Assembly (NCBI GenBank): GCA_963971285.1
Contig: OZ020263.1
Span: 1,674,001-1,738,000 of the forward strand
Direction: 5' to 3'
DNA: 64,000 nt
From: Astropecten irregularis
Taxonomy: Eukaryota > Echinodermata > Asteroidea > Paxillosida > Astropectinidae
Both the position numbers and the translations under genes were made by a program. A model generated the notes under the pieces. The model had not been told where the DNA came from, ran no database searches, and saw only the letters and a program-made list of their open reading frames with translations. Within the stretch, counting starts at the first letter, position 1. Each line of letters starts with the position of its first letter. Shown in pieces: positions 1 through 64,000 of the stretch.

Positions 1-280
1 TAAAGGGCCGGTGCCTCCTTCAAATGCGTCTGGCGACTAAACTCCTTGTTTTCCATTTTTAAAAATATGTTTCATCTCAAGTTCTCAACTTGCATTCCAA
101 TAATAAAAGCATTCTACCATTGAATTTCTCGGCTCAAAGGCAAGTTCACACAAAGTGCCCGCCGGAAGGGTATTCCAGAGGTCGCAGGTTTAAATTCCTT
201 CCCAGACAATTTTGAATATTCTTTGTCCACCTTTCAATGAATCCGGCAGAAGTCATTGGCAGAATGCAGTAAGGCTCAAG

Positions 281-402
281 GCTGCATCCGAATCCGTTGT
301 CTAGAGCTAGGTCTAGGTCTTTGCTCCATTGGAAATATGCGGAGACACCTAGACAATAGACCTAGCCGTAGCTCTGGAAGCCTGTTTCGGACACGGCCTA
401 AG
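281..402. mobile_element. MITE with GGCCGTGTCCGAAACAGG-type terminal inverted repeats, in MAD2L1 intron
   Basis: The ends GGCTGCATCCGAATCCG and CGGACACGGCC are imperfect inverted repeats continuing inward to AGAGCTAGGTCT and AGACCTAGCC. A second partial copy in the opposite orientation is at 888-985. Confidence 0.6.
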
Positions 403-414
403 TAAGGTACTCAC

Positions 415-3164
415 AGAGATTGTCAAGAAGAGGCAGGAATGTGACGGTGGCGGTGATTTGAGTGATGACGGCACGGATTCCCTTGTTGATCTCCTCGTCT
501 GTCTTTTCTCTAGGCTTGCTGTATCATACAAAAACAAAACAACAACACATAGATAACTGACTATTAGGGACTCTTGTGTTTACATTGATAGCGCCCTCTT
601 GGGAGGAGAGATGGAGAGGCAACGCAATGATGTTGAAATTTCATGACATGTATAATAAAGAGCGTGTTCCATATTATTCCCTATTATATACATGTATAAA
701 AGGGACACCACAGACATAGGGCTGGATAACTCAGTTGGTAGACCAGTGGTGTTGTATTCGAATCCCACTCCATTTAATTTGTCTTTGTTCATTTTTCAAC
801 GATTTAATAAAAAGGTTGACAAATTATGTGGACGATCAAAATTCATGGCTATTCATGGTAAAGGCACCAAGTAACTGCAAGGTAGGCTTAGGCCGTGTCT
901 GAAACAGGCTTCCAGAGCTATGGCTAGGTCTATTGTCTTGGCGTTTCCGCGTATTTCCAATGGAGCAAAGATGCAGCCTTATGTTAAAAAATTTTTTTAC
1001 TTACCACAGGAAAAACCAAGAATGGTAAACTGTGATATGCACGTGGGTTTAAGGAACAACTATTGAAGAGAAACGATTGCTTTATACCTGTCGTGAGTCA
1101 TTGTTTTGTCGCACTCGATGTCAAACTGCCATCTCTCTCGCACAATTGCCGTATCAACCTCTGTGACGACAACCACTACCTTCTGCACGGTCTTCTCAAC
1201 CATCCAATCTACAGGTCAAAATACAGATTCAGGAATCACAACATTGTTTCAGGAAACGGTTTCATCAGGATGGTAGGAATACCTGCCACATAAGACAAGA
1301 GCTGTTTACCACACATCACCACCTGTCTCCACAGTGGGATTGGATCTAGACCCAGTAACTGGGGCGCTGAACTCCCTTTTTTAATTTAGGGGGTTGGCGG
1401 TCAGTCTAGCGCCCCAGAGAATCCCATAGACTTAAACGTTTTGTACACGGAAAAAATTGTACTTCATGGTACATAATTGTACAAAAATGTCCCCAAATGA
1501 CATCATTCAAAGACATCACAGATCGGTTTGAAAATCGCTCCATCTCTTCTCCGAATGTCAAGGATGGAATGCAGCTTTATTTGTTTGTGCTCACGATCTT
1601 TCTGTGTGATAAAAATAAATGTTTTATGATGGAAATCCAGACGATCATGTCAGACTTTTTTGGATCATCCACCATCTTGGTTTGGCTCTCCGCCAATAGA
1701 CCGATCCAGTAAGCCCCGCCCTATTTCGCATTGACCAATCACAGCCGCGAAAATCTGATCACCAATTGCAGCAGCCATTTTGGTGATCTCATGCTGGAGA
1801 TCATGGTATTGATTACTGCGGTGTTTATGTTTACGAAATGGAAAAACAATAAATACTGCCCTCTGTAAGTGCAGCACAACTTCACAAGTACAGTATCTTT
1901 CTGCTACAAATTGATGGTGTTTATATTTCCATTGTAATTCTGACTCTCGATGGCCTGGTAAGAGACGAAACGTACATTTGTGACTTTTTCCAAAACCAGA
2001 GTCCCATAGAGATAAGTGCTTTCGGTGATGGGCTTGCAACGCGTGTTGGCGATCGTGACACGTTACGCGCGCGCGTGTGCGTCGTTGCTTGGCCGTTGCT
2101 ATGGTGGGCGTGGCCTACTGGATCGGTCTATTAGAAACAAGCATGAAGTCATGTGTGTGTGGTGGAGAACGTCTATTGGCAAGTTGTAGTAAGTAAAGGA
2201 TAGTCACAGTGGATGTGTACAATTGTGTATCTGTGTAACATTTGACATCGCCACAAATCGTGCCCTACCAGGGTGGAATGACCCATTATTTACCATTGAG
2301 CTGTTTTAGGACATGGGATAGGTAATCTTGCAGTGCCTTCTCTGTTGATGTGAAGAGTGTCAGTCCATACTTCTGTTTTCTGGTGAAGGTCTCAGGAGGA
2401 TAGATACCTCGCTGATACAGCAAGCTGTTGATGCCATAGACTGCAACGCAAAGAAGAAAAGTATGGAAACATTTCAAGTATTTGAAGAAATAATTTGAAA
2501 TAGGCTATTTTTCACAAATTCATGGAATGATGTAGTGACGTGGCAGAATGACCGTGACTATTGCAATCACTCCTAGTCCCACCCATCTACCCTCACCAAC
2601 ATCAACACGTGTCTTGACCAATCAGAGATTGGCAATGGCATTGGACATCACAACTCCACAAGAACTGAAGAACAAGTTAAAATTTAACTTTAGTTTAATC
2701 ATGGAGGAAGGAAAAGACATGCATCCTGGCTTTTTAAAATTGTAGGGGCCTAACAATGCCCCCCGTAAATCTTCCCACATCAACCTACCATTAGCAACAG
2801 TTATTAACAGTAGCATGTCACTATCGAGTGAGTAGGTTTATGGATTCGAATTTCGAAGTTTCTACGGTTCAACCTCCCCCCCCCCCCCCCCACCTTGTAA
2901 TTGTACGTGTGCATATGGTAAGGTTGACCTGCAAAGTCAATGCAAAACAATGGGCGATGACCATGATGACGGTCGGGGTCAGTAGGTAACGTTAAACAAT
3001 GCTATTCTGTAAACCTTCCAGCACCTATGCCTAAATTCACGAACACTTATCAAACCTCACAACATTATCGATCATAAAAACTTACAGAAAAACTCGGCAA
3101 CCTTCTCGCAGGATCCCTTCAAAGTGATCGTATTCGGTTTCGTCGCTTGTTGTGTAGCCGCCAT
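415..3164 (-). CDS. MAD2L1: MAD2L1 spindle assembly checkpoint protein, partial (3' exon outside window)
   Basis: HORMA-domain checkpoint protein that holds CDC20 and delays anaphase until kinetochores attach. Coding exons on the minus strand in order: 3164-3086, 2440-2294, 1208-1088, 518-415; all introns are GT-AG and phases join (1, 1, 2, 1), giving 150 codons. The start ATG at 3164 opens MAATQQATKPNTITLKGSCE, matching the ITLRGSAEIVAEFF start of human MAD2A after a slightly longer N-terminus. Exon 2 carries the family signature YGINSLLYQRGIYPPETF and QKYGLTL; exon 3 carries RERWQFDIEC; exon 4 carries ITQITATVTFLPLL. Human MAD2A has 205 residues, so about 55 C-terminal residues (the safety-belt region) should lie left of position 1; I find no match for them in 1-414. 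It is head to head with ceramidase A, the start codons 231 bp apart. Confidence 0.93.
718..800 (+). mobile_element. tRNA-derived SINE, head region
   Basis: GATAACTCAGTTGGTAGACC resembles a tRNA A box and TATTCGAATCCCACTCC a B box; the tail TTTGTCTTTGTTCATTTTTC also occurs next to other copies in the window. It lies in a MAD2L1 intron. Confidence 0.65.
888..985. mobile_element. Second, inverted copy of the GGCCGTGTC MITE
   Basis: TAGGCCGTGTCTGAAACAGG to the GATGCAGCCTTAT end is a close reverse-complement match to 268-402. With that copy it forms a widely spaced inverted pair inside one MAD2L1 intron. Confidence 0.65.
1357..1420. repeat. Short hairpin with CTGGGGCGCTGA ends
   Basis: ACTGGGGCGCTGAACTCCC is followed after a short spacer by an imperfect inverse ending TCTAGCGCCCCAG, about 65 bp in all; probably a very short MITE remnant. 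Confidence 0.5.
1695..2132. mobile_element. MITE with AATAGACCGATCCAGTA terminal inverted repeats
   Basis: AATAGACCGATCCAGTAAGC at 1695 is matched inverted by CCTACTGGATCGGTCTATT ending 2132, giving a 438 bp non-autonomous element in the intron between MAD2L1 exons 2 and 3. A related partial end (CTTAATGGATCAGTCTATT) is near 14625-14645. Confidence 0.8.
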
Positions 3165-3395
3165 GATTTTAAATTTTCAGACGAGCGTGCAAAATAATAG
3201 TCAGATCCCCTCAGACTGAGATATTGAATATTTGTTGAAACACGTCAGGGTATCGGCCAGGCATGGATCAACACTGCCGTTGGCGGCGCTAGACACGGAA
3301 TGCGGTCTCAATTTTACATACAATACAATGCACCTGCTTTTTGTGTTACTTATTCATTGTCAACAATTCCACCACGGACGATCGAAGCTGTCAAG
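3165..3395. promoter_or_regulatory. Shared intergenic region between divergent MAD2L1 and ceramidase A
   Basis: Only 231 bp separate the two start codons, so both 5' UTRs and any core promoters must fit here or overlap the first exons. No clear TATA box is seen in a useful place for either gene. There is a GC-richer patch around 3270-3300 containing TTGGCGGCG, which loosely resembles an E2F-type site; that would suit the cell-cycle gene but is only a resemblance. A bidirectional promoter is inferred from geometry. A noncoding first exon further away cannot be excluded. Confidence 0.45.
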
Positions 3396-6300
3396 ATGTA
3401 TTCCAAACTAGCCACGATATTTCTGAGTTTATGCCTGCTTTTTGCAGGGATTTTAGCAGCCACACCTAGCTACATGATTGGGGTTGGAATTTCAGATGTG
3501 ACTGGACCTGCACTTGACGTGAATATGGTGAGAAATTATTGAAAATGATCATGATTACAAAATCGGTCAATTCAATGTTTGTTTATTATTACTTAGTATG
3601 TGGTGGGAGTGTTATTCACTGATTTACTGTTGTGTTGTATAATTTTAGTACAAGTAGTCAAATACTAGTCCTACTGAAAAACTATTAATTTTGCTGCATG
3701 ATTTTTTCAAACTTCACTGAACTCAGGAACATATAGGAAAGGAAGTTACAACTCCCATAAACTTCCATTTACATGTACTCTGTTGGGGGAGATTTCTGAG
3801 CTGATCCTGTGAAGTTAAACAGCTCACAATAACTTAATAATAACAAGTACAATCTTCCCTTCAATGGCCTTCATAGTACATGTACTATTTACCATTTTGA
3901 AATTTATAAATCAAAGAATAGGCCTATGTATGTTTCCGAGTTTTTTTAAAAGTTTATATTTGTCGGTTAATTCATCAACCTGGGTATTAAGTAATTTTTC
4001 AAGTTCATCCAAGGTTTGTAAAAAAAATTCATTAATTCGGAACCAATGATTGTCATTCTTTCTTTTAGTTTTTCACTGAACCCCCCTAACATCTGTAGTT
4101 ACTAGTTTGAGGGACTGGTTTATCCACATCATAGAAATGAAGGAATTCATAGTTGCGATGATTGTCTAGTAGACCAAGGGCAAGGCCAGGATTACCAACG
4201 ATCATCGCAACTTGGAATGAATTGCCTTGCTGTGGACTAGGAATCCCTTCCAGTCCCATTGTTTTTTTTCTTTGAAGAGATCATCAGACAAACAAAAATG
4301 GAATTATAATCATATATATTGAGCCTGTAGACAGCTTTTAATCAGATTAAATACGTGTGGAAGTAACCATTGACTTCCAAGAAATTTTATTTGTATCAAA
4401 TAACACATATGACACCGGTAGGCCTATACAGATGATGTCATTTTCAAGTGTAACAATTCATTATTCATATTTTCATACAGCGGCTATATAATAGAATTCA
4501 CTTTGGGTGTATGGCACCATACTGTGTCGTCAGCAACGACTAGTAGTAGACTTTGAAACCCTCAGTGAGATATTAACTTGTCCCTTCTCATAAATGGACT
4601 GCAAGTGCCTGATAAGGATCATAGAGGTCACAAGATAAATATCATCGGTACTTCATAATTACTAGGAGTGACCAGTGTATGCGTATTGACATACTTACTA
4701 TTCAGTTTGCTCAGACATTATTTTCAATAATGTGAGCATAATATGCATCATGTGTGTTATTTTATCTATTTTTGTCAAAGTGATGAGTCAGTATGTTGAG
4801 GTGTTCATCTGGTTTCTTTCAATGTACTCATCTACTTTTAAGCCCTTAGTTCCTTTTATCTTCCTCAGTGTGAATAATTAAATCTTTTGGAAGACTGGGT
4901 AGATTCAGGAAGGTGCCTCTAGAGCCAACATGCTGAGGGCCAGAATTTCAAGATTAATAAAACTGTGATCACAGGTCATCTTATCTGTCGCCAGTAGTGT
5001 ACTATTTATTATGAATAATATTACTTTAACACTAACTCTAAATGCTACAATACCCTAATGCTACCCTCATTCTCATACTAGTAAGGGTCGTGCACAAAAT
5101 TTACATACCTTATTTATAAATATGCAGGCAGGACAGTGGCTATAGCCACATGCTGGGATGGGTAGTGTGATATTGATTTGAACCCAACATTCATCCAGAG
5201 ACAGGTTTGGTTGGAATTAGCTTCCTAAATCCAGCGGCAATATCTGGGGAAAACGGCGCCCGGGGCAAGCGCTAAAATTGCGCCCCTAAATACCAACCTT
5301 TGAACCCAATGAATTTTAAAAAAAATCATATGATTTGAAATTGAAATCTTTGTTTGTTCAAACTTTATCGGATTAGATGTCCAATAACTTCAACAATACT
5401 GTCCTCCTTTTTTTAATTGTTTTCCTTTGCATTTTTTGTGTCCCCTAAAAAGTGGCGCCTGGGAATGTGCCCCCATTCACCCCCCCCCCCCCCAAATCTA
5501 CCAAAACCCCACACTTGCATACCAAACATTCCCTGGTGCATGTAACTGATTGCCTCTGTACTGTTGTTGATTTTTCTTCCTCAGATGGGTTATGCAGTCT
5601 TTGGTCAGAACACGGAGGGTATTCACTTGAGACTATACAGCCGGGCTTTCATCACATGCAACCTGAACGAGACAGAATGCAACGTGTTCGTCTGTGCTGA
5701 CATCGGAATGGCATCCTCGGCCATCAAATTCAAAGTATGAAGTCCATTGCAATCCAATTCAGGAAAGTTTACAGCAATTGTTGCAAGGTTTTGGTACAGT
5801 CGGATGCTACCATAAGCAACACCACTGTACTGAACATCATCCCTGGCTCCCCATTTTGGTAAACAAAACTTACTAAAAGTTTCCCAAATCGCTCAAATTA
5901 ATGTCTATAACAGACAATTTTTATGGATCCTGCATGTGTTCATTATAACAGCACTCCAGTCGATAAGTTTAGAGAACAATTAAATTTGTCACCCATTTTG
6001 CATTTTTTGGTCACAATTATGCAAATGAGCTGTCCTCAAAGACAGTCCGCACTAGTTTTAAATAGATTTATCTCGTCCAAACTGATAAATTTCATTCTGT
6101 GTTTTCCAATGTATCGTTGCCTAGGTGATCGAAGAGCTGCAGGATATCTACGGCGACCGTTACAACGAGAAGAACGTTGCCATCAGTGGCACGCATACGC
6201 ATTCCGGTCCTGGTGGCTATTTCCAATATAGTCTGTACACAGCGACTGCATTTGGCATCAAAAGAGCCAGCATTGACGCCATTGTAGAGGGGATCGTTGA

Positions 6301-9300
6301 GGTATGTATAATATTTGCCAGTTCTTAAAGGTACTATCATACCTTGGTAGCATACCAAAACAGATATCTCCACAGATTTATATATAACTTACAGGGTATA
6401 AAGATGGTGATGGTAGAAACATACTATTAAATTTGTCCTGCCTGAAGTGCTGTATTTATCCAGAAAAGAGTAAAAACAAAAATGACCAAAAACAGTTTTG
6501 ATCTTAGGAAGACCTAAACAAAAGAAAACAAAACTTGGAATCAAAATATGCAAATGTCCCAAACTCATAATTTTCCAATTTGTGCTGGATTTGTTTCATT
6601 TAAACAGAGCATCAAGAAGGCCCATACGAACCTACAAGAAGGAAACATCTCTTATAACAAGGGTGAACTCCTGGAGGTTAACATAAACAGGAGTCCGACA
6701 GCCTACGTACGCAATCCTCAGGCAGAAAGAGACAAGTAAGGAGCATCTTGTGAATTTTCTTGATAATAGGACGTCAGGCACTCTCAAGCATTAATTAGCG
6801 TCAGTGGTAGATTTGTTGGCTAGAGGCCTTTTCACATGATGTTATAAAAAAAACTCACAAGGCTTGCAAGTTTTTTTCATGAAATCTTACAAAAGTGTCA
6901 TCGTGTGAAAAGACACCAATGCTTGAGAGTGACCAATGCCCTGGTGAATCCTAGAGAAATTTCTCAAGCTTGAGAAATACTTGCAAGCCTTTGTGAGTTA
7001 TTTTTAGCATCGTGCGGGGGGGGGGGTCATGGGGTGCACATGTCCCCCCTCCCCTTTTCTTCTAGCCACAACAAAAAAAAAGAGGAAAAAAAATAATTTA
7101 TGTAGGTAGGGAGAAAAATAGAAGAAAAATAGGGGGGGGGATAAAATTAGCTAGCTTTGATCACCCCAAAATGCATCCGTCGCTATTGAATTGCCGCATT
7201 TTATTTCCATGCCCCCTCCCCCGTTTTGGAAATTCCTGGATCCGCTCCTGGAGACTAATGACTTTGTAAGTATACAATCATGTCATCATTGCAGATCCTA
7301 TCTGCCCTTTATCAGAAGCAATGAGAATTTACAAGGCAATAAACCGACCGGGACTGCGTAAAGTTGTCAAAATTGCTTCACAGCCTTACTTTGATTGTCT
7401 CTTTGTTATTAAAGGTATAGCTATGATGTGGACAAGGACATGGTTACGCTGAAGTTTGAAAATAGGGATGGCAAAGGATTAGGAGTTATATGGTAAGTAT
7501 TGGAGGTACGTTTGTGAAGGGTTTAGAGGAATGGACAAAGCCATCAGGGGTTGGAAATGATTCTCAGTCAAACCTTACGCAAATTGCTTTTTTCCCCTGC
7601 CTTGTCATCGTATTTGAGAGATTGTCTTAGAAAATGGTGTTGCTTATCCATAATTATTTTTCTGATAAAAGATAATAATCAATATAATAAATTGACAATA
7701 AAATTGATAATAAATGCTGAAAATTCTGTCGTTGTGTTTTTTTTTACAAGATTTTGATGATAATACATTTAATAGACTAAATTCTACCCTTTTTAGTTCT
7801 GTGGCTCTGAAACAAACCATTTGTTAAACTGGACATTATACTCTGGCCACCTTGAAAATGCTGATTAAAAAAACAATATTTTGCTTAAAAAACTTTTTTT
7901 TTCCTTACCAACAGGAATGTTTCCTTTGAAACTATAGAATCAATCATCTATCTTTTGTCTTCACGCCCTGTATTTTAAAGAAGATGTGCACAAAATAGAA
8001 CTGGAGACATAAACAAAAGCCAGTATTCTTAAAAAAACACCTATAATCAAGCAGTTTTCACGATGAAATATCTGAAAAAATTCACAGTTTTTTTCATTTC
8101 CTCCCTTTTCCATCTGCATTTCATTTTTTGTAAAAAAGTGTTTTCTATTTGATTTCTTTTCCAATGTTGCAGCTGGTTTCCCGTTCATCCAGTGAGTATG
8201 GAGAACAGCAATAAGCTCATCAGTAGTGACAACAAAGGCTACGCTTCCTATCTCTTTGAGATGGAGATGAACCCAGGAATGAGGATGGGCGAGGTGACCT
8301 CTCTTTAAATTCTTTGTCTGCCATGTTTATTCATTAGCAATTTTAGGAAAGAATCACTTTGATTAATCTTAGATAAGTATCAAATAAACCACAAGTGAAA
8401 ATGATTCATTGGATGGTGAACAATGAAAAATTTACTGGAGTGGGATTTGAACCAGAGGCCCCTTGGCTCAACAAATACAAAAGTAATAAAATTCTTTCTT
8501 AAATTTTAAAAAATTATTTTTCTTATTCAGGGGTCTTTTGTGGCTGCATTTCCAACCAGTAACCATGGTGATACGACCCCGCATATTAATGGCACAATCT
8601 GCATAAATACAGGAGAACCTTGTGATGCCGAGACAAGCACATGTGGAGGACAGGTACGTCTTATCCAAACTAACTTCAAAGCACATTGAGTCCGGCATTG
8701 TACGAGCTTAAATGGTAGCTCTGAGCTTTGAGGAGTGGTTAAATAGTATCACTGAAATCTATAAAGTTTACAAGATAAAAGTTCTAGTTTGTGCAAGTTT
8801 TGCATAACAAATGGCATAACATTTGAATAAGTTGTGGCTGTCACATGTTTTGTGTTGAAACTTTTTGTTTGCAGGCGGCCAATTGTATCGGAGGAGGTCC
8901 GGGAAAGGACATGTTTGAGAACACCAGAATGATTGCTGAAAGACTTTATGGAAAGGCAAAGGTGAGGTTTGCTTCATTGATTCAAGTTGCCGACAACGAG
9001 TCGTGCCGTTTTTTACCTGGATGGTTCCAGTCAAAATTTCAAATTCTTATTGTTACCTTCAAAATGGGAATTTTTGAAAGATTTTGTGGTTATTTCTTAT
9101 GTGTAGAATACCAACGAAAATTGAAGAATCCATGAAATTAGTGAATGTTCTGAAGGTTGCAGATTTTGTTTTATTCGGTTTACCTATTTCAGTTTAGTCT
9201 GAGTTATTTCAATTTAGAAGCCATGCTTTTTCCAAATTGTATCCTATAGTGAATAATTGAAGATATTGATTGATGTTATATCGATAATTTCCCTGCAGGA

Positions 9301-12300
9301 ATTGTATAATGCTACTGGTATACCACTCAGCGGGCCTGTATTAGCCGTACACCAGTATGTGAATATGTCAAATGTCACCATTGCGAAGGACAGTGACACA
9401 GTAAGTGCAATAACAATGGACATCCAGGACTCTTTCAATATTGGTCGGATCTATTATGTCATTTACCCTAACCCTCTGTACCTACCACAATAGACAAGAA
9501 TTGCTTACCACACATTATCACAGTCTCCACAAGGAAACTGGATCATAAACCACACATTACTGTGAAAATGTATTCAGGAAACCACACTTAAACATTTCGT
9601 TGATTTTTGTGTTATATAAAAACTATTAATTGTTTCTACTATTTTTGTTATTGTTACTACCAATTTAAATACCAATTCATTTTGTATCAATTGTTTTCAG
9701 TTTACAACTTGTACACCTGCTTTGGGCTACAGCTTTGCAGCTGGTACCACGGATGGTCCGGGAATTGTTACCTTCACTCAGGGTAAGCCAGTAGGATGAC
9801 CACTCAGGGTAAGCCAGTAGGATGACCTGCGTGGTCATCAATTACTTACTGACATGGTGTGATGGAAAGTTTGCCAGTTTTTGTTTGAGAAGCAGCTTTG
9901 ATCTTTCCAAAGTCATATATTCGGAATGATTTTTTACAGTCACTTTGCCAAGTTGTATTCAGTGGTTTATAGAACCCGTTTTACAAAATCACAACAACTT
10001 ATGAGTTTTCAGCATCAAGTTTTAAATAACTTAATCATCTCCATCAATAGGGCTCCGCGCTCGAGCTATTTATAGAATACGCCCTTTGTTATCGACAGCT
10101 ATAGTTACCCGGATGTTCGGACAAATATCACAACGTTTACGGTTAAGTTAATGGGGCCACGTGCGACTTGTTTGTCCGAACTTCTGAATGTGATGTCACG
10201 AGCGCAGAGCCCTATTGTGTAAGCTAACTCCACACAATTTGTTAGGTGAAAATAAGGATAGAATGATGCTGTTATTTACATGCTTTTCTTTTCACTGTCC
10301 TGAATTATCTCTTCGTTACGAAGTGATTTATTAATTTTTTCATGTGACATGTTAATTCCAACCATTGCAGTTGCCACCATTCAGCTTGCCAACCATTTCC
10401 TCATTCACATCACTGGCTAAATCGATGTCTCATTGGTCATCATTTCATGCATATTCATGATGTAGGCGGAGCTGTTTCATCATTACCAATGGTATGTGAA
10501 TACAAAATATCATTAACAATAAAAAAAAGAACGACATCGCATCATGCCCACATTGAAACTTTATTGAATGGGTGATCCAGCCAAGTTGGGGAAACTTTTC
10601 TGATTTTTGCATCTAGGCAGCAAATGGACCGTTCCGGCTTTGCTCTTAAGCTCCGCCCACCTTGGCAATGCCACGTGTTTTACATACTGCATGTGATACA
10701 GTCTGACAGATGTAAAGGACGACAATGACTTCAATTGGTCAATGCGCACGGTTTGATTGACAGGCCGGAAGGGTCCATTGTGTTTGTCTGTTAAAATACC
10801 GTAACGCCAATACTTGGCAGAATGACCCAACTCTATCACCTCTGGTTCTGATTTGATACAGGAATGACAGAAGGTACTCCTCTGTGGGATGGCCTCATCA
10901 AACCACTCTTCAACAATTTTGAAGAGACCCAAGCGTGTCAAAGACCCAAGCCAGTGCTTCTCCCCGTTGGAGATTACTTCAATACAACAGTAAGTCATTT
11001 TTATACAGCAATCCAAAGTTTTTGAAGGGCGCTTTCTCTTGATTAAAAAGGAAACTGCGGTATTATTTTGTACACCGCCAATCATCTATAGGATGTGTTG
11101 TTTGACCTTTGACCCTTTTTGTGTCATAAGAACATGGCTCCCGAGATCAAGGCGATTGTTGCTCTTCTGCTGAGCGATCCAATGGTACCGGACATCGTTG
11201 AGACACAGCTGCTCCGGATTGGCCAGTTTGTTATCATCTCGGGACCTGCAGAGTTCACGTAAGTCTCAATATATCTTAAATTGGGAGAATTTAGGGACAA
11301 CATCGGGATGTTTGGGGCCTTGCAGGATGAAGCTGGAGTGCTGGAGTGTCAGGCATTAGCTCTAGGCCATAGATTTTTTTTGCGTAGGCCACAAACTAAG
11401 CCATGTCCCTCATTTTCTTGTCTTCGACCCCCACCTCGTGGCCCCACAGTTTTGTAACCCACATGCTCCTTGATACAGGAAGTATGGCCTTAAAGTGTTT
11501 AATAAAAGTGTTTTCTTTCTCTTCTAAAAAGGACAATGGCAGGAAGGCTGATGTTGGAGGCAGTGAAACAAGTGAGGAAACATTTGATTAACTTTCTTTT
11601 TTTCTGCCGGCTTCGGCTCCATTTGGTTAACACATTTGAAGGTATCTATAGTATAGTGATTTTAACCACCAGTGCTTTTGGATTCAGTATGTTTGCACAC
11701 TAAAATTGGGAGCAAAGGATTATGTTCTATATAGCCCTATGTTCGGTATAGTGGTGTTCATTATAGCAGCATTCCACTATTCATGTGTCTGCAAAATTAT
11801 TATGTTGACTGAAGCATATCTTTGTCTCTAACACCAGATGCTTAATGAGAACGGCATGACAGGCGACGATGTTATGACAGTTATAACGAGTCTGACGAAT
11901 ACCTACACCAACTACGTGACTACATTTGAGGAGTATCAGGTATGTTTTTCCTTGCTTACTTTCGTGGAATTTTACTTCATTTTTATTTTTAAATTTGGTT
12001 GTGGTAATTCAGTGCGCAAGCTGCGCAAATTCCTTAACCCTAACCCACCGACATACAACAGTTTACCACACGGTAAGTGTGGTACGTCAGAGGGTTATGG
12101 TTAAGGGATATTGAATTTTCACATTAGTTCTCGCAGTGCAGCAGTGCTGTTTGTAGCCTGTAATTGCTAAGCAAAAAGTTTTGGTTGTAAGCAAATTTGT
12201 TTACCAAGCTGCTCTAAGGAAATCAGCTCAAGTAAATAGTTTTCATTTTGTTTTGACAGGTACAGAGATATGAGGGCGCTTCAACGTTGTACGGTCCACA

Positions 12301-14381
12301 TACACTAGATGCGTACCTGAAGCAATACACGATGCTTGCAGAGCATTTGGCTCAGGTAAGGTCGATCCGTGATTGAAACATGCATTTAACCCTAACCCAT
12401 TTGGACACTACTTGTAACCACACATGGTTTTAGGCAGATAGATACCATTGATGTTTGTTTATTATTTTGACTATTCATCCTTAAGATCTAGTGATGTTTC
12501 ACTTGGAAGAGCCCTAAATTTCACTTGTTAGCTGCAAAAAAAACAGGCAGTTGTGACATCCAACTCAATTCTCCAGTGTGGGTCTCTCCAGATTTCACTC
12601 TCCTTGCTTCTCCTGATACATACCATGTCATCCTTGCAGCATATCTATGTCCGTCTTCTGGTAGCACTCTTTGATGCAAATCAATTTTTAAATTTGTGTT
12701 TTCAAATGGTTTTCCTCCTCAGGGCAGAAGCGTTGAAGATCCGGGTCCAGATCCGCCGAAAATTGGTCTCCCTCCGTTGATAAATTTAGACACCGATGGT
12801 ACGCCTTCTGGCAAAGAATTCGGAGATCTCAACCAGAAACTCGACACCAAGTATCGCCAGGTATGGAAGGGATGATTTGCCCACGTGATCTCACTCTTGA
12901 AAACCCTCCTAAATCATCCGAAATCCATCCGTGCAGGATTGGTTTTAAAGGGAGTTGAGATGGCGTGGCCCATGCTTCATAACCTCGTACCAGGCTTGCT
13001 GGTGCAAAAGAATACACTAGTAGGATACTGCACAGTTTTGGATTTTGGTAGATTTAGGAAGGTTGTTATCCAAAATTTCAAGGGTTTAAAAGTTAATTTC
13101 ATACTTCGTAGAAATGCAGATTCATGGGCAAAAATATCAAGAAAGATACAGTATCAGTCTTCTGTGAAATTCCCAGTCCTTTACGGTGCCTATTTTTGAG
13201 AAAACAGTGAAAAATGCTCATTGTATTTTCATATCTATTTTTCATGTTTATAGCCTTAAATCAAATTGAATACCATATTGTGACATCACTCTTGGCTTGG
13301 TTGCATCTTAAGATCAATCTTGGTGCTTTGTGAAATTGACGGCAGCCCACTTTAGTGAATAATACATTCTACCCCCGATAAAGAAAACTAATTTTGGCCA
13401 TTTTTGATTTTTCCCAGGGGTCTATGGCCGAGGCTGTTTTCTGGTCGGCTGATCCCAAACGAGGGTCCACAAAGTCGGTAAGAAAATGCTTAAGTGGTAG
13501 GATGTGTGACAATGTAATCTTGCTTCTCATCTGAATTTATTGGAAGTGTTAACTGGCCTCAGAGTAGCTCTCAAGAGTCAATGAGGAGAACAAGTTTCCT
13601 ACCACCGAAGATGTTTTCCTTTTACTACAATTCCTTGCAAGATATTTGTGAACTGTCTCATTCTCATCAGCCTATGTGCTGTTTTCTTGATTAAGCGTCG
13701 CATCTAATTGTAAAGTTCTTTTCAAAAATTAAAGCGCTTCTTGTTGATTTGTTTATATTTCAGCTGGGTAATTCATATTTGAGTGTGGAGAAATATGACG
13801 GCAGTAATTGGATCGTGATTGCTGATGATGCCGACTGGAATACCAAGTAGGTCAACGCAGAACTTTACTAGGGCCAGAGATTTTCCATTTTAGAGTAAAG
13901 AAAAGAAAGTCCACTTTCCAAAAATTCTCCTTTGTAGTTTCAGATTGAGACTGACTGTTTTTGGGCAAGTCACTAAAATGAAAGAAATGGTAAAGTTTGT
14001 TTTTTCATATTCGTCCCTTGTACAGACGTTTTTGAAAAATTTTCCTTTGTCTTAATTTCCAGTCCCCCTGTGGAGACTGTGGTAGTGTGTGGTAAGCAGC
14101 TCTTGTCTTGTGTGGTAGATGCAGAGGGTTGGGGTTAATCTCTCTCATCAAGCTCCATTTTATTTTCCTGTCCTAGGATTTTCTGGCGCAAGGAAGGCAA
14201 GGAGAGTCGTGCGACCGCCCAGTGGATGATTCCAGAAGACGCTGATCTTGGCAGGTATCGCTTCGTTCACAACAGTCGCTACAGAAGGCAGATCTGGCAA
14301 TCGATCAGGGATTTCGACGGGATATCCGGAGAGTTTGAAGTCGTCAGCAGAGACTACACCAGGCCAAGGTCCCGAAAATAG
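3396..14381 (+). CDS. ASAH2: Neutral ceramidase paralog A, secreted, Thr at the nucleophile position
   Basis: Neutral ceramidase family: zinc amidase splitting ceramide to sphingosine and fatty acid at the cell surface or outside it. Exons: 3396-3527, 5585-5734, 6125-6301, 6608-6735, 7415-7492, 8173-8293, 8531-8653, 8875-8961, 9299-9400, 9701-9782, 10862-10989, 11131-11258, 11532-11571, 11838-11939, 12260-12355, 12723-12860, 13418-13477, 13764-13846, 14177-14381; 2160 nt, 719 residues. Start chosen because MYSKLATIFLSLCLLFAGIL is a typical signal peptide; an in-frame upstream ATG exists at 3300. The mucin-like stretch of vertebrate ASAH2 is absent. Zinc ligands look present: His118 (GTHTHSG), His227 (WFPVHP), Glu477 (PAEFTTM), Tyr of NTYTNY near 515-518; NRSP is also kept. 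The nucleophile motif GDVSPN reads GDTTPH, with Thr278 for Ser, and SGRR reads AGRL. The C-terminal Ig-like domain follows. A possible poly(A) signal AATAAA is at 14880. It may have altered or lost activity. Confidence 0.93.
8404..8475 (-). mobile_element. tRNA-derived SINE fragment, intron 6 of ceramidase A
   Basis: GGTGAACAATGAAAAATTTA and CTGGAGTGGGATTTGAACC correspond to the inverted tail and B box of the SINE family; the head is truncated. Confidence 0.6.
9776..9827 (+). repeat. Exact 26-bp tandem duplication spanning a splice donor of ceramidase A
   Basis: The 26 bases starting ACTCAGGGTAAGCC are present twice, back to back, at 9776-9801 and 9802-9827. The unit includes the last seven bases of exon 10 and its GTAAGC donor, so two identical donors lie 26 nt apart. 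The proximal donor keeps the frame with exon 11. The distal donor would add 26 nt and bring a TGA in frame within four codons of the normal junction. Confidence 0.9.
10046..10216. mobile_element. MITE with AATAGGGCTC terminal inverted repeats
   Basis: AATAGGGCTCCGCGCTCG at 10046 and the inverted CGAGCGCAGAGCCCTATT ending 10216; 171 bp, in intron 10 of ceramidase A. Confidence 0.85.
10623..10780. mobile_element. MITE with ATGGACCGTTCCGG ends, intron 10 of ceramidase A
   Basis: ATGGACCGTTCCGG and the inverted CCGGAAGGGTCCAT bound a 158 bp element. A second copy sits in intron 6 of ceramidase B (38336-38492), and the two share internal stretches such as CTTTGCTCTTAAG. Confidence 0.85.
12033..12107. 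mobile_element. MITE remnant with TTAACCCTAACCCA-type ends
   Basis: CTTAACCCTAACCCACC faces AGGGTTATGGTTAAGG, with inner TTTACCACACGG and TGTGGTACG; about 75 bp. Partial relatives are near 1265-1345, 9460-9540 and 14060-14140, and a fuller one at 17035-17163. Confidence 0.65.
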
Positions 14382-15072
14382 GTTGATTTGAAAAAAAAGG
14401 TGGAGAATTTATTGATGTAGATGTCTTTATTAAGAAAAACGTTTGCTAAAATGTACGAGAGCCAACTTTAGAATGATCCATTAAGCCCATCTCCTTAATT
14501 GCACATGTGGGCAATCAACATGTTTTCCACATGTTTTATACGTGTGTGTGCATGTTAGACTTTAGTGAACAAAATGTTGGACACAAACCACGGCTGTGAT
14601 TGGTCAGAAACAAAAATGGGCGGGGCTTAATGGATCAGTCTATTTTGATCATGCAGTCAATTTCACAGAGTTGAGTTGGAGATTTTGCTAAGCATTTTTT
14701 GCGAGCTTAGCTGAAATCAGTGGAGAACTAGTCAAATTGCATGAAGTTTTGGTCGATAACCTGTAAGAATTCAGCGAAACCTTTCAGCGCTTAGAAAATT
14801 GTGTGAAATTGGCTGCAGAAAGTACATGTACATTGTTTCATATGCATACAATAGGAGATGTATTATTAGTAATTTTGCCAATAAAAAGCAGGATGTTTAT
14901 TTGTCAAAACAGTGTCTAGGCGTCTATTGTCTGAAGATGTTTTAGTTGTAGCATATGGGTAAGGAGAACTTGATGGATCATTCTTGTAAGTCATGGGATA
15001 ACTTTCACTCCGCCAGAAACATTACTTGCACTTTATACTCGGTACACTGAAGCACTATCTCTCATACTACCA

Positions 15073-15215
15073 GTGATAACTGCTGCAAACTGCTCATCAA
15101 CCAAAATAATGACTTGAAATGTATAATGCTTGGAGTTAGGAGGGCCTGACATTTCGATCCTAGCAGGATCTTTCTCAAAGGATCGAAACGTCAGGCCCTC
15201 TCAACTCTTGGCAAA
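15073..15215. mobile_element. Interspersed repeat with GATCCTAGCAGGATCTTTCTC core
   Basis: Contains CAAACTGCTCATCAACCAAA, then GGAGGGCCTGACATTTCG and CCTAGCAGGATCTTTCTC. Related copies are near 50570-50690, 51450-51680, 53085-53215 and 59885-60012, in both orientations. Family unknown; a short-interspersed type is likely. Confidence 0.65.
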
Positions 15216-15428
15216 TAAAATGAATTCACAGCATTGCAAAGGTGGGATTCGAACCCATGAGCTCTCAACTGTACCGAGTATAAAGTGCTAGTAAAGCAGA
15301 AGGTAGGGCACTCATCTGACCTTTGGCAGTTGTGTAGAACTGAAAGGTCTCCCAGCACGAGTACTTAACAATCAGGAACTCTAATATTTCACCTATTTTA
15401 GTTTTACGGTGTCTCTCCTCTCTACAGG

Positions 15429-15659
15429 GGCCAATTTCACAGCCCAGCTTAGCACAAAAATTTGCTAACCATGAAATTTCTGTCTTACTAAAACGGGATT
15501 AACAACCAAATTTCTATGTGTTGTACATCACTTGTGATTGTTCTTTGACTGTTTGCTGACCATGAATATCAAATGGAATTTTGTATGTTTTTTTTTTTTT
15601 TTGAGCTAGACATTTTGTGCTAAGCAATTTTTGTGCTGAACAGTTCAATGAAATTGGCC
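15429..15659. mobile_element. MITE with GGCCAATTTCA ends
   Basis: GGCCAATTTCACAGC with AGCTTAGCACAAA at the left faces TTGTGCTGAACAGTTC and GAAATTGGCC at the right. The same family recurs at 31728-31996, 34198-34420, 42619-42885 and 48428-48680. Confidence 0.75.
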
Positions 15660-15681
15660 GAGATGACTTAGTGGGGCCAAA

Positions 15682-15938
15682 CCACAGACGTCATTAAAAA
15701 CAGTCTGGACACTCGATACTCCCTATCAGCCCACAGTTCACTGACACCACAAGTAGCCATCTTGGAGGGCCGAATACAAAGGTAATGCAAAGACGCACTC
15801 GCCATTAACTCAATCCTTCGTGGCAACAAGAGTTACATGGGCGTGCTCCATTGTATCTGGCTCAGTAAGATGGCTGCCGGTGGCCTCAGTCGAAAAAAAA
15901 TCTTTGCAAGTCCAGTTTTTTTTATATGACGTCCGTGG
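15682..15938. mobile_element. MITE with CCACAGACGTCAT ends
   Basis: CCACAGACGTCATTAAAAAC and AGTCTGGAC at the left are matched inverted by GTCCAGTTTTTTTTATATG and ACGTCCGTGG at the right. Confidence 0.65.
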
Positions 15939-16410
15939 CTGAAAGGTATAATACATGATTGGTAAAGGTCACATAAGAGCACTCAGACTTTTTCTAATCC
16001 AACATGTACGTGAAATATTAAGCCTGCGAAAATTTGAGCTCAATCGGACATCAGAGTCCAGAGAAAATAGCGAGTTTGAACGGTATGTTTCTACCAGCAC
16101 GTAAATCTGTGAACATTTCTGTTTGGCTATGTTACCAATCTTGTACTGTACCTTCAAACAGGTGTTATTTCATGCACATGTTGGATCAGGCAAAGTGTCG
16201 GGGGAGACAGACATGACATAATGGCAAAATCACAATTGATAGTGTTCTCTTCTTTAAATTGATATATTTATTATTGTTTTATCTTCTTTTCCAAACTTAG
16301 AATTTTTTACATTTTAAGAGGTGATTCTGTAGAGTTTGAAATAAAATCACCAAAGATAATTCATAGATTAATTAAAAAACATTAATAAGAGAATTTGAAC
16401 TGTAATCAGA

Positions 16411-16536
16411 ATAGACCTTTTGCATTGACGTCACTTGCCACTGTCTTAGAGTTACAGTGATTGGCCAATGAGCTGACAACGATCCATCTGTCGAGGGGAC
16501 ACCATCCAAAAATTATGTCTCATGCATAAGGTCTAT
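16411..16536. mobile_element. MITE remnant with ATAGACCTTTTGCAT ends
   Basis: ATAGACCTTTTGCAT at the left and ATGCATAAGGTCTAT at the right are inverted repeats about 125 bp apart overall. Confidence 0.6.
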
Positions 16537-17034
16537 GGTTGATTGTATCATAACTCGCTTTTACCTTGCTAAATCTCAAGGTATAAAAACGAGGACATAT
16601 TCTTCCAATTTGGTCTCTAGTATTTGGGGAGGATGCACGTAAGAAACCTTTTTGGTAGCTTAAATAAACAATGTCTGTCCTGAAATTATTATCATGGATG
16701 AGAAGTTTTTTGATGGACTTATCATGTGTACCTGGGAAAGGCGAAAAACAGATTAAAAAACCATGTTGGCGAAAAAAAATCTGGAAATTCCTTTCCGACC
16801 CTCTTTAAGAGCGATCAAGCTTTTGGCTCCAGGTAACACAGGAAAAGTCTTCATTCGTTTTTAAAGTGAGGAGGTATTTTTTTGGTCATTTATTTATGCA
16901 CTTAGTTAGCTATTTTATACTTCCCATGACAGGAACACACATTTGCCCTGAGTACAGTTTAAACACAGCTTCACAGCAGTGTGTTGAAAAACAATTTGTT
17001 TTATTGATTTATTAAATGAAATTTAATTAATTAT

Positions 17035-17163
17035 TAACCATAACCCACCTCAATACCACAGTGTACCACAAATGTTTTATTTCTTGTGGTACATTTGGTA
17101 TCCTGAATACCACAATTCATTACAGTCTGGTTTTGTGTGGTAGGTGAAGTGGGTTATGGTTAA
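17035..17163. mobile_element. MITE with TTAACCATAACCCAC ends
   Basis: TTAACCATAACCCACCTC and the inverted GTGGGTTATGGTTAA enclose about 129 bp with internal TACCACA and TGTGGTA motifs; the fullest copy of the CTAACCC-ended family in the window. Confidence 0.8.
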
Positions 17164-17741
17164 TGAAAATGTCTAACTAAAGTTGAGCTGCCAGGATGAA
17201 ACTTCAGAGTTGTTGGATGAGAGGCACCTGACGTTCCACTGTAGCCAGTTGTAATCTGAGATGAGAAAATCAGAAAAGAATAAAAACGAACAATATTAGT
17301 TATTTGACAAAGCGAGTTGTTTAAATTTGTCGATCGGTTTTGTCTGAAAAGTTAAGTTATTCAATTGTACTTCTTTTTATCGTCAATGATGGCAGAAATA
17401 TTGATGCATCCTATACCATGCAACGGTTAACAGATGACTGAAGCTAGTTGTAAAGTTCATAGACTGGAATTGAGGTGATTCAAGATTGGTATATTTGGCC
17501 CAATGACCATAATATTTTGAAGTGCACCAAGACCTTTTCTCTTTGAATGTTAGGAAATGCAGCTATGATCTGACAATAATTAGGAGAAAAGTTCAGGCAA
17601 TTTTGTCATCCGGTGCTTGATTTCACAAAACATACTGACACACACTTTTAGATGAGTTGTCAATATCACCATATATATTTGTATTGTGAAACCAAACTTG
17701 CTTTCAGCCATTGAGATTGCAAAAAGCATTTCAAGATTCTA

Positions 17742-17860
17742 GGGCCTTTTCCAAACCTCGGCTCTGGCTCAGGCTCTGGCATGATTCACGAAATGGAGCC
17801 GGAGCCAGAGCCAGAGCCCGAGCCCGAATCAGAGCCAGAGCCGAGGCTTGGAAAAGGCCC
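17742..17860. mobile_element. MITE with GGGCCTTTTCCAA ends and CTCTGGCT repeats
   Basis: GGGCCTTTTCCAAACCTCGG and the inverted CCGAGGCTTGGAAAAGGCCC bound a 119 bp near-perfect palindrome rich in GGCTCTGGCTC. Related, longer or partial copies are near 30150-30320, 53775-53960, 55850-56030 and 56735-56875. Confidence 0.85.
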
Positions 17861-18599
17861 CCACTGAGCCTCGGGAGGCAAAGTACAGCTTATATCCAAA
17901 CTCACCTCCTATCCAGAATAGAGAAGCAGTCCTTCCCCAGAACAGGTGGCTCTCCATCCGCAATCTCTCCCGTCCGGAATAACCCATCTCCATCCCGGTC
18001 ATATCTGTCTTCCAGTCAGGAGGTCAGCATCCAGAGGCGTGATTCCTCGTCATCTTGTGAGGCCGATGTGGTTGGATTCTTCCTGATGGAGGGTTTGCAA
18101 CTGGGCGTGGATCCAGACATTTTGAGGGGTGGGGTTGGGGAGGGTGATTCACAAGAACAACAAAGGGTACCCAATCCCCAATGGGGTCATGTTTTGGATG
18201 CATTTTGGTCCCACCCCCTAAGACTGGATCCACTCCCTCTGCATGTGATGCACTCCGATGACCTGCCTGAATTTCAAAGATAAAAAAAAAGAAAACTGCC
18301 CAGCCTTCACTAGGGGCGAGTTAGTTATTTTATTCATTGATATCCTTTAAGTGTTCATGGTGACAATGAGCTCTTACAAATCACTTACCAACCCAAATCA
18401 CCTGCAAAGTAAATGAGAAAATGTGGTTAGAGGCCTTTTGTTTTGATCCAAACACCGGATCTTTATCAAAGACCTAAATGTCAGACAAACCTGGTCAAAG
18501 TTCAGGCACTTTTCAGCCCTGGAACTAGACCAATTACCTTAGGCCTGATTAAAATAACACTAAGCCTTCATTTACGTTCACCCCTACTCTAAATCAATA

Positions 18600-18803
18600 G
18601 GTTAGGCCTACTTAAAAATAACAATAGGCCTATCTAAAAATAGCAATAGGCCTAACTAAATAGCAATAGGCCTAACTAAAAATAGCAATAGGCCTAACTA
18701 AATAGCAATAGGCCTAACTAAATAGCAATAGGCCTATCTAAAAATAGCAATAGGCCTAACTAAAAAGCAATAGGCCTATCTAAAAATAGCAATAGGCCTA
18801 ACT
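18600..18803. repeat. Minisatellite of AATAGGCCTAACTAAA-type units
   Basis: About nine copies of an AT-rich unit, roughly 19-24 bp long, built on TAGCAATAGGCCTAACTAAA with variation in the number of A residues and of CT or TC. The GGCCTA core is also scattered singly through the window. Confidence 0.9.
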
Positions 18804-19364
18804 GTTGATTAATTTGAATAGGCCTGATTTCAAGCAGTTTTCATCCCTAAACAAATTGTACATTAGGCCTGAATTAAAAGTACTTTAGGCCTACATTGCT
18901 GATTACTTACCAAAACTTAACCACACCTGTGTATTTAAAGTAAAACAAGGCAAACAATTATTGTCGTACCTTTTTTTTCGTTTCACTTGAAACTGTATTG
19001 TTTGCCCAATACAACTAAATTAGGTCTATTACATGTATTTACTTAATTTAATATTTTGTAGAATTAACAGACGAATCACAAGTGTGCAGTTTTCATCAAG
19101 TCACCCGAATTTGTGTGATATCACTGCAAAACACACTCCCGTTTAACACTTAACACTGAAAAACTCTTATTTTTTTTTGGCCCACCGCATAGGCCTATCA
19201 TATACGTTTCTTTTTCCGAGGACACAAAACAATGCAACAAGCCCCTTTAATTTGAAGTCAAGACTACATCATTGTTGCAACGGGCACTTAATGTTACCAT
19301 GGGTCCATCTTGCACAGGTTAGAACCCGTTAATTAATTAACACATTTCAATTTCGTCCTATAAA

Positions 19365-21245
19365 ACACCTGTTGGTCATGAGGAGAGAAAACGAAATCCG
19401 CTTGATGGTGTCCATCCCAACTTAACCGAGGGAAAGGACTACCATTTTAAATTTCTTGCTCTTTGACGTGTGTGAGCAATGTATTATTTTTCGAAGGATA
19501 CGGGCTAGTGGGGCTACGAATACGACGGACGAGATAGTTGTCGGATTTACATATCGACTCATAATCTCTAAGCCTCACTTTCACTCGATTCAAAAATGAA
19601 TAGAAAACGGTCGAGTTTGGTCACATTCGATAAATTGTGACAAGTACCGAACGAATTAAAATACATCCTGTGTGTTAATCAAAAACCTGCTGGTCATGAG
19701 GAAAAAAAATTGAAGACTGCTCCTGTTCATTTCAGAACGGGTTTCCGTTCGCATCTTTTATTCATACGCATCGTTTCAAAACCAAAGCCTAAACACTTCG
19801 TCCCAACTGAGATCGGTAGGCCTACTGCTTTATGTAACGAATTCCAAATTGTCTTTTTTTACACTCGCGATAGATATCTAAACTTGTGGCAACCGCCACT
19901 TAGATTTATACCGAGACCCAAGTAAAGTTGGGCTAGTTCGACTTACTATACTGGTTCACATTAACTGTGAACTTTGGCCTAAATAGGCCTAGGCCTACCC
20001 CAAGATGAGAAGTCACGACATGTAAGGTAATTATCCTGCTGGACATGAGGAAAAAATAACATCTTATAAATAATTTTGTTGATTTGCTATAAATCGTTTC
20101 TTGGGCAGTGTTTCCGTCCACAACTGCCAGGCTTTACACACTTTAATAAGGACTACAGGCAGATACTCATTTCATACACCACTGCCGATCCGGGGCACAC
20201 CGTCTTTATGACGGAAATACCTCTGTAACAACCCGTTCTACACTCAACATTTAATAATGTTTCATGAACATTACGGTACATTCACTCTTGCCTTCATAGG
20301 CCTACCGAAGTAACAGTTACAGAAATAAATCCCTGCTGGTACAACTAGTTTTTATACGCAAAAACTCGCTCTTAAAATCCTGCTGATCACAGAAAGAAAA
20401 CACCACTAGATAAATAGGTTCATCTTTTTTTATGGACATAGGCTACCACTTTCTTACTTTGTATTTATTACACTACTACAGTAAAAACGTGACGTGGGCG
20501 TTATATTACGGAGAATGTCTATCCACTTTTCAGGTTGCTCATTTAACACTACAGGTGTGCCAACATGAGCACATCATGGCCACAAACACGAGCTGGTCAT
20601 CCCCTTTTACAATAGGCCTATACACAGAAAACTAAAAGTCACAAAACCTGCCATTTTTTATGTCATTCTTCATTTGGCAACCTCCGTTGGTTTTGCGGAC
20701 ACTCATGCACTCTGAGAAGTGAAGCCAGAGTAGGCCTATTATCACAAAAAGGCGTAACACTCAGTCAACCTTTTGTGAGGCCCATCGGTACAAAAACAAA
20801 AATTCACTATTAAAAACCTGCTGAACATGAGGAGAAAACATCCTGATGAATAATCTTTCCACTAAAGAAAGGATTTTGACTGTGATGCATACTTGCACCA
20901 GTGTAGCCTAATTCAGTTTTTATTTTCCACGGAAGATTTTTTACACACTTTGACAAACTACCCGAGGTTTTTACGCCACATCTTGGTGGCAACCACTAAT
21001 AGATCTTCGTGCACTTTGTTACACTATTCTAATTACGATACTTTACTTTGGCTTAAGTTTATTAAACCTACACCTCTCAACAGAGAACCTGGTCAAGAGA
21101 CCTTTACACTGAAACCTGTTCACTCAAACGGGGTTGTTCCTGCCCTGTTCACACGATGCTTAATTTGTTACCGAATCAAATTAATCATGGTCCTAATTAA
21201 CGATAACCTGTTGGTCACGAGTGAAAAAACTATGTATTTATTTTG
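19365..21245. repeat. Old, diverged tandem repeats, unit about 320-440 bp
   Basis: A shared motif close to CCTGCTGGTCATGAGGA followed by an A-rich run recurs near 19369, 19686, 20036, 20379, 20816 and 21208, spaced 317 to 437 bp. Beyond the motif the copies resemble each other only weakly (for example a TTTCCGT or CACACTTT stretch some 70-130 bp after the motif). This looks like an ancient tandem duplication of a noncoding unit. No coding sequence is evident. Confidence 0.6.
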
Positions 21246-21734
21246 CACATGAAACAATCATGTAGTCCCATGCATGCTTCTCTTGAAGACTGCACCTTAA
21301 ATAAGTAGTATTAAAACTATGTCGAATACCGAATGTTCGGGTAAATTGTGGGTGTACAAAACACAAAAACCCTTGAGCAATTACAAGGCTCACCGAAACC
21401 CATGTTTCACACCGTAATAATATTGCAATACAACATTACAGGTTACAAACTTTTAATTTACTCCCGGGCGATCTTGATGCCTATGTCTTGGTCCATCAAT
21501 GGGACTCACATGGATGCATGTAATCCAGATTTTACACGCCAACGAAGAAATATTCACAAGCTCACAAGAGCTTATAATTATACCCTAACATGAGGTAGGT
21601 CCCTACACAAAATCACAAAATAATAGGCCTACAAAAATTGATTGTTTAGAAATGTTTACTGATATGGATGACAATAATGTGTGTTTGAAAATGTTCCGGT
21701 ATGAGTGCGAACATATTAGTCAGTCGTGAGACGT

Positions 21735-22200
21735 CTTGGAGTTGATCAACTTGCCCCAAAATGTCCTATTGGAGCGATCTTCCTCTCGTTTCACAAAATG
21801 TTCCTCGGCTTTACGCGAAATGATGCAATTAAACTTCAGCACTAAATAGTTCCAAGAATATATTGAAGATGCACATTCCGAATTTGCAAAGTTTTATTCC
21901 AAAGGCCGAATGCCTTTCCTTGAAGACAAATATATATAAGTTGTTCGTAGACTGGAGATCGACAAGTGATTGAAGCAATCGTATAAGTTCTCCTTTCGGT
22001 TCAGGATGCAGTCAAAAACGAAGTCCTGTTTGGAGATGAAATGTCTCAAGTGGCCAAGTCTGCCCAAGGAAACTTCTTCGCGTGGCATTATTGAGTCAGT
22101 TACAAGCTTCCAACAGTATTTGCTCCAAATAAACCTGATATTAGCAGCACGCCACCTTTGGTACATATTTGCTAAATTCTGTAAGAGGTAACGCTATTTA
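21735..22200 (+). other. Traces of degraded coding-like sequence of unknown family, next to the satellite
   Basis: Just upstream of the 80-bp satellite there are stretches on the plus strand whose codon choice and residue mix look protein-like, broken up so that no frame stays open. I do not recognise the family. It could be an old gene fragment or a fossil mobile element; nothing in the window connects it to a neighbouring gene. Confidence 0.25.
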
Positions 22201-22230
22201 AGTATTCATCATTTCAACTTTTTATTTGCA

Positions 22231-25200
22231 GACGGCCCGAATCGTGGGTATCAATCTGCTCATGAAACAGTAGACTGGATATTTTATCATATTTTGTCAT
22301 TTTTATTTGCAGACGGCCCGAATCGTGGGTATCAATCTGCTCATGAAACAGTAGACTGGATATTTCATCATATTTATCATTTTTATTTGCAGACGGCCCG
22401 AATCGTGGGTATCAATCTGCTCATGAAACACTAGACTGGATATTTCATCATATTTGTAATTTTTATTCGCAGACGGCCCGAATCGTGGGTATCAATCTGC
22501 TCATGAAACAGTAGACTGGATATTTCATCATATTTATCATTTTTATTTGCAGACGGCCCGAATCGTGGGTATCAATCTGCTCATGAAACAGTAGACTGGA
22601 TATTTCAAAGTTATCATTTTTATTCGCAGACGGCCCGAATCGTGGGTATCAATCTGCTCATGAAACACTAGACGGGATATTTCATCTTATTTATCATTTT
22701 TATTTGCAGACGGCCCGAATCGTGGGTATCAATCTGCTCATGAAACAGTAGACTGGATATTTCATCATATTTGTAATTTTTATTCGCAGACGGCCCGCAT
22801 AGTGGGTATCAATCTGCTCATGAAACAGTAGACTGGATATTTCATCTTATTTATCATTTTTATATGCAGACGGCCCGAATCGTGGGTATCAATCTGCTCA
22901 TGAAACAGTAGACTGGATATTTCATCATATTTATCATTTTTATTCGCAGACGGCCCGAATCGTGGGTATCAATCTGCTCATGAAACAGTAGACTGGATAT
23001 TTCAAAGTTATCATTTTTATTCGCAGACGGCCCGAATCGTGGGTATCAATCTGCTCATGAAACAGTAGACGGGATATTTCATCTTATTTATCATTTTTAT
23101 TTGCAGACGGCCCGAATCGTGGGTATCAATCTGCTCATGAAACAGTAGACTGGATATTTCATCATATTTGTAATTTTTATTCGCAGACGGCCCGAATAGT
23201 GGGTATCAATCTGCTCATGAAACAGTAGACTGGATATTTCATCTTATTTATCATTTTTATTTGCAGACGGCCCGAATCGTGGGTATCAATCTGCTCATGG
23301 AACAGTAGACTGGATATGTCATCTTATTTATCATTTTTATTCGCAGACGGCCCGAATCGTGGGTATCAATCTGCACATGAAACAGTAGACTGAATATGTC
23401 ATCTTATTTATCATTTTTATTTGCAGACGGCCCGAATCGTGGGTATCAATCTGCTCATGAAACACTAGACTGGATATTTCATCATATTTGTAATTTTTAT
23501 TCGCAGACGGCCCGAATCGTGGGTATCAATCTGCTCATGAAACAGTAGACTGGATATTTCATCTTATTTATCATTTTTATTCGCAGACGGCCCGAATCGT
23601 GGGTATCAATCTGCTCATGAAACAGTAGACTGGATATTTCAAAGTTATCATTTTTATTCGCAGACGGCCCGAATCGTGGGTATCAATCTGCTCATGAAAC
23701 AGTAGACTGGATATTTCAAAGTTATCATTTTTATTCGCAGACGGCCCGAATCGTGGGTATCAATCTGCTCATGAAACAGTAGACTGGATATTTCATCTTA
23801 TTTATCATTTTTATTTGCAGACGGCCCGAATCGTGGGTATCAATCTGCTCATGAAACACTAGACTGGATATTTCATCATATTTGTAATTTTTATTCGCAG
23901 ACGGCCCGAATCGTGGGTATCAATCTGCTCATGAAACAGTAGACTGGATATTTCAAAGTTATCATTTTTATTCGCAGACGGCCCGAATCGTGGGTATCAA
24001 TCTGCTCATGAAACAGTAGACTGGATATTTCATCTAATTTATCATTTTTATTCGCAGACGGCCCGAATAGTGGGTATCAATCTGCTCATGAAACAGTAGA
24101 CTGGATATTTCATCTTATTTATCATTTTTATTTGCAGACGGCCCGAATATTGGGTATCAATCTGCTCATGAAACAGTAGACTGGATATTTCATCTAATTT
24201 ATCATTTTTATTCGCAGACGGCCCGAATAGTGGGTATCAATCTGCTCATGAAACAGTAGACTGGATATTTCATCTTATTTATCATTTTTATTTGCAGACG
24301 GCCCGAATCGTGGGTATCAATCTGCTCATGAAACAGTAGACTGGATATTTCAAAGTTATCATTTTTATTCGCAGACGGCCCGAATCGTGGGTATCAATCT
24401 GCTCATGAAACAGTAGACTGGATATTTCATCTTATTTATCATTTTTATTTGCAGACGGCCCGAATCGTGGGTATCAATCTGCTCATGAATCACTGGACTG
24501 GATATTTCATCATATTTGTAATTTTTATTCGCAGACGGCCCGAATCTTGGGTATCAATCTGCTCATGAAACAGTAGACTGGATATTTCAAAGTTATCATT
24601 TTTATTCGCAGACGGCCCGAATCGTGGGTATCAATCTGCTCATGAAACAGTAGATATTTCATCTAATTTATCATTTTTATTCGCAGACGGCCCGAATAGT
24701 GGGTATCAATCTGCTCATGAAACAGTAGACTGGATATTTCATCTTTTTTATCATTTTTATTCGCAGACGGCCCGAATCGTGGGTATCAATCTGCTCATGA
24801 AACAGTAGACTGGATATTTCATCTTATTTATCATTTTTATTTGCAGACGGCCCGAATCGTGGGTATCAATCTGCTCATGAAACACTAAACTGGATATTTC
24901 ATCATATTTGTAATTTTTATTCGCAGACGGCCCGAATCGTGGGTATCAATCTGCTCATGAAACAGTAGACTGGATATTTCATCTTATTTATCATTTTTAT
25001 TCGCAGACGGCCCGAATCGTGGGTATCAATCTGCTCATGAAACAGTAGACTTGATATTTCATCTTTTTTATCATTTTTATTCGCAGACGGCCCGAATCGT
25101 GGGTATCAATCTGCTCATGAAACAGTAGACTGGATATTTCAAAGTTATCATTTTTATTCGCAGACGGCCCGAATCGTGGGTATCAATCTGCTCATGAAAC

Positions 25201-25875
25201 AGTAGACTGGATATTTCATCTTATTTATCATTTTTATTTGCAGACGGCCCGAATCGTGGGTATCAATCTGCTCATGAAACAGTAGACTGGATATTTCATC
25301 TTATTTATCATTTTTATTTGCAGACGGCCCGAATCGTGGGTATCAATCTGCTCATGAAACAGTAGACTGGATATTTCATCTTATTTATCATTTTTATTTG
25401 CAGACGGCCCGAATCGTGGGTATCAATCTGCTCATGAAACAGTAGACTTGATATTTCATCTTATTTATCATTTTTATTCGCAGACGGCCCGAATCGTGGG
25501 TATCAATCTGCTCATGAAACAGTAGACTGGATATGTCATCTTATTTATCATTTTTATTCGCAGACGGCCCGCATAGTGGGTATCAATCTGCTCATGAAAC
25601 AGTAGACTGGATATGTCATCTTATTTATCATTTTTATTCGCAGACGGCCCGCATAGTGGGTATCAATCTGCTCATGAAACAGTAGACTTGATATTTCATC
25701 TTATTTATCATTTTTATTCGCAGACGGCCCGAATCGTGGGTATCAATCTGCTCATGAAACAGTAGACTGGATATTTCATCTTATTTATCATTTTTATTCG
25801 CAGACGGCCCGAATCGTGGGTATCAATCTGCTCATGAAACAGTAGACTGGATATGTCATCTTATTTATCATTTTT
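22231..25875. repeat. Satellite array, about 46 copies of an 80-bp unit, with higher-order repeats
   Basis: Head-to-tail units beginning GACGGCCCGAATCGTGGG, mostly 80 bp, with 77 bp variants in which CATCTTATT is replaced by AAAG before TTATC. Copies are very similar, so the array is young or homogenised. Variant positions (CAGTAG or CACTAG, CATCATATTTGTAA, ATAGTGGG, TTGCAG or TCGCAG) recur in order: units at 22472-22868 and 22869-23265 form two consecutive five-unit blocks of 397 bp. Each unit contains a pyrimidine-rich tract ending in CAG. Flanks are unique sequence; the last copy is truncated near 25875. Confidence 0.97.
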
Positions 25876-28028
25876 CGTTTTGTCTGCTTTTTAAATTCTT
25901 TATAGTGTCCAACACAGAGTTCACCAAACATTATTACAATAACTATGTGGAACTTTGATTAAAAATCAACAATTGAAGAAGCAAATATCTGTTGGAGAGC
26001 CGGGTAACGTCTTACAATATGCCGTATACCAAAAAGTTCTTAATCGATGATAAAGTTCATTTTCCTTGTGACACGATGTAGAACACTGAAGGTGAAAAGT
26101 TTATCAGACTATCAGTTGAAGATTCCGCACAGCTGGCGAAAATTGAAGATTCAAACTCGAAGACATGTCCTCAAAAAGTTGTAAAAACAAAGGAACTGTT
26201 AGTGTGAAATCCTCTGATTTGTAGACACTGATGAATCATTGCTCTCTAGATGGATGGTCAATCCGTCAATATGCAGTCACTGTATGTTTCTGTTGTTTCA
26301 ATTTTATTGGGAAATTGGGATTTGTTTGAAAAATTTGTTTGAAATTTTCATTTTTCTCAGTAGTATCAGCTACAAGGTGTAACCTTTGTCCACAAATTAA
26401 ACCCCATTTTTTTTTACATTTACTGCTAAAGGTGTTTACGTCTACAGTTACAAAAAATACACTTGTAGATTCTCGCAGTGGAATAAACAAGTTAATCAAT
26501 ACACAAGGTAGGGCCTACTCTGCCAGTCAATTTTCTCAATTGATTCTGCCACTTAACAAAAGCTTCAAATTAACCAACTCTTTCAGATACAGAACAAAAT
26601 CCTCGGCATGGGGTGAAAAGAGCACCTGGAAACACAAAAGGACGGCTTTTTTGCTCGTCCAGGATTGAGAGCAGACCCCATTGTTGAATCTCAAGACGAG
26701 ATAATGGGCTTGGAGCTTCAAATAGGCCAAGTAGGCGCACTGATTCTATTATGTAGTTACATAGATTTTGCCAATCACAGTGTTATTGGCACACGCCACA
26801 GAATCTTCCAAAGGCACGCGTCAACCTCATTAATTATTCAGTATTCACACATTCCTACACTGATTGACCAATCACAATGAGCGCCGCGCTGCAAAGGTGT
26901 TGCAGTGGGCGGGGCAGGCACGTGTTTACAACAGTGCACCCGTGACTGGATTTACACAAGGGGTATACAGAAAACCAGCCTAGAAAGCTGGACTTTTAAG
27001 GAAATTAAAAAAGATACATCACACAGACATGATAATGTTAAAAAAAAATGTAGCATCCTAATAATATTATTCTCTTCCCTGCTTGTGTACAATTGACCTT
27101 AACGTGTTGGGTGTGGTGATTGTGATGAGCAATTCTTTTAAGTTCCTAAAGAACATTTTAAATCATTTTTATGGTATGTTTTTAAATCTTAGGCCCTAAA
27201 CACGGTTTAAAGAAATTGTTAAAATTTATTTATTTAACTAGGATTTTTATAGGTGAAGTTTAGTTCACGCGGGAACTATAGTGAAGTATGTGCGCGAACG
27301 GTTTGAGATTTTGTCTCAAATGTAGTGTTTTGTCCCTGAAATTATCACCGCGTGTTTGGTCGGGTGGGATTGTCGTTTCGACGGGGGTAAACAAAACAAA
27401 ATCCACTCACCTCCAGGCTCCAGCACGAGTCCGCTCGTGCGAGCAAAGAGTTTCGAAAGACTTACCGGATCTTGACTTGAAATCCTTCAGATCATTCGAC
27501 ATAAACACACACAAATATATATCCATGGATCCATCGACACCATCCAGACATCTAAATCAGTCATTCGACAAATTACGTTCATTGTTCAAATTTTGTTCAC
27601 ACACAAATTCACGTTCAGTTCACTGAGTTCAAAGTCTGTGAGTGACTACAGTCACTCTGAAGAACAGAAGTTTCTCGAAGGACTTGTAGGGTCTACACAA
27701 ATCTCTTGCTTTACTGCGAGAAGCAGTTCCTATAAAAGAGAAGAAAGATACACATCACTGTTAGCAAACTCACACAAATTATTTCTTTGGATATCCATTA
27801 TTATGTCAGCAACCTATGATTTTGGAAAGTTGACAGGGTTTTGAATTTTTAAGGAATATGATGAGAAGAGTAGGCGACACGAAAAACACGCCTATGCCGT
27901 TTTTAGACCCCCATAATTTCCCTCGAAAATTAAAGCCCTGTTCTCTTTTCACAAATTTAACCTTGCTAATATTGAAGAGCACATCACAACTGGTCAACAT
28001 AATTTATTTTGGTGAGTTAGTCAGTACT

Positions 28029-28260
28029 GTAGAAACGGGGTTAGTGTCTTTTACGCCACCCATAGTATTTATTTAGCTTCTAGCTAGGCCTACTGCTCCA
28101 AAATGAGATTTGTTTCTGAAGGCAAATATTCATGGGTCCTGTAAACCCTTAAATGAACATATTTCGGAAATATTTCAGTGAACAAAAAAGTTTCCTCACC
28201 CCAAATAAATACTGAAAATAATATGGGTGGCGTAAAAGACAGTAATGCCGTAGAGACCAT
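28029..28260. repeat. Inverted repeat pair (MITE-like)
   Basis: GTAGAAACGGGG through GTCTTTTACGCCACCCATA and ATTTATTT (28029-28075) is matched in reverse by AAATAAATACTG through TATGGGTGGCGTAAAAGAC (28203-28260). Confidence 0.7.
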
Positions 28261-28919
28261 GTCTGAAAGTAATCCTTGTGGACTAAAGCAGGCCAACGCC
28301 CCAAAACAGCATTCAAAATTCTAAAATGTAAGCAATTTTATGGAAGAAGGGTCGTTTAAAAACAATAGTACGGGGTGCTAGTGTAACGTAAAGGCTCGGC
28401 CTACCTTTTAGAACATCAGACAAAATTGTGCCCACAGATATCCATCAGAAATGTCTAGGCTGTGGGCTCCAGCTTCAGTGTTTCCTTGCAGCACATAGTA
28501 AATCACCCGTTGGGTAATTCAGACAAATTCGGCCTAAAAGACCAGTCCATTAATTTGAGCCAAAATTGTGGAGGGAAAACCACCAGTTTCCTAGCGGTAC
28601 ATCCTCACCGCGATAATTGACAAGAGCTCACCAGAAGGGAACTACAATTGTCAGATTTAGGCTCATGTTGGTAAATTCTACTCTAGTCTGAGTTAGAATT
28701 CACTAGAAAAGTTCAGAAAGTGAAGTCCTCATCAGTAAAGGTTTCCTCCCAGGAGAAGCAGGTTCCGACACGGCAGCAGTCCGTCCTCCAGCACTTCTAC
28801 ACGGCGAATGACGCGAGGCCCCGGGGCCCTGGCCAGGCACGGCAAGCATGGCAAGGCGTGGTCCGATTTGAACGGGTCGCTTAACCTGGAACCCACGGTC
28901 TTCCAAAACCACAATTCTA

Positions 28920-29112
28920 GTTAAAATTATGCAAATTCGGACACAAAACAGAATAAAAGCGCTTCTCCTCGGCGAAGGTGTCTTCTTTTGTCGTGAAACT
29001 GGAAAGCCAGGAGGAATTTGCATGCGAATGTTGACCAGAGTATTCGCTCCGATTGGAATGTATCTACGTAATGAAGAAAAGGCGGGAACAATTTCTTTCA
29101 AATCTACCATGA
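28920..29112. promoter_or_regulatory. Possible promoter-like patch with two octamer sites
   Basis: ATGCAAAT at 28929-28936 and ATTTGCAT near 29019, a CCAAT box in inverse form (GATTGG near 29051), GGCGGGAA near 29082 and an E box CACGTG near 29121 lie in a short stretch. A GC-rich segment lies just left (28770-28900). No gene is recognised beside it, so this is a pattern only. Confidence 0.2.
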
Positions 29113-31727
29113 GCAGACGACACACGTGGGCTGAATGATTTATTTAATTGCGTCAAAAATTGTCAAAAGCTATATTTCTTCCCGTTGTGGTTTTATAATT
29201 TTTTCTTCTAGAATTTAAACTTCGACCTGGAAAACTCACTTTTTCAGGAGACTTGTCCACAACAAAATAAAATAAGATTTTTTTCAGTAATTATTTCGAT
29301 AGTCTAATAATAAAATGTTTATTTTCTCTACTCCTGCGTTGGGTAAGGAATCGTGGAGCCAAAAGACAAAACAAAAATGGGAGACTGTGATTGGTGAAAA
29401 TATGAATGGCAGTGATAAGTGGGCGGGGCCTGTTTCGTGCACAAATTTGCAATGACTTGAATTTACATGTGACTTTATGGAAGGGGCTTGAGCAGGCGCA
29501 GTTCTAGAGCCAAAATGTTGGGGGGCTAGAAGAGCAATTATTATTATTATTACTTTTTTTTGGGAGGGGGGGGGGGGGCAAGAAGACACAATACTTGGGT
29601 TCTTCTGACACTAGTTTCTGCTATGTCTTATTAGGGGTTGAAAAACATGCACATTATAGCCCACAAAACGCTTTTAAAAAAATGTAATTGGGGCTTAATA
29701 ACTGAAAAAAAAATCCAGTATTTTCAAGAATTGTTTTTTCACTTGCATTTTTTTGGGGGGCTAGACAAAATGTTTGGGAGGCTACAGCCCCCCCCCCCCC
29801 CAAGGCCCCGTAGAACCGCGCCTGGTCTGCACCCATCAGTCTAATCATTAGCGTCGCTCTCAGTTGAGCTGCCATCATTTAAATGTACATAAGGCAAATA
29901 CAAGGGAATTCTCCTATTGCTGAAAAAAGTACAATACACACTGGAATAAGAACAGCTTAAAACGACGTCACATATATTAGCCAATCAGTAGAGAAAGTAC
30001 GAAAACTTCTAAAACCAAACACTATTTAAGGCCAATCACGTTTCCAATTTCCTGGCTCTTCCAACGCCAGCAGGGTTGTAATGTTTCTGGATTAATCACG
30101 TTAAATTTTCTGTTATGTTTCCTCTTACAGGTAATATCATACTTTGCCGGTTTTTAAGCTCTGTTTTCCTTTTCAAACTAGAGAATCTGCTTCCGAACCG
30201 CTGATAAAAGCCTCTATTTTGATATCCGTTATTTGAGAATGGGTTTCATGAAAATGGAGCCGGAGCCTGAGACGGAGCCTGAGACGGAGCCTGAGCCTCC
30301 GTTTCGTAAACCCCCTATAGGAGACCACCGGCAACGACAAATAACTTTTCTCAATCAGGGGCGGATCTAGCTTTCAGGAAACGGCAGGGAGGATTATAAT
30401 TATGTCATTTCGATGTAAACAGACCCTCTGATTTGCCATACATAGGAGGGGTATTTTTCAGTCTGGTATACCACTTCATTTAGCAGTTTTAGGGGGCATT
30501 TTAATGGAAGTGTCATCCAAAATATAAGGCACAAATTGTTGGATATGTAGATGAAAGATACCATTTTGAGGAGTGCCAAAAGAGGAGTTATAATCAAATA
30601 GTGAACTATGGAGATTGAATTTTGGGCAATTATTGAAAATGTCACAAAATGTCACAAGATAATAAGTGAAACTCTTACAAAATTAATATGTTTCTGCATA
30701 TTTTATTCTTGATGTACAAACTGTTAACACAATATTACAAAAATCACAAAATATTCACCTCAACTCGTTTGAGAAAGGAAATTATAAAACATAATTCTGT
30801 AGATTAATCTGAATAAAAGAAAATTAAATAACAGTTCTATTTCAATCTTCGGATAAATGTAACTTTGTTACATATATTAGACAATTTTTCTAATTTTAAT
30901 TCTTCTCAAAAGAATACAGAAGTCATATTCCATTTCTTCTTCACTTTTTCAGGGAAGGGGGGATTCTCTTGGCACAGAACTTATGCCCTTCCCCTCCAAA
31001 AAAAAAAAAAAATAATAATAATAATAATAAAAACAGCATAAACAAAACGTTTTTTTTTTTACTGCAGCTTGAATGTTCTCATTCACTTTCCTAAAAACTG
31101 GCCCTTATTAAACAAAAATGTTTGGAACGTTTTTACAAACTTTCGTAATACCATCATTTCTGGCACAGTGAAATTATCAGCGACAGATGAAATGAAGACC
31201 CAGTCTTTAATCATAATAAAGGAACATTCTGAAAAATGCCATCGGCCCAATGACAACTCAAAGTATAATATCACTGCTTTGTAACAAGATTTAATTTACA
31301 GTATGATAATTAAACTATATGTATGGTGTGGAGTAAACCGAGTATGCAATATTATATTGCATATGAACCAAAACCTCCTTACTTTAATACACTACGAGGA
31401 TTTACATCTGTCAAGTCCTATATTGTTGAGACCACCACCACTGAATCACCCTTTAAACTTCATTTATTGAAATTTAAAGTCTAAAGGTTAATATTAATAG
31501 ACAAATCCAACTCCAGTAAATTTTTCTTTGTTTAATTTTCAATGACTAAATATTGACTGGAGCGGGATTCGAACATGCATTGCGCCGAAAGTGGACACTA
31601 AATTAGGTACTGAACAGGATTTGGTGTGAAAGAGGAGGGGATTCGTTAAGACGTCTGCACTAAAGAGGAGGTAGCTGGTTAGAATCCCATCCAAGTCATG
31701 ATGTAAAAATTTCTGCAGGCAATGGAA

Positions 31728-31996
31728 AAAACTAAGCCCAATTTCATGGAATCTGCTACCGTTAGCAAAAATTCTTCGCTTCCGATAGCATTCTTTTTGG
31801 CTTACTATAGCGTATTTCACGAGAGCTGTCTTTCTCACCACGCTTAGCAAGGACTTTATGCAGAATGCATATGACAGAGTGTTAGCAGAAAAGAATCACA
31901 GTTACCCTAACAATTCTAACCGAAAGTCTTCTTACGGATTCCTTGAAATAGGTTTCACGTGTAGCAGTGCCCGTAAGAACAAAAATAGGCCGTAAT
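31728..31996. mobile_element. MITE of the GCCCAATTTCATGG family
   Basis: AAGCCCAATTTCATGGAATC and the inverted GGATTCCATGAAATTGGGC bound about 268 bp, downstream of ceramidase B. Confidence 0.75.
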
Positions 31997-32066
31997 GGAT
32001 TCCATGAAATTGGGCACTGAGCATACAAAGCTAATATAAAACGTCAGTCGGTCAGTCTTCTCTTCT

Positions 32067-35000
32067 CTAAGCTGTGACCTGAAACTCTCGGGAGACGCCA
32101 TCGTAAGATTTGATGCCTTCTATGGCATGTTTGGCGTTGCCGTAGACGTGCAAACGATAGGTGCCTACGGGCGTGGTCGGAGGGATGTGCCACCATGTTG
32201 TCGCCTCACTGAAGCCAAGGAGTTCCTCTGTTCGTTTCCAGTAGAATCTGATAACAAGATTTTAAAAATTATCAAATAAACCACAAACAAAACCAACTGG
32301 ATTAACTTTGAAAGGTCATCGAAAGGTGAACAAAGACAAATTGACTGGAGCGGGATTCGAAACTGTGACCTCCGGAATATGGGTATTGGTGCTCTACCAT
32401 CTGAGCTATCCAGCCCTATTTAGTGGTGTCCCTAATAGTCAATAATTTCTGTTCATTTGGCAGTCAGAAGCCATGAAACCACTCACATACTGCTATATTT
32501 CAAGGATCCTTTAAGATACAGCAACATTAGCAACGCTGCAACCTTAGAAATGGTACATGGGGGATCACTCACAGGGCTCGAAATATCCACTAGACCTTGG
32601 ACTGAGTCTAGTGATTTCAGTGTTGGTCTAGTAAAGTGTGTACTGCACTTGTCCGGCTGTCTAGTGATATTGTTTTCCATGCACAATTAAAAGGATGCCT
32701 AAATTGATGATTTTTGGCACAATATTGCATACAATGACTATTTTCCGGTGTACATGAATGCCACAGGTCCAGTGAAAAAAGTTTAGGTCTAGTAAAATGC
32801 TTCAATTACTAGACAAACTGTCCAGTGCTTTTTTTTCATGAAATTCGAGCCCTGACTCAGCGAGGATATGTTTCATCAATTTAAAAAAAAATTAAATCTC
32901 AACTAAGAATTAAACAATGACAACTGGCAGATCTTTGAGTCTTAAAAAACCCAAATAGCTTAATACATACCTTGTGCTCCAGTCAGAATCACTGAAGACG
33001 TCTGTGAACTTTCCGGTTTTGGGATCTTTGTACTCCACAGACATGAAAGTGTCTCCCGTCTGAAATAAAAATAAGTCATTGAAAAGTGAACAAAGAAAAA
33101 CTGAACGGAGCGGGATTCGAAACAGGGACCACCGTATACCGTACTGCAGCTGTATCAACCGAGGTATCCAACATTACCATGGTGTAAAAAAAGGGAAAAT
33201 CCAATGACCAGATAAATAGAAGTGAGAAGGATGGTCTGGTACACAGACTCGTATCCATTGGACACGCACACTAAAAGTTTTAATTCCTCCGACTGAATTT
33301 ACTGTTGTTCAGTAGTAAGGCCACTGTTGAGATTGGTTTATTTAAAAAAATTATAATGCTAGTTTTTGTGGAATACGATAAAATGGTCCACTTGGTAAAA
33401 AAAAGAGATAAATAATGAATGTTTAGACAATTTTGTACTGAATTTTATGGAAATTGGATGATGTCATCAAGGCGTTTTTGTTTTAATGTAAATCGCCCAA
33501 CACAAAGCCCAAGAAAGCCACTGAGGTGAGGTGAGGGCTAAAAGTAATAAAAGAGTATAATATACTAGGAGGAAGAAAGATGGGTGTGTATGTTGCGTTT
33601 GAACTGAGACAAGTCATAAAGGGGAAACAGGACTACTTGTAAAGAGTTCCATAGTGAGGCAGTGGGCGGGAAGATATTTAATTGTCAAAGGCGGGGTAAT
33701 TCATGAACTGACTTACTCTTAAATCATTCCTTGGGTTACCGGCATGGAATGTGGCAAACGCAGTTGTATTCTGTCAACAAAAAACAACAACAAAAACAAA
33801 GTCAGTAGGACCAAATATACAAATTGGAGACAAATTTTGATCATTTTTCTGCATGCTATGAAATAAAGACAAGGCCAGTATAAAGAGTTAAAATATTTGG
33901 CTCGTAACCAAGAACCAAAGAAAAAGGACCTCAAAATCAAACTTACCCTTTTATACGTTGCCATAGCGTCCACAATGACTCCCCCGAATGCCTTGGTAGG
34001 AGGAACGGCATCAAACACGACCGGAGGAAGCAGTGAGATCATTTTATCCAGCAAATTCTTCGGGGTCGGGCCAGGGTCGGACTGGCTGCCCTGTTAAGAT
34101 AAAAACAAAAATAAGCATAAACAACATAAGAATTATAAAAAAAACTGTTGCAAACAACAAGAATAAATTGATATCACATTGAGCTTGTGAACTACTGGGG
34201 CCAATTTCATAGAGCTGCTTAAGCAGCAAAAACTTTGGTAAATAAAATCAGTATGCCAGCCAAAAACTCCTTGTCAATGTTACGCTCAGCAAACAATGGC
34301 CGAATACAAGTCAAAAGCAGAAAACATCACATGAAATTTTTGTTGTCCTGTTTGATCAAGGAAGACTTTTCATGCTTAAGCACAAATTTGTGCTTAAGCA
34401 GCTCTATGAAATTGGGCCCAGGTCTGCTAATGACCACCAAGCTAGCTCCGATCAGCAGAATAATTTGAATCCAACATCGCAGCGGGTACCACAATTAACT
34501 CATTGTCCTTGACATTTCTTCTTTACTTACATTGGCTAAGTGCTCAGCCATGAGGGTGTACTGGTTAATGTAGGCCTGTAGGGTGTGAGGTCCGAAAACG
34601 GTGGAGGCTCCCTCGTAACGCTGAATCTGAAGGGACAAGCATTGAGAGAGACTGTCAGCATTGTATACATTACAGAAACGAGTCCAGGGTTCGATTTCAC
34701 CAGAGATGATTTTTAGCTTTCACAACAAAAACGTCTTTGATCTTACCTGATATTCCTCGTAGGTTGCTATGTAATCCGAGTAGGTGTTTGTCAGACCACC
34801 AAGCACCACGGTCGTATCGTTGGGCATTCCGTGCGCAATCAAAGTCTGTTTCCGAATTAATTAAAAACAACAAAATGACCAATTAACGTTTTTTTGTTAT
34901 CGAGATACAAAGTACAGTTTGGGAAACTGTCAGTTTAATCAATTTAGGATGTAATGAAAAGTAAACAAAGTGTGTGTGTAACAGGTCACGTGACCCTGAA

Positions 35001-38000
35001 TGTCAAGTTCAAGTAAATACGAAAAAAATTATAAACCTCGAGTGTTTCAAAAAGTAGTTCATGATAGAAATACTGAAACTGTGAACAACTGACCTTTCGC
35101 ACTGCATCGCGCATTCTGCGACCCGACATTGTCCTGATATGTAAAGAAAGAGAGAAAAATAAGCTTAAATTACCTTTTCCAAAATAAAAACTTTTTTTTA
35201 ACGTTTTACAGAAATATTTTGCAGATCCTTTCAATGCCCTTAAACAAAACTTGAAAAACTTGATTTGCAAATTCATAGATCGTTACCATGGATACCACAG
35301 GCAATTAAATTACGCTTAAAGAATGTAATCACTTGATGACCATTCGGATGAAAGAAAAAATCAAAATGGACTCACGTGAATTCACCGGGAACGGCCGCAA
35401 TGGCAAACTGACCGATACGTATCAACTGAGTATCCACAATAGACGGACCCCACGGGTAAGGCTCCAACATCTACATTATAAATCAAGAACAAAAAACACC
35501 TAGACTATTAGACAGTTGACCTTACTCTGCTACTTTCACTTCATTCCTTGGAGACCATAATTTTGGAAAACATCAGTTTTGGTTTTGAGTGAAAAACTAT
35601 TGCATGTTCACTTTAATAATAATTATGATGTAGTTGTTTGAATGCAGGGCGCGTCAAAGAAAGTTGACCGAGAAAAAATAATGATGTTTTTTCTAATAAG
35701 CAGGAGAGAGTGTTTGTTCAATATATGTAACTTGACTGAATTTTGAGTGTCATTTGTTTGTTTTGAAAAACATCACCAATCCCGGTCAACTTCTTTTTGA
35801 CTCGCTCTGTATGCACATTCTCCCCTTAACTATGTGTTCAACTTAAAGATTAGTTGTAAAAACTGACTGACCGTATTCTCACAACGACACCTTAATGGCT
35901 AAAGATGAATGAGCTTGGTTAAGAAAACAAATCTAAATCAAGTTATTGCCAATCCGACTTTTTCTAAAATTGACCCAATGTATCCATTTCATTCACAGTT
36001 TTCACTAATGCCGTGGAAAAACAGGATTTTACTGATGAAAATGAACTTCCAAAATGAATTGAAATGGAAACGATTGCATTACCTCTCCAACAGGGAGTAA
36101 CACTGGCTTTGGTTTTTGGCATTCTACCATCTCGGCTGACGGCTTCTTGATGAAGGATACGATTAATTTCCAGAATAAATCTCCTTCAGTGTCACCTGTG
36201 GAACACGCAAACATTCCAGTTACTGTCACTTTAACGGAGAACAGAGAAAATCACCCAAGCAGGATTCGAACCTGTGACTGCCATAATTATATTATAACAG
36301 AAGGGCAACTGACTGAGTCCTGCGTCAGCAGTGTACGACAATGTCAATGGGCCTTGTTTGGTTGTCAGTCAGAAGCCACAAATACATTCTGATTACCATC
36401 AATCAAGGAGAGCAAAGAAATGCTACTGAAGCAGAAATCGAACCAGGAACAACCATATTACTGCAACAGAAGCTCTACCGACTGAGTCCTGTGTCAGTGG
36501 TGTCCCAAAATACCAATGGCATTTGCCAGGTTGCCAGTCAGAAGCCACAAAATCACACAAAGATATTGTTTGCCAGACAAACTTGATTTCTTTGAAAGAC
36601 AAGGCTTGATACATTCATATAAATTCAATTGAACTACATCGAATCTGAACGAACCTTGTTTGAAATTGAACGCTCCTGGTCCGTCAGTCGTCCCTGCAGC
36701 AAAGCTAAATCCCATGGCTGCTTTGCAGGTAGGGCCCTTAAAGGGAAAACAGAAATATGGGCACAACGTAATCATTTATCAATTGTTAACTGCAACTTTT
36801 TAATTTTTGTTTGGCTTTTGGTTTAGACTTAGATATTGAAAACGAGGATATAAATCTGTTGATGACAATGAAATAAACAATGACAACACTGAAAATAACA
36901 ATGCATCAATAACAATTACAATGATAACAAAAACAATGATATCAATAACAAAAACAATGACGATGACGATGACACTGACAATGCCAATGACCATTAAAAT
37001 GACAGGGATGACAATCATTTTAACAATGACACCAACAATGACAATGACAGAGAAGGGGATAACAATAATGGAAATGACAACAAATATAAGATGGGCAATG
37101 ACAAGGGCAATGACAAAGGTGATGAGCCAGGCCAATGACAATATTAAAGACGTGGAACAAACAAGGACAGTCTGGACACACACGCTGTGTACTTACTTTG
37201 AATGTGTCATTGTACACCGCTTCTTGCTTTGTCATGTCAACATACTTGTGGATGCTGCTGACTGGTCCACTCAGTTTCTTGGTGGCGCTCTTGTACAACT
37301 CCTAATGAAGGGCAAAGAAAAGATGCACTATTAAGCCGTGTCTCAAATCTCTGGCTGCGACCGCAAATAATACACAAGTCTATGGAAACGGCTGCAGTCA
37401 CTGGCTAGTGGCTGCCATAGGTGCGTGTGTAATTTACAGCCGCAGCCAGAGATTTGGGACACAGCCTTACTGTATTCTCTCCACGAACAGTCCATTCAGA
37501 CATAATAGGGGTTACAGTCCTCTGGACTTTCAGGTGACCAGCATTTCTGTGACCATTTTCTTGACTACTTGAAGCCTATTATGTTAAGGCTTGATCGGGG
37601 ATCGGGGATTTGTTTTTTACAATATATACCAAAACTTACCATTGCCTTGTTGTACTGGTATTCCGCTATGATCTGGGTGCTTTCAAACATGTCCACTCCA
37701 GGCCCAAAAGCGATACATTTCTGGCTCTGAAGCCAAAAGGAGAGGAAAAACAGACAGAAAAAACGATCAGACATAATTAAGCTGTCAAATGTTTCACAGA
37801 GAAAGATGCAAACCAGTTGGATTAATCCAACGCAACTATTTGCAGTATTGTACATAAGTTGTGTCTGCACTTTAATACATGAAAGATTTGTTTTAAAGTA
37901 ATAAAAGCATCTGTGTTTTTCAAAACTGAAGCATGTAGTGCTGCGAGGAAATTGAAAATGGTGGAAATTATGTGGATACAATATACATTGTCAACATTTG

Positions 38001-41000
38001 TCAACAATTGATGCCTGTCTAGCGCCCTCTATTGGTGGTGCACCTATTGTTATATTATAAAGGTTAAAAGGTTAAAGGTTAACTCAAGTTGTTTTTTATT
38101 ACCTTGCCACCACAGGTGCTGGAGTTGAAATCACACGGCTTGCCCGTGTCGATACATTTGGCTCCATTGGTGTTGGGTGAGACGTCGCCAAGATTGGCGG
38201 ATGCAAATGCGGCGACAAATTTACCCTGAAAGAGTTTCCATTACAAAGAACATATCTTTATTTATGTGCATTCAACAAATATGTAATTTTTGTAAAAATC
38301 TGAAATAACCATGAGAGTATCTTGTCAATGGACCGTTCCGACTTTGCTCTTAAGCCCCGCTCATACATGTATGTGTGTTTTACATACTGTATGTGACCGA
38401 GTTTGATTGAGGCTTTCATGGTCACCTGATTAAAAGTGTCCTCCGATTGGTCAATGCCCATATTTTGAATGATAGTCCGGAAGGGTCCATTGGATTTCAT
38501 GACCAAAAGAATCTTGACGACACCTCTCGTTATTATCCCTGGAGCCAATTTCAAAGCACTGGTTAATAATAGTAAGCAATGCTTCTCTGCTTAACATAGA
38601 AGAAAGATTTGCTTAAGCGTTCAAATATTTCATTGGTTTTCTGGCAAAAGTGTGGGAATTTGCAGTGTTGCTCTATCATAACTGTTTGGAAGGGAGTCAT
38701 GAACAAGAAAATCTTCTTTAAATTTGGAAAACAATTATTTCTGAAGCAAAGATAAACCTTTTTTGTTTGTGAAATAAATCTGTATAATCTGATTTCTTTT
38801 TTTCAGGCCTTGAATTTGGTTCTGAAAGGGGCAAGGCCACTTTTCCATTGCAAGGGGCACTTCCATTGGAAAATCATAATGTCTATGGAAACATTTGAAG
38901 GGGCACCAAGGCCATGGCCTCCGTTAAATTCAAGCCTAGGTTTTTGTGCACTTCTTCTGGGAACAGGAAATGTTTCTCCATATTTTCACACAATTCTTGG
39001 TGGATTTTTAAACAAATATTACAGGGGCATTCAGTAAACCCACCTTGCCTGGCCTGGCCTTCGGATTGAAATAGCCCTCCATAAGCTGGGAGGCGTAGCC
39101 CTTGTTGTCTCCACTGATTAGATGGTTGGTGTTGTTCATGCTGGTACCGTGAACCGCAAACCAGCTACGACAAACAAATACAGCAAATCTATCAGATAAC
39201 ATTCTTTAGCCATTCCCAAGCCTACATTCACCGTCTCATTCATATAGAGGGCGTGCACGTGACGTCACTTGACAGCTTATCGGCCATTTCGGACGGCACG
39301 CGTACGCACACACGTCGCGTATGCGCGCACACGTACGTACCAGACAGCATCATTATATGCACGCACTTCTGCGTCTGCGTACGCGTCCGGTTGATTTGCA
39401 AGCTACGCAAACACATGTGGGTTACATACACTGTACGTACGTGCATTATACATGTGTACAGCGTTGCTGTCCAAAATGGCGTCCTGATCACGTGACAGCA
39501 CACCCTCTATAGTGTGGGTTAGCTAGGGCCAATTTCACGGCTTACTTACTTGATCATGCCAAGGTCTGCTCCATCCTTGTCTACCAGTTTAAGGACAGTC
39601 ATGAGTTTATCTACGTTTGACGTGTATCTGCAAGTAAACAATACAACAAAGATAATGCCCTATCAGTGTGTACATCTTCTATCATTTGTTTTGACAACAA
39701 TAGAGGCCTTGAACAAGTGAAAATCTTTGTTTAGCACGAGTACAAACCTTTCACAAGATATAATGCGTTGAGTATTATAAAATGGCTGCTAATTTAAGGC
39801 ATATATTTATTGAATAATATTCTTTAAAATTTCAGTAGGCCTAATAATCAACATTTTGCTTTGAAACAAAGGGACTCTTCAATTTGATATTGAGACGTCT
39901 TCATCCGAAACAAATTTGTCCCGTTTTACCACAAAAAAGATGAAATTCCATTTTTCCTTTGAAAAAAAAAAATGGAACGGAATGTGTTCAATGTATCATT
40001 TTGTAGTCTCACAATCTCCGAAAGACATGTTAAATTTTCAAATTTGTCAATTGAAAATCCCTTTAAGAGTGCACCCCGAAATTCAGCAGAATTCTTGACG
40101 ATGCACCTTGAGCTTGCATTATGGGACTTACTTGGCCCGTTCCTGCTTAGGATTGTTGGCATAGGCACTTGGGCTTCGATTGATGTTGGACTTGAAGAGA
40201 TTACCCGCATTGTAATACACGTTGCCATCTACCATGCTGTCGTGGGCATTCTCAATACTCTGAGGAAAGAAAATTGTTTAATTGATTGATGGATTGATTG
40301 ATTTATCGATCTTTGGTTGATCCATCAATTGATCAATTTTTTTATTTATTAATTGATTTTATGATTGATCGATTACTTGACTGATTGATTGGTCCATTGA
40401 ATGAATGATCCATTGATGAACGATTGATCGATCGATTGATTGATGACAGATTGATCCATCCATTGATCAATTATTTGATTAATTGATTGATTTTTTGATT
40501 GATCGATTGCTTACATTGGTCAATTGATTGATTAATCAACTGGTTGATTAATTGATCGATCGATGACCGATCAATCCATTGATTGATCAATCGATTGGTT
40601 AATTGATCGATTGATTGATTGATTCACCGTTTGCTCTCAAACTGTTTGCGGTTCAAAATTACACAAGTCTTCTATTGTCAACCAACCTGAACTATGCCGT
40701 CGACCTGGGCATGGAATGCTTCCGGGATGAACCCCAGGGAAGTGACTTGGAAGAGGACGTGCTCCAGGAATCCGGCCACTCCGGAATGGGAATGCGTCCC
40801 ACTGATGGCAACGTTCTGGATGGAGTAAAGGTCCTTGTACTTGGCCTGGAGCTTCTTGATAACCTACAGAGAGAGAGAAGGAATTGATAAAGGATGACAC
40901 ACAGTCCTGCCTGGGATTGTGGCCACAACAGCTGCCACATACGGTGCTACAGAGGAGGTTGCAGTGGGCTGGAAGGAACAACTGATGATGCTCTTGCCTG

Positions 41001-42454
41001 GTTGTCTTCTCTGGACTTGGCACATTAGTCTGTATGCTTTTCATACAAAAGAAGGAAAAGATGCTTTCCCAATATTTAGTTTTCTTTCACCGATGACGAT
41101 CAATTTTTTGGCAATTGATTAATTTGAAGGATTATACTACTTGATGCCTTCCGTTTCAGTTGAATTGGGCATTGTGGGTCTTGGGCAGGAGTTTTGCACA
41201 TGTTTATCACACTGCATCTAATCTAAGGTTAGGCCCCTTTCTGTTCAGTACGAGTTGAAATTCAGTACATGATAAATTTTGTAAAATGCCTTCTGCAAAA
41301 GGGGTACATTGCATCCTTGGATGGGCAGGGCAAGTTGAGATGGTGCTAAGGGCGTTTCCTCTTGAATCTCAAAATGCCAGTAGAAACATTTCAAGAATGA
41401 GGAAGATTCATGCACGACCAAAGAAGGGGTCAGTGGAGACAAGTGCCTCTCTGGCCCCTGTAGTGACCGTAGCAAGGCGTTTAAACTCTCAATGCAAAAC
41501 GTAGCTAGACTGACCTCTAAAGTGACCAGTTGGTCTTGCATGCCGGCGTCAATGCTGACAAAGACCACCCGGTCGTCTGGCTTAGCGACGTCGGCGATAA
41601 TAAAGGCTCGGCTGAACTGTCGGAGGTGAATACCCCCAGTCACCTGTGAAGGATTGGCATATCCCATCTACGAAAAAATAATGAGAAACAAAAATAAGCC
41701 TTGTGAATATTATATTAATATATTTCATTACAATAGTCAATATTTGCACTATAATAATTCACTTTTCAAAACTTACTAGTTATGCAACCCCAGTTCTGCA
41801 TAGCTGACATTTCAATTTCAATTGGTTAAACATTACTTGCATCCAGTAAGTTAGTTAGCTTAAGATTAAAGGATAAATTGCTTGTACTTTCCGTCAGTGG
41901 AGCTCTCTCGTTGGCATTGTTCATTATTTTGGGAAAACAAAACAGCGGTAACCAGTGAAACTTGCCGATTGTTAGGTTCATGAACCTCCTGTGTTTTTAT
42001 CATAATTATGCACAACATGCGCAACCCAACGTATTTACGGTCGTACTTGTGTGTGATAAAAACACAGAAGGGTCCATCCCGAACTTTACAAAAACAGCTC
42101 AAACTGTCAAAGTGAAACTCCGTCTCAAAATCGAATGTAAAATCAAATTAAATTTGGGCACGAGACATGACAATACAGACACGATGCTGTATTCTGTATT
42201 TAAACAGTTAATATGAAAACATGTTCACAAGTCAATCAGTATACCATGTTGGCTTCTGCAGCAGGCCCAGTAATGTCAGCTATCCCCACACCAATTTTGT
42301 AGTTGGCTTGACTGTCCATGGCCTTTCGTGCGCTCTGTAAAACTTCATTGGACATTTTTGACCACTTGATACTCGGACCACCAGAAACCGCCTGGACGAA
42401 GACGGATAAAGTCTGAATAAGGAGCAGCGTCCACATCATGTTTCGGCCCACCAT
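32067..42454 (-). CDS. ASAH2: Neutral ceramidase paralog B, secreted, catalytic motifs intact
   Basis: Neutral ceramidase (zinc-dependent N-acylsphingosine amidohydrolase). Minus-strand exons: 42454-42245, 41667-41515, 40863-40687, 40259-40132, 39627-39550, 39164-39044, 38225-38103, 37726-37640, 37301-37197, 36736-36655, 36195-36083, 35470-35376, 35133-35094, 34845-34747, 34626-34531, 34090-33947, 33770-33717, 33059-32971, 32247-32067; 2175 nt, 724 residues, TAG stop at 32069-32067. The N-terminus has a hydrophobic signal segment (WTLLLIQTLSVFV); Met1 or Met6/7 could be the start. NYKIGVGIADITGPAA opens the catalytic domain. Zinc ligands: His145 (GTHSHSG), His254 (NWFAVH), Glu489 (VPGEFTTMSGRR), Tyr in NTYSDY (526-529). 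The nucleophile Ser305 lies in an intact GDVSPN, and NRSP is present. All introns obey GT-AG; donors after exons 2, 10 and 13 are weak (GTCAGT, GTTCGT, GTCAGT). The C-terminal Ig-like domain ends in SREFQVTA. This looks like the active enzyme of the pair. Confidence 0.95.
32330..32415 (-). mobile_element. tRNA-derived SINE, intron 18 of ceramidase B
   Basis: Minus strand: a tRNA-like head (GGCTGGATAGCTCAGATGG, B box near GTTTCGAATCCCGCTCC) and the tail matching AATTTGTCTTTGTTCACC. It resembles an intact tRNA-like head but lacks the folding quality of a real tRNA gene and has the SINE tail. Confidence 0.8.
33075..33175 (-). mobile_element. tRNA-derived SINE copy, intron 17 of ceramidase B
   Basis: Same family as at 32330: GAGCGGGATTCGAAACAGG on the plus strand is the inverted B box, preceded by the AAGTGAACAAAGAAAAACTG tail. 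Confidence 0.7.
34198..34420. mobile_element. MITE with GGGGCCAATTTCATAGAGCT ends, intron of ceramidase B
   Basis: GGGGCCAATTTCATAGAGCT with GCTTAAGCA and the inverted AGCTCTATGAAATTGGGCCC bound 223 bp. Confidence 0.85.
36245..36505 (-). mobile_element. Two adjacent tRNA-like SINE copies, intron 10 of ceramidase B
   Basis: GCAGGATTCGAACCTGTGAC with AACTGACTGAGTCC, then AGAAATCGAACCAGG with CTACCGACTGAGTCC, are two similar inverted tRNA-like heads about 170 bp apart. They appear to be a tandem pair. Confidence 0.6.
36850..37140. repeat. Simple repeat rich in ACAATGAC and ATGACA
   Basis: Imperfect AATGAC/ACAATA tandem repeat of about 290 bp inside intron 9 of ceramidase B. Long open frames here on both strands are low-complexity artefacts. 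Confidence 0.9.
37336..37466. mobile_element. MITE with GCCGTGTCTCAAATCTCTGG ends
   Basis: GCCGTGTCTCAAATCTCTGG and the inverted CCAGAGATTTGGGACACAGC bound about 131 bp, in intron 8 of ceramidase B. A second copy is at 58625-58757. Confidence 0.85.
38336..38492. mobile_element. MITE with CAATGGACCGTTCCG ends, intron 6 of ceramidase B
   Basis: CAATGGACCGTTCCGAC and the inverted CCGGAAGGGTCCATTG bound 157 bp; same family as 10623-10780 in ceramidase A. Confidence 0.85.
39243..39511. mobile_element. CpG-rich MITE with TATAGAGGGCGTG ends
   Basis: TATAGAGGGCGTGCACGTGA and the inverted TCACGTGACAGCACACCC-TCTATA bound 269 bp full of ACGTACG, GCGTACGC and CACACGT stretches, unlike the AT-rich intron around it. 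Confidence 0.75.
40290..40625. repeat. Simple repeat of TTGATTGA/TCGATCGA units
   Basis: About 335 bp of imperfect ATTG/ATCG tetranucleotide repeat immediately before exon 3 of ceramidase B on the plus strand, that is, in intron 3. Confidence 0.92.
41966..42110. mobile_element. MITE remnant with GATTGTTAGGTTC ends, intron 1 of ceramidase B
   Basis: CGATTGTTAGGTTCATGAACC and GTGTTTTTATCA face TGATAAAAACACAGAAGGGTC and CGAACTTTAC; related to 43586-43732. Confidence 0.6.
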
Positions 42455-42618
42455 CTTGTTGTAGAAGTTACTAAAGTGTGATTTTCATGGAAAAGTTGTA
42501 GGGCCTAACAGAATGCGAAACGTCCCGGTTGTTTTTGGTATGTGTTCTGCTAAATTCTTCACTCATGTAACACACATATCAGGTGATTCATTCACAGAGC
42601 CTCACGTCACGTGATGAG

Positions 42619-42885
42619 CAGGGGCCAATTTCATAGAGCTGCTTAGCACAAAAAATTGCTTAGCACAAAAATAGCTTGCCCAATAAAATAAACCACTATC
42701 GAAAATTCCATTTGATATTCATGGTCAGCGAACAACAGCCAAAGAACAATCACAATAATAATATATAATTCTTGTATAGGGATACACAACACACGGAAAT
42801 TTAATTGTTAATCCTGTTTTTATTCAGACAGAAATCTCATGCTTAGCGAATTTTAGTGCTAAGCAGCTCTATGAAATTGGCCCAG
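42619..42885. mobile_element. MITE with GGGGCCAATTTCATAGAGCT ends, upstream of ceramidase B
   Basis: Same family as 34198-34420; the ends GGGGCCAATTTCATAGAGCT and AGCTCTATGAAATTGGCCC are 267 bp apart. It lies about 165 bp upstream of the ceramidase B start codon. Confidence 0.85.
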
Positions 42886-43585
42886 AGCCGTGGATTATAC
42901 AGGGCGCCCTCAGTCACCTCTTCAGCTTCAACAACAGAATGCTTGAGAAATTAACGATAACGAGCGACTGAAAGCCAGTCTAGTGTTTAATTTTAGAAAT
43001 TTGATTCGTCTGGTACCTAGACTTCTATCGTATTCGATGACCGCGACAAGGAGTGCCTGGTACCGAATGCATGGAGGTCGTGCATTATTTTGATGACAGA
43101 CAAACCTGAACGACACGTACGCAAGAAAGCTCGGTCAACTTGAACTTGGAACTAGTCTTGAAAGTTATTTACAATACAGTTTTATCGGCCGGCTGGACAA
43201 CTGCAGGGCTGACTGACTGAGGTAGGCTTTGAGTAGCTTTGCTGTTGGATTTAAACGTCTAAAGATCTCGCGATCTCGATATTGATTTTTGGTAAGTTAG
43301 TTCAGGTTGTCTTGCTCTTTTTTTTTTAATTCTTATGAAGTTATGATACGGTAATCAGATACGTCTTTGATTTTGTAGTCGTCATGGTCGTGAGCCTAGC
43401 CCTAAGTTCTAACGTAGGCCCGATGAACGTGAACTTTATTTTCGTCGAGCCAAAACTAAGCTATGGTGTTCTTCTTGTGATGATTGATCAATTTATGATC
43501 ATTGAGGAGTTGAAGTTTGACGTCATTGACATTGTTGAGGCCCAACTTGTATATTTCATTTTGATCAGCATGAGTGACCAATTTG

Positions 43586-43732
43586 GCGATTGTTAAGTTC
43601 GGGACCCTCTTCTTGTGTTTTTATCACACGCTTGAACGGCCAGCAATCCATTCCGTTGCCCATGCTGTGGCCTGTGCCATTTGATAAACACACAGGGGGG
43701 TCCCAAACTTTACAATCGCCTGACCATTGGCA
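43586..43732. mobile_element. MITE with GGCGATTGTTAAGTTCGGGA ends
   Basis: GGCGATTGTTAAGTTCGGGA and TGTGTTTTTATCA at the left, TGATAAACACACAGG and CCCAAACTTTACAATCGCC at the right; 147 bp, between ceramidase B and the third first-exon. Confidence 0.85.
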
Positions 43733-43931
43733 TGTTAAGTTACTTTTTTAAAGTACTGGCACAGTGGCAGTGCCATTTGCAAAATGTGCACTCTGCGCAA
43801 CGCAGCGGCAGAGATGGAGTGCAGTAATATCGATAATATGCAAATTAGGCTTGCCCTTCATTGACGTGGATGAGCACTGTATACTCAGTGCTTGTGAGAG
43901 CACGTGAGAAAAAAATCACAATATGCTTGCT

Positions 43932-43995
43932 CAGGTGGGATTCGAACCCACGACCTCCTGCTTACTAGTGCAGATGCCTTACCTGCTAGTTGTAT
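43932..43995 (-). mobile_element. tRNA-like SINE head
   Basis: GGTGGGATTCGAACCCACGA on the plus strand is an inverted B box; CTTACCTGCTAG nearby is a degenerate A box. Its 5' part does not fold as a good tRNA. Confidence 0.55.
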
Positions 43996-44208
43996 CGGTG
44001 TCGAGTTTACACATAATTATTAGTTTGTGTATATAAGAGATTGAACGTAATTCAAGGATTGTAGTTGGAAATTTGGAAAAGATTGTTTCTTTATTGGGCT
44101 AATGCTCTTGAAAAATTCACGGGACTCAAATGATTGACACGTGATGCCTCCATTGGAAGGCCTCCTTGTGTATTGAAAATGGATAAACTTACCATGGGAG
44201 TTTCAGCT

Positions 44209-46149
44209 GGGTCATTCCGTGTCAATTCAACGCGCTTTGGAACCCGACCGACTCGGATTTCAATGAAATTTGGTATGCTTATTGGCCTCCATGAGAAACC
44301 CTCAGAACCGAAATTTTATGTAATTTGGTCCATTACTTTTTGAGATACGGGTTAACGAACTTTTGACTAATTAGCACAATCTGTCGCATTCAAACAGCCA
44401 TATCTCCAGAAGTAAAGAACCTACAGAAATAAATTTTACATCATTCTAAAGCTCTTATAATGGCCTTCATTTTGTAAAATAAAACCAAAATTGTTTCATG
44501 TACGACAAAAAAGTTACGTTAAAATTTGACCTTTGACCTCGATTAAAAAAAATGCGTATTTTTCAAAATGCATAATTTTTATTTCAATTTTAGCTTGACA
44601 TGTAAGTAACATCTCCAGAAAAATTTGGAGTGGGCGCTCATATACTTTTGGAGTTATGATAATTTAAACATCGGATTTCGAGGATAAAACCTGTAAATAT
44701 GCATTAACATGTGCATTGTACATATACTTATGTACAGGTAATCCATGTAAATCCATGTATAGTAATGCATGTGCAAAAATATGAAGTATTTTGGCCTTTC
44801 TAGCCATTTTCAAGTAAGCATAACTACAAAACTGTACAAAAGCCCATCCTTAATCTTTTACATGTTGCTGCATTCTAAACACAAGGCCCTATATCTTCCG
44901 GGAAGGGGGGGGGGGGTGGTTGGGTGGGCTAGTGTACCTGTCAGCCAAGCATGTTAACTAAGGGGCCTGTTTGTTTAACGCACAGGATCCCAGATTTGGG
45001 GATCAAGGTCCTATGCAGGGTACGCTAAAATGATATCCGGATCTGCTGGATTCGTGATCTTGTGCATTAAACAAACAGGGCCTAACCTAGTCATCTCCAT
45101 TCCATCAGAGTTTTTGTTGCAAATTTCATTTCCTTTGCAGGCATCTTTTACGTGTTTAGTCTCTGTAATACTAAAGTTTCCACAATTGTTACTATTCTGA
45201 GAGTGCATCAAGTAATGTGTAATCGTGTATTTAAGCAACTAGCAATTGTTCCTTCCAGCTATTAAACAATGGTAAACCGTAAGCTGTGAATTCCTTCAGT
45301 TTACACAGATACTCTCAGGATATAAAATAGTAATAATTGTGGAAACTGTTACAGAAATCAGATCTGTTTACTTGATGTCTGCAAAAGAAATGAAATCTGC
45401 AACAAAAAAATTATGATGGAATGGAGATGACTAGGTTAGTTAACATGCTTGGCTGACAGTTGCAGTACCCCCCCCCCCTGAATATATAGGGCCCAGAGCA
45501 ACATCTAAAAGATTAAGGATGGGCTTTTGTACAGTTTTGCAGTTATGCTAACTTGAAAAGGGCTAGATAGGCCAAAATACTTCATATTTGTGCACATGCA
45601 TTACTATACATGGATTACATGCACATAAGTATATATGTACAATGCACATGTTAATGCATATTTACAGGTTTTATCCTCAAAATCCGATGTTAAAATGATC
45701 ATAACTCCAAAAGTATATGAGCGCCCACTCCAAATTTTTCTGGAGATGTAACTTACATGTCAAGCTAAAATTGAAATAAAAATTATGCATTTTGAAAAAT
45801 ACGCATTTTTTTTAATCGAGGTCAAAGGTCAAATTTTAACGTAACTTTTTTGTCGTACATGAAACAATTTTGGTTTTATTTTACAAAATGAAGGCCATTA
45901 TAAGAGCTTTAGAATGATGTAAAATTTATTTCTGTAGGTTCTTTACTTCTGGAGATATGGCTGTTTGAATGCGACAGATTGTGCTAATTAGTCAAAAGTT
46001 TGTTAACCCGTATCTCAAAAAGTAATGAACCAAATTACATAAAATTTCGGTTCTGAGGGTTTCTCATGGAGGCCAATAAGCATACCAAATTTCATTGAAA
46101 TCCGTGTCGGTCGGGTTCCAAAGCGCGTTGAATTGACACGGAATGACCC
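44209..46149. mobile_element. Long-inverted-repeat (foldback) DNA element, GGGTCATTCC ends, 4-bp AGCT target duplication
   Basis: The left arm beginning GGGTCATTCCGTGTC at 44209 is matched in reverse complement by the right end at 46149. The arms, each roughly 0.9 kb, run nearly to the centre around 45230-45270, so the whole 1941 bp element is a large imperfect palindrome. AGCT flanks both ends (44205-44208 and 46150-46153), consistent with a 4-bp target duplication. No transposase frame is visible; it is non-autonomous. The left arm is longer because of a nested insertion. A G-rich tract marks both arms (about 44903 and 45468). Superfamily not assigned. Confidence 0.85.
44962..45082. mobile_element. 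Nested MITE, PIF/Harbinger-like, TAA target duplication
   Basis: A 121 bp insertion present in the left arm of the foldback element but missing from the right arm. Its ends are GGGGCCTGTTTGTTTAA and the inverted TTAAACAAACAGGGCC, with TAA on each side (44959-44961, 45083-45085). The right arm shows the empty site. A 3-bp TAA duplication and G/C-rich ends fit PIF/Harbinger-type MITEs; the family assignment is inference. Confidence 0.75.
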
Positions 46150-46368
46150 AGCTGCTGGTCCCGTGATATCAGCGATCCCAACGCCTATCTTGTAATTGAC
46201 TGCCATTTCTTCTGAGCCCAGTGGTGCCGGATTCACTGCAGCTTGGCCATCGGCCAACCAATTCCATAAACTCCACGGACTCCATGAATTAACCCCTGAA
46301 ATGCCGGTGATGAAAACGAGAGCCAACACCCATGCCACATGGAATATTATTTTTCTCAGTGCCATCAT

Positions 46369-49300
46369 TGATCTGTGCCCAGTGAAAGTGAAGTGATATA
46401 ATGAAGACAAATTCTGAAGTCCACTATGAGTATTACAATACAAGAACTACCATTACAATGTACCGATTATAAATACTTAATTTACATACAAAACAAAATA
46501 GTTTATTTGTTGGTGTGTGTATAGTAATTTGATGGTACCATGCTTGTATGAATTTATACAAGTACAACATGTTTGACTGTATTGTGCACATGTACCTGCA
46601 CATGTGCGCATTACATAACTTCTTCTGGGTTTTTTGCATGAATATATTTTATGATGGTTGTTGACTCAAATTATGCGTGTATATTTTGTAGTGCTTTACG
46701 TGATACATAAAACTTTTATTGCTGGTCACACACAGCTCACAGCCATCTTAATTTTGTCTTGACTTAGGGTATAGGCCCTAAGGCTGCAGTTTGTATCCGG
46801 TTAACCGACCGTTCAAAGGGGTACCCGGGTACATTTTCCCAGTTAGGTTAATCGAAAAGTATCTTTTTAATTGCCTCTTCTTTTTGAAACATAGACACTT
46901 TCTAGAGTTCACAAAGAAAAAAAGTCAATGATCTTTTGAAAATTGGACCAGCAGGCTTATGCAAAGCAAAGGCCAGACATTTTGCTATGTCTACTACTGC
47001 CAAATGTTGTGACAAAAGAATGTTGTCAACCAAGTTCCTGAAAGACCCAAACTTACTTTTTCTTTGTTTTTCTTTGTTTTCTTTGTTATAAGGGTAATCG
47101 TAACCGTAACCGAAAAACAGACGGGTAACCGGTTACAAAATTATTCGTAAACTTACAGCCATAATAGGCCCCCTACATATGCATCGAGATGGATTGGATA
47201 CACATATTAGACAGAATTATCAACATTTCATTCACTTTTGTGTGTTTTTGTTTTTAAATTTCTTGTTTCAAAATGATTTTGTTGATTTTAATTGTAATGT
47301 TTTACATGCTTTTTAAACATCTCAAACAAATCTTAAAGTTTGATTCATTTGTTTGTTTGTTGGACTGTCTGTTTGTTTGTTGTTTTAAATTAGTTTTGTA
47401 GTAGAAGTGTAGCTTGAAAAAAGATGAAAAGATCATCTTCCCCCTCATGTTTGATATGCCGCTGGTCCAAGCTATCATCTTGCCTCATTCTAGTGGAATG
47501 ACCCAAACACACATGTTCATACAGCAAGTGTAAGACATCAAATAAAATTGAATTACTGCCTGGAATTTGGTTCTTTGGGAGGCAAGGCCATGTTGTTCTC
47601 TTTTTCATACTGGCACAAACATTCGGAAAATCAAAATAGCTAGAGACATTTTTTTTAAAGGGGCACCAGTTGCCTGTCGCTGTCCTTCCTGACATTTTGT
47701 GCTTGTATTTATTTGTCCTGCCAGTGGGCAGTGCCCCTTTAAAATGAAGCTAGATGTAAATATATTGGCAAAGAGAGAGCTCATTAACCAATCCAGCAAG
47801 ATGAGGCATAAGTCACCTGGTTGATTCTGACTATGGAGTTTTAAAGGCTTACTCCATGTTCTGACTCACAGGCCATTAGATATTTTTTTATTCAAATCAA
47901 TAGGAATTTTCAACAAGATTAGAAGGTTTGCACGGTGAGAAGGCAATAAATGAACGGAAGTTTGCAGTACTTAACAGTCTGTAACACCATACAACCACAC
48001 AAATTAAAGAACGAGTAGGCCTATTGTTTCACATGGAAACCTCCTTTCCTTTAACAGGAATTTTGGATATTTTAACCCAGAAAATGTCCTTGTATCATCA
48101 GGATATTACCCAAAAATCAACATGATCTTTCCAATGCATGAATAAGATGGGAAAAGCCGTATGTATTTTGTATGATCCATTCCAGTCACATTTTTTCAGC
48201 CAGAAACCTGGTCAAACCACAGAGGTATGGTCACAGAGAAGGCCATCGGTGAAAAAAAAAAACCTGGCACAAATTTACTAGCCTTGAGCATGTGGATATA
48301 TTTTCATTTGGGAGGATTTTGTGGCTGGACTCATTGTGGTGGAGTTTTTTAATTGCCAGTTGTAGGTGTGTACCTGCAGGGGTCACCAATGGTCTGGTAC
48401 CTGGGACATTGTACAGAATTTACCCTTGGGCCCAATTTCAGTTAGCACAAAATTTGCTTTAAAAACATGAAAAGTCTTCCTTGATCAAACATGATTACCA
48501 ACCAAATTGTCATGTGATGTTTACTGCTTGTGACTTGTATTTGGCCATTTTTTGCTGAGCATAACTTTCACAAGGAGCTTTGGCTGGCATACTGATTCTA
48601 TTTACTAAGGTTTTTGGTGCTTTTAAAGGCAAATTTTGGTGCTTTTAAAAGCAAATTTTGGTGCTTTAAGCAGCTCTATCTCCGCTGGGCTTACTTGTGG
48701 TCCAGTGTTGGTTTTTCCTTGAATGCAAACCCACAAACAAACTTGTCCGACCGACCAACTACTGAGACTACCATACTCCCCCTTTGTTGGTTTCCATGTG
48801 TACCATACGAAATGGCCACATGTCTGAAATTTAAGAGGATAAAAAAAAAAAAAATGAATGCGTGCACTTAACTATATTTTTGCTGGTGGTTTAAAACAAA
48901 TTAATGAATACAGATTTTTATGTGTAACAGAATTCATATTTCTCTGCAGTTGGTCACTTGTATTGTATGCTTCTTTCTGTTGAAAGTACATGAACCCTTA
49001 AGTACTCTGCACAAGTAATTCTGTTTCAAGCCATTGCATGACTTAAACTTGAATTATTGAATTATATTTCCAATTTGATTTGTCTGTTTATACAGATGTA
49101 TGTTCGTACGCACAGTAGTAGATGTATCCTTATAAATGTTAGTGTACATGATATTCTTTCTTGTAAAGTTGAAGATGTTGCAGGACAGTGAAGTTTATGT
49201 AATGTGTATATGAGATGTCCACTTATTCTCCACTTATAAATAGCTAAGTAAATGATTGCATATTTTTATGTACAGAACAGCAGATGCAAAGCGTGCCTGG

Positions 49301-49942
49301 TCATGATTTGACAGGAAAAATCCTGATTTCAAGAGACATAGATGTTTGTGATTTTCAGGATTTTCTATAGGCTTCACGGCCTGAAGTTTTTTCTCGCTTG
49401 TCATCACATCTGTGCCTGTAGGGAGAAATTGATTGGCCTTCACTTCTAAGGATCATTGTATCACACCTCTTGAGGCACATACTGCCTGGTTGAGCAGCAG
49501 AGTCCTGGCTCCCAATAGCTCTTCATGTCAACTCCATGTCACTCACACAGTTTGTAGTAGTCACTCAAGGCAGTCGGTGCCACTCATACAGTACACGCTG
49601 TTTAGTATTTACCTTCTCTCAGGCTTGAGCCATCTCTGGAATAATTTTTATAAATGTGTACAGTAAGTACTGGTTGTAAATTGTTTTGCACTTTTTACAA
49701 TGTATATTAATACAAGTTTGTCAAATTACTGTAAACAGGTAAAGACAGTTCGCAGTAGTGTCGTAGGTACTAACAGTATTATCATATGGGCCTTTTACAA
49801 AGCTTTTTTAATTACAAGACTGAGTGAATTATTAAAGTTATTAACAGTACATTGTGTGAAGCAGAATGTTGTATTAACAATGCTGAAATATAGGCCTACT
49901 TGTAAATGAGAGTCCTCTGTTCTGGCTTTTTATCCCTTCCAG
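46369..49942. other. Intergenic region upstream of P4HA, with possible 5' exon of P4HA
   Basis: No coding exon recognised. It contains a diverged GGCCCAATTTCA-type MITE at about 48428-48680. A noncoding first exon of P4HA must lie in or left of this stretch, since an acceptor precedes the coding start, but I cannot place it. Confidence 0.5.
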
Positions 49943-49959
49943 ACTTACAGTGTATCACC

Positions 49960-52900
49960 ATGAGGATGCTAGCATTAGTCGGTCTTCTAGGCCTCATGGC
50001 AGCCTGTCAGGCCGAGGTCTTCACATCCCTCGTTGATCTAGAGCATGTCATCTACACAGAGAACAATATGCTGGATGCTCTGAGGGAGTACATCAAACAA
50101 GAGGAGGTCAAAATACAGAAGATCAAAGAGTAAGTACTGTCCTTCCATCTGGAAGAGTCTCGAGAACATTTTCATTTTGAAAATTTGCTTTAAATTGTTG
50201 TCTTCATTAAGAGCTTCTTGAATTTCGTATAAAATCCCAATTTTCAGGGTTGAGGCATTGTGAGGTGGGCAAGATACATGAACACTCTTACATATACCTC
50301 TACAGTATCTTACTATTGAATTGTTGGAAGTAATACATGTACAAAATGTAGTTGACTTGCTTGTTTGTTTACAAGTCTGTTTTTTTTGTGCTACACATAT
50401 TGAAACCTTTCAAACCCCTTTTCCATATTTCCACGATTTATACAGTGCATCTTCTTATTATAATATTTCACAAGGTGTTTGTATTTTTGTATAAAAAAAA
50501 AGGAATTTGAGTAAAATAATATTAAAAATTAATTAAAATAATTAGCATTTTTAGTACAAGTATTAAACTGCTGCAAACTGCTCATCAACCAAAGTAATGA
50601 CCTGAAATATATAAAATCCGTGGAGTTTAATGTGGGCCTGACATTTCGACTGTACATGAAGCGGGACCTTTCTCAAAGGCTATGAGGAGAATTTTTTTTA
50701 AGGAAATGGCCATGAATAGAGAATTGTAATTTAGCAATTGAAACTCTGCTTGGTGGGCAGAGATTGATGTGGAGGTTGTTACCATTTCCTCCCTGCCACC
50801 TGGCACCTTTAGAATCTCAGGACTTCACAAGTTGCCGTCCTTTTTTAAGTGAACAGTAGGCCTAAGTGACAAAAAATGTGGCCAAATTAAATAAAAGTCC
50901 ATCTGGGCAGGAAAATTACAGAATGGCCACAGACCAAGAGCGTAATTAATTTAAAATATGAGGGAAGGTCAGTTGAGATAATTTTTTGTGCTTCATCTGT
51001 GGGTTGGTTAGCGTCAAAAATGTCAATTGTTTGATCAGATTATTCTTGTCATTAGATACATGTAGGCCTACGGCAGTTGTAAAATTCTTGCAGGCAAAAT
51101 TTATTCCCTGTCCCTAGATAAAAGAAATATTAGCTTGGCTAATATGATATTGTAGAATGTAGATTGTGTCAGATTTTTCTTTTGTGAACATTCTGTTCTG
51201 TTTCACCGTAGCACTGGGAATTACCCACAAGATTAATGCTTCACTTCCGTTGTACATTACACATGCACAAAGAGCAAGGTTACTAGGTGCTCTCTGATAG
51301 TGCATTTACCGGCGTACTTAATGTTTATTACTACACCTCAAGGTTTGTGATGACTAAAATTTCACCTGCCGATGATAACTGTGTTTTTTTTTATAAGGAT
51401 TTTCCCATTCGAATTTCTTCCTAAAACTGGCAGTTATATCTGTGTGAATTAAAATGCTTGGCGTTAGGAGGGTCTGATGTTTCGATCCTTACATGATCTT
51501 TCTCAAAAGCTACTGTTTATAAGAACAGTCTTTTTGGCCTTTGAGTTTGAGAACGATCCTTCTAGGAGCATTTTTAGCCTTAGAGAAGGATCCTGCTAGG
51601 TTCAAAACATCAGGCCCTCCTTGGACAGAATTGTACATCTTTCAGGTTGATATTTCGGTTGATGAGCAGTTTGCAGCATTAGGCCTTCTTATACTGCAAA
51701 TTGTTGAATGTACATGTACATGTACTTGTACCTCCATGGTTCAATACTACAAATTGTTTCCCAGAGCTTTTAAAATCTTGTCTCAAAAGGGTAGGCCTAC
51801 AGTGTAAAGTTCTGTTTTTTAAACTGTTCCGTCCATTTCTCCCAACTGCAACTTAAAAATCTTCAACTTTCAAGCATGTTATTCTGTGCTGAGGCCTCAG
51901 TTTAGGTTCACAGACTTATTATTCAACCACAGCTCAACTTCAAGGGAATCGACTCAAACTATTTTGTGTGTGTTTGCACACGTGGCAAGGAGGTAGCACA
52001 GTGGGTGCCAGTGGTTGGCTAGAATAGAACACGTGCTAATCCGCACGTACACATACACAAGTCTGACACTGCAGTCTGCACTACAAGTAGTGTAGATATG
52101 ACAATCACAGTACAGTACATGATGCTCTTGGCATGCATTCATGTACTTCCTGTGCAGACCCTGTACTGTCTACCCCGCCCTTTGCATGTATGTTCAGTCT
52201 GGTCCCGGCCTTGGTAGCAGGCTGGTACCACGCAGGTGTCACCAGGGTGTCTCGACCTTTCACCCTTGCCATGCTCGCTGCCATGACCTTCCAATAATGG
52301 CATGTATCAGCATTTTTTTAATACGTTCAACTTACAAGTGTCTACCAAAATGAAAGAAAAGTTTGAAGTACATGTATTACAGTTCAGATTGCCTTTCCTT
52401 TTGAAAGTAAAACCTTAGACAGAGCTCGATTCCATCATTCACAATTTTTTTTCAAGATCTCATCCCAAGATCTCACCTGCCTTCTTATCCTTGCCTTTTG
52501 TCTTGTGAGCACCTTGTGTACATGTACTTTGGCAATTTGGCAAATTCTACGCCTGATAAACATTGATGTAAATATGATAAAATTGATACATTTCAGATAC
52601 ACTGTATGTTTGTCAATTCATGAATTCAGATGCACAGATAGATTACAATTCACAACCATTTGAACGAATTTACACACCATTTCACACCATTTTGACAGCA
52701 GAAAAGGATCACTTACAAGGATAAATTTTCAAAATGTTGCTTTTATTCAATCAGCCATCAATAGGAATATTTTAATTTAAAGGAGAATGCCAGAGCAAGG
52801 AGATAGATAAGACATGGTCATCAGAGGGATACAACTTGGTTCTCATTGAGACTATTTCACCAGAGATCTACATTTTTGATCTGTTCAATAATTCAAGTAC

Positions 52901-55900
52901 ATAGGCCTACCAGTCATGCCAGTTAGAATATATTAGGAATAAATTGCTGGGTAGTGACAGAGAGAGAACCTTATGTACATGTAAATGTGTAATTTCCTTG
53001 GAGATTTCTTGCATGGTGCTAATGCGAAACCAAATCCAACACATCAAAGAACCCGACAGAAAAGAAGATATATATTTAGAGTAAGAAGGGCTGAAGCTTT
53101 TGAGAAAGATCCTGCTAGGATCAAAACGTCAGGCCCTTTTATCTCTTAGCATTTTGTATGCACACTACAGTGTATTTCAGGTCATTATTTTGGTTGATGA
53201 GCAGTTTTCTGCAGTTAGACTTGTAATGAAAAAATGAAATTCAAAACAAGTTAATTTATAAAAAGGAATGAAGCTTAATCGATTGATTGATGAAATTAAA
53301 AATGGAAATGATTTTGTCTCAGGTTGACAGAGGACCTGGAACGAGCCAACAATGAGGCCCTCCAAGACCCAGAGCTCTACCTGTCACATCCAGTCAATGC
53401 CTTGCTGCTCGTCAAGAGATTCCTGTGGGAATGGACCGATGTGGAGAACATGATCCGATTAGACGTGCCCAAAACAAGTAAGGGACACTTAACCTGTACA
53501 TCGACCCCTTAAGTCCCTAGTTTGTACTTGATGCGAGTTTTGCAAAGCGGAGTAAAGTTGCTGGTGTCGCATCTGGGGAAAACAGCATGGTTAGATTGCT
53601 ACATCACCAAAATTTGCTTAGCATCACACTTCACAGGAAATATGTACATACATGTATGAATCAGAATGATACTTGATGCTGCACATTCACTGTTCTTCCA
53701 ATTGAGTATGGAGTCAATAAAGGGAGATACACACACATGCGTGTATGCCAATTCAGGAGTCATATATATAAGGCGTTATGATACAGAGGCTCAGGCTTTG
53801 TCTCAGGCTCTGGCTCCATTTTGTGAATCCATTTTAATATAACAGGTTTCAGAATAGGCTTAATTGGCTGCAGTTCGGAAGTAAATTATGTGGTTTGAAA
53901 AGGAAACAGAGCTTCAGCTTCAATGAAAAACCACAACCTATATTTTCAGCATAATTGATGGTGCGAGTTCTACCAAACTTGTGAAATAGACTTAGGGTTG
54001 TGCTAAGGCAACTTGTGCTGTCATTGTTGACCTGAAAAATGTCCTTAACTTTAAACAGCTCTATGGCCTCAGCCCCCAATCTCATCCATGGATGGGTTTA
54101 ACTTAAGAGCAGTTACTATAGCAGGTCACTCATTAAACATCTCCTTGGTTTTTTTGCAGATTACCTGGTGAACATCTCCCAGTACCGCGACTACTTCCCA
54201 GCCAACGAGGACCTTAAAGGGGCGGGGGCTGCCTTACTCCGCCTCCAAGATACCTACAAGCTGGACACCAAGTCCATCGCTGACGGCAACCTTCAAGGAA
54301 AGTGGAAGTCACCTACACTAACCGGTAAATCTCAAAAATCAGCTTTAGAAAAGAAAATCAAGACTTGTGACTCATTTTTGTTGGGTTTAGGCGTCACATG
54401 GATTTGGTCAAGATTTCGCATTTTTAACCCTAACCCCCTGGGGGCATTTTACTGTGTACCATCCTGAATCCTCCACAATCCTCCAATGGTCACACTTTAA
54501 AAACTGCGTTCATCCTGAATCCTCCACAGTCCTCCAGTGATCTCACTTATACTCAAAATGAGAGGTACCTGAATTCTGAATCCTTCAGAATCCTTCAGTG
54601 GCCCTACCTCAAAAAATGCGTTTATCCTGAATCCTTGCCACTCCTCGAGTGGTCCTCACTTGAAAATGACATTATATCCTGAATCCTCCGAAATCCTCCA
54701 AAACTACCAGAAGGATTTTGGAGGATTGAGGTGGGTTAGGGAGTGCCTTTATAGCAGACTAAGAAGCCACCTTCTGCACTGTCATTACCCCCTCCCCTGA
54801 CATTTTGGCCATCAAAACCATTTTTCGGACTCCCTGAGGAGTATGTATTGTCTGCAGGTGGCAACAGCATAATCTGACCCCTAACCAGCACCCAACAATT
54901 CACCCATGCTGCTCGTCTATGGAATGGATAATGTGCTCAAGTTCAACACCACGGTCGGAGTGAAACCGTCCGATTTTTAGTTATGGCGATGCCCGATGCC
55001 TCCACTTAGCATGAGTTTGGAACCCAACGATTGTTCCAGAAAACCTCCTTAATATTAAACGCAACCTTCCCTTATGTGTCTTCTCTATATCCATTGAATT
55101 TAACATTTCTTAAAATAATATAGCTATCATGAAAACCTGAACATGATTTTGTGTGGAACAATAATTGTACATTTCTTTGAATTTACTTTAAAAACCTTCA
55201 AAATGGCTGTCAGGTAAACTTAACTCAATTTCTTACAAAGGAATTGAACATTGCTTCAAAATGACTCGGGAAAAAACCCTCAAACTTGCTTCTGGGTGAA
55301 CTTAACACAATTTTGTATAAAAGAATTGAACATAACTTCAAAAATGACTTGAGGTAAAAAAGCAACTCAAATTGGCCGTCAGGGAAATTGAATTCATGAA
55401 TTCTTCGAAAAGAAAATAGACATCACATAATCATTGTCACCTTATGATAATATAGCAGCATTGCCATTAATTTTACTGGGGAAGTGGGGTTAGAACTTCA
55501 TCATAGATCTTTGGTAAAAAGTACTTAAACCTCAGGCTTTAACCACTAAAAATACAACCAAGAAAAGACTGGAAAAGGACCCTAGAGAATTTGAGCAAGC
55601 TCAGTGCAGTTAAATGAAGCGCAAAAGACTTGAAGAAATTTAGTTCAGTAACCTTTGAACGAGAACACTGTTGGAGTTTAAACTTTACAGCAATCCCTAT
55701 GGCAATATTTTTCTTTCTTTTTGTTGGGCTTCCATGGTTAAGAGTCGGCCCTTAATTCTGGCAAGGGAAAATAATCTCTGAATTGAAGAGGGGGATTTGG
55801 TGAGATGACAGCAAGAAGATTTGACAAGCAATTGCTGGAGACTTGGGGCCTTTCTCAAAGTTTGGCTCTGGCTCAGGCTCCGGCTCTGCCCCCATTTTGT

Positions 55901-58900
55901 GAATCCATTTTAAAATTATGGGTATCAAAATAGAGACTTTTGGCTGCGGTTTGGACTAAGTTGTAGATTCTCTGGTTTGAAAAGGAAAACAGAGCTTCAG
56001 CTTCATTGAAAAACCTCCACAACCTACATGTATATTTTCAGCATAGGGAAATAAATAATGTATCAGTTACATTCCAAAGCTAGCCAAATCTACAACAAGA
56101 GATCATGTCTCAAATTGAACAAATACAATGAACTTTGGGACAATGAGTTTAACTGATGATATTTTTTACTGATATTAATATTTTGATTCTTCTGAATAAC
56201 TACTCCCATAGCATCTGAAACTAACCTCATTTGTGGCAGAAAGGGGGTAGATTTTCTAAATTAGAAGAAAACTCGGCTTTACACTTAAAACTTTGGCTAC
56301 AGTAGGAGGTATTTGAAGGTCCAATCGAAATATGTAATATGTATTCTCGGGAGTGTTTAGCCAGAAATAGACCAGTGTAGGAAGTCATTTAATACCTCCC
56401 CACAGACTAAGGACATGTCGGAATGTTTTGATAACCACGGTAGGATAATATTGCATATGAGGTTCTGATGGAAATGAAAATAATACTTTGGACTTCTCAG
56501 TCAAGACAAAAGGCCTTGAGTTTATTATTAGCGTGACTTTGTTGTCATAATTATTGTAATTTGGATCAGTAAGAACAACAAAATGATCCAGAGATTAATT
56601 TGTCGGGGAATGGCTTATGGGTTTCTTCCTGAACTACATGGTTCACCATTTGAGTATCATTGTTTGTTTGCCAGGCAAGCCTTTTGTCTTCTGACATTCT
56701 CTGTCTGTTTGTTGGTTTATATTACTCAGACTAATAAGGGGTTTACGAAATGGAGGCTCAGGCTCCAGCTTCAATTAGGGAATCCATTTTTAAATAATGG
56801 GTATTATAAAAAGGTGGCTTTTGGCTGAGGTTCGGAAGTAGATTCTCTTTTGTCTGAGCCTCCTTTTTCTTGGTAGATTGTATGTTATCAATTATTTTCC
56901 CACCATTTTAGTATTACCATTATGGTGAATTTTTTTAACCATAATTGGGAAAAACATTTTAAGTAAATTACAATTGCTATAGAAACACAACTTAGGCTAT
57001 AACTGTCAAAGTTTGCATTTGTTTGGGTTTTTTCCCTCCCACAACCTTTTTGATTGATACCCTGTGACACCTAAAATCAATCAAAGTTTTTATGGGTAGA
57101 GTAACCACCGAATACGACCCGCCATTGAACGCTCATGAACTTTGGGTACATCCCTTCCAGGCCAGTAATCATTCCAATAATTGGACCGTTCACCGACCGA
57201 TTTGCCTCAAAGCGACCAAGGCACACTGCACAATGCCCTTTTGTCCGTGTATTTGTTTGCTTAAGAATTTATTTCTGGTTGAAAAAGAGTCCCACAGGAA
57301 ATTTGTGTTTCTGCAGGAAGGCAACCTTTTTCCACAAACATGAACTGTATGATGGCATTGCAATTTTTACGAATTTCAATTTCCACTTTGATATCCTCTC
57401 TTCAAATTTGTGTATTTCTGCAGTTTTTTTTTTTTTTTAAGGGGGGGGGGGTTGTGATTACATGTAGGAGTGACTTTTTTAGTTTATTGAATAGACTGTT
57501 CTTTTGTTTACAATTATTCACTGGCAGTTGGCATGGGCAGCCAAATGCTGCAAATCATTTCGTCTTCTCGACAGACGGTGTGACCAAATTCAACATTTTT
57601 ACAAACTTTCCATAGCTGTACAAAAAATATTGGTTGTTTTGTTTCCATTACATTCAGCAATATTTTTCAATGTTTATGAAATGGCAATTGGGTACAAATT
57701 GTGGTTATTTTTTATGCCTGGCTTTGATAGCTTGCCATAATTTCCGCCATCTTGGTTGGCAAAACCTCGGTCTGTGACGTTGCAAAAGAAAGGTCTATAG
57801 CCCGGGTGATGTTTGCTGAAGAAAGAAGCCTTTATAATGTACTGTAATATTTTTCAGTGAGACTAATTTTCCCAATGCATGAACACACATGTACTTATGC
57901 CCAGTGTTTATTTGTGGACATGAAGGCCACATGTAATTGCCATTACAGGAATTTTCCCGCATCCCTTGACTAGAAGGTCACATGTTGTGCTGTATGCTTG
58001 TTAGATGCTTGTTGGCCAGTTCACCATCGTCCCTGTACTTCTCATCTCCCGGTTCAAGGCTGAAGATGATCTTGGGAGATCAATTTCATGGCTTCGTTAT
58101 TAGATATGGAATGATGAATATCATTTGCATTTTTGCATCAAGCTACCCGGGTTTAATTATAGCCATCGCTTTACAGTACCGTATGCCTGGCTAGTGTGCA
58201 TGCTAGGAGGGCATTGTTTGAAGTGGGTCAAAAAATTTGTTCAAGACTGATTTTTAGTCTTCTTTTTTTGTCAGCAAATTTGATATGATGCAATAATTTA
58301 TCAATGATTATCATATACATGTTATTGTAAAATTAGTCTGGTCTGCATCTGTGATATGAAAAAAAAAGATTATATTGATCAAAGAGGCAAGAGGTATGAT
58401 ATAAAATATGCAGATCATTTTGAGTGTGTTGCTAATGTGTTGTCATGACAACAGTTGTTCAAATTTTAACAAGTTTCACAAGGATGATCCGATGCCGAAA
58501 CCCTGCATCAATCTTTGAACAGAGCAAACGGTGCATTAACAGTATCGACAGAAATAATTTGATTGTAATGACTTTCAAGGAGTTTGCCTTGTTAGTTGCA
58601 GCGAGGCCCTGTTTATAGGGCCATCATGTGTTCCAATTCTCTGACTGCAGCTGCAAATTACACACGCCCCTATGACAGCCATTAGCCAGTGACTGCAGCC
58701 GTTTCCATAGACCTGTGTGTTATATGCGGTCACAGCCAGAGATTTGGGACACAGGCTTGTTCTACATCTTCATTGTCCTTTATTATTGGTACGCTGTATT
58801 AAAGAGCCATAGCCGTAGCCGTAGACAGAAACCAACATGCCTTGAAAGCCCACAAAGCCGTTAATATGCATTAATATGCAATCTGTCTTTTGTCTTTGCA

Positions 58901-61769
58901 GCCCATGAGTGTTTTGAGATTGGTCGCATCGCCTACAACGCCAACGATTATTTCCACTCTCGGCTCTGGATGTTGGAAGCTATGGACAGAGTTGACCGTC
59001 CAGTCGACCCAGACACGACCGTGCAGAAGGCCGACATTCTGGACTACCTGTCGTTCATATACTACATGGTACATACTCATCTCATAGTTTCTTTATACAA
59101 ACCATTTGAAGATGAGTGGCCCCAGAAATATTTATTATTGCTAGATTCATTATATATTAGATTTATTATTTTTATAGTAAGTGCCAGCTGGAACATTATT
59201 TCTGAAAACAAAATTTGCTATTAAAATGTTAATCTTATATGATCCTTGTGATACAGCAGTATTTGAGTGGTTTCATGGATTTGGCCGCAAATCATTTAGA
59301 AATAATACACGATGAGTTTGCACAATGTCAATTGTCTTTTTATGCGAACAATGATTAATTGTTCTACCTTTTGTTATCTGTAGAATGGTGACATGGATCA
59401 GGCTCTGGCGTATACCGACAAGCTGTTAGCACTTGGTGAGTTTGGCTGTGCACTCTCTTTTGATAGCATAGAGCAGGAGATTACTCTGTAGTTTTCAGGC
59501 TCGTGTCACACGAGGCAATTGAATTTGATGTGACACACCTCTCTCCAACGTTTCAAAAACAGAGCCTGACCACGAGCGCGGCAACAGCAACAAGCGCTAC
59601 TTCGAGTACCACCTGTCCAAGAAGAGCCGGCCACGCGGGGACTTTGACGAAGGGGAGGAAGAGGAAGATGAGGATGATGAAGAAGGCTGGGTGGAGGTTG
59701 ATGAAACCAAGAAGCCTGCGGAGGAAGAGCTGAAGCCCTTCTCCTCACCGGAGAGAAAAGCCTACGAGGCGCTCTGCCGAGGAGATCCTGGCTCCGTCAA
59801 GGTACGATTCGGGGAAACCAGTTTCTTGTTCTTAGTTTTCCATTCTGTCTTCCTGTGTTCAAACTTCAACGTCTTACGTACATGTAGTAAAATGCTTGGA
59901 GTTTTAGGAGGGCCTAACATTTTTAGCCTTACAGAATCTTTCTCAAAGGGTAAATGGTCAGAGTTAGGAGGGCCTGACGTGTTTCGATACTAGCAGGATC
60001 TTTATCGATGGCTTAATGACAAGAGGACAAGAACATGCAAGTAAAGATACACGTACAAATGGATGAGAGGATCAGATCAAGGGGCGGAAGGGGTTGTCAG
60101 AGTGACTCCATAGTGGTTGTACATGATTATCAAGGCTTCTGTTAACATTTGTTGTCTGTTATATGGGCACATCCACTACAAGTTTTTTAGCTTTTCCTCC
60201 ACACTTTCATGATTCATAATTTCCTTTGTTTTTATCTTATGTGGAAATAAATGTATTACCGTAATTACCACATAAGCAGTGATTATTCAAAGTTTGGACT
60301 TCTATTTACCAGAAAAGGTTGAAATTTGTTTCTTTCTCGACAGCCGCCTAAGAATCGCAGTGTGCTGATGTGCCGTTTCACCCACTTCAACAACCCTCGC
60401 CTCTACATCCAACCGGCCAAGGAGGAGGTGGTCTTTGACCATCCCAGGCTGGTCATCTTCCACGACATCCTGAACGACGCCGAGATCAAGAAGGTTAAGA
60501 GTCTGGCCGCACCAAGGGTGAGTGAGTGAATCCTGGTGACGGGACATTGTGCTCCCTTATAATATCTGTGTGTTTTCATTTTGTGCGCAACCTGTAGAGG
60601 GCGCTATTTACCATTACCTGGGCTTGAGTCTGGCATAGTTGATGCTTATCGGGCAGTTTTGGCATCATGTGCCGCCATCGTATGATGACAAGAAAACGAT
60701 GCAAATGCACAGAGCTATGCAAGCGCCCTAATAGGATGGACCACGGAGCTGTCCTCCCTGTAACCTAACTGTAGAGGGCGCCCTTCAAAAACAACGTTTC
60801 GTGCATAAGGTTTGTGATAGTCACACCCTGATTCATCAGTGGCTATAATAAGAGTATATTGCACCAATAGCGCTGCACACTAAAAAATAGCTCACTGGAT
60901 CTCAGACAAACATTGCAAACGTGTGAGGGTAAGTGCACACTGATAAATTTCCTCTGTACAATCGCCAAGCAACAACTTGGCAAATTGCGTTTGGCCCGTG
61001 GAAGAACGAAGCTGAGAAGTTTAGGATTGAGATCTATACACCTTTTCAATAAATTTTCCTCCATCTTTGCTTGTGAATACAGTTGAACAGGGCCACCATT
61101 CAGAATCCCGTGACCGGCAAACTGGAGTACGCCGACTATCGCATCAGCAAGAGTGCCTGGCTAAGGGAGGACTTAGACCCCATGGTGACCACCATAAGAC
61201 ACAGGGTATCAGACTATTCGGGACTGGAACTACGCACAGCTGAAGAACTGCAGGTGAGTCAGGATACCAAACGCCTTATCAGTGAGACCTTTCTTTTCGT
61301 TGACGAACAAACTGCGCTGGTTGGCATGGAAGGCCAAATGTTGCAAAAACAATGTTAACTAAATCTGATATTTTTCCCATTCTGCAACATTTCGATCGTC
61401 TTTAGCAGTGGAATCAGTTGCTTTGTCTCTTCTTTCTTTCTACTTTTCATAAGATCATCAAATAACCAGAAGGGAAACTGACTGAATTTTTAAGTCATTG
61501 AAAGGTGAACACAGAAAATTTGACTGGAGCGGGATTCGAACCGGCGACCTCCTGTATGGTATTCAGGGGGTCGCTGGTTCGAATCCCGCTCCAGTCAATT
61601 TTTCAGTCAATTTTCTTTGTTTACTTTCATAAGTTATGTTTGTACTCTTAAAGGCATTCCCATACAAGTTCTGTAATTGTTTTTCCTACAATGTTGTTAT
61701 TTTTCCCCCATACAGGTTGTTAATTATGGTATAGGTGGCCACTACGAACCTCACTTTGATTTTGCAAGG
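49960..61769 (+). CDS. P4HA: Prolyl 4-hydroxylase alpha subunit, 3' part beyond the window
   Basis: Alpha subunit of collagen prolyl 4-hydroxylase, an ER iron/2-oxoglutarate dioxygenase that hydroxylates procollagen prolines in complex with PDI. Exons: 49960-50129, 53323-53477, 54160-54324, 58902-59068, 59384-59435, 59563-59801, 60344-60517, 61083-61253, 61716-61769; 449 codons, phases continuous. The ATG at 49960 follows an acceptor at 49941-49942 with 17 nt of 5' UTR, so a noncoding exon lies upstream. Signal peptide MRMLALVGLLGLMAACQA. The N-terminal dimerisation part has SHPVNALLLVKR; the peptide-substrate-binding TPR part has DYFPANEDLKGA, LLRLQDTYKLD, HECFEIGRIAY and YFEYHLSKK. An acidic run (265-277, DEGEEEEDEDDEE) precedes the catalytic domain. 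The catalytic part has NRATIQNPVTG, YRISKSAWL, TAEELQ and GGHYEPHFDFAR, with iron ligands His444 and Asp446. The third ligand and the 2-oxoglutarate lysine lie right of the window. Whether it is P4HA1 or P4HA2 type is not decided. Confidence 0.93.
54420..54735. repeat. Repeat region built on ATCCTGAATCCTCC
   Basis: The motif ATCCTGAATCCTCC or close variants recurs about five times with a period near 60-75 bp, each followed by AATCCTCCA-type and AAATGCG or AAAATGA stretches. It begins AACCCTAACCCCC and ends in GGTGGGTTAGGG, so it may be a CTAACCC-ended element with internal tandem repeats. It lies in a P4HA intron. Confidence 0.7.
58625..58757. mobile_element. MITE of the GTGTCCCAAATCTCTGGCT family
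   Basis: CATGTGTTCCAATTCTCTGA and the inverted CCAGAGATTTGGGACACAGG; similar throughout to 37336-37466. It lies in the P4HA intron just before the exon at 58902. Confidence 0.75.
61495..61615. mobile_element. Fold-back pair of SINE ends in a P4HA intron
   Basis: An inverted copy (tail, then GACTGGAGCGGGATTCGAAC) is followed at once by a direct copy (GTTCGAATCCCGCTCCAGTC, then tail TTTTCTTTGTTTAC). The two meet around 61560, giving an almost perfect hairpin. Confidence 0.8.
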
Positions 61770-63328
61770 GTGAGTATTTCATTTATTTCCCTCTTTTTGC
61801 ATTCATTCCTTTCCAATAACTGCTGCTTGCTTCAGTCACATACTGCATGGAGGCAACTACTAACCGTAACAGAATATCATGAAAATGAAGCTTATCCAAA
61901 TAATCCGTCTAGATCCCTAATCCCCTGGGATTATCTCCATTAATACACCTAATGCAATGGAATGCAGCGAACGCAGGCGTACACACAGATATGATTGCAC
62001 TGTATGGTGAACCAGTACATGCCAACCTCGGCGCTAAGTCCCTACCCTGCTAAATTCACCAGAATGAAAAGGATGGAGTCCCTCCCCCCACCCCTAAAAA
62101 ACAAAAAAAAAATCCCCAAACCAAAATAACCACACCGTCGCATGTAATTTCAAAGTATGTTTTGAAATGTCCCATACTTTTGTGGAATTCGTCGAAATAA
62201 AAATGCCATTATTGCCATGACATGGCAAAATGGCTGGAAAGTCCCATATAATTATGTGAACTTGACATTGACAATACGGATTTTAAACTCATAGTCGATA
62301 TTAGGACATTAAAAGTCTTGCAAAGCACATAACATCAGATGTCTATAATACCTATAGGTGTCATCAGTCAATGGTTAGCATTTGACTACTATCAAATCCA
62401 TATCATACATTCACCATTGGTAGCCATCTAGAAATAAATACTTTTTAATACATATTTCCACAAGTTTACACTAAACTTTACGAAGCGATTTCATTGACAT
62501 CCGTAGGATATTAATCTGTAATCTGCCAGTACTACATTCTTAGACTAAAATTGCCATCTTAATTAAACATGTCGTGATTTTTTTGTTTATAATCATAGAA
62601 TTAGAAACACAGGCAGCAAAATGCACTTAAGCCATATAACTCATGTTTAATTCAGAATCCATTTCTTAGTATCAGACCGACCGAGACATTAGTTTGCATT
62701 AACGTCATTTAAAAAAAATGATGATAGGAACTACATGTTTTTTTTAAATACTCCATTTTCATTTATTTAGTTTTCATTCCAATCAAATCATACTTTTCAT
62801 CCTCAAATTACTTCATTTTTTAGTTACTTCAATTACCAAAATAATATCTCATTTCAATTGAATCAATTACTGTGCACATATTATTTTTTTTTCACATACT
62901 TTGTTTTATTTGTTTAGATTGGTTTGCGGAATCCATTGTTATTTTGATTGAATATTTAATCGCAAATTTCTCTTCAGGAAGTGATACACGAATAAGTCTC
63001 AGAGATAAATGATAATTTTTAATTGATTTAATAATAATCATGATAATTTAGATGTCTTTGTGTTGCCATAGTAAACAACCAGTTTGGTTTTTCTTCCTGT
63101 TTCTGCTTGAAAAACAAAAAACAAAAACAAATCTATACGGTGATAAGATTGTTGGATAAATTTGCTGATATGCCTGTCTTGTTTATTAACAGTTAAACTT
63201 TTCTTCTCCTTTTCCCTATATTCTGAGCTTGTTTTATCGTCTGAAACCAATTCCTCACACATTGTTTGCTCTTCCCTGTTCTACGCAATATTTCTGTCTC
63301 TCCCACCTCCCCCTCGCCCCTTCCCCAG

Positions 63329-63412
63329 GATGCCAAACCCCCGCACGAGCCTCAACGCCCCGATTACCGACTAAGCCCCGCCCCCTCAGTCTTGTTGCCT
63401 TTATGCCAATCT
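63329..63412 (+). CDS. Doubtful candidate exon of P4HA after the HFDFAR exon
   Basis: A strong pyrimidine tract and CAG end at 63328, followed by a phase-0 open stretch of 28 codons beginning DAKPPHEPQRPDYR and a possible GTGAGC donor at 63413. The phase fits the preceding P4HA exon, where vertebrate P4HA1 places mutually exclusive exons. But it lacks the GTGNR-type motif expected at this point and does not resemble known P4HA sequence. The true next exon may lie beyond the window. Confidence 0.2.
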
Positions 63413-63493
63413 GTGAGCTGCCTTTGCTATGCATTATGATTCGAATGCTATCCTGACCTGCACAAGTACATGATGTATGTATGATGTATGAGC

Positions 63494-63611
63494 ATTCCCG
63501 GAGATAAGTCCACTCTTTATGGTATTAAAGCTGGTATCCAGCTTCTACAGTAAACTAACTCACTGTTGGGTCTGGGTACCAGCTAATCAGAGTGGACTTA
63601 TCTCCAGGAAT
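63494..63611. mobile_element. MITE with ATTCCCGGAGATAAGTCC ends
   Basis: ATTCCCGGAGATAAGTCCAC and the inverted GTGGACTTATCTCCAGGAAT bound 118 bp; the inner part has CTGGTATCCAGC and GGTACCAGC inverted segments. Confidence 0.85.
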
Positions 63612-64000
63612 ATTTTTTTTTTTTATTTAGTATTTAATTGATTTTTCAATCTTTTCTCTGGCTTTACTTCTAAAAACAAATATATTAAATGCCGCCTCAC
63701 TTTTTTGTTTCTTTTTCAAACTTTCTTCAAAAATAATTACTGGAAAATGAACAAAAATCTCAAAACTAAAAAAGCAAAGCTTCATGTATTAATGTGCTTT
63801 TGTCTAATTTTAGCGTTCAATTTGTTGTTGTTTTTTGCTCCTTTGAAAAAAAATTGAGCATGTGACTCTTGCTGTCAATCTGCTATTTATTATACAAAAA
63901 AAAAAAAAAAAAAAATTGGCTGATTATCTGTACTAAATGCTGTTCATACAAAAAAAAATAAACTTTTCATGCACCCTCCCCCTAAATTTGAATAGTGCTT

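Follow-up and report, generated by a model that had tools for sequence, protein, structure and literature searches.

A transposon-split ceramidase first exon upstream of a neutral ceramidase gene in Astropecten irregularis: a candidate alternative first exon

Results

Two neutral ceramidase genes and a third first exon

The window analyzed here comprises 64,000 nt of contig OZ020263.1 (1,674,001-1,738,000), and the assembly searched along with it totals 475.7 Mb in 168 contigs. Two genes for neutral ceramidase, a fat-cleaving enzyme, lie inside the window as a tail-to-tail pair on opposite strands (genes A and B; Table 1). Gene B matches both PF04734 and PF17048 and contains the NLGDVSPN motif of human ceramidase. 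Its first exon, 210 nt in length, ends in NYKIGVGIADITGPAAEANM ahead of a phase-0 donor (GTATAC), and its second exon starts in phase 0 with ATGGGATAT, preceded by the acceptor TTTTTTCGTAG. Gene A has GDTTPH (8528-8656, plus strand) where gene B (38094-38228, minus strand) and human ceramidase have GDVSPN; the threonine sits at what we take to be the position of the nucleophile serine (human Ser354), and histidine in place of asparagine is a second change. Judged from this motif, gene A may encode an inactive or altered enzyme. Isoforms of gene B carry more weight because the usual motif is found in gene B and GDTTPH in gene A.

Table 1. Coordinates of the ceramidase genes, the split exon and the inserted element within the window
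Feature	Position	Strand	Basis
Gene A, second neutral ceramidase	3396..14342 (end approximate)	+	exon 1 to last PF17048 match
Gene B, neutral ceramidase	32076 (approximate)..42454	-	exon 1 to last PF17048 match
Gene B exon 1: signal peptide, then NYKIGVGIADITGPAAEANM	42245..42454	-	PF04734 E=0.0014, under the family cut-off
Gene B exon 2: MGYANPSQ...LE	41515..41667	-	PF04734 E=7.4e-17
Exon C, 5' part: signal peptide, linker, NYKIGVGIADITGPAA; 73 codons	46150..46368	-	gene B exon 1 match, E=1.4e-7
Exon C, 3' part: AGCT copy (44205-44208), then GAAACTCCCATG (ETPM; 44204-44193)	44193..44208	-
Exon C splice donor GTAAGT, phase 0	44187..44192	-	5.9 bits
Palindromic DNA transposon, GGGTC...GACCC, 1,941 bp	44209..46149	.	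family ends, duplications, inverted arms
Target-site duplication AGCT, first copy	44205..44208	.	comparison of family copies
Target-site duplication AGCT, second copy	46150..46153	.	comparison of family copies
Stop codon within the element, ending the frame from 46368 after 117 aa	46015..46017	-

Upstream of gene B lies a further ceramidase-type first exon, here designated exon C, with a length of 231 nt on the minus strand in two pieces (46368-46150 and 44204-44193). It opens with an ATG at 46368 and continues for 73 codons, from an N-terminus (MMALRKIIFHVAWVLALVFITGISG) forming a hydrophobic segment, called as a signal peptide with hydropathy as the sole criterion, through a linker to the residues NYKIGVGIADITGPAA at 46150. 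The last codons, GAA ACT CCC ATG, occupy 44204-44193 and are followed directly by the donor GTAAGT. Scored with tables of vertebrate sites, under which the donor of gene B exon 1 itself is also low, this donor ranks at the 99.7th percentile among all GT dinucleotides on both strands of the window and is the highest of the first exons (5.9 bits for exon C, 4.4 for gene A, -2.5 for gene B); the acceptor of gene B exon 2 scores 2.8 bits. A weak acceptor, CACAG/ATC (46369-46388, minus strand; 1.8 bits; the slash marks the junction), is located four bases upstream of the exon C ATG, and a non-coding exon might precede exon C.

The likeness of exon C to the other first exons is not due to chance, because gene B exon 1 used as the query of a tblastn search of the window matches it at E=1.4e-7. 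After the signal peptide, the first exons of genes A and B and exon C have in common the pattern Y-x-I-G-V-G-I-[AS]-D-[IV]-T-G-P-A, and each finishes in ATG ahead of a phase-0 donor. With the element removed, the last 20 codons of exon C and gene B exon 1 align codon for codon with 18 identical residues (13 between genes A and B, 12 between gene A and exon C). The last four codons differ by two amino acids, from EANM in gene B to ETPM in exon C, and the asparagine of EANM is present in gene A, gene B and human ceramidase and absent in exon C and bacterial ceramidase. The signal peptide and linker of gene B and exon C have a weak likeness, with 38% identity over 69 aligned positions, core included. 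Neither PF04734 nor any other Pfam profile matched the 73-residue piece of exon C at E <= 0.1; the first exons of genes A and B likewise fall under the PF04734 cut-off, since each of these exons holds only about 20 of the 509 profile positions. The initial annotation had proposed that removal of the insert joins signal peptide, NYKIGVGIADITGPAA, ETPM and GTAAGT into one exon, that this is a third ceramidase first exon and that its donor phase equals that of gene B exon 1, and these proposals hold at the coordinates given here, with both donors and the start of gene B exon 2 in phase 0.

The inserted element and its effect on the frame

The break in exon C, attributed to a transposon in the initial annotation, does coincide with an element of 1,941 bp that has the ends of a repeat family and lands, within a perfect AGCT duplication, immediately before the last four codons of the exon. 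The element is near-palindromic, with outer arms of 537 nt that are 98% complementary, and its longest open frame has 75 codons. Allowing a single mismatch at most, its ends occur 220 times genome-wide, 113 in the forward and 107 in the reverse orientation; a reversed-pattern control gave no occurrences in either. A comparison of 30 copies (the exon C copy plus 29 more, taken from a listing of 32 full-length matches minus the two weakest) revealed 4-bp duplications at the same ends in all 30, of which 26 are perfect and four have one mismatch. With its terminal inverted repeats, fixed-length duplication and many dispersed copies sharing the same ends, as in non-autonomous cut-and-paste elements, the insert is by these features an ordinary non-autonomous DNA transposon. 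The 4-bp duplication also agrees with Sola-type elements, a trait that is not Sola-specific. Across 1,911 compared sites, 14 substitutions are private to the copy in exon C (0.7%, against a median of 0.55% for the 30 copies), and its terminal branch in a FastTree phylogeny measures 0.0215. By its own divergence of 0.7-2.2% the element is young, though not the youngest. If transcribed, it is predicted to form a very stable hairpin (-1361 kcal/mol, ViennaRNA), and any effect of this structure on the transcript is speculation.

Read from its ATG, exon C runs into a stop codon within the element. A scan for splicing around the element, covering sites in the exon or up to 700 bases from each element end, returned 28 in-frame, stop-free pairs of donor and acceptor. 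The best pair reaches -3.2 bits, and its use would lengthen the protein by 22 residues; its donor is at the 93rd percentile and its acceptor, which is the end of the element itself (CCCAG/CTGAA), at the 56th. An introner would have frame-restoring splice sites at or near its ends, and -3.2 bits is the best that this element offers. With the frame terminating inside the element and only low-scoring options for bypassing it in frame by splicing, the exon C isoform has likely been lost through the insertion. Of the two outcomes suggested initially, an exon knocked out or changed, the stop after 117 aa agrees with the first, while the poor scores for in-frame splicing speak against the second.

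Searches for other ceramidase sequences and empty sites

Profile searches of the assembly, with every first-look candidate scored, placed 23 of 23 PF04734 matches and five of five PF17048 matches (E <= 1) in genes A or B. No third ceramidase body was detected by these searches in the 475.7 Mb, giving a genome-wide tally of two bodies (A and B) against three first exons (A, B and C). A whole-genome search with exon C joined to gene B exon 2 found five places at E <= 10, all inside the window. Four of them are exons 1 and 2 of genes A and B, those of gene A being weak (E of 0.44 and 0.044), and the fifth is exon C itself with a stretch of 23 aa (E=1.9e-5). Within the window, tblastn with 32 queries (16 exon peptides of gene B, 15 of gene A and the 5' part of exon C) produced 68 matches at E <= 0.1, and the three located outside gene A, gene B and exon C (E of 0.056-0.078) are at about the chance level for 32 queries. 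This search identified no ceramidase body exon between exon C and gene B exon 1, as the initial annotation had stated. Remnants of body exons or of the C-terminal domain were likewise not detected in the assembly by profile or in the window outside genes A and B by tblastn. A separate third gene elsewhere, to which exon C might belong, was dismissed as far as the assembly reaches, since neither profile nor translated searches found a third body in it. Further, the assembly yielded no empty site or haplotig: among the best 40 candidates scored per query, the sequence flanking the exon and that upstream of gene B each match only themselves at full length, and the other listed matches are repeats. 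This result carries no information on other individuals.

Several other features of the neighborhood and the assembly were recorded. Three dispersed repeats of about 160-265 bp, each with many genomic copies listed, occur near gene B exon 1 and exon C (42619-42883, 43829-43989 and 46779-47000). The TTCGAACCCACGACC stretch in the repeat at 43829-43989 presumably resembles a tRNA B box, and no tRNA gene was called in window positions 41000-48000. A partial prolyl 4-hydroxylase alpha-type gene is present at 58865-59224 (plus strand; PF23558, E=1.9e-16), so placed that exon C lies between it and gene B. Mitochondrial COX1 on contig C168 reads for 454 codons without a stop in code 9 (echinoderm and flatworm mitochondrial), and its protein appears to be of echinoderm type. 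A second mitochondrial-type COX1 stretch on a large contig (G000:C25:9951047-9952018) has seven TGA codons and is either a chromosomal mitochondrial insert or a misassembly. An additional COX1 match without stops (G000:C131:32162-33484), within an open frame of 552 aa, possibly derives from a bacterial contaminant or sample associate.

Selection on exon C and its timing

Between gene B and exon C, the 16 core codons before the insertion site comprise three identical codons, 13 with synonymous differences and none with an amino-acid difference. When 13 changes were distributed at random over these codons, no fewer than three residues were altered in any of 20,000 trials, and simulations in which exon C was neutral since the duplication and gene B constrained never lacked an amino-acid change (0 of 3000; mean 9.7, minimum 4). 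If both were constrained, 13 differing codons are reached after 1.9 neutral substitutions per site in each lineage (median; 5-95% range 0.8-5.3). This codon comparison indicates that the core of exon C has been under long purifying selection.

The end of that constraint can be bounded by neutral decay, simulated with a transition bias and an indel rate chosen by the analyst. The probability of retaining both an intact frame and an unchanged core is 0.50 at 0.01 neutral substitutions per site, 0.25 at 0.02, 0.028 at 0.05 and 0.0005 at 0.1. From this decay, the simulation dates the end of constraint to at most about 0.05 substitutions per site ago, at the insertion or not long before it. It should be noted that the intact frame is only weakly informative on use after the insertion, as at 1% divergence roughly one neutral exon in two would be expected to appear intact. 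Taken on its sequence, exon C is an exon that was long maintained and recently broken.

Discussion

A probable role of exon C as alternative first exon

Because purifying selection has acted on exon C, the exon must have been joined to others in a transcript. It most likely functioned as a first exon of gene B, since the closest ceramidase exon downstream that offers a matching acceptor and phase is exon 2 of that gene. Its donor and phase fit gene B exon 2, gene B exon 1 is the only ceramidase exon between the two, and no body belonging to exon C was detected in the assembly, which is the arrangement expected of an alternative first exon. We consider this the most economical reading and hold it with moderate confidence. 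Exon C would have originated as an ancient duplicate of the first exon of gene B. Its transcript would begin upstream of 46368 and splice from 44193 to gene B exon 2 at 41667, and the product would be the gene B enzyme, though with the signal peptide and linker of exon C. The insertion would abolish the exon C isoform, as the frame ends inside the element, and with gene B exon 1 untouched by the insertion the enzyme itself would persist. In this scheme we infer the promoter, the splice from exon C to gene B exon 2 and the loss of the isoform by the insertion. The initial annotation had offered the same interpretation; the phase fit, the lack of a detected third body and the long selection favor it, and the recent deletion of a third gene body would leave the same sequence behind.

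That deletion is the strongest competitor, though we think it rather unlikely. Exon C would be all that is left of a third, tandem ceramidase gene whose exons 2 onward were recently lost in one deletion, spanning from intron 1 of that gene to the region upstream of gene B, and the transposon would have hit a dying or dead remnant. A ceramidase pair is already present at the locus, exon C has its own signal peptide as a complete gene would, and the dispersed repeats between exon C and gene B (42619-42883 and 43829-43989) could have mediated such a deletion. Conversely, no body exon or C-terminal remnant was detected in the assembly, or in the window outside genes A and B, and loss of the body would have to be confined to the last ~0.05 substitutions per site. 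The scenario therefore requires two recent losses.

The remaining explanations are far less probable. Were the element spliced out as an intron in the manner of an introner, exon C would still be functional. Some known introner families have inverted ends and 4-bp duplications (PMC9860276), the hairpin would bring the exon halves close, and the best in-frame pair uses the element end CCCAG/CTGAA as its acceptor; but that pair, the best of 28, reaches only -3.2 bits and adds 22 residues, and although vertebrate-based tables keep the test from being absolute, we regard this outcome as very unlikely. Slightly less credible still is a history in which exon C never had a function and is a stray duplicate with a leftover or chance likeness. 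It has no Pfam signal alone and its last four codons are altered, but 13 synonymous against zero amino-acid changes in 16 codons, a pattern matched in none of 3000 neutral simulations, is difficult to reconcile with this history. Least probable is an assembly artefact in which a repeat was joined into the exon. Long palindromes are difficult to assemble, but the insert ends precisely as its family does and lies within a perfect 4-bp duplication, as do 25 of the 29 other copies, the copy in exon C has 14 private substitutions, and its exon flank has no second full-length match among the best 40 candidates scored in the assembly.

If exon C did serve gene B in this way, an intact exon C is expected in related species. 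The locus is a clear example of how selection can preserve an exon through near-saturating synonymous divergence until a transposon disrupts it, with the rest of the gene in place and with a measurable age for the transposon that broke it. The low divergence of the element suggests that the empty allele may still be in existence, and if the insertion segregates, carriers and non-carriers would show the role of an alternative ceramidase N-terminus. More tentatively, and with less than even confidence, gene B may have had a UGT1A-like set of two ancient first exons that gave one enzyme two targeting or secretion forms, one of them now switched off by a perhaps segregating insertion, so that a ceramidase isoform would be naturally present in some individuals and missing in others.

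Comparison with known systems

The UGT1A locus, some of whose first exons are pseudogenes, resembles gene B in that variable first exons are joined to common exons, with the difference that in gene B we infer the alternative use. Additionally, gene B would have only two first exons and its family is neutral ceramidase. At UGT1A, unique first exons with a promoter each are joined to one common exon set (PMC2724710). Human ASAH2 (4WGK) has PF04734, PF17048 and NLGDVSPN in common with gene B; according to PMC6952831, it has a signal anchor at its N-terminus, there are several putative start codons, and mucin-box O-glycosylation is tied to the location of the enzyme. A literature search found no report of an alternative first exon of any neutral ceramidase.

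Introners and the element in exon C have in common a 4-bp duplication, inverted ends and a position in a coding exon (PMC9860276, where echinoderms, sea urchins and starfish are not mentioned), but the in-frame splice sites close to either end of the element score poorly. Sola2 transposons are described as having 4-bp duplications that are AT-rich (PMC3627910). Non-autonomous palindromic foldback or MITE-like DNA transposons of the kind with 4-bp duplications have long inverted arms, fixed ends and many similar copies, and the same is true of the element in exon C.
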